Shown piece after piece: positions 1-64,000 of a DNA stretch of 64,000 bases. The notes under the pieces are model-generated. The model saw only the letters and a list, made by a program, of their open reading frames with translations. It was not told the origin of the DNA and ran no database searches. The stretch is taken from NCBI RefSeq assembly GCF_033723955.1, contig NZ_CP137555.1, positions 434,001-498,000 of the forward strand, read 5' to 3'. The translations under genes were made by a program, and so were the position numbers. Each line of letters begins with the position of its first letter. Position 1 is the stretch's first letter. The stretch is from Microbulbifer pacificus. GTDB lineage: Bacteria > Pseudomonadota > Gammaproteobacteria > Pseudomonadales > Cellvibrionaceae.

Positions 1-1
1 G

Positions 2-247
2 CCCTACGAGCAGTTCATGCGCGACTGGGACACCCGCAATAACAACGAGCCGTTCTGGGGCACGCTGCACGACCTGGATCTGTTCGAGGCGATGGAACAG
101 GCCGGATTTGCACGAGAAAACATCACCACCCACGGCCTGTTCGCGGTGGTGGATGAAACCCTGTTTCCCAGTGCCGCCAAGGCGGCGGCAGACAGCGAAG
201 ACTACGGGCGCAAGCCGGCTTGGCATACCTATATCGCCAGCAAGTGA
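2..247 (+). CDS. C-terminal fragment of a protein, possibly a SAM-dependent methyltransferase
   Basis: The reading frame is open from the left edge of the window, so only the last 81 residues are seen. The visible part, with an aromatic and acidic stretch around YEQFMRDWDTRNNNEPFWG and the segment LHDLDLFEAMEQAGF, resembles the C-terminal end of class I methyltransferases. No SAM-binding motif is in view, so the function is a guess. It is followed after 39 bases by a small coiled-coil gene on the same strand, so the two may be co-transcribed. Confidence 0.5.
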   Translation, partial: PYEQFMRDWDTRNNNEPFWGTLHDLDLFEAMEQAGFARENITTHGLFAVVDETLFPSAAKAAADSEDYGRKPAWHTYIASK

Positions 248-286
248 TACGCAACGACGACCCAAGGAATGATGCGGAGTAAGGCC

Positions 287-682
287 ATGACCATTGACCC
301 GATCGACATGGCGGGCACCAAGGCCCGGGGCAAGCGCCCGGTGTTTTTCAAGGACGCGGATACCGATCGACTGCTATCGATGCTGATGGCGCTCGCCGGA
401 GAACTCGCGGTCGCCCGCGAGCGGATCGATACGCTTGAACGCCTGCTGCAAGCCCGCGAGCTGCTGCAACGTACCGATATTGAAAACTACGAGCCCGACA
501 CCGCGGCCGCCCGCGAACGCGGCCTCTGGCACCAGGAATTTATCGCGCGAATTCTGCGGGTGATCCAGCAGGAAATCGAACAGTTCGACGAAGACCGCGA
601 AGCCCGGCAGCAGGCGCGCAAGGAAAATGTCAGTGCGACCACGGAGCTCGAGGAACTTATCGAAGAGCTGGCAAGTAATTGA
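287..682 (+). CDS. Small coiled-coil hypothetical protein
   Basis: About 131 residues with no signal peptide or membrane segment. The middle (residues about 25 to 65) and the end are rich in Glu, Arg and Leu and look coiled-coil. I do not recognise a family. Three in-frame ATGs lie close together (269, 272, 287); the last is preceded by GGAG at a good distance and was chosen. The gene ends 28 bases before a strong terminator hairpin. Cytosolic location is inferred. Confidence 0.6.
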   Translation: MTIDPIDMAGTKARGKRPVFFKDADTDRLLSMLMALAGELAVARERIDTLERLLQARELLQRTDIENYEPDTAAARERGLWHQEFIARILRVIQQEIEQFDEDREARQQARKENVSATTELEELIEELASN

Positions 683-710
683 GACCTGATCACTTCCGCA
701 AAAACCAAAA

Positions 711-737
711 AGCCCTGCAAATTTGCAGGGCTTTTTT
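711..737. terminator. Bidirectional intrinsic terminator
   Basis: A perfect inverted repeat AGCCCTGCAA/TTTGCAGGGCT is followed by six T on the plus strand and preceded by A-runs, so it also has T-runs on the minus strand. It sits between two convergent genes and probably ends both the plus-strand small gene and the long minus-strand operon. Confidence 0.85.
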
Positions 738-764
738 CATGCCTACCGTTCAGGCAGTAATTGG

Positions 765-1586
765 TTACTTCTCCGGCCAGCGAAATTGCGCGCGGCGCCG
801 TTCGAGAAAAGCGGCACTGCCCTCGCGGAAATCACCGCCGGAAAACGCGTCGTCAAACGCTTGTCGCAATGTTGCTTCATCGATTTCAGATTCACCGCCA
901 TGCCCAGTGAGATAATCCAGCGTGGCCTTGGTCCAGCGCAGGGAATACTGGGAGTTTTCCAGCAGGCTCCGCACCAGCTCGCCCTCTTTGCTTTCCAACG
1001 TGGGAGCTTCTGCCAGGTGCTGCACCAGCCCGATCTGCTGCGCCCGCGCAGCGGAAACCGGCAACCCCGTCAGCAACATATCCCGCGCATTGGCCGCACC
1101 GACAACATTCACCAGTCGCCGGGTGTCCAGCAGGCTGTAGAGAACGCCCAGCTTCGCCGGCGTGATGGCAAACGTCGCCGCGCTATCAGCCAGGCGAATA
1201 TCGCAGGCCAGCGCCAAACCACAACCGCCGCCATAACAGGCACCGCGGATGACCGCCAGTGTTGGGCGCGGCAGCTGCTCAAGCTTAAGCTGCACGTTGC
1301 GGATCAGTGCATTCTGCCGGCGCATTTCGGACGGGTTTTCCATGGCGGCGGTCAGTTCATCGATATTGGCACCGGCACAAAAGGCCCGCTTTCCGGCGCC
1401 GGTGACTAACACCGCGCGAATGCCATTATCTTCGGTCACGCGATCGAGTAGATCGGACAACTGTTGCCACATGGCCACCGTCATCGCATTGCGCTGGGCA
1501 GGGTTGTCGATGGTGATCCGCGCCAGGCCGCCTTCGATGGCAAAGCCAATTTTTGCGGTCGAAACCTGAGGTGCTTCCGTTGTCAT
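765..1586 (-). CDS. Crotonase-fold enoyl-CoA hydratase/isomerase family protein with atypical active site
   Basis: 273 residues, the usual length for the crotonase family. The oxyanion-hole segments are clear: AFCAGANIDEL near residues 69-78 and RGACYGGGCGLA near 114-125. The two glutamates that hydrate or isomerise in classical enoyl-CoA hydratase are absent: the GGGCEL glutamate is Gly (about 123) and the PE glutamate is Ala in TPAKLG. It is therefore probably not a standard 2-enoyl-CoA hydratase but a crotonase doing another acyl-CoA reaction (isomerase, decarboxylase, hydrolase or C-C lyase). It is the last gene of the leftward operon and starts 24 bases after the amidase stop. ATG at 1586 is preceded by GGGGGAGAGGGAAGG. 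Confidence 0.85.
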   Translation of the reverse strand: MTTEAPQVSTAKIGFAIEGGLARITIDNPAQRNAMTVAMWQQLSDLLDRVTEDNGIRAVLVTGAGKRAFCAGANIDELTAAMENPSEMRRQNALIRNVQLKLEQLPRPTLAVIRGACYGGGCGLALACDIRLADSAATFAITPAKLGVLYSLLDTRRLVNVVGAANARDMLLTGLPVSAARAQQIGLVQHLAEAPTLESKEGELVRSLLENSQYSLRWTKATLDYLTGHGGESEIDEATLRQAFDDAFSGGDFREGSAAFLERRRAQFRWPEK

Positions 1587-1609
1587 CCTTCCCTCTCCCC
1601 CGCCTGACT

Positions 1610-2977
1610 TCACGCCATCTCGTTATAGGTACTGGACTTGCTGTGCAGCCACTGCTCCAACGCAACGCAGGTATCCAGCAATGCAGTTTCCGCACCCGCA
1701 CGGGCAATAATCTGTACACCGAATGGCAAGCCGTCACCGGACACACCCAACGGAATACTCGCCGCCGCCAGCCCCGCCATATTTACACACGCGGTGAGAT
1801 TGGCCTGATTCACCGGTGCGACCTGGCTAAATGGAAACGCGGTCTGCAATGTGGTCGGCGTCAGCAGGAAATCTACATCCTGCAATTGCCCGCGCAGCCA
1901 GTTTCCCGCCGTTTCAACCACGTCCTGAGCGCGGACCAGGTCCGGTGCGCTGCGCGCAGCGCCCCACTGCAACAAGCGCTGCAACTCATCGGAAAACAGC
2001 GCGGGCATCTGTGACAATTCATCTGCGAAGGTGACATTGGCCTCAGCCTCGCACATCAACAGGCCTGCACGCCGAAACGCCGAGAAATCGGTCTCTGCGA
2101 ATTTCCTACGACGCTGAACGGCGCCCGGCAATGCGTCCGCAAATCGCCGAAACGCCGCAGAAATATCTGCGGCCACACCCAACTGTTCAAAGTCGCCTAC
2201 AAGCGCCCAGTGTGTGGACGCCAGATCGGCGCGACCGAAAGCATCTTCTCCACCTGCGTCCTGTAAAAATGGCCAGAGTGCACGCAGGTCCCGGCTCGAA
2301 CGCGCCAGGGGGCCAACGGTATCGAGCTGCCGGCACAGTCGGGTGACACCATTGGTACTCACCGAATCCCGCCCCGGCTTGAGTCCACTGACACCACAGT
2401 AACTGGCGGGAATACGCACCGAGCCCATGGTGTCGGTTCCCAAGGCGAAGGCGCAGAGCCCTGCCGCTACCGCTGCAGCGGAGCCACCACTGGAGCCTCC
2501 GGGGGTAAAACCCGCGCGCAACGGATTCTCACAGCGCCCCCAGTGGGGGTTGTCGTTGGTGGCGCCGAGGGCAATTTCGTGCATGTTCAACTTGCCCAGC
2601 ACAATCAGCCCAGCCGCACGCAAGCGCGCGACGACCGCAGCATCCTCCCTCGCGATAGGTGCTACACCGCGGTAGCCAAGGCCATTGGCTGTCGGCATGC
2701 CGGCCACGTCGATGTTGTCTTTCACCGCAACGGTCAACCCATCGAACGGGGATAAGGTTTGCCCCATCCTCCGCCGTACATCGGCTGCCCGCGCCGCATT
2801 CATTGCACCTTCGCGGTCCAGGTAAACATACGCGTTGATGCTGTCCTTACTGCGTGTAATTGCAGCGAGGGTGCGCGCGGTCAGCGCCTGAATACTGAAC
2901 TCGCCCCGTTGCAGGCATGCCGCCAGCTCCGTCGCATCCTTGCTCAGCAAGTCATCACAAATGCCACTTTGAAACAT
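1610..2977 (-). CDS. Amidase signature family hydrolase
   Basis: About 455 residues. It carries the Ser-cisSer-Lys triad of the amidase signature family: Lys in VAVKDNID, the GGSSGGS loop, and the nucleophile Ser in DTMGSVRIPAS. The family usually has DTGGS or DIGGS, so Met at this oxyanion position is unusual and may alter substrate fit. Members hydrolyse C-N amide bonds in small molecules or in misacylated tRNA; there is no GatB or GatC here, so a catabolic amidase is more likely. ATG 2977 follows GGAAAAAG; a TTG at 3016 or ATG at 3004 would overlap or abut the upstream CoA ligase gene. In this operon it may open a cyclic imide or a substituted amide (inference). Confidence 0.88.
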   Translation of the reverse strand: MFQSGICDDLLSKDATELAACLQRGEFSIQALTARTLAAITRSKDSINAYVYLDREGAMNAARAADVRRRMGQTLSPFDGLTVAVKDNIDVAGMPTANGLGYRGVAPIAREDAAVVARLRAAGLIVLGKLNMHEIALGATNDNPHWGRCENPLRAGFTPGGSSGGSAAAVAAGLCAFALGTDTMGSVRIPASYCGVSGLKPGRDSVSTNGVTRLCRQLDTVGPLARSSRDLRALWPFLQDAGGEDAFGRADLASTHWALVGDFEQLGVAADISAAFRRFADALPGAVQRRRKFAETDFSAFRRAGLLMCEAEANVTFADELSQMPALFSDELQRLLQWGAARSAPDLVRAQDVVETAGNWLRGQLQDVDFLLTPTTLQTAFPFSQVAPVNQANLTACVNMAGLAAASIPLGVSGDGLPFGVQIIARAGAETALLDTCVALEQWLHSKSSTYNEMA

Positions 2978-3008
2978 AGGCTTTTTCCGAAGAAGAAAAC
3001 GCATAGAT

Positions 3009-4409
3009 TCAGTCAAACCGCCGGTCGATCAACCGCAACGGTTTCTGCCTGCGGTCGATCTCGGTCCACTGTGCAGTACCGCCGGCGGCCACCGGTTCCA
3101 CTCCCACTTCGATACCCAGCTTGCGTTTGAGTAGTTCCGCGCAGTGTACGGCAATTGCCGAATGCTGCTCCGTCGCCACACCCAGCTCCACCAACACCGT
3201 CAGGGTCTCGCGGCCGCTGTCGTCCCGCTCGGCAATACACACATATTCGCCGGTAAAACCCTCCAGCTCCGCCAGCATGCCGCCGATGCCGTGGGGATAC
3301 ACATTGATACCGCGCAGCTTGACCATATTGTCGGAGCGGCCGAGAAAACCGCGTATGCGCCTGAACGGCAGCTGGAACGGGTTTTCTCCGGGAATCTCCG
3401 AAGAGATATCACAGGTATTGAAGCGGATCACCGGGTAAATATCGTCCTTGTACAGGCAGGTGACCACCATATTACCGGTGTCCCCGGCGGCCACGGGTCG
3501 CCCGCTTTCTACATCGAGCAGCTCCAGGTAGTGGGCATCTTCCCACACGTACAGACCGTTCTGGTCCGGGCCTTCTGCGGCGATACAGCCGGTATCCGCC
3601 ACCCCGTACCAGTCGTAAAGCTTGGCGCCGCCCCAGGCTTCGCTCAATGCCGCGCGGGTTTCCTGACCGAGGTGGCCAATGATCATGTCGATGCGCAGGT
3701 CTTCGCCCGGCGTCAGGCCCATTTCTTCCGCGACACTGGCGAGCTTCTTGATGTAGTCCGCAAAGCCCACCAGCACATTCACACCAAAATCCCGCATCAA
3801 TTGCACTTGCTGCGCAGAGCGGGTTTCCAGGCCGGTACCGGCGGACAGAAACAGCGCATTGGTATAGCGTGTTACCGCCTCGCGGATATAGTGCCCGCCA
3901 TTGATCATGCCGTGGCCGTAGGTGGACTGCACCGTCGCCGCGGGCTTCAGCCCCATAAAGCGGTAGGCCCGCGCCACCAGCATGGCCTGAATCTCGCGAC
4001 CGCGCGGGCCAAAAATGATCGGCTGCGGCCGACCTGTGGTACCACTGGTGGTATGGAACACAATCGGCGGCCGCTTCTCCGGCGCCAACCCTTCCAGCCC
4101 GCTGAAATCGCCGATGGGCGGGAACTGCTCCACGCTGTGCATGATGTCGGATTTGGAAAAGACCGGCAGTTTTTCGATGTCATCGAGACTGCGGATATCA
4201 CCGGGTTCTACGCCGGTCTCGCCCCACAAACGCTGGTAAAACGGAATCTGCCAGCCGCGCGCCACCAGTTTCAGAAAGCGCTGGTTCTGCAGTTCCCGCA
4301 GCGCGTCCCGCGACATACCGGCGTAGGTTTCCAGAAAGGCGTCACCCAGCGGATAGTCCGCCAGCGCCTGCTGCACATCAAAACTCTCGAAATAACTTGG
4401 GTAAGGCAT
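3009..4409 (-). CDS. PaaK-like adenylate-forming CoA ligase
   Basis: 466 residues, like phenylacetate-CoA ligase. The AMP-binding P-loop TSGTTGRPQP is at residues 121-130, YDWYGVADTG forms the adenine/substrate region, and the C-terminal domain has the family's GRSDNMVKLRGINVYP hinge. It should activate a carboxylic acid to its CoA thioester using ATP. Typical PaaK partners for aromatic ring catabolism (paaABC epoxidase) are missing, so the substrate is probably another organic acid made by the neighbouring hydro-lyases. It lies in the middle of the leftward operon, with a 48-base gap to the upstream PrpD gene. Confidence 0.88.
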   Translation of the reverse strand: MPYPSYFESFDVQQALADYPLGDAFLETYAGMSRDALRELQNQRFLKLVARGWQIPFYQRLWGETGVEPGDIRSLDDIEKLPVFSKSDIMHSVEQFPPIGDFSGLEGLAPEKRPPIVFHTTSGTTGRPQPIIFGPRGREIQAMLVARAYRFMGLKPAATVQSTYGHGMINGGHYIREAVTRYTNALFLSAGTGLETRSAQQVQLMRDFGVNVLVGFADYIKKLASVAEEMGLTPGEDLRIDMIIGHLGQETRAALSEAWGGAKLYDWYGVADTGCIAAEGPDQNGLYVWEDAHYLELLDVESGRPVAAGDTGNMVVTCLYKDDIYPVIRFNTCDISSEIPGENPFQLPFRRIRGFLGRSDNMVKLRGINVYPHGIGGMLAELEGFTGEYVCIAERDDSGRETLTVLVELGVATEQHSAIAVHCAELLKRKLGIEVGVEPVAAGGTAQWTEIDRRQKPLRLIDRRFD

Positions 4410-4457
4410 GAAAAACCCGCGCTCGCTTCCAGTGGTTATCTTTAAATGGCCATCGAA

Positions 4458-5852
4458 TCAGATCATTGCTTCGACCGGTTGCCGTATGGCCGCCAGCAAC
4501 CCGGTTAATTCCGCAACAGATTCCAGTGAATCCAGCCGATCTATCCGGGCAATGATCGCGTGTGCGTTCTCGCTATCGAACGGCGTACGCGCCGAGACCA
4601 GGCAGCGCTGGAATTTGTCTAGCTGTCGCGCCCGGTCCAGAGGGTTTTCCGGATGACCGAGGATTGCCGCCATTTCCAGGCAATACTCGGTGCCGCCCTT
4701 GAGTTGCACGGTCACAGTCTGCGGCGCCAGTGCATTGGGGTCGTTACTGGCGGAAGGCACCATCATGACGCGCGCCGCCAATGCCCGGCGCTGCGGGTCG
4801 GACAGTGCCGCGGAATCAAAATCTTCCACCCCCACGTCGCCATACAGTAACAGCGTTGCTGCCACATAACCGATACACAGCCGCGCATAGTTCACGCTCA
4901 TTCCGGGCTGCATCGGGCGGTCCACCAGGCGGCGTACCAACGGCGGCGCCTCGATACGCACAGCTTCGATATCCGTTGCGGAAAAACCGTGGGCCGCACG
5001 CAACTGCATCAGTGCATCAAGGGTGCCGTGTGCCGCGCGCCCGGTGGGAAACGGTTTGTGGCTGACGCGGCAGATCTGCCACTCGCGACCGAGCCGTGAA
5101 AAAGCATCCGCGGCGTTACCGTCGGATTCCATGATCGAGAAGTAGCCAAAATCGCCGCTCAGAAAGCGACGCGGGCCTACCAGACCGAACCCCGCCATAT
5201 CTGCTGCGGTGACTGCATTGCGCGCATTGAAGGCCACCTGCATCGGCAGTACCGCCACGCCTTCAGTGTGCGCCTGCATGGTACCGCCGGTCTGGCTGTA
5301 AGCGATGGACATGGCCTGCAGGATTTTCTCGCGGTCGTAGCCGCGCAATTTGGCAATGCCCGCAGCGGCGCCAATACAGCCCGCCGTTCCGGGTCGGAAG
5401 AAGCGCATGGGTTTGCTGGCACTCATTCCCAGCACCGTGGCCACATCCACCGCCAGCGCCACGGCCAGCAGCAGAGAGCGGCCATCCACCTTTCGCGCCT
5501 CGGCATCCGCCAGTAGCGACGACAGGATCACTGCCATCGGATGCACCACCGCGTGCTCGTGCACGCAATCGAATTCCTGATTGTGGATCTGGAAGGCATT
5601 CACCATCGCCGCATGGGCAACCGGCAGGCGCGCGCCTGTACCCCAAACGGTGGCCATGCTCTCTTTTTCAGTGCTGCCCCACCCTTCTGCAGCCCGCAGA
5701 AGTTCGGCCGCCAATTCAAGGCGCGAACCGCTGATGCCAACACCGATCGAATCGAGAATAAATGTCTTGCACGCGCCTAATGCTGCTGGGTCCAGGTGAT
5801 GAAATTCTGCCCCGGCAACATGCTCGACCAGCTGCTGTTCGTACTCAGGCAC
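4458..5852 (-). CDS. MmgE/PrpD family hydro-lyase (second copy)
   Basis: 464 residues, the usual size for the MmgE/PrpD family, whose members include 2-methylcitrate dehydratase and cis-aconitate decarboxylase. Family landmarks are the N-terminal DSIGVGISG helix, GAAAGIAKLRG and the long all-helical domain. GTG at 5852 was chosen because GGGAG lies six bases upstream and the start overlaps the stop of the previous PrpD gene by eight bases, suggesting translational coupling; a TTG further upstream is possible. The two adjacent PrpD genes are divergent in sequence, so they are old paralogues rather than a recent duplication. Confidence 0.85.
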   Translation of the reverse strand: MPEYEQQLVEHVAGAEFHHLDPAALGACKTFILDSIGVGISGSRLELAAELLRAAEGWGSTEKESMATVWGTGARLPVAHAAMVNAFQIHNQEFDCVHEHAVVHPMAVILSSLLADAEARKVDGRSLLLAVALAVDVATVLGMSASKPMRFFRPGTAGCIGAAAGIAKLRGYDREKILQAMSIAYSQTGGTMQAHTEGVAVLPMQVAFNARNAVTAADMAGFGLVGPRRFLSGDFGYFSIMESDGNAADAFSRLGREWQICRVSHKPFPTGRAAHGTLDALMQLRAAHGFSATDIEAVRIEAPPLVRRLVDRPMQPGMSVNYARLCIGYVAATLLLYGDVGVEDFDSAALSDPQRRALAARVMMVPSASNDPNALAPQTVTVQLKGGTEYCLEMAAILGHPENPLDRARQLDKFQRCLVSARTPFDSENAHAIIARIDRLDSLESVAELTGLLAAIRQPVEAMI

Positions 5853-7206
5853 AATTCGCTCCCAGTGCGCGCAGCGCGGCAAACAAGTTGCCGAGTTCCT
5901 TTTGCTTGACCAGGTTCAAGCCGATTTCAATCACGTCCTCCGCGCACTCTTTACTGACCGCAGCCGCGCTAAACAGCATACGCGCCTTGGTGACGATGTC
6001 CTCTTGTGTCATCGGCCACTCGGGATCGCCCCAGGCATCCCGCAAAATAATGTTCAGCACCGTATCGTCATTCAGCGTCACCAGTGCCGTCGCGCCAAAA
6101 TGGCCCGGGTAAGCGCGATCGTGTTCCTCATCCAGCACTACGGATACTATCTCCCGCAGCGCAACCACTTCCGACCGCTGCAGATAATCGCTTTCGAAGT
6201 GGGCAATGGTCGGCTTCCCGTGCAGCAGCGTAATGGCGGCACAGTGCTGCAGGCTGAAACGCGCCTCCGCCGGAGTCTTTGGCTGGGGCCGATCGCAGAA
6301 CTGCAGTGCATCGGAATACGTGCTTATCTGCAGCGAGCGGATGTCTGTATGGGAAATTTCACCCAGTGCACGCACCGCATCGATCGCCGGATGGGTGTGG
6401 CGACAAGCGGGCCAGGGTTTGAAACTGCACTGGAAAATCAGCCAGTTATCGACTCCGTTGTCGACCACGGCGAGTGGCATGGCCTGGGGGGAGGTCGCGG
6501 CAAAAAAGCCCTGGGTACCCTCCAACAGACTCGCCGGCCCGCGCAGGTTGCTTGCAGCCAGTAGTGCCGCCTGCACGCCGGCCTGCGCAGCACCGGCGTT
6601 GTGCAGCGGTTTGGTGTCCACCGCTTCGTGGCGCATCTGCCAGAAACCGCCGGTGCGGCTGCCGGCATTGGCGAGCGCCCACACGGTCTGCTCCGGATCG
6701 AGATTCAGTAATTTTGCCGCGGCCGCGGCAGCACCAAAGGAGCCACACGTAGAGGTGTTGTGATACAGCGCGTAATGATCTCGGCCGAGCGCGCGGCCGA
6801 TGCGGATCATCGCCTCGTAGCCCACCACAATGGCTTCCAGTAATGCCTTCGGTGTTGCTCGTACCATCTCTGCGACAACCAGCGCGGCGGGCACGATGAC
6901 CGGACCCGGGTGCAGGGTAGAAGTCCGGTGCACGTCGTCCATCTCGGCGATGCTGCCGAGTGTGCCGTGGTATTGCAGCGCATCCTGCCAGCTGCTGTCG
7001 AGTCCGCCGAGATTCCAGTATTCGCCTTTTGCGCCCCACTGGATCAGGTAATTTCGCAGCTTTGTCGCCACTTCACTGCGCGCGCCGTAGGCGGCACAGC
7101 CGAGCCAGTCGAGCAGGTGCTGTTGCGCCCGCTCCAGCGTCGCGCCGTCGATGTCACGTGCGAGCAGACTTACCAGCTGCTGCAGTAGCGTTGGGGGAAA
7201 CTTCAC
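5845..7206 (-). CDS. MmgE/PrpD family hydro-lyase (first copy)
   Basis: 453 residues with MmgE/PrpD features: LLDWLGCAAYG near the N terminus, EMDDVHRTSTLHPGPVIVPA (the region of the family's active-site His and Asp), GAAAAAAKLLNLD and the FKPWPACRHTHPAIDA segment. It would hydrate or dehydrate a tricarboxylate or methylcitrate-like acid. The start is GTG at 7206: GGAAGGAG lies seven bases upstream and GTGA overlaps the leuD-like stop by three bases, a classic coupling arrangement. Its place next to LeuCD-like genes suggests consecutive hydration and dehydration steps on a branched di- or tricarboxylic acid. Confidence 0.87.
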   Translation of the reverse strand: MKFPPTLLQQLVSLLARDIDGATLERAQQHLLDWLGCAAYGARSEVATKLRNYLIQWGAKGEYWNLGGLDSSWQDALQYHGTLGSIAEMDDVHRTSTLHPGPVIVPAALVVAEMVRATPKALLEAIVVGYEAMIRIGRALGRDHYALYHNTSTCGSFGAAAAAAKLLNLDPEQTVWALANAGSRTGGFWQMRHEAVDTKPLHNAGAAQAGVQAALLAASNLRGPASLLEGTQGFFAATSPQAMPLAVVDNGVDNWLIFQCSFKPWPACRHTHPAIDAVRALGEISHTDIRSLQISTYSDALQFCDRPQPKTPAEARFSLQHCAAITLLHGKPTIAHFESDYLQRSEVVALREIVSVVLDEEHDRAYPGHFGATALVTLNDDTVLNIILRDAWGDPEWPMTQEDIVTKARMLFSAAAVSKECAEDVIEIGLNLVKQKELGNLFAALRALGANCA

Positions 7207-7853
7207 AACAGCACTCCTTCCACACAATCTTCCATCGGTGCATAGGCCCAGGCGCGCGCTTTGCGCCGCGCCTGTTCAAAAACATCGATCTCCTTGCGCT
7301 GCCGCAGGGTCAGCGCAATCGGGTCCAGGCCATTTAACAGCAGGTATCGCGCGCTTTCTTCCAACGAAAACGGCCACAGCAAATCACCGCACCGCACCAG
7401 GCAGCACTGCAGGTCGATGGTGACCTGATTGTTTTGCGGGTCCTGCTGTACCCGTTCCGCCAGCGCCTCAATACTGTGCTCATCGAGACGGACCGGCAAA
7501 ATCCCGTTGCGAATACAGTTGGTGTGAAATATGGCCCCGAAGCCGCTGGCGACCACTGCGCGAATACCATATTCCGCCAGTGCCCAAACCGCGTGCTCGC
7601 GGGAAGACCCGCAGCCAAAATTGTCTAGGGCAACAAGAATTGATGTCCCGGTGTACTCGGGCTGGTTGAGGACAAACGCCGGATTACGTTCACGACCGCC
7701 GGGCAAGGTGTAGCGCCAGCCGGCAAACAGCCCCTCGCCGAGACCGCGCTTGGATACCCGTTTCATCTCCCGCGATGGAATGATCGCATCCGTGTCGATG
7801 TTGCGTCGCAGCAGAGGCGCGGCAATGCCGGTGTGGGTTACGAACGGCTTCAT
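7203..7853 (-). CDS. leuD-like: LeuD-like small subunit of an aconitase-family hydro-lyase
   Basis: 216 residues, close to LeuD (about 200). It has NIDTDAIIPSR, the swivelling-domain FGCGSSREHAVWAL motif and GFGAIFHTNCIRNG. It pairs with the large subunit encoded just upstream; ATG overlaps that gene's stop by four bases (ATGA). No leuA or leuB is present, so leucine biosynthesis is not implied by context. The same two-subunit architecture is used by dimethylmaleate hydratase and other alkylmalate hydro-lyases, which would fit a catabolic operon. Confidence 0.9.
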   Translation of the reverse strand: MKPFVTHTGIAAPLLRRNIDTDAIIPSREMKRVSKRGLGEGLFAGWRYTLPGGRERNPAFVLNQPEYTGTSILVALDNFGCGSSREHAVWALAEYGIRAVVASGFGAIFHTNCIRNGILPVRLDEHSIEALAERVQQDPQNNQVTIDLQCCLVRCGDLLWPFSLEESARYLLLNGLDPIALTLRQRKEIDVFEQARRKARAWAYAPMEDCVEGVLL

Positions 7854-9286
7854 GCAATCAGTGCCTCGCTGTTGACCAGTGCCTCGGCGGAGGTGATATA
7901 GCCGGTAATCGCCGAGGCAGCCACGGTGGTGGGGCTGGCCAGATGCGTACGGGTATTCGGCCCCTGGCGCCCCTCAAAATTGCGGTTGGTGCTGGATATC
8001 ACACGCTGGTGTTCCCCAAAGGTCTCCCCGCCGGCGTAAAAGCACATGGAGCAGCCGGAATCTCGCCACTCAAAACCGGCTTCGACAAAAATTCGGTCCA
8101 GCCCTTCCCTTTCCGCTTCGCGTTTTACCCGGCGCGAGCCCGGCACCACCACGCCCCGCACGCCGGGTGCGATGTGTCGCCCATGCACCACCGCTGCGGC
8201 GGCACGCAGGTCGCTGATACGGCTGTTAGTGCAGGAACCGATAAACGCGGCATTGATGGGAATGTCGGCAATCGCCTGCCCGGGTTGCAGCGCCTGGTAA
8301 TCAAGCGCGCGCTGGGCGGCTTCCCGGCGATGCAACTCCTCAAAATTTTCAGGATCGGGAATATGCTCGTGTAATCCGGCCACCTGTTCAGGGCTGGTGC
8401 CCCAGGTCACCATGGGCTTGATCAGGCTGCCATCGATACGCAGCTCGCGATCGAACGCCGCGTCGTCATCGCTGCGCAACGTACGCCAGTAACTGCAGGC
8501 ATCTTCCCAGTGCTCGCCCTTGGGCGCGAAATCGCGGCCGGCAAAATAAGCTTCCACTTTCTCGTCCGGCGCGATGATGGCGGTAAACGCAGAAAACTCC
8601 ACTGCCATGTTGCACAGGGTGAAGCGAGCCTCCACCGGCAACTGGCGGATCGCAGAACCAGAGAACTCCACCGCATAACCCGCACCGCCGTTGGTGCCGA
8701 ACTGGGCGATCAGATACAGCACCAGATCCTTGGCGGTAACGCCGGAGCGCAGCTCGCCATCGACAATCACACGCATGTTTTTTGGCTTGCGCACCCGCAA
8801 TGTGCCGGTGGCCAGCGCATGCTCTGCTTCGCTCGAGCCAATGCCCCAGGCCAGCGCACCGATACCACCCTGGGTACAGGTATGGCTGTCCGGGCAGACC
8901 AGGGTGAGGCCCGGCAACAACAGTCCCTGCTCAGGACTGATCACATGCACGATGCCCTGATCAGCATCATTGACGTCAAACAGGCGAATATTGGCCGCGC
9001 GGGTTTCACTGCGGGTGGCCAGGATAAAGTCCGAGCCGGAGGGCATCAGGGTTTTGTCGCCGCGCCCGGGAAAGGTGTCGACGATATGGTCCATGGTACA
9101 GAACACCCGGCGCGCATCCCGCACCTCGTAGCCTGCCGAGTGCAAACTCTGCAACGCGATGGAACCCGTCCTCTCGTGCAGGAAGACGCGGTCGAGATAT
9201 AACAGGGTTTCGCCGCTGTCGAGATCACAGACGGTGTGATCCGACCACAGTTTGTCGAACAATGTGCTTGCGCCGGATATCGCCAT
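7850..9286 (-). CDS. leuC-like: LeuC-like large subunit of an aconitase-family [4Fe-4S] hydro-lyase
   Basis: 478 residues, close in length and layout to bacterial LeuC. Iron-sulfur ligands are the Cys in FIGSCTNSRISDLR and the CxxC of SGCSMCFYAGGETF. TMDHIVDTFPG, GDSHT-type PDSHTCTQGG and NRNFEGRQG are also present. The stretch after the CxxC (FYAGGE) differs from the usual LAMNND of LeuC, suggesting altered specificity. It is the first gene of the leftward seven-gene operon; ATG 9286 follows GGAGGG. The likely reaction is stereospecific hydration or isomerisation of an alkyl-substituted maleate or malate in the cytosol. Confidence 0.9.
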   Translation of the reverse strand: MAISGASTLFDKLWSDHTVCDLDSGETLLYLDRVFLHERTGSIALQSLHSAGYEVRDARRVFCTMDHIVDTFPGRGDKTLMPSGSDFILATRSETRAANIRLFDVNDADQGIVHVISPEQGLLLPGLTLVCPDSHTCTQGGIGALAWGIGSSEAEHALATGTLRVRKPKNMRVIVDGELRSGVTAKDLVLYLIAQFGTNGGAGYAVEFSGSAIRQLPVEARFTLCNMAVEFSAFTAIIAPDEKVEAYFAGRDFAPKGEHWEDACSYWRTLRSDDDAAFDRELRIDGSLIKPMVTWGTSPEQVAGLHEHIPDPENFEELHRREAAQRALDYQALQPGQAIADIPINAAFIGSCTNSRISDLRAAAAVVHGRHIAPGVRGVVVPGSRRVKREAEREGLDRIFVEAGFEWRDSGCSMCFYAGGETFGEHQRVISSTNRNFEGRQGPNTRTHLASPTTVAASAITGYITSAEALVNSEALIA

Positions 9287-9388
9287 ATTTACTACCCTCC
9301 TGTACCCTGCAGTCAGGCCAGATCTTTTATCTCATCATTTGATATATTATTATAACATTAGATCTTTGAGAACAGCGATTTGCCATCA
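9287..9388. promoter_or_regulatory. AT-rich divergent promoter region with AGATCTTT direct repeats
   Basis: This 102-base gap separates the two divergent units. AGATCTTT occurs at 9320-9327 and again at 9360-9367, 40 bases apart, flanking an AT-rich core. A perfect minus-strand -10 (TATAAT) lies at 9354-9349, though no good -35 is seen. The repeats could bind a regulator shared by both units. No regulator gene is in the cluster. Confidence 0.4.
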
Positions 9389-10273
9389 ATGAGCATTACA
9401 GAGCAAAAACCCCAACTCGGCCCCTGCACCATTGCAACCCTGGCAAGCCCGGAGGCCGCACGACTGGTAGACGACTACTGCAGCCACCTGCAGTGCCAGG
9501 TACTCGCCAGTGAAAACCTGACCCCCGGGGTTGCCGAACAATGGGGATGCCAAAGCCTTGAATACGCACGCTGCTGGCTGCTCGGCAACAGGCTCGGGCA
9601 ACCCTGGCTGCGCCTTATTGAAGACGCCGCTGCCCAGCCCATCGCCCCCCTCTCCCGCGCCGGCTGGATGTCCCTTGAGATATTGGTAGAAGACCCGGAT
9701 GTACTGGCAACAGCGCTCGCGTCTTCACCATTCAAGGTACTGCGCCCCGCCGCCAACCTGGAGCTCAGCGACAAGATACGCGCGGTTCAAGTGCAGGGTC
9801 CCTGCGGTGAACTGCTGTACCTCACCCGGATTGCCGGCGAGGTGCCGCCGTTCCAGCTGCCGCAAGCACGCTGTGCCGTCGACCACCTGTTTATTCCAGT
9901 GCTGGCGAGCCGCGATCGCTCCGCCTCGTTGGCCAATTACGAATCCCTGGCGCAGCACCGCGGCCTCAGTTTTGATACCAAGGTTACGGTGATCAACCAG
10001 CTGCGCGGGCTGCCGCTGGAGCAGACACACCCGCTGGCCACACTCCAGCTGGCCGACAGCACCCTGATAGAGATCGACCAACTGGAAGACCTGGCGGAGG
10101 TGCCCGCGCAAACCGATAGCCTCGGCGGCGGTATTGCCATGATGACGTTTATGATCAATCGCCTGCCCGCCGGTGCCGTGACCTATCGCCACCGGGAAGC
10201 CCCTTATGACGGTCGACGCAGCTGTACGGTATACGGCCACGACGGTGAGCGGATCGAACTGATTGAGCGATAA
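9389..10273 (+). CDS. VOC-like two-domain protein of unknown function
   Basis: About 294 residues. The stretch SLEILVEDPDVLATALASSPFKVL followed by IRAVQVQGPCGELLYLTRI has the beta-alpha-beta-beta-beta rhythm of vicinal-oxygen-chelate (glyoxalase or extradiol dioxygenase) modules, and the second half seems to repeat it (VDHLFIPVLASRD). Metal ligands cannot be assigned with certainty. ATG at 9389 was chosen over a TTG nine bases upstream. It is the first gene of the rightward unit containing the RCC-reductase homologue; a ring-opening or isomerising role on a tetrapyrrole fragment is speculation. Confidence 0.65.
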   Translation: MSITEQKPQLGPCTIATLASPEAARLVDDYCSHLQCQVLASENLTPGVAEQWGCQSLEYARCWLLGNRLGQPWLRLIEDAAAQPIAPLSRAGWMSLEILVEDPDVLATALASSPFKVLRPAANLELSDKIRAVQVQGPCGELLYLTRIAGEVPPFQLPQARCAVDHLFIPVLASRDRSASLANYESLAQHRGLSFDTKVTVINQLRGLPLEQTHPLATLQLADSTLIEIDQLEDLAEVPAQTDSLGGGIAMMTFMINRLPAGAVTYRHREAPYDGRRSCTVYGHDGERIELIER

Positions 10274-10336
10274 GCCGCAACGAGTACGAGAAAAAACACT
10301 AACCGAACAATAAAGACAGCCAAAGACGAGAAGACC

Positions 10337-11110
10337 ATGCCCTACCGCACCATTCGCGGACATATCCGCTACACCAGCCGCAAACCCGATCGCCTGGGCC
10401 ACGAACGCGGCCGGGAATTTTTCAGCATTACCCAGCAGGCGGACGGCATCGATGTACTGCAGGCTCACTGTGAAATCGACGACACCCCCAGTGTCACCCG
10501 CGACATAGTGCAGGCACTGCGACATTCCGATTCGGCGCCGCTGGACTGCTCGGTACGCCTGACCGTCGGCGACCGCTTCGAGGGCACCGGCTGGTTCCGT
10601 TTTACCGACAAACAGGCGGAGTGCGAAACCTTCAACCACCGGGATGGCCGTATCAGCCAGCGCATCGAACTCACCGCACCGGTGCAGTGGATGCAGTGCC
10701 ACCCGATTGCCGGCGATGCGCTGTTGATGCGCCTGTACGACCCCTCCCAGGGCCCCGGCAAGCAGCACTTCCCGCATATGATGCTGTCGTCACCGGACCA
10801 CCGCGGTGCCACCGGGCCACTGCTGTTCAAGATGGGGTTTTCCCTGGTGTATGTGGGCGAGACGGAAATCACCGTGGAGGCTGGCACTTTCCGTGCACGC
10901 CACTTCCAGGTTACAGACACCGCAGCCGACCTTCCGGAGGAGCACCCGCCCTACAACGTCTGGTGCACCGCGGACGACGACTACCTGTTCTTGCGTGCAG
11001 AAGTGGAGGGATACATGCAGACCCGCTACGAGCTGGCGGAAGTGCAGTATTTTGAATCCCGCGGCGGCGTCACCAGCGCGCAGCACCCGGCTGTCGAACC
11101 GGCGATCTGA
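10337..11110 (+). CDS. DUF3108-like beta-rich hypothetical protein
   Basis: 257 residues, no signal peptide. The pattern VGETEITVEAGTFRARHF, then a VWCTADDDYLFLRAE segment and a tyrosine-rich end, is the pattern seen in DUF3108-type beta-barrel proteins. ATG 10337 is preceded by GAGAAG. It lies 63 bases after the VOC-like gene and 99 bases before the SDR gene, so it is probably in the same operon. Family placement is by pattern only and the role is unknown. Confidence 0.7.
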   Translation: MPYRTIRGHIRYTSRKPDRLGHERGREFFSITQQADGIDVLQAHCEIDDTPSVTRDIVQALRHSDSAPLDCSVRLTVGDRFEGTGWFRFTDKQAECETFNHRDGRISQRIELTAPVQWMQCHPIAGDALLMRLYDPSQGPGKQHFPHMMLSSPDHRGATGPLLFKMGFSLVYVGETEITVEAGTFRARHFQVTDTAADLPEEHPPYNVWCTADDDYLFLRAEVEGYMQTRYELAEVQYFESRGGVTSAQHPAVEPAI

Positions 11111-11209
11111 CACCTTACCCCCTGGCCGGAATTGACAATGGTCAATGCGGCCCATCCCCCCTCGCCTAGTATCTGAGCGGATTAATACCCTCAATGGCGG
11201 GAGACAATA

Positions 11210-12076
11210 ATGAGAATACTGATACTGGGCATGGGGCACGTGGGCAAGGCCCTGAGCCAACGCCTCCGCGACAACGGCCACGAGGTCATCGGTTCCACAA
11301 CCACACCGGAAAAAGTCGACGCGCTCAAGCCGTTCGCGGACGAAGTCGTGGTACTGAAGGGCCACGAGTCCGACAAGGTCGCCGCGGCGGCCGCGGGGGT
11401 CGACCTGATCGTGGTCACCGTCGCTCCCAATGTGAGAAATACCCGCACTCCGGAAGAGCGCCACCAGCATTATAAGCAGACCCTGGTGGATACCTGTACC
11501 AGCGCCGCCGCCAGTTGCGAGCGGATGATTTTCCTGTCGTCTTTCTCCGTATACGGCGACGGCGGCGAAGGCAGCACCCCCATTACCGAAGACACCCCCA
11601 CCAGCAACCACGAGGAACCCTCCTCCCTGTATTACCAGCAGGCGGAGCAGCACATCCTTTCCCGCAGCGGCGGTTGCGTGTTGCGTTTCCCGGACATGTA
11701 CGGCGCGCCGGGCGACCTGAGCTTCCCCGAGCGGGTAAAACTGGCGCACTCCTATTTCGGCGGCAAGGCACTGTTCGGCGCCGATGCCCTGCTCTACGCG
11801 ATTCACTTTGAGGATGTGGTCGGTGCGGTGGCCCACGCGATCGACCACCAGCTCAGCGGCATTTTTAATGTGTGCGACAACGAACGCATTCCGGCCACCA
11901 ATGCCCGCGTATTTGACGCCATCTGCGATGCCGAGGGACTTACACGGCTGGAATTCCTGAACCAGATCAAGGCGCCTAACCGCCGGATTTCAGCGGAAAA
12001 AATCTACGGCACCGGCTACCGCGTCGCCCACGGTGATCCCAATGCGGCCTATTTGCAGGAAAGCGAAACGGTCTGA
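11210..12076 (+). CDS. NAD(P)-binding extended SDR-like (epimerase family) protein
   Basis: 288 residues. The Rossmann motif ILGMGHVGKAL starts at residue 4, followed by the family's LSSFSVYGD and an HFEDVVGAVAHAI motif near residue 200. The catalytic Tyr-xxx-Lys pair of SDRs is not evident: the place where it is expected reads SSLYYQQAEQHIL with no lysine. It may be a binding or atypical redox protein. GGGAG precedes ATG by seven to eight bases. It sits directly upstream of the RCC-reductase homologue, 55 bases away. Confidence 0.8.
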   Translation: MRILILGMGHVGKALSQRLRDNGHEVIGSTTTPEKVDALKPFADEVVVLKGHESDKVAAAAAGVDLIVVTVAPNVRNTRTPEERHQHYKQTLVDTCTSAAASCERMIFLSSFSVYGDGGEGSTPITEDTPTSNHEEPSSLYYQQAEQHILSRSGGCVLRFPDMYGAPGDLSFPERVKLAHSYFGGKALFGADALLYAIHFEDVVGAVAHAIDHQLSGIFNVCDNERIPATNARVFDAICDAEGLTRLEFLNQIKAPNRRISAEKIYGTGYRVAHGDPNAAYLQESETV

Positions 12077-12131
12077 GAGAAAGGCCAAAAACAATAACTG
12101 TCCATCACCTGTGTGATCCATGAGGCGAGCC

Positions 12132-12941
12132 ATGAGTTCCGATACCAAAACTATTGACCAGTTCCTGTCAGAAAACCCTAATGTGGACGTGAGCAAAGCG
12201 TGGGAGCGCTGCTGGGGCATTCTCACCGACGTGAAACAGACCATCGCCAGCCGCTTTAGCGGGTTGGAGCTGGAGCCGGCCTGTCACGGCCGCGAATATT
12301 ACACCTCTCCCAACGGGGAATTCGAGGGTTCTTTCCAGGCCTGGAGCGGCGGTGACTGCGAGTGGCTGGTGAACTCCTGGCTGGGCAACCGCAAGGCCAG
12401 CATCCTCGATATGAACGCCACCGCCTATTTGGGGCAGAAGACCGACGTACCGCATTTCGTGATGGTCTTCGGCACCATCCCCAAGCTGTTTTTCTATTTT
12501 GATTTCATGCCCCGCCGCAACCTGCTGGTGGACAGTGCATACCTCGACAAGTACTACGCCCCGATCAATGACGAATACCTGGCACTGCGCGGCAACCCGA
12601 ATTTCCAGTGGTCTGTGAGCCACGGCCCCTACATGCGCGCACTGATCAACCCGTCCACCCAGAGCCTGATGGCCGACCTGAACGACGAAAACATCGATAT
12701 CCTCGAGGATTACGCCCGCCGCATGCTGGCCCACTGGCTGCGCTGGTACGACGAAGCCGAGCCGCTGGCAGCAAGCGAGCGCGAAGCACTGCGCCGCGAC
12801 GACCACCAGCTGCGCCGCCTGTGCTACGAGCGCGACCCGATGAACAAACTGGCCACCAAGGTATTCGGTGAAGAAGGTGTTCAGCAGATGCTGACCCTGC
12901 GGATGGGCGCGGAGCAGATGCGCCGCGCGGTAGAGGTATAA
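12132..12941 (+). CDS. Red chlorophyll catabolite reductase (RCCR) family protein
   Basis: 269 residues, about the size of mature plant RCCR. Recalled Arabidopsis RCCR aligns by eye over most of the length: SPNGEFEGSF with plant NPNGSAEASL, NSWLGN with GSWIHC, FDFMPRRNLLVDSAYLDKYY with LDLPHRKDLVLNPDYLKEYY, and LRRDDHQLRR...KVFGEE with ERRDKSFRR...RMFGEE. RCCR is a ferredoxin-dependent bilin-reductase-fold enzyme that reduces red chlorophyll catabolite, a linear tetrapyrrole. In my alignment the functional Asp291 of the plant enzyme corresponds to Asp235 here, while Glu154 is replaced by Val112. ATG 12132 with GAGG upstream is preferred to an ATG at 12120. Lacking a transit or signal peptide, it should be cytosolic. 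Neighbours fit small-molecule catabolism. Confidence 0.8.
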   Translation: MSSDTKTIDQFLSENPNVDVSKAWERCWGILTDVKQTIASRFSGLELEPACHGREYYTSPNGEFEGSFQAWSGGDCEWLVNSWLGNRKASILDMNATAYLGQKTDVPHFVMVFGTIPKLFFYFDFMPRRNLLVDSAYLDKYYAPINDEYLALRGNPNFQWSVSHGPYMRALINPSTQSLMADLNDENIDILEDYARRMLAHWLRWYDEAEPLAASEREALRRDDHQLRRLCYERDPMNKLATKVFGEEGVQQMLTLRMGAEQMRRAVEV

Positions 12942-12958
12942 GTCCTAAAAAATCCGGC

Positions 12959-13666
12959 TTAATCCTGCAGTGGCGGAGCGTCCGCTTCGCCCTGCAGAAG
13001 CTTGGCCAGGTACTCCGGCGTGATCATGGTGCAGTAATGGGTACCCATAAAACTGTCGGGCACCGGCATGAAACGGCGATACTCCACATGCAGTACCTTG
13101 GTACGCAATTTCAGCGTATCGCCCTCACTGTAGGCCACCTGATACAACTCCGGGCGCAGCCACAACGGGCCGATAAACACACTGTCCTCCTCCGCGAGTG
13201 CAACACGATCGCGGGATAAAAGGTCAACTTTGCCCTGAGCCTCCAGTTCCCCGTAGACATCATCCAGCATCAGCGCCTGCCACTTCTGGCACTCGCGATC
13301 CTCATCCGCGATGCGGATTTCGCTCATGCCCGCGTTGGCGATACGGATACGTTCGGCGGTTTTCATCTTGCAGGCCACGGTGACTGGATAATCCGCGCGT
13401 TCGCCGTCGGCGAATTGATAGCGAACATACTGGTGGGTGGTCAGTGGCTGCGCCAGCGGTTTGGACTTCTTGAACCCGGTCCAGTAGCTGTCTTCCTCGT
13501 ACAGTATATTTTCCACCGGCATATCCGTGCCGGCGATAAACTGCTGCATACGCGCACAGAAGGCCTCGTCCGTTGTCAGTGGATCGGCACCCGTCGTCGC
13601 CGACTGCGCCTGTGAGGCGATCCCAAGCAGGATCGAAATGAATCCGAAGGTACGAAATACGTTCAC
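12959..13666 (-). CDS. Secreted or periplasmic hypothetical protein
   Basis: 235 residues starting at GTG (13666) with GAGG eight bases upstream. The first 22 residues (MNVFRTFGFISILLGIASQAQS) form a Sec signal peptide with a probable AQS-A cleavage site. The mature protein is mixed alpha/beta with four cysteines and many charged residues; no family is recognised. It is on the opposite strand, wedged between the RCCR homologue and the alpha/beta hydrolase, 18 bases from the RCCR stop. Whether it belongs to the same pathway is unknown. Confidence 0.7.
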   Translation of the reverse strand: MNVFRTFGFISILLGIASQAQSATTGADPLTTDEAFCARMQQFIAGTDMPVENILYEEDSYWTGFKKSKPLAQPLTTHQYVRYQFADGERADYPVTVACKMKTAERIRIANAGMSEIRIADEDRECQKWQALMLDDVYGELEAQGKVDLLSRDRVALAEEDSVFIGPLWLRPELYQVAYSEGDTLKLRTKVLHVEYRRFMPVPDSFMGTHYCTMITPEYLAKLLQGEADAPPLQD

Positions 13667-13850
13667 TCAATCTACCTCGCAGGCAGGGAATTAAAATGGT
13701 CTTGCGCACAGGTTACGCCGGGATGGGAATTACGGATCATGGATACCGCAACTCCCGGCGACATGAATTGACAATTATCAATCCGCGACAGCAGGCAGCT
13801 CGATAATCTCGAATCAGGAAACCCCAAGCAATATTTCCAGGCCGTTCTTT

Positions 13851-14831
13851 ATGTACATGACTCGCAGTATTTTCGATGCCTTCAAAGTAGATTCCCTGCA
13901 GCCCCCCTACGATACGGGCATTGCCAGAATTTACTACCCCGGCCAATTCGGGGACACCATCGAAGAGCGCAGAACCGGTGTTGTCCCGGTGGACGAAACC
14001 ATGGCTCCCTGCCCGGTGATGATCCTGTTCCAGGGAATGAATACCGACCCCTCAGGCTACCGCTGGCTGGCAGAAGCCCTGGCACCTTCCGGTATCGTGA
14101 CCGTGACCTACCAGCTGGTGGCCGAGGAAATGCCCGGCCACGTGACGGCCACTCCGGGGATGGACATACTGGCTCTTACCCCGGGCGATTTTGGCAAACG
14201 GCCATCCGCCATCGCCCTGCCCGCCATCCTCACCATGCTTGAGCGGTTGAACCGCAACGGGGTACTTGCCGGCAAACTGGACCTGAACCGTATTGCCCTC
14301 GGCGGCCACAGTGCCGGCGGCATGCTGGCACTGCTGAATGCGCGCCCGTGCTGGTTTCCCGCAGTGCGCGCGGTGTTCGCCTATGGTGCCCATACCGGCG
14401 CGGCCACCGCGTTGGGTTGGCCCGATGAAACCCTGCTGCCAATCAGTGCAGATATTCCCGTGCTTTTGATTGGCGGCGACAAGGATGGCTGTATTGCCCA
14501 AAGTGCCGCCGGTTATGGCTCGTCAAACGCAAGCGCCACAGACCGCGTCGAGCAAACCTTTAACAAAGCCGTGGCGGAGAATGGTGGCAAAAACACACTG
14601 CTGCTACTCCGAGGTGCCAACCATTTTTCTATCTGTACACCACCTGATGAGACATGCGGCCGGGGTTACATCGACTTTCCCGCCGACTCAGACACTGGTC
14701 GCCTTGCGGCAGGTCGCGCTATCGCCCTTTTTCTGCGGTGCCATCTTTGCGGAGATACGGAGGCGCAGGCCAAGTATCTGGAACTGTGCGACGTCGACCA
14801 CCAATCGATACTCAAACTCTTACACAAATGA
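13851..14831 (+). CDS. Chlorophyllase-like alpha/beta hydrolase
   Basis: 326 residues. The nucleophile elbow GGHSAGG is at residues 151-157 (Ser154); candidate acid is Asp in IGGDKDG (about 216-218) and candidate His is in RGANHFSICTP (about 263). The layout CPVMILFQGMNTDPSGYRW then GIVTVTYQLV matches the chlorophyllase / PET-hydrolase-like branch of the fold. Chlorophyllases remove phytol from chlorophyll; substrates of bacterial relatives are often unknown. No signal peptide is seen, so it is probably cytosolic. Its closeness to the RCCR homologue makes a tetrapyrrole ester a plausible substrate (inference). The start lacks a good ribosome site; ATG 13857 is an alternative. Confidence 0.72.
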   Translation: MYMTRSIFDAFKVDSLQPPYDTGIARIYYPGQFGDTIEERRTGVVPVDETMAPCPVMILFQGMNTDPSGYRWLAEALAPSGIVTVTYQLVAEEMPGHVTATPGMDILALTPGDFGKRPSAIALPAILTMLERLNRNGVLAGKLDLNRIALGGHSAGGMLALLNARPCWFPAVRAVFAYGAHTGAATALGWPDETLLPISADIPVLLIGGDKDGCIAQSAAGYGSSNASATDRVEQTFNKAVAENGGKNTLLLLRGANHFSICTPPDETCGRGYIDFPADSDTGRLAAGRAIALFLRCHLCGDTEAQAKYLELCDVDHQSILKLLHK

Positions 14832-14865
14832 GTTAACCCAAGTGCTTGCACCTGTCCGGCGTCAA

Positions 14866-15978
14866 TCACCAGCCCAGTAAATAGGTTCCTCCATCGGCAG
14901 ACAGTTGCAGTGCCGCTGACAGAGATCGACATTCGCGGTTCAGGCAGGCCCACAGCCATTCGCGATCTACGGTGGAGGCATCTTGCAGGCGGAACCGCCG
15001 CATCTCATACGGAATCAGTTCAAATCGGCGCAGCGCACCGTTCTCACGCGCCAGGTCAACGCAGTACAGGAGCCGGAGGTCGGAGCGGTATTCTTCATGG
15101 CCGCCGATACCTTCATAGTCATTGATGAGATCCCCGCAGCCATAGAGGATTGCACGCTCCCGATACACCTCGATACCAATGGGATGGTGAGAGGAGTGGC
15201 CGAACACCAAGTCCGCGCCAGAGTCGATCAGCCGGTGGGCAAACTCTCTCTTCTGCCGATCGATGCGGTAGCCCCAGTTTCCTCCCCAGTGAATGGAAAT
15301 AATGACCAGATCGCCAGGCTGCCGATCATCACTCCATTGCCGGGAGAGATTCACAGCGGTTGCTTCGGAAAGATCGCCAATAAAATTCACTCCGGCTTTA
15401 TTCTCCGTCGCCGCCCATTCATCGGGAACTCCACTGCCGGGATGACCGCAGGCAAACACCCGCAGGCGATTGCGCCCGAACGACATTATTGCCGGCTGCT
15501 CCGCCGCACACCTGTTTTCACCGGCTCCGACGGTTTGCATCCCCGCGCGTTGCAGACTGCTGATGGTTTCGGCGAGGCCGGCGTACCCCCAGTCCAGCAC
15601 GTGATTGTTCGCGAGACTGCAGATGTCGACCCGGGCGGCCGTCAGCACCGGGATATTACCCGGGTGCATCCGGTAGTTGATCCCCTTGTAGGGCCAGGCC
15701 TCATCGCTGCGAGTGACCGCAGTTTCCAGATTGATCAGCCTGCAGTCCGGCTGCCGCGCCGCCATGGCCGCGAGTGCGTCCCCCCATATGTAGTCGAACG
15801 CTACGGGCGCGGGAATGTCACCACTGCGCGCCTCCGCCAGCGCCACGTAGCCGTCGGCGGAACGGATATACGACTCATAAATTTTCGGGTCCCCGGCGTA
15901 AGGCAACACCTGGTCGATACCCCGCCCGGTCATGACATCACCGGCAAGCATGACGCGAACAAATGCTTCGTGGTTCAT
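14866..15978 (-). CDS. CapA family protein (metallophosphatase fold)
   Basis: About 370 residues. CapA/PgsA landmarks are present in order: LAGDVMTGRGIDQ, RLINLETAV, SLANNHVLDWG, HWGGNWGY and GHSSHHPIGIE. These carry the metal-binding Asp, Asn and His residues of the calcineurin-like fold. Bacillus CapA takes part in poly-gamma-glutamate export, but here there are no capB or capC genes and no membrane anchor, so the role is open. It lies 37 bases downstream of RtcB, probably in the same operon. ATG 15978 preferred over TTG 15996. Confidence 0.85.
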   Translation of the reverse strand: MNHEAFVRVMLAGDVMTGRGIDQVLPYAGDPKIYESYIRSADGYVALAEARSGDIPAPVAFDYIWGDALAAMAARQPDCRLINLETAVTRSDEAWPYKGINYRMHPGNIPVLTAARVDICSLANNHVLDWGYAGLAETISSLQRAGMQTVGAGENRCAAEQPAIMSFGRNRLRVFACGHPGSGVPDEWAATENKAGVNFIGDLSEATAVNLSRQWSDDRQPGDLVIISIHWGGNWGYRIDRQKREFAHRLIDSGADLVFGHSSHHPIGIEVYRERAILYGCGDLINDYEGIGGHEEYRSDLRLLYCVDLARENGALRRFELIPYEMRRFRLQDASTVDREWLWACLNRECRSLSAALQLSADGGTYLLGW

Positions 15979-16015
15979 AGCCCTTGCAAGTGGCAACGGA
16001 AATTATTCATGCGCT

Positions 16016-17449
16016 TCAGCCTTTGATACAGACCCGTGGCTCCATCCGCGCCACCTTGTGGGCGAGACCGGCCTTCTCCGCCGCATCTACCACCGCGCGC
16101 ACATTCTTGTAGGCACCGGGCGCTTCTTCGGCCACCCCGCGCATTGACGGGCTGCGGATAAGGATTCCGCGATCCGCCAATTCATCGACCAGCGCACGTC
16201 CCCGCCAGCGTTTTGTGGCCTGGTGGCGACTCATGGCGCGACCGGCGCCGTGGCAGGCGGAATTGAAGGACAGCCCCGCGCCCTCGACGGAACCCGCAAG
16301 AATATGGGACTCGGTACCCATGGAACCGCCGATCAGGACCGGCTGCCCCGCTGCCCGCAGCGTCTCCGGAATTTCCCGGTTACCTGGACCAAAGGCGCGC
16401 GTGGCCCCCTTGCGATGGACGTACAGTTTGCGCTGCCGGCCTTCCACAAGATGCTCTTCCACCTTGCAGGTATTGTGGGAGACGTCGAACAACAGGGTCA
16501 GATCCGCCATGGGAACGACCTCGGCGAATACCTCGCGGGTGAGATGGGTGATGATCTGCCGGTTCGCCAGCGCGCAGTTGATGCCGGCGCGCATCGCGCC
16601 GAGGTACGACTGCCCCAGCTCGGAATTGATCGGTGCACAGGCCAGCTCGCGGTCCGGCAGGTCTATGCCGTGCTTGCCGGCGGCCAGCACCATGTATTTC
16701 AGGAATTCGGTGCCAATCTGGTGCCCGAGACCGCGCGAGCCACAATGGATAAACACCACCGCATCGTTTTCCTTCAGCCCGAAGGCGGTGGCGATACGCT
16801 GATCATAAATCTCGGCCACCCGCTGAACTTCCAGGTAGTGGTTACCGGAGCCCAGCGTGCCCATCTCATCCTGCTGGCGAGTGCGCGCCCGCTCCGACAC
16901 TTCCTCGGGCACTGCACCGCGCATACAGCCCCGCTCCTCGATATGTTCAAGGTCCGCCGGATCACCAAAACCCTGCTCCACCGCCCACTGCGCGCCACCG
17001 CGCAGCATCGCCTGCATCCCCTTGTCGTTCAGGTGAATGCGCCCGGTGCTGCCCACCCCCACCGGCACATGCCTGAACAGTGCATCCGCCAGCTGCTTCT
17101 TGACCGGTTCTATTTCATCGATCGAGACACCGGTGCGCAATGCACGCACACCGCAGGAGATATCGAAGCCGACACCGCCGGCGGAAACAATACCGCCCTC
17201 ATCCGGGTCAAACGCCGCGACGCCGCCGATAGGAAAGCCGTATCCCCAGTGTGCATCGGGCATGGCGTAAGCGGCCTGCACTATGCCCGGCAGACTCGCC
17301 ACATTGCACAGCTGCTCGAAGACCTTGTCGTCCATTTCCCGGATCAGTGTCTCGTCGGCGTAGATGATCGCGGGCACGCGCATTTTGCCGGAGGGATCGA
17401 TTCGCCAGCTGTATTCCGATTCATGTATGAGCGGGTAACGCGTACTCAT
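16016..17449 (-). CDS. rtcB: RtcB family RNA ligase (archease-linked, long form)
   Basis: 477 residues from ATG 17449, which follows GAGGTGG. RtcB joins RNA 2',3'-cyclic phosphate or 3'-phosphate ends to 5'-OH ends using GTP and Mn2+. The family signatures are clear: AMPDAHWGYGFPIGG, GGVGFDISCGVR with the metal-binding Cys, GSGNHYLEVQ, HCGSRGLGHQIG, and HGAGRAMSR with the His that takes GMP. It lies ten bases downstream of the archease gene, its known activator, so the pair forms a tRNA/RNA repair unit. A second, shorter RtcB lies at 26.3-27.5 kb. Confidence 0.95.
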   Translation of the reverse strand: MSTRYPLIHESEYSWRIDPSGKMRVPAIIYADETLIREMDDKVFEQLCNVASLPGIVQAAYAMPDAHWGYGFPIGGVAAFDPDEGGIVSAGGVGFDISCGVRALRTGVSIDEIEPVKKQLADALFRHVPVGVGSTGRIHLNDKGMQAMLRGGAQWAVEQGFGDPADLEHIEERGCMRGAVPEEVSERARTRQQDEMGTLGSGNHYLEVQRVAEIYDQRIATAFGLKENDAVVFIHCGSRGLGHQIGTEFLKYMVLAAGKHGIDLPDRELACAPINSELGQSYLGAMRAGINCALANRQIITHLTREVFAEVVPMADLTLLFDVSHNTCKVEEHLVEGRQRKLYVHRKGATRAFGPGNREIPETLRAAGQPVLIGGSMGTESHILAGSVEGAGLSFNSACHGAGRAMSRHQATKRWRGRALVDELADRGILIRSPSMRGVAEEAPGAYKNVRAVVDAAEKAGLAHKVARMEPRVCIKG

Positions 17450-17459
17450 TGCAACCACC

Positions 17460-17879
17460 TCAGATATCTACGACACACTGGGCAACCCAGTCGCCATTTT
17501 CCCGCTGGGCGACGTTCAGTGCCGTATACGTTGCGCCCTTCACTTCCACCGCCGGGGCGTGCTTGTGCCGGTCTACCTTCTCGCCCCAGGCAGTTGCGCT
17601 GAGCCGCCCTCCCCTGATCGTAATTTCAAACCGGGAAAACAACATATGGCGAGTCGCCATCTCGTAGACCAGTGCATTCAGCCAATCCACCAGCAACAGC
17701 TCGGGATCTGAACAGTCACATTCAATCGCCACCGCCAGCTGCGGAGCCACGGTTTCCAGCTCGGTCACCGTGGCAGTGAGCGCCAGTGCCGCCTGCTCAA
17801 AGGCCTGCGCCAGGGTTGCCCCGGTACCGCGCAGCCCCATGTCCGCCTGGTGGCTGAAATGTGCCCAGTGGGCCCGCAT
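17460..17879 (-). CDS. Archease
   Basis: 139 residues, the usual archease length. The N-terminal [17 protein letters not shown] with the conserved His and Asp, the [13 protein letters not shown] helix and the C-terminal Asp-Ile end are typical. Archease helps RtcB to form the guanylated intermediate and to turn over. It is first in the operon with rtcB (gap of ten bases). Confidence 0.93.
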
Positions 17880-18073
17880 GAATCACCTGTAGAGGTCTAC
17901 CAGAATCAAGAGAAGATCGACGTTTCGAGAACACCACCGGAATCTAGTCCAACACCCGAATATGTAAAGCGACCGCCAAACGTATCGGCAATCCCCGGGT
18001 TCACGTGCTGTCCCAACAAACGCTATATTGCCGGTTATCGAGAACCAACCAACGACGCGCCAAAGCAACCCAA

Positions 18074-18553
18074 ATGTCATCCCTTGCCTCTCCCCCCATT
18101 TTTCGCTGGTCCTTATTCGACCAACTCACCATCAATGAGCTGTACGAGATCCTGCGCGCCCGTCAGGAGGTTTTCGCCGTGGAGCAGGACTGTGTTTACC
18201 AGGACGCCGATGGCAAGGACCAATACGCATGGCACCTGGCATGCTGGGACGGCGCGTCTGATTCCCCATCACTGCTGGCCTACCTGCGGGTGGTATTCCC
18301 CGGTAAAAAATACGCGGAGCCTTCGATTGGCAGGGTGCTCACCGTGGAGGCCGCAAGGGGTACCGGCCTTGGCCGGGAACTGATGCAGTGCGCCATCGAA
18401 CATACGCAGCGGGCGTTCCCGCAGGAGCCGATCCGCATCTCCGCACAGCTATATCTGAAGAAATTCTACGAAGAATTCGGCTTTGCACAGATTGCAGAGC
18501 CCTACGAGGAAGACGGCATTCCACATATCGAAATGTTGCGGCCATTTGCCTGA
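18074..18553 (+). CDS. elaA: ElaA-type GNAT acetyltransferase
   Basis: 159 residues. ElaA features: ELYEILRARQEVFAVEQDCVYQDADGKD, the YLRVVFPG strand, and the GNAT acetyl-CoA site IGRVLTVEAARGTGLGRELM, followed by QLYLKKFYEEFGF. It would transfer an acetyl group from acetyl-CoA to a small amine; ElaA's natural substrate is unclear. ATG 18074 chosen as the start of homology. It stands alone, divergent from archease. Confidence 0.9.
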   Translation: MSSLASPPIFRWSLFDQLTINELYEILRARQEVFAVEQDCVYQDADGKDQYAWHLACWDGASDSPSLLAYLRVVFPGKKYAEPSIGRVLTVEAARGTGLGRELMQCAIEHTQRAFPQEPIRISAQLYLKKFYEEFGFAQIAEPYEEDGIPHIEMLRPFA

Positions 18554-18706
18554 TTAGCAGGAACGCGGTGGAGCAGCCCCACCTGTCTGCAGAGTCAGCC
18601 TTTGACCGAATACGGCATGGGTAGAGCATCCGGCAGATTTATTAGGAGTTTGGCGGTCTCTTACCTACAATTCGCCGTTTTCTCTGCAGCCGAGCTTCCT
18701 TGCCCC

Positions 18707-20119
18707 ATGTCCAGTACCCCCCTGTCCAGTAACAACGCCCCACGCGACTTCCAGACGTTGCCGTTACAACCGTCTCTCCTGCAGAACCTGCAGGACCTCG
18801 GCTTCAAGCAGCTCACCGAAATTCAGGCGGCAGCGCTACCTGCGATTGTGGAAGGACGGGATGTTATCGGGCAGGCCAAGACCGGCTCGGGCAAGACCGT
18901 CGCCTTTGGTCTCGGCGTGCTGCACAAACTGCAGCCGGAGCGCTTCCGCGTGCAGGCACTGGTGTTGTGCCCTACCCGCGAACTGGCGGACCAGGTCGCG
19001 CGCGAGTTGCGCAAGCTGGCGCGGGCCATTCACAACATCAAGATCCTGACCCTGTGTGGCGGCATGCCGTTCGGCCCGCAAATCGGCTCGCTCAAGCACG
19101 GCGCACATATCGTGGTGGGCACCCCGGGCCGCATTGAAGACCATATCCGCAAGGGCAACCTCGACCTGGGCGAAGTGCAAACCCTGGTGCTCGACGAAGC
19201 GGACCGCATGCTCGACATGGGTTTCCAGGCGGTGCTGGACCAGATCCTCGCCGAGCTGCCGAAGGAGCGTCAGACACTGCTGTTCTCCGCCACCTACCCC
19301 AAGACCATTGATGCCCTGGCAACACGGGTACTGCAAAACCCGGTGAAAGTGGAGGTGACGGCGACTCACACCCAGAGCACCATCGAACAGAAGTACTACC
19401 GGGTCGAAAACAACGAGGAGCGGCCCGCCGCACTGTATCAGCTGCTGGCCAACTACAGCCCCTCCTCCGCCGTGGTTTTCTGCAACACCAAGAAGGAAAC
19501 CGACGAGGCCGCACAGTCGCTGAAAAGTGCCGGTTTCGCAGCGCTGGCACTGCACGGTGATATGGAGCAGAAAGACCGCGACCGCACCCTGGCGCTGTTC
19601 GCCAACGGCAGCGCCTCGATTCTGGTTGCCACCGACGTCGCCGCGCGCGGACTGGATATTGAAGAACTGCCGATGGTAGTGAACTACCACCTGTCCCGCG
19701 ATCCGGAAGTACACACCCACAGAGTCGGCCGTACCGGGCGCGCGGGCCAGAAAGGCATTGCCCTGACGCTGGTGAGTAAAAAGGAAATCTACAAGGTCGA
19801 GCGGCTGGAAGAAATGATGCAGCAGCCGATTACGCTGCAGGAAGTCCCTGCGCCACCCAAAGGATTCGCGCCATCCCGCCCGACCATGTCGACCCTGCAG
19901 ATCGACGGCGGCAAGAAACAGAAAGTGCGCGCCGGTGATGTGGTGGGCGCGCTGACCGGCGAAGGCGGAATTGAAGGCACACAGATCGGCAAGATCCAGA
20001 TTTTTGATTTTTCCACCTTTGTTGCAGTGGAGAGACCCGTGGCCAAGAAGGCGCTGAACAAGCTTGGCTCGGGAAAAATCAAGGGCCGCAATTTCCGCGC
20101 GCGGATTGTCGGTGTGTGA
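18707..20119 (+). CDS. dbpA: ATP-dependent RNA helicase DbpA
   Basis: 470 residues. DEAD-box motifs in order: FKQLTEIQAAALPAI (Q motif), AKTGSGKT, PTRELADQ, VLDEADRMLDMGF, LLFSATYP, and HRVGRTGRAG. The C-terminal 75 residues, from VRAGDVVGALTGEGGI to KGRNFRARI, form the DbpA RNA-binding domain that recognises hairpin 92 of 23S rRNA. It acts in late 50S subunit assembly in the cytosol. ATG 18707 was chosen because the residues upstream are not typical of the family. Confidence 0.95.
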   Translation: MSSTPLSSNNAPRDFQTLPLQPSLLQNLQDLGFKQLTEIQAAALPAIVEGRDVIGQAKTGSGKTVAFGLGVLHKLQPERFRVQALVLCPTRELADQVARELRKLARAIHNIKILTLCGGMPFGPQIGSLKHGAHIVVGTPGRIEDHIRKGNLDLGEVQTLVLDEADRMLDMGFQAVLDQILAELPKERQTLLFSATYPKTIDALATRVLQNPVKVEVTATHTQSTIEQKYYRVENNEERPAALYQLLANYSPSSAVVFCNTKKETDEAAQSLKSAGFAALALHGDMEQKDRDRTLALFANGSASILVATDVAARGLDIEELPMVVNYHLSRDPEVHTHRVGRTGRAGQKGIALTLVSKKEIYKVERLEEMMQQPITLQEVPAPPKGFAPSRPTMSTLQIDGGKKQKVRAGDVVGALTGEGGIEGTQIGKIQIFDFSTFVAVERPVAKKALNKLGSGKIKGRNFRARIVGV

Positions 20120-22806
<2,687 letters not shown>

Positions 22807-22820
22807 CCACCACCGGTTAA

Positions 22821-22852
22821 AGAAAATGGCGGCCAATGGCCGCCATTTTCTT
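22821..22852 (+). terminator. Intrinsic terminator after the M4 protease gene
   Basis: A 14-bp perfect stem AGAAAATGGCGGCC/GGCCGCCATTTTCT with a three-base loop. The T-rich side is part of the stem, followed by TTGTG. It lies 14 bases after the protease stop. Confidence 0.8.
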
Positions 22853-22962
22853 GTGTAAGGTGCACCACAGTCGCAAGATGCCCGGAAAATCCGCACCTGC
22901 AAATTGATCTAGACTTCCATCGACCGAAATCCGTACCGATCCGACCGGCGGAGAACCGCTCG

Positions 22963-23916
22963 ATGAGCTTCAGCATAGAGAACCGGGCAAAATTAGCCTT
23001 TGCGATCATGGTGCTTTTCGGCCTTGTGGCAGGGGCGATTTGGTACCATCTGGCAGCCGGTCGCTTCACCACCTACGAGATCCTCACCCAGGATTCCGTA
23101 TCCGGCCTGATGGTCGGGGCGCCGGTGGAGTTCCATGGTGTGGATGTGGGAACGGTCAGCCAGGTCGACCTCACCGGTCCCCGCAGCGTCCGTATCCTGC
23201 TGAAGGTAAAGAAGGATGCGCCTGTCACCAGAGCGACGGTTGCCACCATCACCGCCAGAGGACTCGCCACCCGCGGATTCACTGGCTATGTCTACATCCT
23301 GCTGGAAGACACCGGCACAGACCAAAGCCCGCTAACGCAAGCTCCTGGCAGCACCTATCCGCGGTTGCCCAGTGCACCATCACGCTCGGTGAATCTGGAC
23401 ACGGCTATCAGCCAGGTCAATCACAACGTGCAAATCCTGACAGAGCTCGTACGCGCCCTGCTGGATGGCGAGACCATCACGTCGCTAAAGCATACTGCGC
23501 AGAATTTACAAAAGGTCAGCCAGGTACTCGCGGAGAATCAGGAGCGGCTCGCGTCGATCATCGCAAATACCGAACAAGCCAGTGGCCAACTCGGCCCCTT
23601 GCTGGCATCGAGCAACGACACCATGACCGCACTGCGACAGACCAGCCGTATGCTGGCCGAGAATCAAGAACGGCTCAGCGCAATCATCGTCAATACCGAA
23701 CAGGCAAGCGGACAACTCGGGCCACTACTGGCGTCCAGTAACGACACCATCAATGCACTCCAGATCCAAGTTCTTCCCGAGGCATACCGGTCAATCGCCA
23801 ACCTGAATAAGCTGGCGAACTCTATGGAACGTCTGACAGTAAAACTGAACCGCGATCCTTCCATTCTCGTGCGCGGCACCACCCCACCACCACTCGGCCC
23901 GGGCGAAACCCGATGA
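22963..23916 (+). CDS. MlaD/MCE-domain lipid transport protein
   Basis: 317 residues. One N-terminal transmembrane anchor (about 11-30) is followed by a single MCE domain (VSGLMVGAPVEFHGVDVGTVSQVDL to RGFTGYVYILLED). The rest is helical and includes a 42-residue tandem duplication: ENQERL...TEQASGQLGPLLASSNDT occurs twice, with 126 bases between the copies. MCE proteins bind phospholipids or other lipids in the periplasm and work with an MlaE-type permease and MlaF-type ATPase, neither of which is encoded nearby. It overlaps the following lipoprotein gene by four bases. Confidence 0.9.
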   Translation: MSFSIENRAKLAFAIMVLFGLVAGAIWYHLAAGRFTTYEILTQDSVSGLMVGAPVEFHGVDVGTVSQVDLTGPRSVRILLKVKKDAPVTRATVATITARGLATRGFTGYVYILLEDTGTDQSPLTQAPGSTYPRLPSAPSRSVNLDTAISQVNHNVQILTELVRALLDGETITSLKHTAQNLQKVSQVLAENQERLASIIANTEQASGQLGPLLASSNDTMTALRQTSRMLAENQERLSAIIVNTEQASGQLGPLLASSNDTINALQIQVLPEAYRSIANLNKLANSMERLTVKLNRDPSILVRGTTPPPLGPGETR

Positions 23917-24533
23917 CAGAAAACGGCTACCTTACACTAGCCAAATTCCTTCTGGCCGCATGTCTCACAACAATGCTATCGGGCTGCTCACTATTTTCCC
24001 GGGTAGATAATGAAACTCAGGTAGCACTGATCAACAAACTGCCAGCAGAAATACCCCAACGGGAGACCCACGCAGAAACCCTGCTGGTACTGGCACCAGC
24101 AACCAACCCGGTTTACGACACCACGCGAATGGTCTACCGGGTAGAGCCGTACCAGATAGACTACTTCAGCAAACACGAATGGGGTGCTACACCTGCACAG
24201 ATGCTACATCCTCTGTTGACGCTCTCGCTGGAGAACACTCACTACTTCAGTACAGTCGTCAGTCCGCCCTACTTTGGGCCATACACTTATGCACTACACA
24301 CGGAGATTCTCGAACTCACGCAGGATTTCTCTTCCGATCCAGCAACCCTACACCTTTCCCTGCGCGTGCAACTCAGCGACGGCACCTCGAAACGGATCAT
24401 GTCCAGCTGGGTGATTTCGCTGCAAGAGCAACTACAGGAAAACACACCATACGCCGGCGTAGCAGCAGCTAACGAAGCCACGGCGAAAGCCCTGCAAGAG
24501 GTAACAGTGTTTGTACTCGAGGCGGTGCGATGA
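23913..24533 (+). CDS. ABC-transport auxiliary (PqiC/YmbA-like) outer-membrane lipoprotein
   Basis: 206 residues. Lipobox LSGC at about residues 22-25 marks a lipoprotein. The body has YRVEPYQIDYFSKHEWGATPAQML and LLTLSLENTHYFSTVVSPP, typical of the auxiliary lipoprotein of MCE transporters, which links the inner-membrane complex to the outer membrane. Its ATG overlaps the MCE gene stop (ATGA), so the two are co-translated. Convergent with the cytochrome gene seven bases away. Confidence 0.85.
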   Translation: MTENGYLTLAKFLLAACLTTMLSGCSLFSRVDNETQVALINKLPAEIPQRETHAETLLVLAPATNPVYDTTRMVYRVEPYQIDYFSKHEWGATPAQMLHPLLTLSLENTHYFSTVVSPPYFGPYTYALHTEILELTQDFSSDPATLHLSLRVQLSDGTSKRIMSSWVISLQEQLQENTPYAGVAAANEATAKALQEVTVFVLEAVR

Positions 24534-24540
24534 GCGCCGT

Positions 24541-25101
24541 TTAGTCACGCATGCCGGGCAGCATTTTTTTCAGGGTATCGTCCCGGCTAAGAAAGTGATG
24601 CCTCAATGCCGCAGTGGCATGGATCAGGATGAGGCCAATCAGCGTATAGCCAAGCCACTTGTGAACTTCAATGAGCATCTGGAACAGGTTCTCATTTTTT
24701 GCAATGAAATCCGGCAGCCTGAATCCGAAAAAAAACACAGGGATACCCGCAGCAGAAGACATGAGCCAACCGCTGACCGGCAGTGCGAACATCAGTGCGT
24801 AAAACGAAAGGTGGACAAACCGGGCGGCTATCTTTTGCCAGTCCGGAAGCCCCTCGGCCAGTGCCGGCAGCGCATTACCAATGCGCCATGCCAGCCTCAG
24901 CGTGACAAACCCCAGCGCGAGAATTCCGTATTCCTTGTGATAGAAAATCAGTAGGAGCTTTTGCTTGTTGAAGCCGACATCCGGCAAACCGCTCATATAA
25001 AGGCCAAGTGCAATAAGCGCAATGAGCAATACCGCCATCAGCCAATGAAGTACTATGGCGACGAGACCATAACGCTGATATGTGTTCGTAAGCGCGATCA
25101 T
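24541..25101 (-). CDS. Cytochrome b561 family protein
   Basis: About 186 residues with four transmembrane helices: IVLHWLMAVLLIALIALGLYM, YGILALGFVTLRLAWRI, FVHLSFYALMFALPVSGWLM and WLGYTLIGLILIHATAALRHH. Haem ligands are likely the His residues in LHW, VHLSFY, VHKWLG and LIHATAALRHH. These b-type cytochromes pass electrons from quinol to periplasmic acceptors or superoxide. ATG 25101 was chosen; a TTG lies 27 bases upstream. Confidence 0.9.
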   Translation of the reverse strand: MIALTNTYQRYGLVAIVLHWLMAVLLIALIALGLYMSGLPDVGFNKQKLLLIFYHKEYGILALGFVTLRLAWRIGNALPALAEGLPDWQKIAARFVHLSFYALMFALPVSGWLMSSAAGIPVFFFGFRLPDFIAKNENLFQMLIEVHKWLGYTLIGLILIHATAALRHHFLSRDDTLKKMLPGMRD

Positions 25102-25393
25102 CAAATGTACTGATTGATTGGATGCCAACCTCGCATCGGAAAGTACCGACTAAGTAATAATAACGTATATAAACAATACTCGGGGCAAGTGGGCAGATTG
25201 GGCGCGAGTTGGCATGCGTCCTGAAGGGGGACCATACGAGTAATATTCGGCTCATCAGCCGCGGCACACAAAAGGTTAGCGAATCAGGCACCAACTTGGT
25301 GCCAGAGTCCTCCGGGATGGAAGATCTATAATGATTGGATATCCGACCAAACAGGCCTCCATCACCCGACATCTCCCCCCGGAAAAATTCACC

Positions 25394-26079
25394 ATGCGCA
25401 CTTCGACTTTCCTGTCCGAATTTCTAATTCTTCTTTCAATGCTTCTAGTGCCATTGGCGCACGCTGAAACGCCGCCAAAATAAAATAAAGTGACGGTTCT
25501 TGTCGAAGGCTATGTCAGCCCTATTGAAGGAAGGGAATTTGTGCCGGGTAAATCCGCGGATGGTGCGCGGAAAGTTGCGGGCACCGTGGCTCTGGTCCAA
25601 GGAAAGGACATTACCCTGGTGGCCGATCCCGGCATGGTGAGCGGAGGAGGCTGATTCTAGATGCACTGAAAAGGCAGGGTGTTTTCCCGGAACAGGTCAC
25701 CCACGTCTTTGTCAGCCATCATCACCCCGATCACACCGTCAATATTGCCCTGTTTCCCAACGCAGAGGTGATCGACTTCTGGGGACGGTACCGCGGAGAC
25801 ACCTGGCACGACCATCCTGATAGCTATGAACTGGCACCCGGCATCAAGGTGATACACACGCCCGGCCATACCGACGAAGATGCATCACTTGTGGTAAATA
25901 CCCGGGACGGTACCTACGTATTGACACATCTGTGGTGGTTTCCTGACATGACACCAGCTCAGGACCCACTGGCATCCAGCCAAAGTGACCTCGATAAAAA
26001 CCGCAAGAAAATTCAGGAAATTGCCGACTGGATTATTCCGGGACACGGGAAAATGTTTAAGAATCCGAGTAGACAGTAA
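25394..26079 (+). pseudogene. Broken MBL-fold hydrolase gene
   Basis: A signal peptide starting at ATG 25394 runs into an in-frame TAA at 25481-25483. The same frame then continues with a beta-lactamase-like N-terminal part (VTVLVEGYVSPIEG, DITLVADPGMV) to about 25640, where one base appears lost and the coding frame shifts. The rest encodes THVFVSHHHPDHTVN (the HxHxDH zinc motif), HTPGHTDEDASLVV and IIPGHGKMFKN. Two independent lesions make it a pseudogene unless the assembly is wrong. The intact ancestor would be a secreted metallo-beta-lactamase-fold hydrolase of about 228 residues. Confidence 0.85.
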
Positions 26080-26285
26080 GAGATATAGACAGCACCGCGG
26101 GAGCGTTCCCACTCCCGCGCTGCCTTTTTGGTTTTTTGCTTGCTGGAAAAACGCTCAGCGGACTTTGCCCGGACGTGGGCACCGCCTTTGCGTAACAGCG
26201 GATTCTGTGCAACCGGATTGCCCGGGGCACGCCGTTCTTCTGCGGAAACAGTAATGGCTATTTTCCGCTCGGCTTTTTTCTTCAA
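26013..26285 (-). CDS. Small basic protein with a hairpin inside its coding region
   Basis: 90 residues if read to the first stop. TTG 26285 is preceded by AAGGAGAGG at ideal spacing, six bases from AAGGAG. Residues 1-57 are very basic (MKKKAERKIAI, NPLLRKGGAH, SSKQKTKKAARE). A 7-bp hairpin GCGGGAG/CTCCCGC with an eight-base loop lies inside the gene at 26097-26118, and the residues encoded after it (VYISYCLLGFLNIFP) are hydrophobic and antisense to the broken MBL gene. Basic core, internal hairpin and hydrophobic tail recall the ribosome-rescue factor ArfA, but the sequence itself is not recognisably ArfA. It lies 22 bases downstream of rtcB. Confidence 0.5.
   Translation of the reverse strand: MKKKAERKIAITVSAEERRAPGNPVAQNPLLRKGGAHVRAKSAERFSSKQKTKKAAREWERSRGAVYISYCLLGFLNIFPCPGIIQSAIS
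26097..26128. terminator. Hairpin inside the small basic gene and downstream of the MBL pseudogene
   Basis: Stem GCGGGAG/CTCCCGC with an eight-base loop, followed on the plus strand by GCTGCCTTTTT. On that strand it can act as a weak terminator for the MBL pseudogene. On the minus strand no T-run follows, so there it would be only an RNA stem-loop. Confidence 0.45.
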
Positions 26286-26307
26286 TAACCTCTCCTTATT
26301 AGCTTGC

Positions 26308-27516
26308 TTAGCCCTTGATACAGATCACCTGTTTCAGGGTATGTACCACATCCACCAGATCACGCTGATTCTCCATGACCTGATCGATATCCTTGTAGGC
26401 GGCTGGGATCTCGTCGATCACGCCCTTGTCCTTCCGACACTGCACACCCTGGGTCTGGGCTTCCAGATCGTCGCGGGTGAAACGCTTGCGTGCGGCAGTA
26501 CGACTCATTCGCCGGCCTGCGCCGTGGGCACAGGAGCAGAATGACTCCGCATTCCCCAGGCCGCGCACGATATAGGAGCGGGCGCCCATGGAACCGGGAA
26601 TAATGCCGAGCTGGTCCAGCTGCGCACTGATCGCGCCCTTGCGGGTCACAAAGACATCGCGCCCGAAGTGCTGTTCCCGCACCACGTAATTGTGGTGGCA
26701 GTTAATTGCCTCAGACTCCAGCGTAAACGGCGGAAGATGTTGCTGCAGCACACTCACAACCAGCTTCATCATTTCCTGCCGGTTAACCCGAGCATATTCC
26801 TGGGCCCAATGCACCGCTTCGATATAGTCATCGAAGTGTCCATTACCCTCACTGAAATATGCCAGGTCGCGATCCGGAAGATTGTGCACATGCCCTTCCA
26901 TATCCCGCTTAGCCAACTGGATGAAATGCTGCCCAATGGCATTGCCGATTCCCCGGCTGCCGGAGTGGAGCATGATCCAAACCCGGTTGTTTTCATCGAG
27001 ACAGATCTCGATAAAGTGATTGCCGCCCCCTAGAGTGCCCAGCTGCGTCACCCATGTTTCGCGGGGATCGCGCAGTTTTTTCAGCAATTGCGGGTGTTTG
27101 GCAAACAACAGGTCCGCACCGGCAGCCAGATTCTTGGCCGCCGCCTCCCGCGCGCTGATCCGCTTGTGGCGGGCGAAACCCACGGGCACACGCCGCTCGA
27201 TCGCCTCACGCAGCGGCTTCAGGTTATCGGGCAATTGGTTGGCATGCAGGGAAGTACACACTGCGTTCATCCCGCAACCGATATCCACACCCACGGCCGC
27301 GGGAATAATCGCACCGACCGTCGGGATAACTGATCCAACTGTAGCCCCAATCCCCATATGTACATCCGGCATTGCCGCCACATGGGAATGGATAATGGGC
27401 AGTTGCGCGATATTTTTAAGTTGTTGCAATGCAGAATTTTCCACATCTTCCGTGTAAATTTTCACCGGTACCGTACCGGAAGGCGCATTGCTGTTGAGTA
27501 CCATTTTTACTGGCAT
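26308..27516 (-). CDS. rtcB: RtcB family RNA ligase (short form)
   Basis: 402 residues, like Escherichia coli RtcB. Motifs: AAMPDVHMGIGATVG, AVGVDIGCGMNAV with the metal Cys, GTLGGGNHFIEI, HSGSRGIGNAIG, and CSCAHGAGRRMSR with the guanylylated His. It should seal RNA 2',3'-cyclic phosphate ends with 5'-OH ends using GTP. It is a separate lineage from the 477-residue RtcB at 16-17.4 kb and has no archease next to it. ATG 27516 follows AGGGAAAA. The small basic gene lies just downstream, possibly in the same transcript. Confidence 0.95.
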   Translation of the reverse strand: MPVKMVLNSNAPSGTVPVKIYTEDVENSALQQLKNIAQLPIIHSHVAAMPDVHMGIGATVGSVIPTVGAIIPAAVGVDIGCGMNAVCTSLHANQLPDNLKPLREAIERRVPVGFARHKRISAREAAAKNLAAGADLLFAKHPQLLKKLRDPRETWVTQLGTLGGGNHFIEICLDENNRVWIMLHSGSRGIGNAIGQHFIQLAKRDMEGHVHNLPDRDLAYFSEGNGHFDDYIEAVHWAQEYARVNRQEMMKLVVSVLQQHLPPFTLESEAINCHHNYVVREQHFGRDVFVTRKGAISAQLDQLGIIPGSMGARSYIVRGLGNAESFCSCAHGAGRRMSRTAARKRFTRDDLEAQTQGVQCRKDKGVIDEIPAAYKDIDQVMENQRDLVDVVHTLKQVICIKG

Positions 27517-27615
27517 AAATTTTCCCTGATTAATCTGAATTCAATAAACGGCGCTATGGCCAGTAATTGTAGGGACGCAACCCTAATTACCGTGCGTCCT
27601 GCCTTGACCCTAATG

Positions 27616-28176
27616 TCACCTTCCTTCTTGCCAATTCCGCCTGTTGCTCAGCCCTACCTGTAAATACTCCATCTGGTCAGACAGGATCTGGTGAGCCTGG
27701 AGAAGAATCGCTTCATAAGGATTGGGCAGAAACGGCACTGCGAGAAGTGGCATACCCGCCTCATCCGGTGTCATGGCACCTTTGCGGTTGTTGCAACCCT
27801 TACAAGCAGCAACCACATTTTCCCAACAATCGGTTCCGCCACGGGACGTCGGCATTACGTGATCTCTCGTCAGCTCAGAACTGCGAAAACTCTCACCACA
27901 GTAAAGGCATAGGTGCTGATCGCGGGCGAACAGACTCATGTTGGTAAGAGCAGGACGATGCCTTGAACGAATACGGTCAGCTTTTCGTCCTGCAATTACC
28001 GGCGCAATCGCGAGTATTGAACGATGGCCACAGTTCCGATACCCGCCGCGCAGAATCGTCTTGAATGTTCCAATTTCCCACAACACCTGATCTTTTGCAT
28101 ACAAATATGCCGCGCGCTGTAGATCGATCCAACGGATAGGTCTACCTCCCGCGTCTAAATACAATACTCGAGCCAT
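27616..28176 (-). CDS. HNH endonuclease family protein
   Basis: 186 residues. The HNH core is CLYCGESF, LTRDHVMPTSRGGTDCWENVVAACKGCNNRKG, with two CxxC-type zinc pairs framing the catalytic His. The N-terminal half is conserved in many chromosomal HNH proteins of proteobacteria. It sits at the downstream end of the tRNA array, 40 bases from tRNA-Arg(TCT), same strand. It could be a stable host gene or part of the element that carries the array. ATG 28176 chosen; the residues upstream do not resemble the family. Confidence 0.88.
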   Translation of the reverse strand: MARVLYLDAGGRPIRWIDLQRAAYLYAKDQVLWEIGTFKTILRGGYRNCGHRSILAIAPVIAGRKADRIRSRHRPALTNMSLFARDQHLCLYCGESFRSSELTRDHVMPTSRGGTDCWENVVAACKGCNNRKGAMTPDEAGMPLLAVPFLPNPYEAILLQAHQILSDQMEYLQVGLSNRRNWQEGR

Positions 28177-28215
28177 TGTTCTTCCCTTCGAGCAAAAAAC
28201 CTGGCCGCTTTTTTC

Positions 28216-28291
28216 TGGCACGCCCGGGGGGAGTCGAACCCCCAACCAAGACCTTAGAAGGATCCTGCTCTGCCAATTGAGCTACGGGCGT
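28216..28291 (-). tRNA. tRNA-Arg(TCT)
   Basis: Full cloverleaf: acceptor ACGCCCG/CGGGCGT, anticodon loop CTTCTAA, T loop TTCGACT, discriminator G and encoded CCA. It is the last gene of the minus-strand array and reads AGA. Confidence 0.93.
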
Positions 28292-28292
28292 C

Positions 28293-28595
28293 TTAGAGTT
28301 TCATAAATGTCACACGATCCGCAGTGCGATACCCTCGCGCCATTAGGTAATGCATGGCCAGTCGGCGGTCCTCAGTAGACACCTGGTTTAGCACTACACG
28401 TAGAGGTAGACAGTGCCGGCCATTGCACCACGACAGGAAAGTAATCAGGCTTTCCCGGCTTGGCTGCGGCTGGACGATCTGTAAGATCGACACGGGGTAT
28501 TCACGCATAATGCGCTTGGCACTGACATAGTTCGTCGTAGCCAGGCCCGCGCCGTGATCGCCGGCCCCAATGATGAGACGTATGATATGACCTCG
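28293..28595 (-). CDS. Possible small protein between two tRNA-Arg genes
   Basis: An open frame of about 100 residues fills the only sizeable gap in the lower array. It has mixed composition (LIIGAGDHGAGLATTNY, LAMHYLMARGYRTADRV) and no recognised domain. No good ribosome site precedes ATG 28595, which lies just after the CCA of tRNA-Arg(CCG). It may be a real cargo gene of the array or chance. Confidence 0.35.
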   Translation of the reverse strand, partial: RGHIIRLIIGAGDHGAGLATTNYVSAKRIMREYPVSILQIVQPQPSRESLITFLSWCNGRHCLPLRVVLNQVSTEDRRLAMHYLMARGYRTADRVTFMKL

Positions 28596-28601
28596 CATGA
28601 T

Positions 28602-28679
28602 TGGCGATCCCGACCGGACTCGAACCGGCAACCGTAGGCTTCGGAAACCTGTGCTCTGGTCCAATTGAGCTACGGGATC
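28602..28679 (-). tRNA. tRNA-Arg(CCG)
   Basis: Acceptor GATCCCG/CGGGATC, anticodon loop TTCCGAA, T arm GCCGG-TTCGAGT-CCGGT, discriminator G, encoded CCA. The outer pair of the anticodon stem is mismatched (C/A). Reads CGG. Confidence 0.88.
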
Positions 28680-28691
28680 GATGAGTTGGAA

Positions 28692-28769
28692 TGGTGCCCA
28701 CGGAACGGATTCGAACCTTCGTCCTATCGCTTACAAGGCGATTGCTCTAGCCAACTGAGCTACGTGGGC
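28692..28769 (-). tRNA. tRNA-Thr(TGT)
   Basis: Acceptor GCCCACG/CGTGGGC, anticodon stem ATCGC/GCGAT with loop CTTGTAA, discriminator A, encoded CCA. The T arm has an eight-base loop and a G/G mismatch, so it is slightly abnormal. Confidence 0.88.
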
Positions 28770-28937
28770 GTGTGCTGCTGAGAAGGATGCGCCGGTACAG
28801 CTGACTACCGCTGTAAGTTCAGGATGGCGTGGTCCCCCATATGAGTGGGATGGGTCGGGTACCTGTGATCCAGGTTGATGCCAAGCACACTCTCCTTAGT
28901 AGGGTTCAAAGCTCTATCATTGCCCAGCAGGAAATTC

Positions 28938-29011
28938 TGGAGCGGCCTGTGGGACTCGAACCCACCTTTCCGGCTTGGAAGACCGGTACCTAACCTCTCG
29001 GTCAAGGCCGC
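28938..29011 (-). tRNA. tRNA-Gly(TCC)
   Basis: Acceptor GCGGCCT/AGGCCGC, anticodon stem CCGGT/GCCGG with loop CTTCCAA, T loop TTCGAGT, discriminator T, encoded CCA. Reads GGA. Confidence 0.92.
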
Positions 29012-29097
29012 ATTCAGCTTTGGCGATTCACATAGACATATTCTGAACAACCTATCGCGCCTACGTATTCCAACACCGGCACGTCATTTCGTGTATT

Positions 29098-29186
29098 TGG
29101 CAGAGCCTGTGAGATTCGAACTCACGCACCCCTTCCGGGACCCTCGATTAGCAATCGAGCGCAATAAACCGCTCTGCCAAGGCTCC
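29098..29186 (-). tRNA. tRNA-Ser(GCT)
   Basis: Class II tRNA of 89 bases with a long variable arm. Acceptor GGAGCCT/AGGCTCT, anticodon loop TTGCTAA flanked by CTCGA/TCGAG, discriminator G, encoded CCA. Reads AGC/AGT. Confidence 0.92.
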
Positions 29187-29193
29187 TTTGCAA

Positions 29194-29275
29194 CGGTGTA
29201 AAAGTAGAATCGAACCACCAGAGCTCTCGCGACCAGTCTCGAGCCCGACAAACTCAATACCTGCTCTACTTCTAC
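29194..29275 (-). pseudogene. Unassigned tRNA-like sequence, probably a degenerate tRNA
   Basis: On the minus strand the ends pair (GTAGAAG/CTTTTAC), and a T-arm-like GTGG-TTCGATT-CTAC is present, but no normal D arm or anticodon stem can be drawn. A CTCGAGA heptamer could be an anticodon loop (CGA) but its stem has two mismatches. The 3' end reads ACCG instead of CCA. It occupies a regular tRNA slot in the array. Confidence 0.4.
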
Positions 29276-29372
29276 AGAAATATTTTCACCGCCCCGCCAA
29301 CGCGATGAACACGACTGTCCGCTGACAGCCCCCCAGTGCAACGATTCGGGAGAAGGATTTGACCGCTGCATA

Positions 29373-29451
29373 TGGCACACCCGGCAGGATTCGAACCTGC
29401 AATCTCTGGATTCGTAATCCAGTGCCTTGAGTCCAATTTGGCCACGGGTGC
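29373..29451 (-). tRNA. tRNA-Arg(ACG)
   Basis: Acceptor GCACCCG/CGGGTGT, anticodon stem CTGGA/TCCAG with loop TTACGAA, T arm GCAGG-TTCGAAT-CCTGC, discriminator G, encoded CCA. A34 would be edited to inosine by TadA to read CGU/CGC/CGA. Confidence 0.92.
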
Positions 29452-29462
29452 TCTAAAAAATT

Positions 29463-29538
29463 TGGGGCGGCAGGCCGGATTTGAACCGGCGTATACATGA
29501 GCCACATTCATGCGCATAACCACTCTGCCACAGCCGCC
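29463..29538 (-). tRNA. tRNA-His(GTG)
   Basis: Loop ATGTGGC with GTG anticodon in stem CATGA/TCATG. The extra 5' G(-1) opposite discriminator C, the identity element of tRNA-His, is encoded. T arm GCCGG-TTCAAAT-CCGGC; CCA encoded. One T/T mismatch in the acceptor. Confidence 0.9.
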
Positions 29539-29596
29539 ACAATTCAACGGGCAAACTCATTGCCATTCCCGCGCTTCAGAGCCGCGGCCCTGTTAC

Positions 29597-29671
29597 TGGC
29601 TGAGGAGGCGGGATTCGAACCCGCGCTCTCCCGGTTAACAGCCGGGTGCATTACCGCTTTGCTACTCCTCA
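29597..29671 (-). tRNA. tRNA-Asn(GTT)
   Basis: Acceptor TGAGGAG/CTCCTCA, anticodon stem CCCGG/CCGGG with loop CTGTTAA, T arm GCGGG-TTCGAAT-CCCGC, discriminator G, encoded CCA. Confidence 0.94.
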
Positions 29672-29676
29672 AAACC

Positions 29677-29768
29677 TGGTGCATATTGGGAGAGTTGAAC
29701 TTGGGCGACTTTTGAACTCCCGACTTATGGTGTGCAAAGCCGTTGCTCTCCCCCTGAGCTACCAATAA
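29677..29768 (-). pseudogene. tRNA-Ala(TGC)-like gene with a 17-base insertion in the T arm
   Basis: The D arm (TAGCTCAGGGGGAGAGCA) and a TTTGCAC anticodon loop look like tRNA-Ala, but the anticodon stem ACGGC/ACCAT has two mismatches. The T arm GGGAGTTCA...ACTCTCCC is split by 17 extra bases, bounded by a direct repeat GTTCA. Removing 17 bases restores a 75-base tRNA. The last bases spell ACCA. It is probably non-functional, or a processed oddity. Confidence 0.6.
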
Positions 29769-29774
29769 GAAATC

Positions 29775-29849
29775 TGGAGTCCCCTGGCGGAATCCAACCG
29801 CCGTGTGCGGTGTTGCAGACCGCTGCCTAAAGCACTCGGCCAAGGGGAC
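29775..29849 (-). tRNA. tRNA-Cys(GCA)
   Basis: Acceptor GTCCCCT/AGGGGAC, anticodon stem GCGGT/ACCGC with loop CTGCAAC, discriminator T as expected for Cys, encoded CCA. The T loop is TTGGATT: the nearly universal C56 is G, which would break the G19-C56 elbow pair. Confidence 0.88.
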
Positions 29850-29886
29850 AGAAAGAAAAAATGTTGTGCTGCCGAAGCAACGTAGT

Positions 29887-29962
29887 TGGCAGGCGGACCC
29901 GGGCTCGAACCGGGGACTCAATCTTCAGAGGCTTGCGAGTTTCCAGCTACTCACATCCGCCA
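29887..29962 (-). tRNA. tRNA-Gln(CTG)
   Basis: Acceptor TGGCGGA/TCCGCCT with an unpaired first position (T/T), as tRNA-Gln prefers a weak 1-72 pair. Anticodon stem CAAGC/GATTG with loop CTCTGAA, T arm CCCGG-TTCGAGC-CCGGG, discriminator G, encoded CCA. One mismatch in the anticodon stem. Confidence 0.82.
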
Positions 29963-30021
29963 ATTGTTTAATGAAAACTATTGCCGAGCGGATCGGGAAA
30001 AACGCTGGACAATACTTCAGG

Positions 30022-30101
30022 TGGTACGCCGGGCGAGACTCGAACTCGCAACAGTAAGCAGGGTTTAAAGCTGCCGCGTCTACCCATTCCGCCACCGGCG
30101 C
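30022..30101 (-). tRNA. tRNA-Leu(TAA) with a reduced variable arm
   Basis: The acceptor GCGCCGG/CCGGCGT and the D arm TGGCGGAATGGGTAGACGC are typical of tRNA-Leu; anticodon loop TTTAAAC, discriminator A, encoded CCA. The variable region is only about eight bases (TTACTGTT) instead of the 13-17 base arm of class II tRNA-Leu, and the anticodon stem has one C/C mismatch. Confidence 0.8.
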
Positions 30102-30119
30102 AGAGTGAGGGGAGTGATT

Positions 30120-30211
30120 TGGAGGTGGAATAGAGATTCGAACTCTAGGGGCAGTTCATACCACCCTTCTGTTTTCAAGACAGATGCCATAAACCACTCG
30201 GCCATTCCACC
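30120..30211 (-). tRNA. tRNA-Ser(TGA)
   Basis: 92-base class II tRNA with long variable arm. Acceptor GGTGGAA/TTCCACC, anticodon stem TCTGT/ACAGA with loop CTTGAAA, T loop TTCGAAT, encoded CCA. The discriminator is T, whereas bacterial tRNA-Ser usually has G. Confidence 0.9.
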
Positions 30212-30251
30212 GTAGTAGATCCCTCTCCCAACCCAAATGTTGCCGGGAGAG

Positions 30252-30327
30252 TGGCGGGCCACGCGGGACTCGAACCCGCAACGTCCGGTTTTGGAGACCG
30301 GAGCTCTACCAATTGAGCTAATGACCC
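30252..30327 (-). tRNA. tRNA-Trp(CCA)
   Basis: Acceptor GGGTCAT/GTGGCCC, anticodon stem CCGGT/ACCGG with loop CTCCAAA, T arm GCGGG-TTCGAGT-CCCGC, discriminator G, encoded CCA. Confidence 0.93.
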
Positions 30328-30341
30328 AACAGAATTCATGT

Positions 30342-30413
30342 TTGGCGCAGCGGGATTTGAACCCGCGTGTGCCGGCTTAAAAGGCCGGTGTATAACCGCT
30401 CTACCACGCGCCA
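30342..30413 (-). tRNA. tRNA-Lys(TTT), CCA not encoded
   Basis: Acceptor TGGCGCG/TGCGCCA, anticodon stem CCGGC/GCCGG with loop CTTTTAA, T arm GCGGG-TTCAAAT-CCCGC, discriminator A. The next bases are ACA, so CCA must be added after transcription. Confidence 0.9.
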
Positions 30414-30430
30414 AAGATGAACTCTGTAAA

Positions 30431-30507
30431 TGGCATCCCCAACGGGGCTCGAACCCGTATTTGCTGCGTGAAAGGCAACTGTACTACTCCGGTTCGACGA
30501 TGGGGAC
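30431..30507 (-). tRNA. tRNA-Glu(TTC)
   Basis: Acceptor GTCCCCA/TGGGGAT, anticodon stem GTTGC/GCAGC with loop CTTTCAC, T arm ACGGG-TTCGAGC-CCCGT, discriminator G, encoded CCA. Confidence 0.92.
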
Positions 30508-30515
30508 ACAACTAA

Positions 30516-30587
30516 TCGTGGCTCGAAGATTCGAACTTCGGACCGCACCCTTATCAAGAATGTGCTCTACCCCTGAGCTAAGCCACG
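30516..30587 (-). tRNA. tRNA-Ile(GAT), CCA not encoded
   Basis: Acceptor CGTGGCT/AGCCACG, D arm TAGCTCAGGGGTAGAGCA, anticodon stem CATTC/GGGTG with loop TTGATAA, T arm CGAAG-TTCGAAT-CTTCG, discriminator A followed by TTA. It is the first gene of the tight array. Confidence 0.9.
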
Positions 30588-31265
30588 ACAAAAAAAAGCG
30601 ACCAGTTTGTTAACGAACGTGCTGGGTGTCAGTGCCAGCGCACTTTCAACCCGCCATAAAAAAACCCGGATGGCGGGAGTCGCCAACCGGGCTTTTCACA
30701 CGTTGTGTTCCAAAGTCCGGCCGGCGCGCAGCCGACCGGACAGGTCGAACTACGCTTTCAAGCGATCTCCAAAATAAATCTCTGCTCCTTTCGACGAATT
30801 TATTGTTGGCCAACGCATGAAACTTCTGGGCAATGCACTACTACACAGGTTCCGCCCCAAATCTTGGGACCTCCCGCGGGTGGTTTTATGGCATTGCAGA
30901 TTTAACATTTCAGCTACCAGCTCTTATGCCGCGACGCGGCGAAATTTTTTTCATCGGAACGCCGTTTGTCCCGAGTTCTTTTTAAAGCTATCACGAAAAA
31001 AATGGTTTTCAAGCTTATTTTTGAATTTTTCCATATTTTTCAATAACTTACGATTATTCAAAACGAGGCATGACCTACCGAATTTTCGGCATAAATAAAT
31101 GGGCTTTGGAGCCGGTGAGAGCGTGGCATACGCTCAGCTATTCCCTGTTTTCAGTCGTAATTTCTGCTTCATATTTCCCAATTTTTGCTAAATCGCTCTC
31201 TATTGACTGCTCCACCAATCGAGCGGATTGGAATTCCATCTACGTTTTTTCAATGATGAAAATTT
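30588..31265. other. AT-rich spacer upstream of the tRNA array
   Basis: About 680 bases with no convincing gene. It presumably holds the promoter of the minus-strand array, but I cannot point to a clear -35/-10 pair. It contains a minus-strand terminator at 30656-30690. Confidence 0.5.
30656..30690 (-). terminator. Minus-strand intrinsic terminator between tRNA-Met and the array
   Basis: Read on the minus strand, AGCCCGG...CCGGG with inner TTGGCG/CGCCA pairing is followed by seven T. It would stop transcripts coming from tRNA-Met, so the array probably has its own promoter within 70 bases or the terminator is leaky. Confidence 0.7.
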
Positions 31266-31341
31266 TGGTAGGCCGTGGCGGACTCGAACCGCCTCCTATC
31301 CCTTATGAAGAGATTGCTCTTACCGGATGAGCTACCGGCCC
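31266..31341 (-). tRNA. tRNA-Met(CAT), elongator type
   Basis: Acceptor GGGCCGG/ACGGCCT (last pair mismatched), D arm TAGCTC...GAGCA, anticodon stem ATCTC/GGGAT with loop TTCATAA, T arm GGCGG-TTCGAGT-CCGCC, discriminator A, encoded CCA. No initiator features (three G-C pairs in the anticodon stem) are present. CAT could also be an Ile2 tRNA if modified to lysidine. Confidence 0.9.
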
Positions 31342-31381
31342 AAAAACAAAAAAACCCCGGAGGCGAACCTGCGGGGGTTTT
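31342..31381 (-). terminator. Strong minus-strand terminator, possibly an attenuator
   Basis: On the minus strand the stem AAACCCC/GGGGTTT with inner AGG-TTCG-CCT is followed by a T-run of seven and then GTTTTTG. It lies after the leader peptide at 31427-31522. The segment CGCCTCC in its loop side can pair with an upstream GGGAGGCG (31404-31411), a possible anti-terminator. Confidence 0.75.
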
Positions 31382-31400
31382 GATACCGTGTCCGGAAGGC

Positions 31401-31424
31401 TCGCGCCTCCCGGGAACAGGAGGC
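31401..31424 (-). promoter_or_regulatory. Stem-loop that competes with the terminator
   Basis: GCCTCC/GGAGGC with an eight-base loop at 31405-31424. Its second strand can instead pair with the CGCCTCC of the terminator hairpin downstream, giving mutually exclusive structures like those of an attenuator. Confidence 0.45.
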
Positions 31425-31426
31425 AG

Positions 31427-31522
31427 TTATCTCAGATTTTTCTCCACACAAATACTCCACACCCGCGTCCCTTGTGGGGCGGTGCGCGGTATGGAATTGT
31501 GAAAGCTCGATAACCTGATCAC
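31427..31522 (-). CDS. Possible 31-residue leader peptide
   Basis: GTG at 31522 is preceded by AGGAG at six bases. The 31 codons read MIRLSSFHNSIPRTAPQGTR then VWSICVEKNLR and stop at TAA, just before the competing hairpins and terminator. There is one Trp and no run of a single amino acid, so which signal would be sensed is unclear. Only a tRNA-Met gene follows, so a structural gene may have been lost or the arrangement may be chance. Confidence 0.4.
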   Translation of the reverse strand: MIRLSSFHNSIPRTAPQGTRVWSICVEKNLR

Positions 31523-31784
31523 GGTGTTCTCCTGATTGATACGGGAATTCTAGGGCGTTAACGGAGCTTTGCAACAGTCAATTCGCGCAAGCGAAAAACA
31601 TGGCGCACAATTCATTGCCGAGAAATATGCCGCACTGCAGTTTTTACCCCTGTGCGCCCCACCTTTTCCCTTCTCCCCGCAGCCCCCTTTGCAGACATAA
31701 CAGACAAAACCGGAACGCCGTACTTGCCATTATCCGAAGTCGTGACAAGATAGAGAGCATTCACTCTCTATGTGAGACTTTCAC

Positions 31785-33536
31785 ATGCACTACGACATCA
31801 TCATCCGCGGCGGCCGGGTTTTTGACGGCTGTGGTAACCCTGCGATCTTTGCAGACGTCGGCATTACTGGTGGCCATGTGGCCGCCATCAGTGAGAGCGG
31901 CCTAGGCGACGCCACCGCAGAGCGCGACATCAACGCAAACGGTCACTGGGTGACACCCGGATTCATCGACCTGCACACCCACTACGACGCAGAGATGATC
32001 GTTTCACCTTCGCTGTCGGAGTCGGTGCGACACGGCGTCACCACCTGCTTTGTGGGCAGCTGCTCCATCAGCATGATTTTTTCCCCACCGGAAGATGCCT
32101 CCGATATCTTCACCCGAGTGGAATCGATCCCGCGCGAGTATGTGCTGCCCATACTCCACCAGCACAAGACCTGGAGTGACGCCAAAGGCTATGTGGAATT
32201 CCTGCAGCAACAGCCCCTGGGCCCCAATATCGCTAGCTATATGGGTCACAGCGATCTGCGCACCGCCGTCATGGGGCTTGAGCGGGCGGTATCCCCGAAG
32301 GTCACGCCCAGCGAAGAAGAAATGCAACGCATGGAAACACTGCTCAACGAGGGGCTGGACCAGGGGCTGCTCGGCCTGTCCAGCATGACCAACCCCTGGG
32401 ACAAGGTAGACGGGGACCGTCACCGCTCCAGTGCCCTGCCCTCTGTCTATGCGCGTTGGAAGGAATATCGCCGCCTGCACAAACTGCTGCGACAGAAAGA
32501 TGCCATTCTGCAATCCGCGCCCAATCTCACCACCAAGATCAACGCGGTCTTTTTCCTCTTCACCTCGGCCAGCCTGTGGTTCCGCCGCAAACTGCGCACA
32601 ACCCTGATCACCCTGATGGATCCCAAAGCCGACCCCTGGTTGTCCAGCCTCACGGCCATGGGCGCGAACTTTTTCAATCGCTGGCTGGGCGCCAACTTCC
32701 GCTGGCAGGCACTGCCCAGCCCCTTCGAGGTCTATGCCGACGGTATCGACTTCATCGTGTTCGAGGAATTTCCATCCGGTGAAATTGCCCTGCACCTGCA
32801 ACAGGACCTGCAGCGCAACGAGCTGTTCAAGACACCCAGCTACCGGGAGCAATTCAAGAACGATTACCGAAAACGCTTCGGCGGGCGGGTCTGGCACCGG
32901 GATTTCGGTGATGCCTGGATCGTGGATTGCCCGGATGAAACCGTGGTCGGCAAGTCCGTGGCCGATGTGGCAAAAGAGCGCAACGATCACGAGGTCGACA
33001 CCTTCCTGGATCTGATCATTGACCACGGCCGCAAGCTCCGCTGGCGCACCGTCATCGCCAATCACCGCGAGCACGTGGTCAAACGCAACATCACCCAGCC
33101 CTGCGCACTGATCGGCTTTTCAGATGCCGGGGCCCATCTGCGCAACATGGCCTTCTACAACTTCCCACTGCATGTACTCAAATTTTCCCTGCAGGAAAAC
33201 CCGGCACTGACGCCCGAGAAGGCGGTATGGCGATGCAGCGGCGAAATCGCGGACTGGTACAACATCGATGCGGGAAAACTGCGCGTTGGAGACCGGGCAG
33301 ATATCGCCATCATTGACCCCGTGGCGCTGGCGAATGCCGATCTGCAACGCTACGCGGAAGCCCCATTCGAGGAGCTCGGCGGCCTTATGCGCATCGTCAA
33401 TCGCAATGACGAGGTGGTCCGCACCGTGATCATCAATGGTCGGCAAGTATGGGATGGCCAGGGATTTGATCCCGCGCTCGGGCGCGAGCAGGGGGTTGGC
33501 CAGTTCCTGCCACGCAAAAACCAGCAACAGGGATAA
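31785..33536 (+). CDS. Amidohydrolase of the N-acyl-D-amino-acid deacylase (D-aminoacylase) type
   Basis: 583 residues, typical size. The amidohydrolase metal motif is TPGFIDLHTHYDAEM (HTH, residues about 64-66), with the C-terminal GFSDAGAHLRNM supplying the metal Asp, and GKLRVGDRADIAIIDP near the end of the small beta domain. The family hydrolyses N-acyl-D-amino acids or similar cyclic amides in the cytosol. No signal peptide is seen. A TetR-family gene starts five bases after the stop, so the pair is an operon and the regulator probably controls it. Confidence 0.88.
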   Translation: MHYDIIIRGGRVFDGCGNPAIFADVGITGGHVAAISESGLGDATAERDINANGHWVTPGFIDLHTHYDAEMIVSPSLSESVRHGVTTCFVGSCSISMIFSPPEDASDIFTRVESIPREYVLPILHQHKTWSDAKGYVEFLQQQPLGPNIASYMGHSDLRTAVMGLERAVSPKVTPSEEEMQRMETLLNEGLDQGLLGLSSMTNPWDKVDGDRHRSSALPSVYARWKEYRRLHKLLRQKDAILQSAPNLTTKINAVFFLFTSASLWFRRKLRTTLITLMDPKADPWLSSLTAMGANFFNRWLGANFRWQALPSPFEVYADGIDFIVFEEFPSGEIALHLQQDLQRNELFKTPSYREQFKNDYRKRFGGRVWHRDFGDAWIVDCPDETVVGKSVADVAKERNDHEVDTFLDLIIDHGRKLRWRTVIANHREHVVKRNITQPCALIGFSDAGAHLRNMAFYNFPLHVLKFSLQENPALTPEKAVWRCSGEIADWYNIDAGKLRVGDRADIAIIDPVALANADLQRYAEAPFEELGGLMRIVNRNDEVVRTVIINGRQVWDGQGFDPALGREQGVGQFLPRKNQQQG

Positions 33537-33540
33537 CGCG

Positions 33541-34173
33541 ATGGCGAGCAAGCCTAACCCCACACGACGTACCCAGGCCGAGCGACGCGAAGATAGCATT
33601 GCACGTCTTGTGCAGGCTTGTATCGATTGCCTGGTTGAGAAAGGCTACCACCAGACATCCACGCTGGCTGTTGCACGCAGCGCGGGGTTGTCTCAGGGCG
33701 CGCTGTTTCGCCACTTTGACAGTCGCCTCACCCTGCTGGAACTTACCGCAATAACGCTTTCACGGCGCTTTATCGACAACTACCGGGCCCAGGTAGATCA
33801 TCTGCTGGGTAACGGCAATGAAGACGTCGCCGTGGCCATCCACGCGCTCCACCAGATCACCCGCAGCCCGGAACAGCTCGCCTGGTTCGAGCTCCAGCAA
33901 GCCGCCCGCACAGATACGGAACTGCGGGATGTTTTTCGTCCGGTCTTCCTTGAAAACCGGCGTGAAAATATCGCGCTCGCCAAACAGCTAATACCCGATA
34001 TCGCGAGCCGAATGCCGATGATGGGGGAACTGGTGCAGACCCTGATTCAGATTTTTCACGGCCAAACCCTCGATGCGCATCTTGAGCAGAACCCCGAAAA
34101 AGATGAGCAAATACTCGCGCTCACCATCAACCTTGCGCAGCTTGCGACCTCTTCATTGGCGAAAAAGAGCTGA
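33541..34173 (+). CDS. TetR/AcrR family transcriptional regulator
   Basis: 210 residues. The N-terminal helix-turn-helix runs from RREDSIARLVQACIDCL through YHQTSTLAVARSAGLSQGALFRHFDSR (about 15-65). The C-terminal ligand-binding half is divergent as usual. It starts five bases after the amidohydrolase gene (ATG 33541). It likely senses a substrate or product of that enzyme and represses the pair (inference). Confidence 0.92.
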   Translation: MASKPNPTRRTQAERREDSIARLVQACIDCLVEKGYHQTSTLAVARSAGLSQGALFRHFDSRLTLLELTAITLSRRFIDNYRAQVDHLLGNGNEDVAVAIHALHQITRSPEQLAWFELQQAARTDTELRDVFRPVFLENRRENIALAKQLIPDIASRMPMMGELVQTLIQIFHGQTLDAHLEQNPEKDEQILALTINLAQLATSSLAKKS

Positions 34174-35240
34174 TATACAATCCAGAGCGTGGTCCGCAAC
34201 CGCGCTTGGGCATCCACCAGGAAGATCCGGCAGTTTCAGCAAATTGGTGCCCCAAGTGTCACCGCCTGGAGGGAGTCCCGTAGGCTTGCGCACAGTAAGT
34301 AATTGGAGGGCGTACTGGACTCAATTGATTGTGAGCTATTGAAAGGACTCATCGTGGCTGCGGACAAAGGGGACAGGGAAACCTTTACGGAGCTATCTGG
34401 TGGCCCCTCGCCAGAACGAGCAAGCCTACCGCTGCGCCCCCTGCACGTCATAAAAGATGGGCAAACGCCCCTCCCTTGGAGCACTGTCAATAACTGTACG
34501 GAGCACTGCGACATAAAGCTGCTTGATGCATTTAGAAAAATAGCGACTGGAATTACTCTCAACTACTCCTTTATAAATTGGATATTTACTTCCAGGGAGT
34601 GGCCAGCCCCCTTTTAAACAGCTGCCTCCATATAATTCAGAAAAACAACGCGAAGTGTTTGATTTACGCGGAATTCAAATTTAATCGGCAGTGAAATTTC
34701 AAATATTCCCAAAACTTCGATTGCTCACATTTTCAGCCGTCACGATGTCCGGATTGCACCAAAAGATTGAAAAAGTAACGTTTTAGCAGTTTCACGGAGG
34801 CCTACCTCCGAATTAAAAAGAGACCTAATTATACAGCGGGCGCTCTTAAACAAACTGTTAGGCATTAGGCGTCATCGAAAGGTTTTTCGTTGAGCATCGG
34901 CTTTCGACCCACTCCGGACATCCATCAGAAGATCGATCCAACCGCAAGCCGGCGCAAATGTTGTGGCTGATTGCGACGTTCAATGCTCGGGGCTTTCCAT
35001 CTTTTCAGAATCCGAAATTGAATCCGGCCAGTGGGGCGTAGCATTCCCCCGGCAGCGCATGCGGTCGACCATCGCGCTGACGAGGGTCTAAGATAACGGG
35101 ACGAGTAGCTGACTAAATAGTGTCGCCCTGCCCCACAAACTATTTTTTTTAGCTCGTCTTGGGCGGACCCGGATATCAGACACTTTCTCCAGGTACCAAA
35201 CAGCGTCACTGCTTTACTGAGCTCAGGGAGGAGCATCTTC
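34174..35240. other. AT-rich spacer without a convincing gene
   Basis: About 1.07 kb. A 104-codon plus-strand open frame (34303-34617) has no good ribosome site and no known features, so I do not call it. Around 34840-34866 a GTTAGGC follows an ACCTAAT 34 bases upstream; this looks like the core of an integron attC but the spacing is too short. GGGAGGAG just before 35241 is the ribosome site of the next gene. Confidence 0.5.
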
Positions 35241-36929
35241 ATGGCACTGGTTACGCCGCGTGTTTTGGCTGCATCGATCGGGATTCTGGTCGCGAGTATC
35301 GAACTTCCTTCGGTAGCGTTCGCCACTGAATACGATCTTGTCATTAACGGTGGCCGGGTGATGGACCCAGAAACGATGTACGACGACATCGCCAATGTCG
35401 GCATCAGCGATGGCAGGATTGTCACCATCACCAAAGACAGGATCACCGGCAAGGAAACCATCAACGCCAAGGGATTGGTCGTCGCTCCAGGCTTCATCGA
35501 CACGCACTTCCACTCGATCGACCCGTTTGCGACCAAGATGGTCGTGGCAGACGGAGTTACCACGGGTATGGACCTGGAGGCGGGCTCGACGCGCGTCGGT
35601 GAGTGGTACGCCATCAAGGAGAAGGCGGGCTGGCAGGTCAACTTCGGCACGACGACGAGCCTTAACCAGACCCGGTTGCTCGTGCACGATCCCGAGGTGA
35701 GGGTCGATGAACCGATCGACGCGACGAACGCCGGAGGCTACATCGACGAGGCGGCCAAAGACGGCGTGCCCGGTTGGTCCGTTACCCGCAGCAGCATCGA
35801 GCAGATGAACCAGATCATGCGATTGCTCGATGAAGACCTGCGCCAAGGGGCTTTGGGGCTCGGCGCCGCGCCGGCCTATTCTGCGCGCGGGGTGAGCAGC
35901 TACGAGTTGTTCGAGGCGCAACGCACCACTGCACGATACGGGCGCCTAACGTCCGTCCACACGCGCTATCACCTCAATACTCAGACACCTACCGAGGCGC
36001 CAATCGCGCTCGATGAGGTGCTGGCAAACGCCATGGTGCTACGGGCGCCCCTGCTCCTGGCGCACGACAACGACTACGGCTGGTGGGAGAACGAGGAGAA
36101 GCTCAAACTCGCGCGCGCCCAGGGCTATAACGTCTGGGCCGAGTACTATCCCTTCGCCGCCGGCTCGACCATCATCAGCGCCGACTTCCTGCGCCCCGAT
36201 GTCTGGGAGAAGGTGAACGGCTACAAGTACGAGGAAACCATCTATGACCCGGGTGCGGACAAGTTCCTGACCAAGGACGAGTACCTGAAGGCCGTAAAGG
36301 AGCGGCCCGGCTACTTCATTGTCGTGCACATTCCGCCGCGTAAGAAGTGGATGAAGTACTGGCTGACAATCCCGGAAATGGTCGTGGCATCGGACGCGAT
36401 GCAGGGTGTGGACAAGGACGGAAAGCTCCTGCCCTGGGATGCGGACGTCAGCCACTATGCCGGCCACCCGCGCACGGCGTCATCCTACTCGACGACGCTG
36501 CAGCTCGGTAGAGAGAATGGCGTGCCACTGATGTTCACGCTCGCACAGCTGAGCTACTGGAACGCGAAGCACCTGGGCGACACGGGGCTGGAAGCGATGA
36601 AGGAACGGGGTCGTGTGCAGGTGGGCAAGATCGCAGATCTGACCCTGTTCGATCCCAAGACGGTGAAAGCAAACGCGACCTACAAGGCTGGCGAAAACGG
36701 GTTGCCACCTACGGGCATTCCGTACGTGATCGTCCACGGCACCATCGTCGTGAACAAAGGCAATGTCCTGCCAGTTCGGCCAGGTCAGCCCATTCGCTTC
36801 CCGGTCGAAGAAAAGGGCCGATTCGAACCGGTTTCCATCAATAAGTGGCTCGGTGAATTTTCCATCAATGTGCCGGACATGCAGCGGCTAGACGACACCG
36901 GCGCAGCGCAGGTGACGCAAACGAAGTGA
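35241..36929 (+). CDS. Exported amidohydrolase, D-aminoacylase-like
   Basis: 562 residues. An N-terminal signal peptide (about 1-29, ending AFA-T) points to the periplasm or outside. The metal motif is APGFIDTHFHSIDPF, with HxH in an HFH form, and the C-terminal GRVQVGKIADLTLFDPKT is typical of amidohydrolases. The usual C-terminal metal Asp may be in WDADVSHYAGHPRTASS. It differs strongly from the cytosolic amidohydrolase at 31.8 kb. It stands alone between two AT-rich spacers and is itself GC-rich with plain codon use, suggesting recent transfer. Ribosome site GGGAGGAG at seven bases. Confidence 0.85.
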   Translation: MALVTPRVLAASIGILVASIELPSVAFATEYDLVINGGRVMDPETMYDDIANVGISDGRIVTITKDRITGKETINAKGLVVAPGFIDTHFHSIDPFATKMVVADGVTTGMDLEAGSTRVGEWYAIKEKAGWQVNFGTTTSLNQTRLLVHDPEVRVDEPIDATNAGGYIDEAAKDGVPGWSVTRSSIEQMNQIMRLLDEDLRQGALGLGAAPAYSARGVSSYELFEAQRTTARYGRLTSVHTRYHLNTQTPTEAPIALDEVLANAMVLRAPLLLAHDNDYGWWENEEKLKLARAQGYNVWAEYYPFAAGSTIISADFLRPDVWEKVNGYKYEETIYDPGADKFLTKDEYLKAVKERPGYFIVVHIPPRKKWMKYWLTIPEMVVASDAMQGVDKDGKLLPWDADVSHYAGHPRTASSYSTTLQLGRENGVPLMFTLAQLSYWNAKHLGDTGLEAMKERGRVQVGKIADLTLFDPKTVKANATYKAGENGLPPTGIPYVIVHGTIVVNKGNVLPVRPGQPIRFPVEEKGRFEPVSINKWLGEFSINVPDMQRLDDTGAAQVTQTK

Positions 36930-37120
36930 GGGGTGCGGAGGGCTACTTGAAGAGACGCGGCCTTTCGCTTCACCAAAACATCGCCCCTAAAGTCATGAAG
37001 TGACTTTTTATCACCCTTCGGCTAAGCCCCCCTAAACATCTCCCCTTGTTAACGGGCCAACTGCTTTCCCTGACAGCAATGGAGGCCAAGTATCCAAGTG
37101 GACTTAAATTACAGACACAA

Positions 37121-37145
37121 AAAAGCCCGCTCAAGGCGGGCTTTT
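37121..37145. terminator. Bidirectional intrinsic terminator
   Basis: AAAAGCCCGC-TCAAG-GCGGGCTTTT: a ten-pair stem with A and T runs on both sides. It lies between the exported amidohydrolase and the island. Confidence 0.8.
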
Positions 37146-37556
37146 GAGTCGTTGATTGCTCAACATGAATAATGGTCGGAGTAGCCTCGTAGAGCCTTGG
37201 CGCTAAAACCATTGATAAACCTCAATCAGATGGAAGCTGTGCAACTAAGTGCCGTCAAAAGTGCCGCTATAAATAAGATGGTTAACCCATTTAAATCGGC
37301 ATTATTTAAAAAATAGAAAAAAATCTGGCAAATGCAACGTCGAATTCTCCGTGCCAAATCGTTTCACTGGGTAGGCGAGAAGACTTGAACGAATTATAAC
37401 CAAAAAACGTGTACCGTTTGCCCCGTTCTACATAGCGTAAAGTCTTATTTACGCCATATAGAATTGGTTGCTATTTAACCAAATCAAGCCAATACCTGCT
37501 AACTATAGTTAAATAAACAATCACGCGAAATGGACACCTTAGCCACTAGCCAACTA

Positions 37557-37680
37557 CTTCCGAGAACACACAATTCTCGAAACTAACTAATGATACAAAA
37601 GATACATGTTTCATTGAAAAAAACTATTAGCTATCGCCCCCTAAACTGCTTCCGAGAACCTGCAATTCTCGGAACTAAAC
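37557..37680. repeat. Two copies of an inverted-repeat element
   Basis: CTTCCGAGAAC-NNN-CAATTCTCG occurs at 37557 and 37649, 92 bases apart, each followed by RAACTAA. Each copy can fold as CCGAGAA/TTCTCGG or CGAGAA/TTCTCG. They lie 100-220 bases downstream of zorD on the minus strand. Confidence 0.7.
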
Positions 37681-37782
37681 TCTCTCTGATATAACCTGAT
37701 CGCTTTATTACCAAGTTCCGCGAAGCCTTCTGCTCCATTTAGGCAGCGAACAACTTCAGAGCACGCTGGTTAAAACTTTAAG

Positions 37783-40700
37783 TCAAAAGACACTAGTAAG
37801 ATCTGAAGCCTCCACTGCCTCATTTGCGACCACCGCATCACTCAGATCAATCTTGTTTCCTAGTAGTCCATCAAGCTGTAAGTCAAATGACTTAATTTCA
37901 GGGTGGAGGGCCATCGGAAGATAAACCTTTACATCTTTCTTCTGACCAATTCTGTAAACTCTATCAGTAGCCTGGGCTTCCTTTGCGGGATTCCAATGAC
38001 GCTCAAGGTGTATAACATTGTTTGCACCTGTCACTGTTAAGCCGACACCCGCTGCTACTGGCGACATAATGATCACACCAAAACCAGGCCCTGTCTGGAA
38101 AGCATCTATGATCGACTTTCTCGTCTGGTCAGATTGTCGATTAGAAACTGCCTTGGTCTCGCCATTGATGATATCGACCTTTATTTTATAGAGAGAAGAG
38201 ACCAAGACGCTGACGAAGCGTTGAATTGACTTTGTTGTCGCAAAAATGATGACCTTTTCTTTGTCCTTGCGAATCTCATCAAGTACCGCCAGCATGGATT
38301 CGATCTTTACTGAAGACCGTGCAAAGTCTAAAAGCCCTTTGAGATCCGATGGAATAGCCTCTTGAGCTAATAGACCATGGTGGATAGAGCTCACTTTCAG
38401 CTTGAGCAAGCTGGGCAGAACAACCCCTCGCCGGTCCTGTTCAGATGAATTTTTGACCGTAAAGAGAACATCTTCGTAGGCAGCCAGTTGACTCCCCTTC
38501 ATAACTCCAGCGAGCACTGGCAGGTAATGAGATTTAACCGCAGTTTGGTTGCCAGTAAAAATCAACTTCTGAGGAAGGCCTTCTAAACGTTCCTCTTTGG
38601 TCCGGCGCAACATGTAGGCACCAACCTTATCCCTAAGCTGCTTGCCAACTCTTATCTTCACATCACGCTTATCTTCATCGGAAGCATCCAAAATCGGGGA
38701 GATGTATGCTTCCCGGAATGATTGCCAGGCACCCAAAAGGCCCGGAACTGCTGTATCCATGAGACACCAGAAATCCTTCAGTGAGTTCTCAACAGGAGTT
38801 CCACTCGCCAGCAACTTGAAATCAGACTTCAATGCTTTTGCCGCACGAGTCGCCAATGCGTTTGGATTCTTGATATTCTGGGCTTCGTCAAATGCGACCA
38901 CACTCCAGTCAACACGGCTCAGTGAGAACTGATAGTCCCTGAGGGTTTGGTAGGTTGTTAACACCAGTCGTCCAGGAAGATCGAGTCGATCCGTCCCATA
39001 TAACTTGCCAACCTTCAACGAGTAGCGAATCGACCCTAGATCCTCAATCCTTTCAGCCCCTTCAAACTCTTGAGACGTTTCTCTACCCGCGCCGGCAACC
39101 CTGAATTTCTTCAGATCTGCCCCGGTCTGTAGAGTCACAATATCCTCAAAAGGGGAACGGTGGAATGTTTCAAAGACTTCCGACTGCCAGTTTTCCAGCA
39201 GACTAAGGGGAGCCACAATCAGCACTGGCTTGCTCTGCTTACCTGCCTGCTGTATTCGCCTGAGAAACTCTGAGGTCGCTACGAGGGTCATATAGGTCTT
39301 ACCTAGACCCATATCATCGGCCAATAACGCACCCGAGTCCTTGCTACTGGATAGCGCTGATTCCATATGCGCCAAGAGCCATCGAATACCCTCGTCCTGA
39401 TGAGAGTAAGCGGTCCGTTTCAAATTACTCTTATCGTAATTCTGTCGCTCAGTATCGAAATTGCTAAGCTCTGTTTCTTTACAGAAATCCTCTTCCTCAT
39501 CATTACTGCCAATTGCAATAACGACTTGATCAGAAGTCGCCCTCTGCAAACCTGGTGACAGAGAAGTCTCGTTGTCGAGAAAATCCTCTGTGGCAGAAAG
39601 CGCCTGAACGGACCGCTCCAATACCTGCTTAACGGCCTCTTCATCAGCAATATCAAACTTCCTGCCGTCGATCTCAACAACGCCAGCGCTATGCTTTTTA
39701 GCATCAGTCACACGCTGGAGAATTTCATCCAAAAGCTCTCGGCTTTTGGCTATTGCCGCTAGATTACCGGTTGGCTCGATAAGTTTACTTTCCGCATCGA
39801 ACCAATTAGTTCCAGATTTCTCTACATCTCCAAAATATTTGTGCTCAAAGCGTTCAGCACCGAGGACTCGCAGCGAAAAGCCTGTATCAAGATCAATCAT
39901 CGCTGCATTGAGATAGGCCGTGGGAGACTCGAAAAAAGACTTCACTTGGGACTTCGGAATGACCCGGTTGGTCAGTATCTCCTCTACTGCCTCAAGCCTC
40001 TCAGAATCTAATAGCACAAAGCGATTGTTAACCCGTAAAATCCCGCTTTCTTCACTGGGCTTTAGCTGCCCCAAGCGCCGTTTGATCTGTTCCAGATCAA
40101 TACCGGGCCCAAAAGTTGGGGTTAGTACAAGATCTCCACTATCAAGTTCTTCAACTCCCACACCAACTGACTCAGGATTGACAAGATCGATCTGATTAAA
40201 ATGGGCAAGGTCAAGGTCGACACCCGCTTTTTTTGCGGTTTGGAGCTTGAATATCAGCCAGTTGTTCTCATATTCGTTTCTCTCGGAAGGAGAAAGCTTG
40301 TCATGCTTTTCAAGGGCTTCGAGAGCAGACCATTGGGCCGGCGTGAGCCGATACTGCTCAGTTTCCCCCAAGAATAGGAATGGACCATGTAGTTTGAAGT
40401 AAGTTAGCTCCTCGCCACCTGGCATGAGAAGCGTTGTGGTAACACGGAATGATGACTTCGCCGAGCTTTCAGGGATAGCACACTTGAAAGCCCCGTTGAA
40501 CTTCTTCGGCAGTCTGAACAAGGTTGAAAAATCATCATCTAAATCGCAGACTGTCGACGATGCCAGGGTAAATCCGTTGGCGTTTCGACAAGCCAATCCC
40601 TGCTCATGGAGACTCTTCAGATATGTGTACTTCATCCCAAAGATAGGGTTTTCTAACGAATATCCTTCAGGATCAGCCAGGCCGCGTTCTGTGAAAATAA

Positions 40701-40791
40701 AATCAAGTCCCTCAACCGGATCGACCCGCCAGATAAGTGACTCTTCTTCGTGACGGCCAGAAAATCGCTTGAGAAATTGCGCAATCCCCAT
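37783..40791 (-). CDS. zorD: Zorya type I protein ZorD (SNF2-family helicase/nuclease)
   Basis: 1002 residues. The C-terminal half has SNF2 motifs: Q-like YSHQDEGIRWLL, Walker A ADDMGLGKTYM, FDEAQNIKN (DEAQ box), ASGTPVENSLKDFW, and ATDRVYRIGQKKDV. The N-terminal 450 residues are the Zorya-specific part. In Zorya, ZorD is recruited when ZorAB senses phage attack at the envelope and then degrades phage DNA. It is last in the ZorABCD operon; its ATG overlaps the zorC stop by one base (TGATG). Confidence 0.93.
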   Translation of the reverse strand: MGIAQFLKRFSGRHEEESLIWRVDPVEGLDFIFTERGLADPEGYSLENPIFGMKYTYLKSLHEQGLACRNANGFTLASSTVCDLDDDFSTLFRLPKKFNGAFKCAIPESSAKSSFRVTTTLLMPGGEELTYFKLHGPFLFLGETEQYRLTPAQWSALEALEKHDKLSPSERNEYENNWLIFKLQTAKKAGVDLDLAHFNQIDLVNPESVGVGVEELDSGDLVLTPTFGPGIDLEQIKRRLGQLKPSEESGILRVNNRFVLLDSERLEAVEEILTNRVIPKSQVKSFFESPTAYLNAAMIDLDTGFSLRVLGAERFEHKYFGDVEKSGTNWFDAESKLIEPTGNLAAIAKSRELLDEILQRVTDAKKHSAGVVEIDGRKFDIADEEAVKQVLERSVQALSATEDFLDNETSLSPGLQRATSDQVVIAIGSNDEEEDFCKETELSNFDTERQNYDKSNLKRTAYSHQDEGIRWLLAHMESALSSSKDSGALLADDMGLGKTYMTLVATSEFLRRIQQAGKQSKPVLIVAPLSLLENWQSEVFETFHRSPFEDIVTLQTGADLKKFRVAGAGRETSQEFEGAERIEDLGSIRYSLKVGKLYGTDRLDLPGRLVLTTYQTLRDYQFSLSRVDWSVVAFDEAQNIKNPNALATRAAKALKSDFKLLASGTPVENSLKDFWCLMDTAVPGLLGAWQSFREAYISPILDASDEDKRDVKIRVGKQLRDKVGAYMLRRTKEERLEGLPQKLIFTGNQTAVKSHYLPVLAGVMKGSQLAAYEDVLFTVKNSSEQDRRGVVLPSLLKLKVSSIHHGLLAQEAIPSDLKGLLDFARSSVKIESMLAVLDEIRKDKEKVIIFATTKSIQRFVSVLVSSLYKIKVDIINGETKAVSNRQSDQTRKSIIDAFQTGPGFGVIIMSPVAAGVGLTVTGANNVIHLERHWNPAKEAQATDRVYRIGQKKDVKVYLPMALHPEIKSFDLQLDGLLGNKIDLSDAVVANEAVEASDLTSVF

Positions 40792-42275
40792 CAGATCACC
40801 CCTACCTTCTGCTTAAATGCTCGATATTGATCCGGATGAATCAACTTCGCAGGTTCTGCCTTCACACCCTTATACTTTAGGTAAGCTATTGCTTTTCGTT
40901 GCCAGTTAAAATGGACATCGTGAGTCAACTCTAATACCTCTTCACTAGCACCATATTCACGGTGATAGTCGAACATCAACTGGCTACGAAGGTAGCTATC
41001 ATCGATTGTACGGATATCGTAATTTCTAACTTTCTGGTTGCTCGGTAGCTTATCCAGCAGCTTCAGGCGGAAGCTATGGCTGCCTTCAATCATGTGAACT
41101 GAACCTGCTAAATTGAGGTAAATCATAGAGGTCTGGCGGGAGTGTACTCTCGTATAGGCAGGCAGCTCTTCTCTTTTGTACTGCCTCTTCAGGTAATGCT
41201 CAGCATAGTCGCCTAAAAATAGACGAGACTCAGAAACAACTCCGGATTCGAGCAGGCCTTCCATGAAGGCTTTCCGCGGCTTGAACATTCTCTCCATATC
41301 ATCGATCTTGCCGTCACGCGCACTTTGCTCGAGCACATCGAGGAAGAGCTTCAAATCGAAGCGACTGAGCCAGCCCCTGACCTTGGAGACTCGCTCATCG
41401 CCAAGTAGTGACCACCACTTCTGGTAGCTAGGATTTGATCGGGGAACACGCGGATCACCTGCGATGGAAAGAATTGCATTCTGCCAAGCTTGACTAACCT
41501 CGCCCTGTGGGCTTCTGTCAATGAGGATTTCAAGAACCTCCAGGCCCAACAGTTTCCCAGGAATGTAATTCGAATTGCAGACCGAGGGCTTGACCACTTC
41601 CTGTAGCACCGGATCATTCTCACCAACAGGGATATTACGAATGGTTTCCAAGTAGTAGATGTTTTGGCATCGGCTCAGGAAAACGCCACCGGAAAAGGTG
41701 CCAAGGTGGTACCGCCTAATTAAACCGTCAAAGTCTATCTGTTGTTTCCGCGCAGCCTTTACCAGGCGATATGGCGCAAAAGGTGAAAATAGTTCGCCCC
41801 GGTGTTCAGCATAGACTGCCAAATCGGTCTGCCCTCCCCTTCGAGCCTGTGGGGCCAGTTGTTCTTGTATGAAGTCAGACCAAGCAGATAGCTCTTCTTC
41901 ATTTGAAATACTATCAAAGTGATTAAAGTATGCCCGCACCAGCTGGAGGAGTGATAACTTGGTCATCGGCTCCCTTACCGCACGCATTCGACTCAAGCAG
42001 CCCGCTCCAACCCCCACACATCTAGCAAATTGTTCATCGCTGTAGAGTAGAAATGTGTACGCCCTGACGTGAAGCGTGTCACTGATTGCCCGGTGAATCG
42101 CGTCAATTTCCCGTACAGATGCTAACTTCCTCAATAATTCGCAGGCACGACGGAACCGGGGGGAGCTCTCGCCAGAGCCAGACCCGATTTCCTTCATCTT
42201 TTTTTCGGCTTTCCTAAGAGGAGCAAAGTCGTTCTCCGTCCACTCAGGCAGGTCAAATGCAAGTATTGGCAGCAT
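40791..42275 (-). CDS. zorC: Zorya type I protein ZorC (EH-signature domain)
   Basis: 494 residues, mostly helical, with the EH_Signature-type C-terminal block (SRLFLGDYAEHYL, IYLNLAGSVHMIEGSHSFRLKLL). Function in Zorya is DNA binding near the ZorAB motor, acting with ZorD. It starts one base after zorB and runs into zorD. Assignment rests on order (A, B, C, D) and this domain; sequence recognition alone is weaker than for A, B and D. Confidence 0.88.
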   Translation of the reverse strand: MLPILAFDLPEWTENDFAPLRKAEKKMKEIGSGSGESSPRFRRACELLRKLASVREIDAIHRAISDTLHVRAYTFLLYSDEQFARCVGVGAGCLSRMRAVREPMTKLSLLQLVRAYFNHFDSISNEEELSAWSDFIQEQLAPQARRGGQTDLAVYAEHRGELFSPFAPYRLVKAARKQQIDFDGLIRRYHLGTFSGGVFLSRCQNIYYLETIRNIPVGENDPVLQEVVKPSVCNSNYIPGKLLGLEVLEILIDRSPQGEVSQAWQNAILSIAGDPRVPRSNPSYQKWWSLLGDERVSKVRGWLSRFDLKLFLDVLEQSARDGKIDDMERMFKPRKAFMEGLLESGVVSESRLFLGDYAEHYLKRQYKREELPAYTRVHSRQTSMIYLNLAGSVHMIEGSHSFRLKLLDKLPSNQKVRNYDIRTIDDSYLRSQLMFDYHREYGASEEVLELTHDVHFNWQRKAIAYLKYKGVKAEPAKLIHPDQYRAFKQKVGVI

Positions 42276-42276
42276 G

Positions 42277-43029
42277 CTAGTTCAACTGAGCTTTGATTCT
42301 CTCAAAATCGGCCAAAGATGGCCTTTTGATTGTGAAACGGATGTCAATACGACGATTCTTCTTCAATGATTCCGGATTATCCGGATCCTCAACTGTATCC
42401 ATTCGAGGCCGCGTCTCCGCGTAACCACTGACGGAAAACAACTTCTTATCGTCATGGTTGTAAATATCCTCAAGCCGTTGCCCCTCTGGAAGCATCTCAT
42501 TCCAGAAACGCCAGACTGAGATCGCCCTGAAAGTAGAGAGCCCCCAATTCTCCTGAATGGCAGCATTTCGATATGGGACTTTATCGGTGTGTCCTTCTAC
42601 AAATACTGTGTCCAGATACTTTCGCCGATCGTCTTTCGTAATCGCAATAAACAGTACCCTGCCGATCTCCAATGTCACTTGCTGGGAACGATCATCCTGC
42701 GGAACCTGATACTTACCGGAGCGAAAGGCAAGTACGTCCTCAGGGATCCGCAGCACGGTGTCATTCTCACTAATGGACACCGGTATGCCCTTATCGTTTA
42801 ACTCCCTCTCGATTTCACGCAGCAAGTTCTCGCGAACCTGCTCAGCCTTTGCGATTTCCTGAATGGCCTCATCCCAGTCTTGGCGCTTTTGCATTAACTC
42901 GAGCACTAACGCAACTACCGCCAAAACAAAGATGACAAGGAGACCGGCCATGATGTCGGAGAAAGACATCCAGTATGGATTTTCCTCGTCCGCTGAGGAT
43001 CTATGATGGCTCCCGTTAGCTAATCGCAT
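42277..43029 (-). CDS. zorB: Zorya type I protein ZorB (MotB/OmpA-like)
   Basis: 250 residues. One transmembrane segment with the ion-binding Asp (MSFSDIMAGLLVIFVLAVVAL, Asp about 25) is followed by an OmpA/MotB peptidoglycan-binding domain with FVEGHTDKVPYRNA, NWGLSTFRAISVWRF and KKNRRIDIRF. With ZorA it forms a proton-driven inner-membrane motor anchored to the cell wall. The start overlaps the zorA stop by 14 bases. Confidence 0.94.
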   Translation of the reverse strand: MRLANGSHHRSSADEENPYWMSFSDIMAGLLVIFVLAVVALVLELMQKRQDWDEAIQEIAKAEQVRENLLREIERELNDKGIPVSISENDTVLRIPEDVLAFRSGKYQVPQDDRSQQVTLEIGRVLFIAITKDDRRKYLDTVFVEGHTDKVPYRNAAIQENWGLSTFRAISVWRFWNEMLPEGQRLEDIYNHDDKKLFSVSGYAETRPRMDTVEDPDNPESLKKNRRIDIRFTIKRPSLADFERIKAQLN

Positions 43030-44878
43030 GACCTACTTTACCCCTCACGCTAAGCTTTCCGTCAATTTCATCGACAAGCTCATTAATGGTGCTTACCGCA
43101 TTGGTCATTGAAGATATGTAGTTATTTGTTTGTTCATTCCACGCAGACATACGATTCGATGTCTGTACTTGTACGGCGTCGGCATAGTCCTTAAGCGCGC
43201 GATTCATCCTCTCTTGCAGCTCAGAAACATGCTGCTTCATACTTTGCCCCAACGTATCAAAGCTCTCCTGAACTTTGCCTAGACCTGACTCAGCCATTTC
43301 CGCTGCAGACATCAAGTTATCGGTCGCACCACTCATAGTGACAGTGACCTGTTCCATTTTGTTTGACAGCGCCTCATAAGCTTTCAACACCGCCTCGTTT
43401 TGACTACTTATCCGTTCAAACTGATCAGCCGAAGTTTCCAGATGCTCTTCTAGGCTGTCGCTTGCCTGGCGTAGATTGGTCGACAACATGCCGAGCTGAT
43501 TGGATGAGCCCTTCATGTCACTGGCTGCCTGCTGCATGGACTGAGTTGCTGCAACATGACTCTCAGCCAAACTCTTGAACCTTTCAACGAGATCATTTAG
43601 CTCTGCACTGATCGATTCATGCTGAGCTTGCTGAGTGTCCAGGGTTTTCTGTATACCCTCTGTCAGGCCATCTTGCGCACTGATAAAGCGGTTGAACTGA
43701 GCATCCGCGGCCTTCTGTGCCTGCTCTTCCCGCTCATGCTGCTTGGCCAAGTGGGCAGACATTGCCTCTTGTATTTCCCGAATAGCAGTCGCGTTGCGCT
43801 CGGTGAAGGTACCCATCTCCCCTTTTAGCTGCGAGGTGAATTCATTCAACCCAGAGACCATCTGTTCTGATGCCTGCCCCATGTCAGTAGCTGCACCTTT
43901 GAGCATCTGTTCCTGTGCTTTACCTGCATCGCCCACACCCTTGAGGAAACGCTCCAGCAGCGATTCCAGAGCCTTCTCCGAACCCGAATGTGCGTTCTGT
44001 ACTAGCTGCTGAATCGCAGGCCCCAAGATGTTATTCAGACTTTGCTCCATACCGTCCCGAATCACCACAGAAGCTTTTTGCATCGCCTCCTGCATCTTGT
44101 GACCGATTTTTTCGTCAAGTTCTGCGAGCTTTTCCATGCTCTGACGAGAGAAATCTTCAATGTTAGACAAGCTTTGTTCCGCGGTTATGCGGGGGAATAG
44201 GTTATCAATCCGCGCTTGGAAACGGCTGATACGGGCCCGGATATTACGCTCAAGCAGCTTTTCATAAAGGTTAAATACCACACTAGTAAACACCCCCCAC
44301 ACCGAGGTCATAAAGGCGATCTTAGCGCCTCCGATCATTCCAAAAATGCCGTCACGAAGCTTATCCACATCGGTGGAAGATGTGTCTATATTGAGCGCAC
44401 CTAGGCCCATGGTAAGGCCTGCGAAGGTACCGATAACACCGATGGCCGTCAGGAAACCTGGCACTGCCGCCAGTAGCCTGTTCTCTGTGAGGCTACGAGC
44501 AAGCGTATGTGTATTGAAAAAGTGCGCGGCATCAAGGGTATTGCAGAGCCGCTGCTTTTGGGGAACAGGCACGAGCGATTCATCGAACTCCCGCCAAAGA
44601 TCACCGTAGCGAGCGCTTTGCATGGCTCTATTGGTAAGATCGCGACGTTGCTCTAGTAGGCTTTCTGGCTTTACTCCAGCCACAAGTGACTCGTAAAAAG
44701 CGAGCGCCTTTCGAGCAGACTGAAGCCTATTTAGTGCCCATCCACCGAAAATGACCGTAGCCAAAATGAGAAAAGTCACAAAGACCGCGCTAAGCCCCTC
44801 CGGGCTTGAGAGCCGCCCATCAAAAATGGAGCCAAATTGAGGCCACAAATTTCCGAGACTATATGTTGACTGCTCCAT
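43016..44878 (-). CDS. zorA: Zorya type I protein ZorA (MotA-like with long tail)
   Basis: 620 residues. N-terminal transmembrane helices (FVTFLILATVIFGGWAL, VPGFLTAIGVIGTFAGLTMGL, IGGAKIAFMTSVWGVFTSVVF) make up the MotA/TolQ/ExbB core. From about residue 240 onward a very long coiled-coil tail extends into the cytoplasm, as in type I Zorya, where it carries the signal from the membrane motor to ZorC and ZorD. First gene of the four-gene operon. Confidence 0.94.
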   Translation of the reverse strand: MEQSTYSLGNLWPQFGSIFDGRLSSPEGLSAVFVTFLILATVIFGGWALNRLQSARKALAFYESLVAGVKPESLLEQRRDLTNRAMQSARYGDLWREFDESLVPVPQKQRLCNTLDAAHFFNTHTLARSLTENRLLAAVPGFLTAIGVIGTFAGLTMGLGALNIDTSSTDVDKLRDGIFGMIGGAKIAFMTSVWGVFTSVVFNLYEKLLERNIRARISRFQARIDNLFPRITAEQSLSNIEDFSRQSMEKLAELDEKIGHKMQEAMQKASVVIRDGMEQSLNNILGPAIQQLVQNAHSGSEKALESLLERFLKGVGDAGKAQEQMLKGAATDMGQASEQMVSGLNEFTSQLKGEMGTFTERNATAIREIQEAMSAHLAKQHEREEQAQKAADAQFNRFISAQDGLTEGIQKTLDTQQAQHESISAELNDLVERFKSLAESHVAATQSMQQAASDMKGSSNQLGMLSTNLRQASDSLEEHLETSADQFERISSQNEAVLKAYEALSNKMEQVTVTMSGATDNLMSAAEMAESGLGKVQESFDTLGQSMKQHVSELQERMNRALKDYADAVQVQTSNRMSAWNEQTNNYISSMTNAVSTINELVDEIDGKLSVRGKVGHAIS

Positions 44879-44918
44879 AATAAGGTACTACCTAGCCTTC
44901 TTTTTAACTTCGATTTAC

Positions 44919-45749
44919 TCAGTTCTTAACCCAATCTATCGCACTTACGATACCCCAGTTCCCGGCGCTATTTGGTCGGCGCCATTTTGCCTTGGGCATG
45001 TCGCGCAGATATTTCAATGCTGCTTCGTAATCGGAAAATTGCTTCTCATCGCCCTTATCTCCGACGGTGTAGTGTCCTTTCCCATTACAAACTTCCGGTA
45101 AAAACCGGGAACCATCGCGGGCAATAGGTACGTAGGAAATACCCAGACCTACCCCATTAACTTTGCGACGCTCTGCGCCGCCATCGGGTGATGAAGAATT
45201 CTGATGATTGGTAGTCTTCATCAATATGCCGGCAGTACCTTCCCATCCTGCCGACCGATCGCTGACACTTTCCTTTTCGAACTCAACACGAGTAGCACCA
45301 ATAGCGTTAACCGGCTTTTCCTGCGAGGTTTCAGGGTGCTCCCAGCTGATAGCCAGCTCACCGCAGGCAAGCTTTAGAAGGACCTGAGCTTCCGGATTCA
45401 ATGTTACCCATGTCACTGCTCCACTTTTGTGGTGATAGGAGACCGGTTGATTCAGTGCCCGTATGTCTTCCAGCTTCCAGGCGAAGCGCCACTTGTAGTC
45501 GGCTCGCTTATAGACTTCAGGTCCTACCTGATGCTTATCCAAGCTCCGCTCCAGTTCTGCATCATTCAGATATTCACTAACCCCGGTAAGCCGAGCGATT
45601 CCGACGACTTGCCCAGAGCCCTTCTTTATCAGACCGAGCCAACCGCGATATTGCGTCTTGCGACTGCGAAGCTCCCAGGCTTTCTTACCCTGCAGTAGGT
45701 ACGTAATCCAAGGCTCGTCGACGATCAGTGCTTTACTGATTTCCGGCAT
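44919..45749 (-). CDS. ASCH-domain protein next to Zorya
   Basis: 276 residues. Residues 1-120 match the ASCH (PUA-like) fold: KALIVDEPWITYLLQGKKAWELRSRKTQYRGWLGLI then KKGSGQVVGIARLTGV. ASCH and related folds bind RNA or modified nucleobases. The second half (about 140-276) is unknown; it includes YTVGDKGDEKQFSDYEAALKYL, which resembles an AP2-like integrase or a WGR-type strand pattern but I do not assign it. It ends 40 bases upstream of zorA on the same strand, so it may be co-transcribed and act as a sensor or regulator (inference). Confidence 0.75.
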   Translation of the reverse strand: MPEISKALIVDEPWITYLLQGKKAWELRSRKTQYRGWLGLIKKGSGQVVGIARLTGVSEYLNDAELERSLDKHQVGPEVYKRADYKWRFAWKLEDIRALNQPVSYHHKSGAVTWVTLNPEAQVLLKLACGELAISWEHPETSQEKPVNAIGATRVEFEKESVSDRSAGWEGTAGILMKTTNHQNSSSPDGGAERRKVNGVGLGISYVPIARDGSRFLPEVCNGKGHYTVGDKGDEKQFSDYEAALKYLRDMPKAKWRRPNSAGNWGIVSAIDWVKN

Positions 45750-45776
45750 CGCTTAGCTCCCTCCCCGGTTGACCAT

Positions 45777-45956
45777 TTATCGCTTACTACGTGAGACCAA
45801 AGGCCCCTCCCGATCCTCAGGTACTACTGGCAGCTCAGTACAGGACTCCGATTCCCTTATCGGTGACCGCAAAAGACCATCTGCGAGCGGAAATAACTTG
45901 ATGCAGTGAGGACAACACACATCTTCCGCAAACCGAACCACAATCTTTTCAGACAT
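45777..45956 (-). CDS. Mini-protein with a CCPHC motif
   Basis: 59 residues from ATG 45956, which follows AAGGAG at seven bases. The N-terminal half (MSEKIVVRFAEDVCCPHCIK) has a CxxC that could be half of a zinc site or a redox pair; the rest is charged and probably disordered. It ends 27 bases before the ASCH gene, so both may be one transcript with Zorya. Confidence 0.55.
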   Translation of the reverse strand: MSEKIVVRFAEDVCCPHCIKLFPLADGLLRSPIRESESCTELPVVPEDREGPLVSRSKR

Positions 45957-46583
45957 AAACACACTCCTTCTTTGTCGATCTCAAGATCTATAACAATGAA
46001 TGTGCCAACTCTGAAATTAACGTAACCCTTTGTTTTAGCGACATTTTTTGCGGGAGACTCATCAATAGAGCAGTCCGCAAATAAAGAATTAAGCAACGAA
46101 ATAAAAAAATTTATGTACGCTGAACACGCGGACCGTATCGCTCTCATAGGGAAGACGGTGCAAGGCGCCAATCGTACAAAATATGTTCAGGCGCTAAGAA
46201 TCAACTAACGAGAGGACATGAGAATCCCCCCGTAAAAGAAAGGGGGCAGGCAGCACAGAAGATGAGCCCATAATCGCTAAGGCTGGTGGGGACCTTTCAG
46301 GCCTATATCGCATCCTGACAATTGAGCGATCACATTTTGACCACATATCGCCTGATGCTTGCCTACAGAGGGGCTTTCACTCCCCTTTTCTTATTCTCAA
46401 CGAAGGCCTTCTTTCGACCCTCAAAGACGATTCATGCGCCATTAATGTGAATTTAACATGTCGAATCATGTGATGGAATCGACATTCAGGCTGACCTGCC
46501 TACTTATGGGCAAAGAGGGGAAAAACAGTGGGATACAGGTTATTTATCAGCCGAAATGGACACAAAACGATCACCCGCTAAAC
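45957..46583. other. Non-coding spacer in the defence island
   Basis: About 630 bases. No gene with a good start was found. A CCCCCC...GGGGG hairpin-like sequence lies at 46226-46246 without a T-run. It probably holds the promoter of the Zorya unit, but no clear elements are visible. Confidence 0.4.
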
Positions 46584-47153
46584 TTAGGGAAAGTCTCCCC
46601 TGGTAAACTTGTCGGTTGAAACCATCCGGGGCTGGTGTCGTCCGCCCCGGTATCCATCCATCCAGACCACGTATCGACTATTGTCCGGACCAACACTGAC
46701 ATGGAAGGGGCGATGAGCTGAATAGAAATACAGACGGTCAAAGGGGGTGTTCGCCACAATCCAGCGCGCCACCTCTAGAGAGCTAACCCCAGCAACGAAA
46801 CAGTCAACCGCTATACCTCGACGATCGCAGACGAGGCTACCCGTTCTGTTCAACTCCGAACCCGCGTGTTGGTCCCCGGATGGGGTGACATTTGGATATG
46901 GATTCTTCTTCACCTCCGCTAACAGGGCGGAAGAGCTAAACCCATAGGTCAGGTGAACCTTCCCGAATACCTCCGAGACCGGGTCTAGAACGTCCCTACA
47001 AATCTGCCGGATGGCATCGTAGGTTTCCAATTGCTCGGGGATATTGTGTACCCCAGAGCGCTTCCAAGAATCGCTGCATTCAAAGAAGTCGCGGTAGACG
47101 AAGAATTCACCGCAACGATCATCTGGATGGGGAAGTTGACCAGTTGTATCCAT
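46584..47153 (-). CDS. D-Ala-D-Ala carboxypeptidase family (M15-like) metallohydrolase
   Basis: About 189 residues. The pattern IRQICRDVLDPVSEVFGKVHLTYGFSS, then DQHAGSELNR (His96), RGIAVDCFV (Asp117) and YSAHRPFHVSV (His151), gives the His-Asp-His zinc site of the M15/VanX/Hedgehog fold. In known members this cuts peptidoglycan peptides, but no signal peptide is present, so it stays in the cytosol unless released. Such genes occur in prophages and defence islands; the role here is unknown. ATG 47153 was chosen over TTG 47165. Confidence 0.75.
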   Translation of the reverse strand: MDTTGQLPHPDDRCGEFFVYRDFFECSDSWKRSGVHNIPEQLETYDAIRQICRDVLDPVSEVFGKVHLTYGFSSSALLAEVKKNPYPNVTPSGDQHAGSELNRTGSLVCDRRGIAVDCFVAGVSSLEVARWIVANTPFDRLYFYSAHRPFHVSVGPDNSRYVVWMDGYRGGRHQPRMVSTDKFTRGDFP

Positions 47154-47248
47154 GTTTTCTCTCAAATATTTATTAGATACCTATAAATCGTGACGGCATC
47201 CACCAGCCAAAAAATGCCGAAAATAATAATCCAATTATCCCCAGGAAC

Positions 47249-48007
47249 TTAAGCAAGTGAAGAGCTCAATATTGACTCCTGGTCCTTTTTGCTCACCCGC
47301 TTGTTCCGTTTCTTATCCTTTACGAAAAACTCGGTACCGCTCTCCGCCCGGCACTCAAACAGGTCAATCGCCTTGAACAACTCACTTAATTTCTCAAAGC
47401 CATAGTTTCTGTGGTCGAATGAAGCCTGGTTGTTGATATGACTGCCCACCTGCGCGAGGCTAGCCCATCCCTCATCATCCTCCACAGCCTCAATTGCCTG
47501 GCGCAGGAGGTTGATCAGCTTGGTATCTGACTTCAACTGAATACGTCGAACCGTATCGCAGATCTCTTCTTCAGAGTCCTTATCATCTAAAAACAAAAAC
47601 TTAGAGCAGCAATTAACAAAGGCCTTAGGAGCCTTTCTCTCACCGAAACCGAGCACAGTCTTCCCTTCCGAAAGGGCCCGGTAAACCAACGGCGTAAAGT
47701 CACAGTCTGAGGACACCAAGCAAATCACGTCAATATCTTTCGTGTACAGGACATCCATGACATCAATAACCAAAGCGATATCTGTGGCATTTTTTCCCTT
47801 GGTCAAATCAAATTGCTGCATTGGCTGGATAGCATGTTCATGCAGAATTTCTGTCCAAGGTTTTAAATTAGAACTGACCCAGTTGCCATAGGCCTTTCGA
47901 ACAATTACTACACCGTATTTCGCCAACTCCGATAAAATCTTGTCAAACTTGGATGCAGGTGCGTTGTCGGCATCAATGAAAACCGCAATTTTTTCCTTGT
48001 TCTTCAA
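47249..48007 (-). CDS. NYN-domain RNase-like protein with C-terminal LOTUS/OST-HTH domain
   Basis: 252 residues. The NYN/PIN-like N-terminal domain (1-150) has acidic residues in FIDADNAP, DIALVIDVMDVL and SSDCDFTPLV, as in Limkain/LabA-type nucleases. The C-terminal 90 residues (LINLLRQAIEAVEDDEGWASLAQVGSHI then FDHRNYGFEKLSELFKAI) are a LOTUS (OST-HTH) RNA-binding domain. The start is TTG 48007 with AAGGG upstream. It may cut or bind RNA, and its place in the island suggests an anti-phage or toxin role (inference). Confidence 0.85.
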   Translation of the reverse strand: MKNKEKIAVFIDADNAPASKFDKILSELAKYGVVIVRKAYGNWVSSNLKPWTEILHEHAIQPMQQFDLTKGKNATDIALVIDVMDVLYTKDIDVICLVSSDCDFTPLVYRALSEGKTVLGFGERKAPKAFVNCCSKFLFLDDKDSEEEICDTVRRIQLKSDTKLINLLRQAIEAVEDDEGWASLAQVGSHINNQASFDHRNYGFEKLSELFKAIDLFECRAESGTEFFVKDKKRNKRVSKKDQESILSSSLA

Positions 48008-48118
48008 ATCTATATCCCTTATTTAAAAACAATCAGCCGAAACCCCAACAAATGTCTCGGTTACTCAATTGACCAATTATTGGCCATTGATGCGAAACCG
48101 CAATCAATCATGCGCACA

Positions 48119-49084
48119 TTAAGCAGCTTCGAGAATCAACACTGGATCATTAAGGTTCGATTTCGCTGATCGTATGTATTCCGCGCCGTTAATTTTGCGC
48201 AGCGTCAGTGTTTGGATCAGCTCAGGAATCGAAGCCAAGCAGTCTTGGCTATCTCTTACTGATTGCACCAGCAATCTGGTACCTTCCAGATTCTTGCGCA
48301 GATCTTGCTCAGCACATGCTGAATTCGTCCAAGGTAGCTTTTTTGCCAATGCAATTGGACTCACAGGATCTAGAACAATGTTGAAATCATGAGACATTTT
48401 CTGGGCTGCGCCCATTGCCAAGTCCAGTCGTCCCATATGGAAGAACGCTTGCAACCTAGCCTTGAACGCAAGACAAGATAGCTCAAGAAACTGCTCGAAT
48501 GACTCTTGTTCAAACTCATTACGAGACAAAAGATATTTTACTTCGCCAAGGTAGTACTGCGTCTCCCGCCCCAGGGTCTGACTTACACTATGCCACTCTA
48601 GCTCACCACCACCATTCGCCTCGAGCAGTGCGCCCTCCTCTACCGCAAAATTGACTTGCGCCAAATGCTCTCGAACCTGGCTGGCACGCATCTCGCCGAT
48701 CGCATACAGGATGGACTCAGCCACGCCTTCAAGACTTTCCTGCAATTTCCTGATTCTGTTATTCAGGACGGCAAATCCTGCACAACTTATACCCAGCCCG
48801 GCGACCGTCGCCCCTAGATTGGCAAACTGCAATACCTGAAGCCCCTCAACCATCGACTTAAGTTGAGCTAGCTGTATATTGCTTCCAACCGAACTAACGG
48901 CTGTCAATGGCGACAATGCGCTACACAAGCCGGAATGTGCAAGATTACCTAGCACCCCAGTTTCCTGGACATGTGCCACTATCTGGCCACTTGATGAGTC
49001 TTTGATCAATGCACCAATACGAGTTAGGTTGCCCTGCTCAAGGCCGGCAATATATTTGGCGGGAACGTCAAAAGGGATAGGCAT
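48119..49084 (-). CDS. Unknown membrane-associated protein (downstream member of a gene pair)
   Basis: About 321 residues. A hydrophobic, Gly-rich stretch (GLQVLQFANLGATVAGLGIS, residues about 82-107) is followed by a helical region with coiled-coil character (RIRKLQESLEGVAESIL). The rest is alpha-helical. No domain is recognised. GGAAGG stands eight bases before ATG 49084; a GTG at 49090 would overlap the previous stop. It follows the 49.8 kb gene with about a two-base gap, so the two are translated as a unit. Confidence 0.75.
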   Translation of the reverse strand: MPIPFDVPAKYIAGLEQGNLTRIGALIKDSSSGQIVAHVQETGVLGNLAHSGLCSALSPLTAVSSVGSNIQLAQLKSMVEGLQVLQFANLGATVAGLGISCAGFAVLNNRIRKLQESLEGVAESILYAIGEMRASQVREHLAQVNFAVEEGALLEANGGGELEWHSVSQTLGRETQYYLGEVKYLLSRNEFEQESFEQFLELSCLAFKARLQAFFHMGRLDLAMGAAQKMSHDFNIVLDPVSPIALAKKLPWTNSACAEQDLRKNLEGTRLLVQSVRDSQDCLASIPELIQTLTLRKINGAEYIRSAKSNLNDPVLILEAA

Positions 49085-49086
49085 AC

Positions 49087-49845
49087 TCACAACCTTCCTA
49101 AAGCATCGTTGGCGACATCATGAATATATTTTTGGAGATTCTCCACCAGCGAAGAACCAGCTCCATCGCCTAGAAATTGTAGGGTCAACTGCTGCCCGAC
49201 ACGATTACGAATCTTTTCTCGCAACTTGTCTTTTAGCTTTGCGCCTTTGATTACTCCGGTGGAGACCAGGACAGTACTGATGGCAAGACCGGAGAGCAAT
49301 ATCGGCCAGCTGATGGTCGTAACTCCGAAAACACCAAGCAATCCACCCGCCGATACCACTGAGGCAGCCCCAACCGACGGCACAGCCGCAACGCCGATAC
49401 CCGTAGCGGCGGTAGGCAGCAATAGGTTCAAGATGCCACTTGACGAATCATCGAAAGCAGCCACTTCTTGACTAGAAAACCTCAACTGAGTAACCAGCGT
49501 GCTCTTCTGGCCTTTTTCTGCACGCAGAAGAAATCGCTTCACCTCCCTCTCCTGCCACTCTAGATAAAGCGGTTCAAGATGAGCCTTCGCGAATTTCTTG
49601 TTCAGCAACTCTCGGATACTTGCCTCATTCATGACAGTATCGAAAGTATTCAATAGCTGAGAAAATTCACTACGAAACTGCAATTCTGCGTCTTCCGTGA
49701 ATTGATCACGCCAGTCCAATATGGCACGCCGAACATCGATACTAGTTTTTCTTTCGGAATTGGATTGATGCGAAGACGGAAGAATTTTTCGCTCGGCACC
49801 GGACGGCGCATCGCTGGAAAGAATTCTTTTGAAAAAATCCAACAT
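49087..49845 (-). CDS. Unknown protein with a hydrophobic hairpin (upstream member of a gene pair)
   Basis: About 252 residues. Residues 40-130 are a charged helical domain. Residues 137-200 are hydrophobic with small residues (LLLPTAATGIGVAAVPSVGA, LSGLAISTVLVSTGVI), long enough for two or three membrane passes, and the end is basic and helical. No known family. The Gly/Ala-rich hairpin resembles those of pore-forming or membrane-remodelling proteins, but this is only a shape. It is paired with the gene just downstream. Confidence 0.75.
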   Translation of the reverse strand: MLDFFKRILSSDAPSGAERKILPSSHQSNSERKTSIDVRRAILDWRDQFTEDAELQFRSEFSQLLNTFDTVMNEASIRELLNKKFAKAHLEPLYLEWQEREVKRFLLRAEKGQKSTLVTQLRFSSQEVAAFDDSSSGILNLLLPTAATGIGVAAVPSVGAASVVSAGGLLGVFGVTTISWPILLSGLAISTVLVSTGVIKGAKLKDKLREKIRNRVGQQLTLQFLGDGAGSSLVENLQKYIHDVANDALGRL

Positions 49846-49910
49846 GCTCAATGCTCTGTTGCAAGAAGTTATTATTTTATGGATCTATCTGTAGGGCGTT
49901 GCTATAGAAA

Positions 49911-50468
49911 CTAGACTCTTCGATATTCCCCTGTGTCAATATTAACAATCAACCGGAGCAATTTTGTCGGGTGCTTGAATACTGCTTCATTGCCGTTAAC
50001 CGCAATCAACTTCCAGGCTTTTGCTGCTTTCTCAATCACTTCAGCAGCTTTGCATTTCAGCAAGTTTTTCAGCTCCGCTTCCGGATCAAACCCGTTAGCT
50101 ATTGCGACATCCACGCCAGCTGCCAGCAATGCAAACCACTCGTCGGCCTGCTGCTCGAAGGAAGTGATCGGGTAGACCTTCTCCTCGAAGCGCTTGATCG
50201 TCCACTTTTCTGCCGTCGGATCGACGGGCTCGAGCAATATGACATAGCCCGGCTTTCCGGATCTAATGGACTCGATATGCTGGATGCGTTCTCCATAACC
50301 AGGGCTGCCATAGTCGTCCCGGTCGCCCAGAACATAGACGCGGCGGCCGTCATACTCGGGGATCCAGCTGCGCAGAAAAACCGCGTGATCGTTCTCGGCA
50401 CCCCATGACCACTGGATATTCTTCAGTGGAGCCTGGAGCACTCGTGCAAAATAGTCGCTGATATTCAT
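49911..50468 (-). CDS. Hypothetical island protein
   Basis: 185 residues. The N-terminal part (IQWSWGAENDHAVFLRSWIP, YVLGDRDDYGSPGYGERIQH, KPGYVILLEPVD) has a strand-rich pattern reminiscent of PUA/SRA/EVE-like modified-base readers, but the match is too weak to call. The C-terminal 80 residues are helical followed by beta strands. ATG 50468 is preceded by GAGAG. It lies 66 bases upstream of the membrane-protein pair and may start that operon. Confidence 0.65.
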   Translation of the reverse strand: MNISDYFARVLQAPLKNIQWSWGAENDHAVFLRSWIPEYDGRRVYVLGDRDDYGSPGYGERIQHIESIRSGKPGYVILLEPVDPTAEKWTIKRFEEKVYPITSFEQQADEWFALLAAGVDVAIANGFDPEAELKNLLKCKAAEVIEKAAKAWKLIAVNGNEAVFKHPTKLLRLIVNIDTGEYRRV

Positions 50469-50568
50469 TCTTTTTCTCTCGACAAAAATACACTAACTGC
50501 GAATTTGTACTTTATTCATGCAGCATGATTGCACTGTTCACATCTTGCTTCCAATCAACCAAGAACTT

Positions 50569-53500
50569 TCACTCTTCGCTCTCAGCATCAGAAGCAACTT
50601 CATCTGCGGTTTCCTCCGTCGATTTGCCACTCCGCGCTTTTGCTACCTTCGCGCTTTCCAAGCGTTTCTGCAACGAACAGTGGAGTTCCTCGAGCGCTTT
50701 GGCGCTATTGGTCCACCAATCTGTGGACCATACCCGGAAAAGGGTCCATCCGAGACCTTCGAGGACTGCCTGACGAATTTTGTCCCGCTCTCTCGCGTAT
50801 GCTGAGCTGTGATACATCGCGCCATCGCACTCGACACCCGCGAGATAGAGGCCAGGTTCATCCGGGTGCACAATGCCCAGATCGATTCGGTAAGCGGACA
50901 CGCCGATCTGTGGATGCACAATCCAGCCTTTGTCCTGCAGCCCTCTGGCCACGGCCACTTCGAACGGCGACTCAAAATCGCCCTTGGAGCCGTGTACCGC
51001 GGCGGCCAGCGCAGCAGGACCGCGCTCGGCGTATTCCAGAAAGTGCTTCAGGTCGGCAACCGCACGGGCCTTGGTGCGAGAGAGATCAATGCGCTCCGGC
51101 GCCATGGTGGCAAACACGACCATTTCCGAACGCGCGCGCGTCATCGCTACGTTCAGTCGACGCTCGCCGCCCGTGCGGTTAAGGGGACCAAAGTTCATGG
51201 TGATATGGTCCGTTTCATCGGGGCCGTAAGTGATACTGAACAGGATTACATCCCGCTCATCCCCCTGCACCGTCTCCAAGTTCTTGACGAATACCGGCTC
51301 CAGTGTTGCCTCCTCAGAGAAGGCCCATTCGATACTCGGATCTTCTGCACGGGCCTTGTCCAGCAGGTCCTCGATCAGCGTCTGCTGTTCCGTATTAAAC
51401 GTCACCACGCCGATGGACTGGTTGCGCACCATGACGTTCGGCGAGGTGAGGCGCCGCACTATCTCGGCAACAATGGCCTTGGCCTCTCCCTGGTTGTGGC
51501 GGGCCTTGCCGCGCGCATAGAAGCCCTCCGGACGGACCAGTGAGACACCCTTATCGGGGTGTACCGGTGCCGGGAAAGTTACCAGCGAGCTGTCGTAATA
51601 GCGGTTATTCGAGAAGGCAATCAAACTCTCGCGGCGCGAGCGGTAATGTAGATTGAGTACACGCTGGGGAATGCTGGCTCCAATTAGTTCATCCAGAATA
51701 CTTTCCAGATCACCTTCGGAGTCCTCTTCGCCATCGGGATCGTCGTCCGCTCGGGAGAAGAAATTGGTGGGAGGCATCTGCTTCGGGTCGCCGGCGATAA
51801 TCACCTGTTTACCACGTGCCAAGGACCCTACCGCATCCCAGACCGTGATCTGAGACGCTTCGTCAAAGATCACCACGTCAAACAGCGCCTGTCCTGCGGA
51901 TAAGTACTGGCTAATAGAAAGCGGCGACATCATTAAACACGGTGCCAGGGAGGTAATCACATCCGGAATTTCCTCCATCATCTGCCGCACCGGCTTGTGC
52001 CGCATTTTTTTCTGCAGCTCGTGGCGCAGGACGCCCCAAGAAGAACTGCGTTTGACGTCATCCGGATTGGGGATCTGCCCACCCAGCTTGGCGGCAATAT
52101 ATTGGGCGGTAAGCTTGCTGAACTGAGAGTCCAGTACTCTGAAGTTCTGGATCGCCGATTCGTGTTCCGGCGACGAGAAGGTGCGCAACACCTCATCCTC
52201 ACCGATCACCGCTGATGACCACCAGGCGCAATAGGCGGCCTCGAAAACCTCCGGTACTTCAGCGGGAGTCACATTGCCGCTTTCGATTGCAGATACCAGT
52301 GGCCCCAGCTGGCAGTCGAGAGCTTCGGAGCGCCGACGCACCCACGCACACCAGTCTTTAAGTGAGGCGTGATGATCCGTAATTTGCTGGCAAAGGGCAT
52401 CAAGGGCCGGGAGTGTCAGTGCATTACCAGGCGTAGCGGTATCCAGACCAGCGCCGATCAGAGCTTCGAATTTCTCCCTGATCGCATCGAAGCGCTTCAG
52501 AGTCTCGAGGAACTGCGTCACCGCTCGACCGACGGACGCCTCCGGTGCCAGCAGGTCATTGGCATCGTACATGAGCTTGCGAACGGCAGCGCGCAGAGTC
52601 CCGAGGGCCTCCGCATCCTCCGCCAATTTACCCACGGCGGTACGGGCGCGGGTGCCTAACAGCTTTAAGGATGCGATATCGCTCGGGTTCGAATCGTAGG
52701 AATTCCATTCGCGCAGCCCCTTTAACACGCTGTCGAGGCGGTCGATCTTGCCACCGGTGTCGCGCAACTGCTTGAGGACCGGAATATCGTTATCCGGATC
52801 TGGCTCCCCCAGAGCACCACTTGCGCGCATCAGCTTCAGTACCTTGCGCTTGGCAAAGAAGCTATTCGGCCACCAGGTCTCGTTGGCTGCACCCCACGCC
52901 TGCTCCAACGCATCGGCATCGAGCTTCTTCCAGGCGAGATCTTCGTAGCGGCAGCTCAGTTGGGACTGCTGCGCGATATAGGACTTCAATTGGGTGACGG
53001 CTTCTTCCAGTGCATCCAGGCGATCTGCCGCATCCGGTTCCAGCGCAAAGGCTGCCTGCTTACGGTAGGCGTCGAGTAGTACCTGTCCTAGCTCCGCTAC
53101 TGCGGTAAGTCCGGACAGATCTAGCTCACGGAGCCTCAGGCCGGTAGCCTTCTCCAGGGCCGCCAGACTGGTAGCAACCTGCTGCGCGCTGGCCTTGAGC
53201 AGGCCCGCGGCTTTCACCACGGTTTCCTGCCATTGCGGGCGCCAGTCGTGGTTGGCAATGATCTTGAGGGGGTGATCTGCGAGGTTACCTACCGCTCTGG
53301 CCTGTACACCCAGCAGTTCGGCCATTTCCCGTAGCTTCTGCAAATGCGCTTGGTCGTGGTAGTCCGCTATACGCCAGCTCAGTTTTACTTTCGCCGCCAA
53401 CGCTTCATCGCGCACCTTAACGCCGATGGCGTAGTGCGCGGTTAAGCCATTGCGCCGCGGTTTATGCAACGCATTGACGACCTGGTTCAGGCGGTCGCGC

Positions 53501-55854
53501 AGAGTTTTCAGGCGCTCCGCTTCCACCTGCCAGTTTTGCACGCCCGATTGGGAAAAGCTGTCCCAGGAGCTTCGCAGCTGCTCCAGTACGTCCGCTTTCT
53601 TGGCTTTATTGGAATGCAACTCCAGGCAGAACTGGCCCAGGCCGATATCTTTCAGGCGGCGGTGTACCACCTCCAGCGCCGCGGTTTTCTCGGAAACAAA
53701 CAGCACCCTTTTTCCGGTGCCGAGCATGTGCGCAATCAGGTTACTGATGGTCTGGCTCTTGCCGGTTCCCGGAGGGCCTATAATAACGAAATCTTTGCCG
53801 CGATCTGCGGTGGCAATGGCGGACATTTGCGAGGAATCCGCCGGCAGTGGTGTGAGCAGGTCTGCGGGTGTGTATTCGCGATCGATATCGCCCGGATCAA
53901 CAAAGCGGATATCGCTCTCGTAAGGCTCCCGAGGTGTATCGATCAGATGTTTCACCACCCGATTTTCCTTCAGGGCATCCGCCCGATCCACCAGGTCCTT
54001 CCACATCAAATACTTGGCAAAGGAGAAATGGCCGAGGGCGACCTCCTCGACCACTTCAAATCCCGGCACATCCTTGATGGCAAGGCGAACCCGATGCCAG
54101 ATTCCCGCCACATCAATACCACTGTGATCCTGTGGCAAGGCGCCATGCAACCCTTTGATATCAATGCCGAAATCTTTCTTCAGCAACTCCAGCAGCGTGG
54201 TATTGAACCTGGGCTCATCCTCGCTGGCGGTCATCTTGACGCCGCTACGTACGGACTTGCGCTCTAGCGATACCGGTAACAAGATCAGCGGCGCACGGTA
54301 GCGGCTGTCGCCCTTATCCTGTGGCTTCCATAACAGAAAACCGATAGCAAGGAACAGTGTGTTGGAGCCACCCTCCTTCAGAGAAGTTTGAGCTTTGCGG
54401 TAGATTTCTACCGCGCGCTTTTCCAGTTCTTCACGGGTCAACTCGACCAGCAGCTGCTTCTTGGCAAGCGCGTCCCGAGCATACTCCTGCTTCAGCTCGT
54501 GGCCAGTGCGCTGGCGAAAGAGGTCCTCATCCTGATCCTCGGCCTGCAGTTTCGGAAAGGGTGCTACCGAAATGCGCGCACCGGTAGCCAGCACGTCCTC
54601 TAACGCACCCGGGTCATCGCACACAAACGTCAGGCTCGTTTTGCCCGGTTTGTGATTGAGTAGAGGATTGCGCGCAGAGAGATCCAGCAGCTTGCGCTGC
54701 CAGCGCTCAAGACGACCACCTGGGGAATTATCAGCAACGTCCGCAGTTTCCACAGACGTATAACTCGGCAGCGCCGGCGCGTCCTCCAGCCCCGGCTCGA
54801 TAATCTCAATTGCGCCTTCAACTACGACGGTACTGGGCGGTGCCTTGAGACTAATGGGGTTGATGCAGTGGGCCCTTGCACGGCGAATATCCACCGCCGC
54901 GATAAACTCGCGCTCCTTCTCCAGCGCCACAGCGTCAGCCCCCTGCTGTACCGCTTTGGAAAAAGGTACCGCCGGATGTGAGGTTACGGTCGTGGTTTCA
55001 ATCAGAATTAGCTCTTTAAGTGGAAGGCGCTGGCGCAGTACTTCCCCCTCTGTCACCACGACACTGGACAGATTGTCGGGCTCCAACCAAAGCCCGACCA
55101 GCGCGTGCCCTTCGGTTATTACCACCAGCGGGTTGAGACCTGCCTGCTCGAACGCTGCGGCGAACAGCAACGTGGAATCCAGACAGGTGGCGAGCTTTCC
55201 AGCTTCAATCAGCCCGGGAAGCCGAATCTTCTGACCATTGCGCTCAAAACTGGAAGGCGGCAACGCGTAGCCCAACTGCAACTTGACGATGGATGAGTAA
55301 ATGGCGGATGCCATCAGCCAGACCCGCTCACGGTTCCCGGCTTCGTAGCCGTTGATGGCATCAGGCTTGCCGGCTTTTCTCAATATCTGGCTCGCCTGCC
55401 CCAGCACGCGGTCTACCGCCGGATCATTCGGCGTACTGAATGCTGCCAGCAACTCCGGCATAAATTCAGCGCCGCCCCACTCGTTACAGGCGAGCAACTC
55501 TACCGTAGTACCCTGCTCTGCCAACACGTGTCCGCCCTGGCAGACCCGAACGCTCACCTTACCCCGCATGGATTCCGTCAGTCCGAACAGGAAGCCGCCA
55601 TCAAGCTCCAGATCGCGGTCTTTGATCACCAGCTCACCACCAGCTGAAAGTCGGTCCACGGTCCAAGTCTTCGGCTTCAGGAAGGCAGGAGAGGCTTCCA
55701 GCGTAACCGACAGATCCGACAGATCCAGTTCATTGTCCAGATTCTCGATCTTAAGCCCGCGCAGTACCGCGAATGCGCTTTGGTGGCAGGCGAAATTGAT
55801 TTTTTTGACAAAATCGAATTGAAGTTTCGCTGGCGCCGGTTGCTCAACTGGCAT
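50569..55854 (-). CDS. DUF4011-superfamily I helicase-Vsr nuclease giant protein
   Basis: 1761 residues from ATG 55854, which follows AAGGAAGG. N-terminal beta-rich region (1-400); a DUF4011 block (LERWQRKLLDLSARNPLLNH); SF1 helicase with Walker A GPPGTGKSQTISNLI (about 690), DEASQITVWDAVGSLARGK (about 1326), GDPKQMPPTNFF; helicase C motifs QGDERDVILFSITYG and GERRLNVAMTRAR; then an MTES_1575/Vsr-like nuclease (about 1635-1735) with RIDLGIV, GVECDGAMYHSS and RVWSTDWW. This architecture has been reported as a single-gene defence system (Hhe, as I recall). It should cut or unwind phage DNA in the cytosol. Confidence 0.9.
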   Translation of the reverse strand: MPVEQPAPAKLQFDFVKKINFACHQSAFAVLRGLKIENLDNELDLSDLSVTLEASPAFLKPKTWTVDRLSAGGELVIKDRDLELDGGFLFGLTESMRGKVSVRVCQGGHVLAEQGTTVELLACNEWGGAEFMPELLAAFSTPNDPAVDRVLGQASQILRKAGKPDAINGYEAGNRERVWLMASAIYSSIVKLQLGYALPPSSFERNGQKIRLPGLIEAGKLATCLDSTLLFAAAFEQAGLNPLVVITEGHALVGLWLEPDNLSSVVVTEGEVLRQRLPLKELILIETTTVTSHPAVPFSKAVQQGADAVALEKEREFIAAVDIRRARAHCINPISLKAPPSTVVVEGAIEIIEPGLEDAPALPSYTSVETADVADNSPGGRLERWQRKLLDLSARNPLLNHKPGKTSLTFVCDDPGALEDVLATGARISVAPFPKLQAEDQDEDLFRQRTGHELKQEYARDALAKKQLLVELTREELEKRAVEIYRKAQTSLKEGGSNTLFLAIGFLLWKPQDKGDSRYRAPLILLPVSLERKSVRSGVKMTASEDEPRFNTTLLELLKKDFGIDIKGLHGALPQDHSGIDVAGIWHRVRLAIKDVPGFEVVEEVALGHFSFAKYLMWKDLVDRADALKENRVVKHLIDTPREPYESDIRFVDPGDIDREYTPADLLTPLPADSSQMSAIATADRGKDFVIIGPPGTGKSQTISNLIAHMLGTGKRVLFVSEKTAALEVVHRRLKDIGLGQFCLELHSNKAKKADVLEQLRSSWDSFSQSGVQNWQVEAERLKTLRDRLNQVVNALHKPRRNGLTAHYAIGVKVRDEALAAKVKLSWRIADYHDQAHLQKLREMAELLGVQARAVGNLADHPLKIIANHDWRPQWQETVVKAAGLLKASAQQVATSLAALEKATGLRLRELDLSGLTAVAELGQVLLDAYRKQAAFALEPDAADRLDALEEAVTQLKSYIAQQSQLSCRYEDLAWKKLDADALEQAWGAANETWWPNSFFAKRKVLKLMRASGALGEPDPDNDIPVLKQLRDTGGKIDRLDSVLKGLREWNSYDSNPSDIASLKLLGTRARTAVGKLAEDAEALGTLRAAVRKLMYDANDLLAPEASVGRAVTQFLETLKRFDAIREKFEALIGAGLDTATPGNALTLPALDALCQQITDHHASLKDWCAWVRRRSEALDCQLGPLVSAIESGNVTPAEVPEVFEAAYCAWWSSAVIGEDEVLRTFSSPEHESAIQNFRVLDSQFSKLTAQYIAAKLGGQIPNPDDVKRSSSWGVLRHELQKKMRHKPVRQMMEEIPDVITSLAPCLMMSPLSISQYLSAGQALFDVVIFDEASQITVWDAVGSLARGKQVIIAGDPKQMPPTNFFSRADDDPDGEEDSEGDLESILDELIGASIPQRVLNLHYRSRRESLIAFSNNRYYDSSLVTFPAPVHPDKGVSLVRPEGFYARGKARHNQGEAKAIVAEIVRRLTSPNVMVRNQSIGVVTFNTEQQTLIEDLLDKARAEDPSIEWAFSEEATLEPVFVKNLETVQGDERDVILFSITYGPDETDHITMNFGPLNRTGGERRLNVAMTRARSEMVVFATMAPERIDLSRTKARAVADLKHFLEYAERGPAALAAAVHGSKGDFESPFEVAVARGLQDKGWIVHPQIGVSAYRIDLGIVHPDEPGLYLAGVECDGAMYHSSAYARERDKIRQAVLEGLGWTLFRVWSTDWWTNSAKALEELHCSLQKRLESAKVAKARSGKSTEETADEVASDAESEE

Positions 55855-55969
55855 AATTTGCCTTCCTTTATTTTTTCTAAGCGATATATAACGCGTTTGC
55901 CACAAATACAGCGCCTTCAATCGCAAAATTTAGTCTGTGCTTAAGTCGTGACTATCGAGATCCCTAAGT

Positions 55970-57184
55970 TCACAAGCGGAATATCAGCTTGAAAATAGCA
56001 TGCAGGACATTCAGTGGAACGCGAATAATACTCAACAAGAAGTCCCACACATAAGGAAGCCGCTGCAGAAAAACCTCTAGAGTAGTTTCCGCTCCGGTTA
56101 CTACCGCCTCGAACCAAGAATCCAAGTGATAGGTTAAGTCATCTGTCGCTTTCGGATTGTTTTGCTCCAAAACCTGCCCCATTCGCACCAAGCCATGCAT
56201 TACGGGAATAAAACCAATGGTTCCTGCCGCAATGGACACTCCGGTCTCAAGGGCGTCAGCTACATCCAAAATATCCCCACCCAATGCACTCTCGGTGGTT
56301 TCATCCAAATGTTCATTAGAGATCCCTGAATCTATGGTGTCAGTCTGAGCGGCCACCTCATGGGTGGAAATTACCGGAATATCTGGGTTCACGGAATCGA
56401 CATAGTCAGCGCTATCGGTTGCCTTGAGCTGGTATTCAATACCGTCAATGGTGATATCGGTTTCCGGGTGATTAAAATCGGCATGCAATACACCGCCGCT
56501 TTCCTGTGCAACCAGCTGCTCGAAATAGGCCCCCTTAACCAGATTGACCATACCCGTCATCGCAGCGGGATCAGACAGTCCGAGCATGACCATATCCCAC
56601 CAAATCTCAGTATCTGACTCATTCACATACGCCGGGTTGACTCTGCGAAAGGCGTCATAGACACCACCAGCCTGATACGCATTGACCGCGGCCTGCACAC
56701 CAAATCCCATCAGGAAGGCAAGCAGCGAAAATCTGGCCAGCTTTTTTCCTTCCACCTCGATTTCGAGTTCGCGTCGGATCTCCCGTGAGTAGCAGATGAC
56801 TTCCTTGTCAAGTAATCCCCGCCTTTTGGATACCATCATCTTTTTTTGTTGGAGCCGCTCAACAAAACCCCCAATATCCTTGATTCCGGTGACCGCCTGC
56901 AGTGCAGATTTCAGTTTCTTGAGTTCGGCTACGCGTTTCTGCAGCACGCTTTCATCTTGAGCCCTGAAGAACAGGTAAAGCATATTGCCAAGCTTTTCCC
57001 CTTTCCGAAGCTCTTCTAGCCTTCTGAGCCGTCTATCCAAGGTAGTTTCTGCCTCTTCCAGACTGGCATTTACACGCACCAGTTGCCGAATACGTTTAGA
57101 CTCGAGTAATGCATCAATGCGCTGCAATGACTCTTGCGCCAATTCCTTGTTTATCTGTTTCAGGCCGTCTCTTTTGAAAAGCAC
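55970..57184 (-). CDS. Coiled-coil membrane protein with a QxK nuclease-like core
   Basis: 404 residues from GTG 57184, preceded by GGGAGGGGAAGG; a longer frame exists but would overlap the upstream gene. Residues 10-145 are coiled coil; 150-172 (ARFSLLAFLMGFGVQAAVNA) form a transmembrane helix. Residues 218-255 read KGAYFEQLVAQESGG then ETDITIDGIEYQLKATDSAD: E222, D243 and QLK 252-254 form an E-D-QxK pattern of restriction-endonuclease-like folds. The C-terminal part is hydrophobic again (FLQRLPYVWDFLLSIIRVPL). No family is recognised. Confidence 0.7.
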   Translation of the reverse strand: MLFKRDGLKQINKELAQESLQRIDALLESKRIRQLVRVNASLEEAETTLDRRLRRLEELRKGEKLGNMLYLFFRAQDESVLQKRVAELKKLKSALQAVTGIKDIGGFVERLQQKKMMVSKRRGLLDKEVICYSREIRRELEIEVEGKKLARFSLLAFLMGFGVQAAVNAYQAGGVYDAFRRVNPAYVNESDTEIWWDMVMLGLSDPAAMTGMVNLVKGAYFEQLVAQESGGVLHADFNHPETDITIDGIEYQLKATDSADYVDSVNPDIPVISTHEVAAQTDTIDSGISNEHLDETTESALGGDILDVADALETGVSIAAGTIGFIPVMHGLVRMGQVLEQNNPKATDDLTYHLDSWFEAVVTGAETTLEVFLQRLPYVWDFLLSIIRVPLNVLHAIFKLIFRL

Positions 57185-57269
57185 CCCTTCCCCTCCCGAC
57201 CTGCCTCGTTTTAGAGGCCTTTTATATGCTTTATAAGCTATGAAACAGTCTTTAGCTGAAACCCTAAAT

Positions 57270-58136
57270 TCATGAATAGTTTCCCGGTGCGATACACCAC
57301 ATGAAGGACTGAATATCAATCATGTCACGCGGCTCAAGCGCCTCAAGGTTTGAAGCGAGATACCGGGAGAAATTCAATATGGACTTGTAGGTCAGCCAGT
57401 TCAGCTCGGGTTTATAGTTGATCTCAAATGCCGACAACTCCGAAGCGTGCTTGGCAATAGTGGGCTTGACGAACATATGTGTGTCCGGGTGCGCGAAGAA
57501 CAGGAAATAGGTCATCGTGGTCCACTTCGCCGCATTGAGATGTTCGAGTACACGTGCAAATGCAGTAAACCGTGGCTCCAGCTCGCCTTCGCCGTACAGC
57601 AAGTCGTAAAGTCCCAAGCTGAAACGCTTCTGGTTGTCGGACTCCAGCAGGCCACCTTTCAGGGCCATTTTCTCGTTGGGAAAGATCAGGTTGGTGGCAT
57701 TGCATAGCCGGAGCGCACGCCGACTGATCTCATCGAAGCGCTCCTCGGCCAAGAGCTGTCCGAAAACGTCCTTACCGAGCTCCTCAACAAATAGCCGATG
57801 GGCTTTGTCCTTGTAGTCCCGCTCATGCGCACGGTACTTATCGCCATAGAAGCCCTCAGGAAATTCAGCTTTGAAGAACTCCACTGACTCCTCCAGGCTA
57901 TGATATTTGATCACCTCCCCTGCCTTGGGGAGCTTCAGGTTATCGAGCACCATGTGCGCGGCTTCTAGGCCAGTGACTTTCTCCAATCCCACATGGTTGA
58001 GTGAAATCAGCTTCTCGCCGGCGCCTACGAAAAATACGCGCACCCGATCGCCGCCTGCTGTATCTTCCAACACTTCACCGACACCCCATCCAAGCATCTT
58101 TGGGTTGCGAACCCGATCACCCTTATTGAATTCCAT
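57270..58136 (-). CDS. Protein with an N-terminal DUF3553-like domain
   Basis: 288 residues. The first 55 residues (FNKGDRVRNPKMLGWGVGEV then RVRVFFVGAGEKLISL) match the small beta-barrel DUF3553 domain also found at the end of UvrD-like helicases. The remainder is helical, ends FMWCIAPGNYS and is not recognised. It starts a minus-strand unit with the QxK membrane protein 85 bases downstream, and may bind DNA or another protein (inference). Confidence 0.75.
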   Translation of the reverse strand: MEFNKGDRVRNPKMLGWGVGEVLEDTAGGDRVRVFFVGAGEKLISLNHVGLEKVTGLEAAHMVLDNLKLPKAGEVIKYHSLEESVEFFKAEFPEGFYGDKYRAHERDYKDKAHRLFVEELGKDVFGQLLAEERFDEISRRALRLCNATNLIFPNEKMALKGGLLESDNQKRFSLGLYDLLYGEGELEPRFTAFARVLEHLNAAKWTTMTYFLFFAHPDTHMFVKPTIAKHASELSAFEINYKPELNWLTYKSILNFSRYLASNLEALEPRDMIDIQSFMWCIAPGNYS

Positions 58137-58265
58137 TCCTCTACCCTTCTTCGACTAGGGAGGCCAAGCCCACGACTAGTCCATTGTCATGCTATTGACC
58201 GAACACCAAAATATAACCAACAACTTATGCTTCTGGCGGCCACTCATTTATCAAAATTTCAAGTT

Positions 58266-59693
58266 TCAACCGGCCACATTTAAGCGCTGGACAAGCTCAA
58301 CTCGTTCATAGACCCGATTCAATAGCCTTCCAGATTCCCACGGATCCTCTCTAGCTGCAATTTCACGCATCCATTCAAGTGAATCATATCGACTATCGCT
58401 TTTGTCGAATTTATCTCTCTTATCACACCAAAACTGAAATATTTCAGACCTATCTTCTTTTCGGGTTAAAGAACCCAGCGTTACACCGGCTATAACGGGC
58501 AACGCATCTGGAACATCTCGCTTGCGAATATTTTCATCAATTAGAAAATTGATCACTTCATTAATTCGCAATGGTTCGTGGACAAGTAGAGAAAAGTGTT
58601 CCGAACTATACTCTCGCAAGAAGAGCATGACTGTTAAGATTTGAGGATCTAAAGATTCATCTGTTTGAATTGCGCGCAGTATCAACCGAAAACGCAGAAT
58701 TAACTGATTAACATCTCGCAACTGACAATTAAACCGCTCAGAAAGCCAGCAAAATCCCTTTACGACCCAATCAAATTCTTGCTTTGCAGATTCGCTGTTC
58801 CTGGTTCGCCCAAGAATATCTTCTTGCTCAAACCTAGACGTTATGTATGCCCCCATATCGGGAATTTTTAGTGCATAGTCAAGATCTATAAACCGCTTTA
58901 GGTAACTTTCACCATCAAATTTCGGACCATATACACCCTGTAAACTACTACCCAGTTGAGCTCTATTTATTGCAAGCACAAAAACCACTCGCTCTACATC
59001 AAATAGGTGCTTGATCCGCTCCAACACCTCGAGTGCATAGCTCGGACGACAACGGTCCAGCTCGTCAACAAAAATGAGTAAGTTATTCTGCCCTGTAGGC
59101 AGCGCATTCAGGGCTGAAGCAAGTAGCTCTTTAAATTTAGCGAGGGTGTTTTTTTTGCTTTTGAAAGAATCAACAATATTGCCAGTCGCCTCGCCTGCAG
59201 CAGATGCAAAGGCTCCTTCAACACTCTTCTCGAGGTCCAGAACACCAAATGTCCCGGCTTTAACTGCAGCCACCGCTCCCGCTTTAAGCAATCCCGGTGC
59301 AAGGGTTTTTACCTTTTCCCAAGCCTCAGCCACAGGACCCTCACCCCTTAACTCTGAGAGCCAATCATCCAGCACTGAGAGAAGTGGTAACAGTGGGTCC
59401 TCGCAAAAATCGCTCTCCCAGGCATTGAGGTTCAGAGAGACGTAGCCTTGGGATTTCAGGTACTCACCCCATAGCTCAATGAACGTTGTTTTTCCGGCGC
59501 CCCACGGAGCCTCGATTCCAAACGCCAACGGTGCTTTCGCATTCAATAAAACAGGAGTGAGGTTCTCAATCTCGTTTTTTCGACCTAGCTTGTCATTAGG
59601 GCTAGGTCAAACACCCTCTTCCACGGTAAAGCTCGGCAACCGCAATTCAATTTCTTGACGAGGTACCGTATTGGCTTCCACTTCTTGTGACAT
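58266..59693 (-). pseudogene. KAP family P-loop NTPase interrupted by one TGA
   Basis: An ATG at 59693 with AAGGGG upstream starts a frame that meets TGA at codon 29 (59607-59609). The same frame continues without a shift into a KAP NTPase: KLGRKNEIENLTPVLL, Walker A GIEAPWGAGKTTFIE, Walker B LLIFVDELDRCRPSYALEVL and a long helical C-terminal part. KAP ATPases are membrane-linked STAND-like signalling or defence proteins. Apart from the TGA the gene is intact (about 475 codons); a TTG after the stop could allow a 426-residue product lacking the N terminus. Begins ten bases after hsdS. Confidence 0.8.
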
Positions 59694-59702
59694 ACGACCC
59701 CT

Positions 59703-60812
59703 TTATAGCTGACCCGAGAAAGCTCTTTGACTTATTGCTGAGGTCAAATCTGTATCATCGCTTTCATTTCTAATAGTAAACATTCTACGTATATTCTTAA
59801 GCACCGAAACGAAGCGCCTTTGAAGATCAAGAGGTGGAACCGGAACCGCTGCCTGATTCAATGAACCTACGTTGAGATGTTGCTGTATCTGCCCTCTCCC
59901 TTCTGCCATAACCAACCGTTTTCCAGCTCCAGAGTTTAAAAAATAGGCAAAGTAGTCTGGATCAATGAAGCTTCCATCAGGTCTAAGTATCAAAACATCA
60001 ATTGCATTCACACCATCCAAATCTTGCGGCACAACAGCTGCCTTTCCTGGCTGACCTGAACGTACTATCACAATATCTCCGGCGAAAACCCTCGATTTCG
60101 CGAGGCGTTGTTCGTTATCTTCTTTGGAAAAAAAGACAAAATTATTTTTATCGATTCCTGAACTTTTAATATTCAGTGATCTAATTGCAGGAATCCCATG
60201 CTCCACATAATAGGAAGCTGGCTTGATTACCAATCCCACGGTTATCTGCCGGCTGATTTCAGAGCATTGCTTTTTCCTCCACCCCTTCGGATTCGTCACC
60301 GGATCACCAAACATATCCAGAAACACCGCACGCAGGAATTCGTCGGCGAGGGCGATGGCTTGTTGGCGTTTGCGGCGGATGGCGTCGGCCTTGTCGAGGA
60401 TGGCGGCGATGCGTTGTTGTTCTTTTAGGGGGGGCAGTGGAACCGTTACCTTAGTGAGTCCCTGACCAGTAATCTGAGGCTGTGCAGACCCAGAGATTAC
60501 GTCATTAAATCCACGCTTTTTGAAGAAGTAGTAAAGATACTTGATATCTACCCTTGATAAATCCAAGTCATCCAGAGCCATGGCGTTACCATTGATGTAT
60601 GACTTAGGCTCTGAAATATGTACATTGCCGCAGGTTGCACCGCGGCAAGTAATCATTAATGTTGGGCTTTCGTGAGTAAACTCTGAAAAAAACCCGATTT
60701 TTCCGTTAGCACCATAGACTGGATAGCCGTCTTCGAGCAGCGCCGACGCCGCGATTGTCTTCCACTGCTTAGGTCGACAAATTTCGTTCAATTTGACTAT
60801 AGGATGATTCAC
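59703..60812 (-). CDS. hsdS: Type I restriction-modification specificity subunit HsdS
   Basis: 369 residues with two target-recognition domains separated by the conserved central helix (VPLPPLKEQQRIAAILDKADAIRRKRQQAI). Each half ends in a PLPPL or PVPPLD motif. It picks the two-part DNA sequence for the M2S complex. Its ATG overlaps the hsdM stop by four bases. The gene is AT-rich in its recognition domains, as is usual, and joins the interrupted KAP gene downstream. Confidence 0.94.
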   Translation of the reverse strand: MNHPIVKLNEICRPKQWKTIAASALLEDGYPVYGANGKIGFFSEFTHESPTLMITCRGATCGNVHISEPKSYINGNAMALDDLDLSRVDIKYLYYFFKKRGFNDVISGSAQPQITGQGLTKVTVPLPPLKEQQRIAAILDKADAIRRKRQQAIALADEFLRAVFLDMFGDPVTNPKGWRKKQCSEISRQITVGLVIKPASYYVEHGIPAIRSLNIKSSGIDKNNFVFFSKEDNEQRLAKSRVFAGDIVIVRSGQPGKAAVVPQDLDGVNAIDVLILRPDGSFIDPDYFAYFLNSGAGKRLVMAEGRGQIQQHLNVGSLNQAAVPVPPLDLQRRFVSVLKNIRRMFTIRNESDDTDLTSAISQRAFSGQL

Positions 60813-62389
60813 AGCATCCCCTCCAGCGCCTTCAGCTCGCTAACAATCTCATCCTCCAGCTTCAGCAGCCGTGCAAGAATCTCCTTGGGCGGATCGTACT
60901 GCTCCTCCTCGTAGACCACCTCTTTGTAGCGGTTGATGGAGAGGTCGTATTTGTTGGCAGCGATATCGGCGACATCCACCGTAAACGCCTTGCGGGACTT
61001 ATCGCCAAACTGTTTTTTGATTTCTTTGGCGCTAGCATTGGCCAACACCAGCTGGCGGTAGGCCTGCCATTTTTCAAGGGCATCCGGCAGGTCGTTGTCC
61101 TTGATGGGGCTGCGCTTGTCGTCCAGCGAGTAGCCGTCCGCCTGCAGGTCGTAGAACCAGACCCGTTCGGTGGTGCCGCCCTTGGTAAACAGCAGCACGG
61201 CGGTAGAGACGCCGGCGTAGGGTTTGAACACGCCGGATGGCAGGCTGACGATGCCCTCCAGCTGGTTGTGCTCCAGTAGTTCCTGGCGCAGTTGCTGGTG
61301 CGCCTTGGAGGAACCGAACAGTACGCCGTCGGGCACGATCACCGCGGCGAAGCCGCCGGGCTTGAGCGCGCGCAGGATATGGGCGACGAACAGCAGCTCG
61401 GTCTTCTTGGTCTTGACCATGCCGAGCACGTCCGGGTTGACGTTACTCTCGTCCAAGCTGCCCTTGAACGGCGGGTTGGCGAGGATCACATCGAAGAAAT
61501 TTTCCTCCTGGCGGGGGAAGTTCTCGCGGATGGATTTGTTCAGGCTGTCCTGGTAGTGGATATTGGCCCCGGCCACCCCGTGCAGCAGCATGTTCATGCT
61601 GGAGACACGCAGCATGGTGGTGTCGAAGTCGAAGCCCCAGAACATGTCGCGGTTGATGTGTTCGCGGTAGGGCTCCAGCAGGTCGCCGGTGTAATGGGGG
61701 TTGCCATCTTCGTCCTTGAAGGTGCCCGCTTCGCTGGAGTACTTGCGGTTCAGGTATTCCATGGTGCGGGCGAGGAAACCGGCGGTGCCACACGCGGGGT
61801 CGCAGATGACCGCATCCGGCTGTGGGTCGGCCATGGCGATCATGGTGTCGATGATATGGCGCGGGGTGCGAAACTGGCCATTGATGCCGGCGGTGGTGAG
61901 CTTGCTCAGCAGGTACTCGTAGATATCCCCTTTCACGTCGGACTGGGTCAGCGGCAGCTGGTCGATCATCTCGACCGCGGCGACCAGTACGGACTCGTTC
62001 TTGATCTCGATATCCGCGTCCTGCATGTATTCGCCGATGCCGGCGAGGGCGTGCACGGTGCTGCCGTCTTCGCCGATGTCCTTATGACCGAGGTTGGCAA
62101 AGAAGGGAAATACTTCCTTCTTGAGGTGCTTGAGCATCTCCTTGCCGGCCATGTTCTTGAAGTTCTTCCAGCGCAGCAGCTGGCCTGCGGGCGTCTGTGG
62201 GAACAGGTGCGGGAAGTCCTTACCGGTGCGCGCGGCCTTGCGCTCGGCCACCTCTTCCTGCATATCGAGCATGCGCGCGAACATGAGGTAAGAGATCTGC
62301 TCGATCACAGTGAGGGGGTTGGCGATACCGCCGGTCCAGAATTTCTCCCAGAGTTTGTCGATATCGTTGCGGATTTGTCCGGTCAGCAT
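60809..62389 (-). CDS. hsdM: Type I restriction-modification methyltransferase HsdM
   Basis: 526 residues. The N-terminal HsdM helical domain (LTGQIRNDIDKLWEKFWTGG) precedes the N6-adenine methyltransferase core with SAM motif ICDPACGTAGFLART and catalytic NPPF in DVILANPPFKG. It should methylate adenine in the site set by HsdS. No hsdR is seen in the window; it may lie beyond the right edge or be missing. HsdM and RmuC are adjacent with no gap (stop 62390, start 62389). Confidence 0.95.
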   Translation of the reverse strand: MLTGQIRNDIDKLWEKFWTGGIANPLTVIEQISYLMFARMLDMQEEVAERKAARTGKDFPHLFPQTPAGQLLRWKNFKNMAGKEMLKHLKKEVFPFFANLGHKDIGEDGSTVHALAGIGEYMQDADIEIKNESVLVAAVEMIDQLPLTQSDVKGDIYEYLLSKLTTAGINGQFRTPRHIIDTMIAMADPQPDAVICDPACGTAGFLARTMEYLNRKYSSEAGTFKDEDGNPHYTGDLLEPYREHINRDMFWGFDFDTTMLRVSSMNMLLHGVAGANIHYQDSLNKSIRENFPRQEENFFDVILANPPFKGSLDESNVNPDVLGMVKTKKTELLFVAHILRALKPGGFAAVIVPDGVLFGSSKAHQQLRQELLEHNQLEGIVSLPSGVFKPYAGVSTAVLLFTKGGTTERVWFYDLQADGYSLDDKRSPIKDNDLPDALEKWQAYRQLVLANASAKEIKKQFGDKSRKAFTVDVADIAANKYDLSINRYKEVVYEEEQYDPPKEILARLLKLEDEIVSELKALEGML

Positions 62390-64000
62390 TTAATTCGTCT
62401 CTTCTACTTCTGTGTTCGTTACTTCTTCGCCGGCACTGTCAGCCGGTACATGCTCGAGCTGTGGCGGCGCGGGCTCCTCGTCAATCGCCTCGACGACGAA
62501 GGAAAGGCGCTCGGTTTCGAAATCGAGGGTGGCGGCTTCCATTTTCGGCATGGACTTGGTGACCTTGCTGGAGATCTGGGCGAAGCGCTCAACCTTGCCG
62601 TGCAGCCCCTGCTGGCCTACCAGTGCCTTCACCGTATTGTTGTAGTGACCACTGACGGTGTTCAGGGTGCCGCCCAGTTTTTGCAGGCGCTCGGCCACCA
62701 GGCACACCTGGTTGTAGATCTCGCCCGCCTTGGCGCTGATTTCACGGGCCTCGGCATTGCTGCGCTCCATCATCCACAGGTTGGCGACGGTGCGCAGAAT
62801 GGGAATCAGCGTGGTATGGGAGACCAGCACGATGCCCTTCTCATAGCCATAGCTGAACAGGTCCTTGTTACTCTTCAGCGCGTCGATATAGGCGGGCTCG
62901 ATCGGCATAAACATCAGCACAAAATTTGGGCTGCGCACGCCAACCAGGTTGGTGTAGTCCTTGGATGCCAGATCGTCGATGTGCCTTTTCACCGCTTTGA
63001 CATGCTCGACCATGGCGAGCTGGAACTCTTCCGGGGACTCCGCGGAAACGGCCTTGTCGTAAGCCACCAGCGACACCTTGCTGTCGATGATGATGTGCTT
63101 GTTGTCCGGCAGCTTGATCAGGTAGTCGGTCTGCTTGCGCTTACCCTCGGTATCTTCAAACGAGCTCTGGGTTTCGTAGTGCGCATCCTCGATCAGGCCA
63201 CTCATCTCGAGTGTGCGCTTCAGCTGCGCCTCACCCCAGGCACCGCGCTGCTGGGAATCGCCCTTGAGCGCGGAGGTCAGGTTATTGGCCTCGGCGCTCA
63301 TTTTGAGGCCGATTTCCAGCACCTTGTGGATCTCTGCATTCAGGGCCGTATTCCCTTTCAGGGAGGCATCGTGTACTTCGTTAATGCGGCTCTGGAAGCC
63401 CTGAATTTGCTCGCGGAATGGCTTGAGCAGCTGGTCGATGCTGCTCTTGCTGGTATCGGTGAAGGTTCTGCCCTTCTCTTCGAAGATCTTATTCGCCAGA
63501 TTCTCAAACTCTTTGGTCAATGCCTGTTTGGCATCGGTGAGCTGAGCCATCTGCTGGGAGAAATGCTCCTCCTTCTGCTCGAGCGTTGTTTTCAATTCGG
63601 TAAATTCCGCAGACAGTCGCTGATGGCTCTCCTGCAGGTTGTCATGTTTCTGCTGGAGCCTGTCGCGTTCGGACTTCAGGTCCTGGTACTTCGACTCAGT
63701 CTCCTGGGCTTTTACCTCCGCGCCGCGCGCCTGCTTTGCCAAGCGCTCAGCCTCTTCTCGCACCGAATCCAGTTTGCGGCGTGACTCTGCGAGCTCACCA
63801 TTCAGCTCTTGGAGCCTTTCCTTGTGGGACGCCACCAGGTCTTCATTCTTCCCGATCAGCCCTGCGAGCTTTTCTTGCAGTTTGCCCTGCTGCACTTCTT
63901 GCGCGTGATTTAGCCCCTCGACCCGCTTCACCTCGTCAACAGCCTCACTAAGCTGGCCGTTAATCTCACCGATCTCCTTGTTCTTGCGCATTGTCGCAAT
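62390..64000 (-). CDS. rmuC: DNA recombination protein RmuC, 5' end cut by the window
   Basis: At least 537 codons; the frame stays open to the right edge. Residues of the long coiled-coil first part are followed by the RmuC nuclease-like core: GAWGEAQLKRTLEMSGL, QTDYLIKLPDNKHIIIDSKVSL (Asp and Glu/Asp-x-Lys), and FVLMFMPIEPAYIDAL. RmuC limits sequence inversions and is often found next to type I RM genes. The N-terminal transmembrane helix, if present, lies outside the window. Confidence 0.93.
   Translation of the reverse strand: MATMRKNKEIGEINGQLSEAVDEVKRVEGLNHAQEVQQGKLQEKLAGLIGKNEDLVASHKERLQELNGELAESRRKLDSVREEAERLAKQARGAEVKAQETESKYQDLKSERDRLQQKHDNLQESHQRLSAEFTELKTTLEQKEEHFSQQMAQLTDAKQALTKEFENLANKIFEEKGRTFTDTSKSSIDQLLKPFREQIQGFQSRINEVHDASLKGNTALNAEIHKVLEIGLKMSAEANNLTSALKGDSQQRGAWGEAQLKRTLEMSGLIEDAHYETQSSFEDTEGKRKQTDYLIKLPDNKHIIIDSKVSLVAYDKAVSAESPEEFQLAMVEHVKAVKRHIDDLASKDYTNLVGVRSPNFVLMFMPIEPAYIDALKSNKDLFSYGYEKGIVLVSHTTLIPILRTVANLWMMERSNAEAREISAKAGEIYNQVCLVAERLQKLGGTLNTVSGHYNNTVKALVGQQGLHGKVERFAQISSKVTKSMPKMEAATLDFETERLSFVVEAIDEEPAPPQLEHVPADSAGEEVTNTEVEETN

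Follow-up and report, generated by a model that had tools for sequence, protein, structure and literature searches.

Gene content of the island

The window analysed here, a 64,000-nucleotide stretch of the Microbulbifer pacificus genome, holds only the right-hand 15 kb of an island of ~63 kb and ~60 genes (G000:C1:385675-448831). The further 48 kb of the same island lie to the left of the window, beyond the view of the first-pass annotation. Judged by enzyme family, the island combines three bilin-reductase-like proteins with putative imide-opening, hydrating and C-C-cutting enzymes, and it looks like a catabolic island for chlorophyll- or heme-type pigment fragments. The features in the window are the following.

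1..247, plus strand: gene 75, final part of a SAM-dependent methyltransferase whose start lies left of the window; island gene
269..682, plus strand: gene 76, small protein with no family above cut-off, island-conserved
765..1613, minus strand: gene 77, crotonase-fold protein lacking the two presumed catalytic glutamates
1610..3016, minus strand: gene 78, amidase (PF01425) with the GGSSGGS motif
3009..4409, minus strand: gene 79, PaaK-type CoA ligase
4458..5882, minus strand: gene 80, MmgE/PrpD protein
5845..7227, minus strand: gene 81, MmgE/PrpD protein
7203..7853, minus strand: gene 82, LeuD-type protein, small subunit of the putative dialkylmaleate hydratase
7850..9286, minus strand: gene 83, LeuC-type large subunit of a second LeuC clade (LeuC2), GSCTNS and CxxC kept
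9380..10273, plus strand: gene 84, protein with no family, adjoining LeuCD also in the RCCR-negative genome G039
10337..11110, plus strand: gene 85, no family above cut-off, present in 13 of 14 RCCR genomes and in G038 and G039
11210..12076, plus strand: gene 86, epimerase-type SDR, an RCCR neighbour in distant genomes
12120..12941, plus strand: gene 87, RCCR homologue (PF06405)
12959..13666, minus strand: gene 88, protein with no family, island-conserved
13851..14831, plus strand: gene 89, alpha/beta-hydrolase-like protein with GGHSAGG, marking the island's right edge; Pfam does not support a chlorophyllase

The leftward operon (765-9286) proposed in the first-pass annotation is borne out: the crotonase, the amidase, the CoA ligase, the two "PrpD hydro-lyases" (the MmgE/PrpD proteins), LeuD and LeuC all lie on the minus strand with close or overlapping gene ends. 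The crotonase was rightly called atypical, because GGGCG and ITP[AS] occupy the positions of GGGCE and QPE, which we take to be the sites of the catalytic glutamates, in all 12 sequences viewed, M. pacificus included. A promoter and terminator scan of positions 9200-9480 returned nothing informative.

Rightwards of the operon, the SDR and the RCCR homologue were both confirmed, the latter by PF06405 at 52 bits (cut-off 24.9) and by a match to PDB 3agb (E 1.7e-11). Two other assignments did not hold. Gene 84 had been called a VOC protein, and neither Pfam nor PDB searches returned a VOC family match; Pfam gave zero matches even at E 5, and the sole glyoxalase chain reached by its profile in the PDB was at chance level (E 0.53), so that it could at most be a divergent VOC fold. 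The "chlorophyllase-like" gene 89 looks like a generic alpha/beta hydrolase, with every Pfam match below cut-off, including that to the chlorophyllase model PF07224 (E 0.14, 11.4 bits, cut-off 26). A profile search of the PDB with gene 85 gave no useful lead. The single divergent "RCCR unit" described earlier mixes two modules, as genes 84-85 go with LeuCD and genes 86-87 with RCCR.

RCCR-positive genomes account for 14 of the 144 family genomes (M. pacificus and 13 others, in three genera). Most of the island is kept in the 13 others, in three main gene orders, with about half retained in G069; the order is shuffled and the set retained in G102/G094 and G114. At 28 of 47 RCCR loci (RCCR at 45-52% identity), no further island gene was found above 35% identity.

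The LeuCD-type pair is distinct from the leucine enzyme

Gene 83 matches PF00330 at 508 bits, and its GSCTNS and CxxC motifs, which contain the Fe-S cysteines, are conserved in 11/11 orthologues taken. By NCBIfam, LeuD scored above the cut-offs of both best-naming 3-isopropylmalate dehydratase models and LeuC above two of three, as would be expected had an ordinary leucine operon been misread. We give this explanation almost no credence. The first-pass annotation had asked whether the pair is the only isopropylmalate isomerase of the genome, and it is not: G000:C1:903977-906048 encodes another LeuC and LeuD, next to a LeuB-type gene recognised by eye, which also served as our LeuB query. LeuC was detected at E <= 1e-50 in 143 of the 144 family genomes, and the second type, LeuC2, in only 16 among the matches listed. 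These comprise, at 61% identity or more, all 14 RCCR-positive genomes and 2 of the 130 others (G038 and G039), and the remaining family LeuC matches listed lie at 46-50% identity. In the tree, LeuC2 forms a separate side with 100/100 support, apart from 17 other LeuCs, and a LeuB-type gene was found within 1.5 kb flanks at 0/12 LeuC2 loci tested vs 11/16 other LeuC loci. Given the other LeuCD in the genome, the separate clade and the absence of LeuC2 from most family genomes, we rejected a role of the window pair in leucine biosynthesis.

The co-occurrence of RCCR and this LeuCD, on which the earlier proposal depended, thus holds in 14/14 RCCR-positive family genomes, with LeuC2 at a separate locus in G069. 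Among ten further genomes with an island-type RCCR, eight carry LeuC2 (57-66% identity), or seven of nine new ones since G152 repeats G114; LeuC2 was not found in G149 (Paraferrimonas; 47% and 44% matches only) or G150 (a MAG; 51% only).

Imidase-family hydrolases and C-C lyases accompany LeuCD

The companions of LeuC2, even in genomes that lack RCCR, are an isochorismatase-type amidohydrolase, a pair of PuuE/imidase-family hydrolases, a CaiB CoA-transferase and a lyase of the HMG-CoA-lyase type. It lies within ~15 kb of the hydrolase trio 39-40-41b in G039, G069, G144, G148 and G199, and within ~15 kb of CaiB 73 and lyase 72 in G039, G069, G144, G147 and G151. Gene 39 belongs to the isochorismatase family, as read from the 97% identical copy in G095. 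Genes 34, 40 and 41b match the polysaccharide deacetylase family PF01522 above cut-off and the PuuE model TIGR03212 below it, and the match of gene 34 to the PuuE allantoinase 3cl6 has E 2.7e-69. A relationship of cyclic imide hydrolases to the PuuE fold is described in the available part of one source (PMC9304392). The likely imide openers of the island are these PuuE/imidase-family genes, ~36-38 kb left of the window. Of the earlier claim about gene 78, the amidase assignment (PF01425) stands; as an imide opener it is not the obvious candidate.

Genes 52 and 72 fall in the HMG-CoA lyase subfamily (NCBIfam PRK05692, 329 and 284 bits, cut-off 246), each with the GGCP loop in 12/12 orthologues. 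Lyase 49 matches the solved 2,3-dimethylmalate lyase 3fa3 (E 2.6e-43) and keeps K[KR]CGH in 13/13 orthologues; within its motif EGGx[ST]P, VEGG is kept in 14/14 sequences, its own included, and resembles the IEGG of petal death protein, whereas the methylisocitrate lyases compared have TEFG. Literature searches on petal death protein found nothing, and those on dimethylmaleate hydratase nothing related in the records as available.

The linkage of the imidase-family pair and the amidohydrolase to LeuCD lends support to maleimide chemistry. G039 and G199 have LeuCD and imidase-family genes but lack RCCR, as does G518, whose LeuC is divergent and lies in two frames; the lower pathway is therefore not confined to tetrapyrroles. 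The trio itself is present in RCCR-negative G518, G318, G199 and G039, in G318 without LeuC2. On this evidence the module could degrade cyclic imides or maleamates of another origin, such as those arising from pyridine, succinimide or hydantoin-type compounds, with RCCR merely co-located. Genes 54-59 (FAD monooxygenase, alpha/beta hydrolase, racemase-family protein, isochorismatase) have a layout which we take to resemble that of aerobic nicotinate clusters. None of those searched, however, reached a nicotinate-pathway model; the matches of gene 58 were limited to general amidohydrolase models and lay below cut-off. Against such a role stands the retention of LeuC2 in all 14 RCCR-positive family genomes across three genera, and a LeuCD-type hydratase with an HMGL-type lyase would presumably be needless for unsubstituted maleate. 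We consider this alternative unlikely. Genes 54 and 56 were rejected as maleate cis-trans isomerases: of the two catalytic cysteines that we assume for the motif of that enzyme, gene 54 has one and gene 56 none.

RCCR-fold proteins of the proposed upper part

Besides gene 87, gene 48 matches PF06405 above cut-off. We identified a third RCCR-fold protein, gene 62, outside the window, where PF06405 scores below cut-off (E 0.0036) and the predicted structure (pLDDT 84) gives a fold match at E 3e-9. In the PDB its top fold matches are RCCR, PebA, phytochromobilin synthase, PebB and PcyA. The AlphaFold model of gene 70 has a pLDDT of 36. Glu154 and Asp291 are presumably functional residues of Arabidopsis RCCR (numbering set from the F218V entry). 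The Asp291 equivalent (ERDP, LDP, FDP) is present in 12/12 sequences for gene 87, 13/13 for gene 48 and 13/14 for gene 62, own sequences included, as assigned by alignment for gene 87 and by motif only for genes 48 and 62, with the 26-32% paralogue matches of G064, G065 and G114 omitted. No acidic residue of gene 87 aligns with Glu154. Literature searches found nothing on RCCR residues and, by title and abstract, nothing related on Microbulbifer and bilins.

We recognised no enzyme able to open a tetrapyrrole macrocycle. Gene 28, the Rieske protein, was rejected as a pheophorbide a oxygenase (PaO), as only Rieske and VanA_C are above cut-off and PaO gave no match, and Pfam heme oxygenase is found in 0/14 RCCR-positive genomes. 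Turnover of the bacterium's own photosynthetic pigment was also dismissed (Photo_RC in 0/14 genomes).

The lack of a recognised macrocycle-opening enzyme would also fit RCCR-fold proteins that act on a non-bilin compound, in an island devoted to a different natural product, aromatic or pyrrolic. Gene 36 matches HapK/REDY (PF11639) and gene 31 resembles prodigiosin PigA at a score far under the cut-off. By name, both PigA and HapK, the latter presumably from such a cluster, suggest prodigiosin clusters. This explanation is improbable in our view, as it has to contend with the presence of three distinct RCCR/FDBR-fold paralogues in a single island and with gene 62, for which 43 of the first 45 structural matches are bilin or RCC enzymes.

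Proposed pathway

We propose that the window contains the right-hand part of an island of ~63 kb that breaks down linear-tetrapyrrole fragments, with the upper and lower parts outlined below, a reading to which we assign a probability of about 0.55. In the upper part, bilin-type or dipyrrolic compounds would be imported by MFS carriers, and the three RCCR/FDBR-fold proteins, the Rieske oxygenase, flavin monooxygenases and SDRs would reduce and oxidise them to alkyl-maleimides or -succinimides. We infer this tetrapyrrole origin from the three RCCR-fold paralogues and their linkage.

The alkyl-maleimide chemistry of the lower part is well supported by the enzyme families present, from which the substrates are inferred. 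The imide ring would be opened by hydrolases 40 and 41b, perhaps also 34, and ammonia released by amidohydrolase 39, perhaps also 58. LeuCD (genes 82 and 83) would then add water to a dialkylmaleate to yield a dialkylmalate, from which the class III CoA-transferases 73 and 53 would make a thioester for the HMG-CoA-lyase-type enzymes 72 and 52 to split into a 2-oxo acid and an acyl-CoA. Alternatively, cleavage of the free dialkylmalate may fall to lyase 49, a member of the isocitrate lyase superfamily. The products expected from ethylmethylmaleimide are pyruvate and butyryl-CoA, or 2-oxobutyrate and propionyl-CoA; those from hematinic acid are pyruvate and glutaryl-CoA, or 2-oxoglutarate and propionyl-CoA. 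A second branch, comprising the itaconate-type enzymes 29-33 and operon 77-81 (PrpD/CoA-ligase/amidase/crotonase), probably serves other ring types.

In the catabolism of tetrapyrrole-derived maleimides proposed in the first-pass annotation, the maleimide chemistry is strengthened by the imidase-family pair and amidohydrolase that travel with LeuCD; the proposal loses the VOC protein, the chlorophyllase, the single RCCR unit and the amidase as imide opener. Methyltransferase 75, the SDRs and the HapK-like gene would suit an island that builds a tetrapyrrole- or pyrrole-derived product. Among the island genes searched, however, we recognised no carrier-protein or synthase gene, and found C-C lyases (two HMG-CoA-lyase-type, one RipC-like, one PrpB-like) and eight amide/imide hydrolase-family proteins (34, 39, 40, 41b, 45, 58, 63 and 78), which makes biosynthesis very improbable. 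More tentatively, and at somewhat less than even odds, the catabolic island may be the first gene set known from bacteria to cover the whole consumption of linear tetrapyrroles: RCCR/FDBR-fold enzymes and oxygenases would turn the remains of bilin-type pigments into alkyl-imides, and these would be opened, deamidated, hydrated by LeuCD and split to central metabolites.

Comparison with known systems and environmental context

Dimethylmaleate hydratase (DmdAB) and 2,3-dimethylmalate lyase belong to the anaerobic nicotinate fermentation pathway. The island shares with them a LeuCD-type hydratase, for which we propose a dialkylmaleate substrate, and an isocitrate-lyase-superfamily lyase, and differs in that its LeuCD-type subunits are of the bacterial kind, imidase-family genes are linked, and there is an alternative candidate route by CoA-transferase and HMG-CoA lyase. 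With plant chlorophyll breakdown (PaO/RCCR) it has the RCCR fold and family and a Rieske oxygenase in common, whereas its Rieske protein resembles VanA and has no PaO match, its RCCR-fold proteins are three paralogues and carbon-chain cleavage genes lie alongside. The best NCBIfam models for genes 32 and 33 are RipB and RipC of itaconate degradation, respectively, but both genes fall below the curated cut-offs and are set in an island with imidase-family genes. The fungal HxnM and the Pseudomonas putida imidase, both cyclic imide hydrolases, are described, in the part of the source available, as having the PuuE/polysaccharide-deacetylase fold, with imide opening preceding amide hydrolysis (PMC9304392); the putative island imidases have this fold and, unlike them, are paired and linked to LeuCD. 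The accessible text on pre-PcyA clusters reports FDBR-superfamily genes in nonphotosynthetic bacteria together with heme oxygenase, globins and V4R proteins (PMC10151467). The island likewise places FDBR-superfamily genes in a nonphotosynthetic bacterium, whereas none of these three partners was recognised among the island genes searched.

Synthesis and degradation of chlorophyll proceed on a scale of 10^12 kg per year, and maleimides and hematinic acid have turned up in lake sediments and senescent leaves, according to the available portion of one paper (PMC7318184). In the plant study, as far as that portion goes, hematinic acid was present in leaves and maleimides were undetected (PMC7318184), which counts against a tetrapyrrole-maleimide reading. 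Our literature search did not find bacterial genes for maleimide or hematinic acid use, some queries being narrow and hence weak tests. If the proposed pathway is correct, chlorophyll, heme or phycobilin debris would be a carbon and nitrogen source for marine bacteria. The island offers ~60 candidate genes, including a separable lower module of ~8 genes, and the candidate substrates are simple; the island or relatives of it occur in named strains of Microbulbifer, Parahaliea maris and Litorivivens lipolytica.

A conserved island ends in the window

Leftward reading of the source genome (G000; 4.19 Mb, one contig) and comparison with relatives showed that the window genes form the right end of a larger island, numbered as genes 28–89, of which 76–89 lie wholly inside the window (G000:C1:434001-498000). 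A few numbered frames are shadows of true genes; for example, 41 shadows 41b. Below, G-numbers denote genomes compared and L-numbers fetched loci. The stretches concerned are:

G000:C1:385675-448831: the island
window 765-9286, minus strand: seven genes, confirmed as ORFs with assigned families
window 9380-12941, plus strand: genes confirmed as ORFs, with families assigned except for the next two
window 9380-10273, plus strand: formerly labelled VOC
window 10337-11110, plus strand: no family supports any name for the protein
window 13851-14831: generic alpha/beta hydrolase-like protein, all Pfam matches below cut-off

Neither Pfam nor profile-versus-PDB searches gave family support to the VOC label of the first-pass annotation, and its chlorophyllase-like label for 13851-14831 was likewise dropped. 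Genes beyond 89 disappear in most relatives. The island is less clearly bounded on the left, where gene 27 has matches in 11 of 13 relatives and several of genes 17–26 in up to 7. On the right, the PGA_cap and RtcB-like genes next to the island (window 14866-17458) had no close counterpart in the stretches fetched from the relatives.

A red chlorophyll catabolite reductase (RCCR) homologue (PF06405) is present in 14 of the 144 genomes of the source family. The stretches first fetched held a near-complete island set in 11 of the 13 other RCCR-positive genomes; in G066 the set became near-complete once a further stretch was added, spread across ~150 kb of one contig. G069 carries about half of the island in its main region and part at a second locus, and genes 86 (epimerase-type SDR) and 87 (RCCR) were absent from the stretches fetched from G064 and G065. 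Gene order is of the window type, in either orientation, in six genomes (G080, G095, G067, G074, G068 and G007), of that type with small changes in G064, G065 and G066, rearranged in G102, G094 and G069, and fully shuffled in G114. Because the gene set survives such shuffling, its members likely work together. Gene 70 (323 residues, without a family; L037:12115-13086, equal to G000:C1:428115-429086) has the same distribution as RCCR, being found in those 14 of the 144 genomes and in no others, with 80–97% identity between genomes; its predicted model was too poor to interpret.

The window LeuCD pair is not for leucine

The source genome contains another LeuC and LeuD pair (903977-906048), adjoined by a gene that we identified by eye as LeuB (902875-903948), so the window pair is not the sole one of isopropylmalate isomerase type. 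The window proteins are 48% (LeuC) and 42% (LeuD) identical to these counterparts. The second LeuC (LeuC2; 61–100% identity) was found in 16 of the 144 family genomes, namely all 14 with RCCR plus G038 and G039, bearing out the expectation that RCCR and LeuCD are conserved together; the remaining LeuC proteins among the matches listed showed 46–50% identity. Within the source genus, the 12 of 48 RCCR-positive genomes are the same 12 that carry the second LeuC, as counted from match listings. A LeuC tree of 30 proteins places its 13 LeuC2 sequences together, separated from the rest by a 100/100 branch; the LeuC of G199 sits on a long branch. A LeuB-type gene lay within 1.5 kb flanks at none of 12 LeuC2 loci versus 11 of the 16 other LeuC loci tested. 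The window LeuCD is therefore not for leucine. Although G069 belongs to the window's genus, its LeuC2 clusters with that of Parahaliea at 100/100, suggesting horizontal transfer.

Genes travelling with LeuCD

The second locus of G069 combines LeuC2 with genes 39, 40, 41b, 43, 52, 53, 72 and 73. In the RCCR-negative G039, LeuC2 is accompanied by 39, 40, 41b, 43, 72, 73 and 84, with 85 at 20 kb distance. Further runs were identified in Halioglobus japonicus BC5_1 (52-83-82-73-72-49-43-41b-40-39, with Rieske gene 28 nearby), G148 (39-40-41b-83-82), G199 (82-83-41b-40-39 and 81-80-79-78), G147 and G151 (72-73-82-83) and Litorivivens (52-53-83-82). Gene 40 is rare at E <= 1e-60 (5 of 369 class genomes, the source genome included), and all four other genomes carrying it (G199, G518, G521 and G318) have 39, 40 and 41b together. 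LeuC lies within 20 kb of this trio in G199 and G518, whereas in G521 the contig with the trio carries LeuC2 at a distance of ~53 kb; no LeuC2 was found in G318. The LeuC homologue adjoining the G518 trio (G518:C1:625308-626698) is divergent and split into two frames, which may reflect a frameshift, a pseudogene or two subunits.

The divergent genes, first taken as a single RCCR unit, separate into two parts: 84–85, present in RCCR-negative G039, go with LeuCD, and 86–87 go with the RCCR module. The G069 genome lacks gene 85, and its fetched regions lack gene 84 and the PrpD/ligase/amidase/crotonase operon. In G199, genes 78–81 of this operon are linked to the trio. Genes 29–33 appear itaconate-like, 32 and 33 having RipB and RipC as their best models, both below cut-off; in G318 these genes are linked to the trio. 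In Paraferrimonas sedimenticola (L128), RCCR adjoins the itaconate-like genes 30–36, yet the genome shows no LeuC2. Gene 36 (L040:17686-17997, equal to G000:C1:393686-393997) matches HapK/REDY (PF11639), a family known from prodigiosin clusters. Two EutA/arylmalonate-decarboxylase-family proteins are encoded at L036:14161-14937 and 16262-17095, one without the motif cysteine.

Proposed lower pathway

Gene 39 is an isochorismatase-family hydrolase (family read from the G095 copy), and 34, 40 and 41b belong to the PuuE/polysaccharide-deacetylase family, which has cyclic imide hydrolases among its relatives (PMC9304392). Genes 72 and 52 are of HMG-CoA-lyase type, above cut-off; 73 and 53 encode CoA-transferases of the CaiB type. 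Mesaconate and glutarate CoA-transferases are among the best models for these two, none of which passes its cut-off. From these families, imide opening would be followed by amide hydrolysis. LeuCD would then hydrate a dialkylmaleate to a tertiary alcohol, a product that, from known chemistry, would suit HMG-CoA-lyase-type cleavage; CoA transfer and retro-Claisen cleavage would complete the sequence. Gene 49, adjoining RCCR gene 48, encodes an isocitrate-lyase-superfamily lyase with petal death protein as its second-best match among solved structures. The two resemble each other in a VEGG/IEGG motif (VEGG in gene 49); the other four chains compared carry TEFG. Petal death protein prefers 2-ethyl-3-methylmalate.

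Proposed link to tetrapyrroles

Genes 48 and 87 both belong to the RCCR family (PF06405). No Pfam family reaches its cut-off for gene 62 (best E 0.0036), but the predicted model of this protein, with a mean pLDDT of 84, has structural matches to Arabidopsis RCCR, PebA, phytochromobilin synthase, PebB, PcyA and PebS, at E values between 3e-9 and 2e-5; the first 45 matches include two other entries, chains of chloroplast motor complexes. In profile comparison, 62 was linked to 48 at 97.5%, and its link to 87 was weak (74.9%). The C-terminal Asp, a residue with a role in RCCR, is kept in all three sets; Glu154 is not. Neither a photosynthetic reaction centre nor a Pfam heme oxygenase was found in any of the 14 RCCR genomes, which would make the substrate an external one.

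The first-pass annotation had proposed catabolism of tetrapyrrole-derived maleimides. The lower, maleimide-type module is probable and a tetrapyrrole origin of its substrate a reasonable inference; for both together we estimate a probability of roughly 0.55. We found no such pathway described among the papers listed on bacterial RCCR, bacterial chlorophyll/pheophorbide degradation, hematinic acid, Microbulbifer bilins, dimethylmaleate hydratase or imidases, in a search lying mostly outside subscription journals. The prediction is of high interest, being specific and open to rapid testing.

An RCCR scan of named genomes returned 47 loci in two groups. The first comprises 19 loci (59–93%) from Microbulbifer, Halieaceae, Spongiibacteraceae, Litorivivens, Aestuariicella, a Nevskiaceae MAG, Paraferrimonas and unclassified MAGs; in 18 of these, the flanks also include 86, 46, 47, 28, 70 or 89. 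LeuC2 (57–66%) was present in 8 of the 10 genomes of this group searched, or 7 of 9 new ones, since one is G114 again. The second group (L129-L145, L147-L155, L157 and L158) comprises 28 loci (45–52%) in other MAGs, with no other island gene above 35% identity and with differing neighbourhoods where examined. By eye, several of these adjoin GNAT-like and glycerophosphodiester-phosphodiesterase-like genes.
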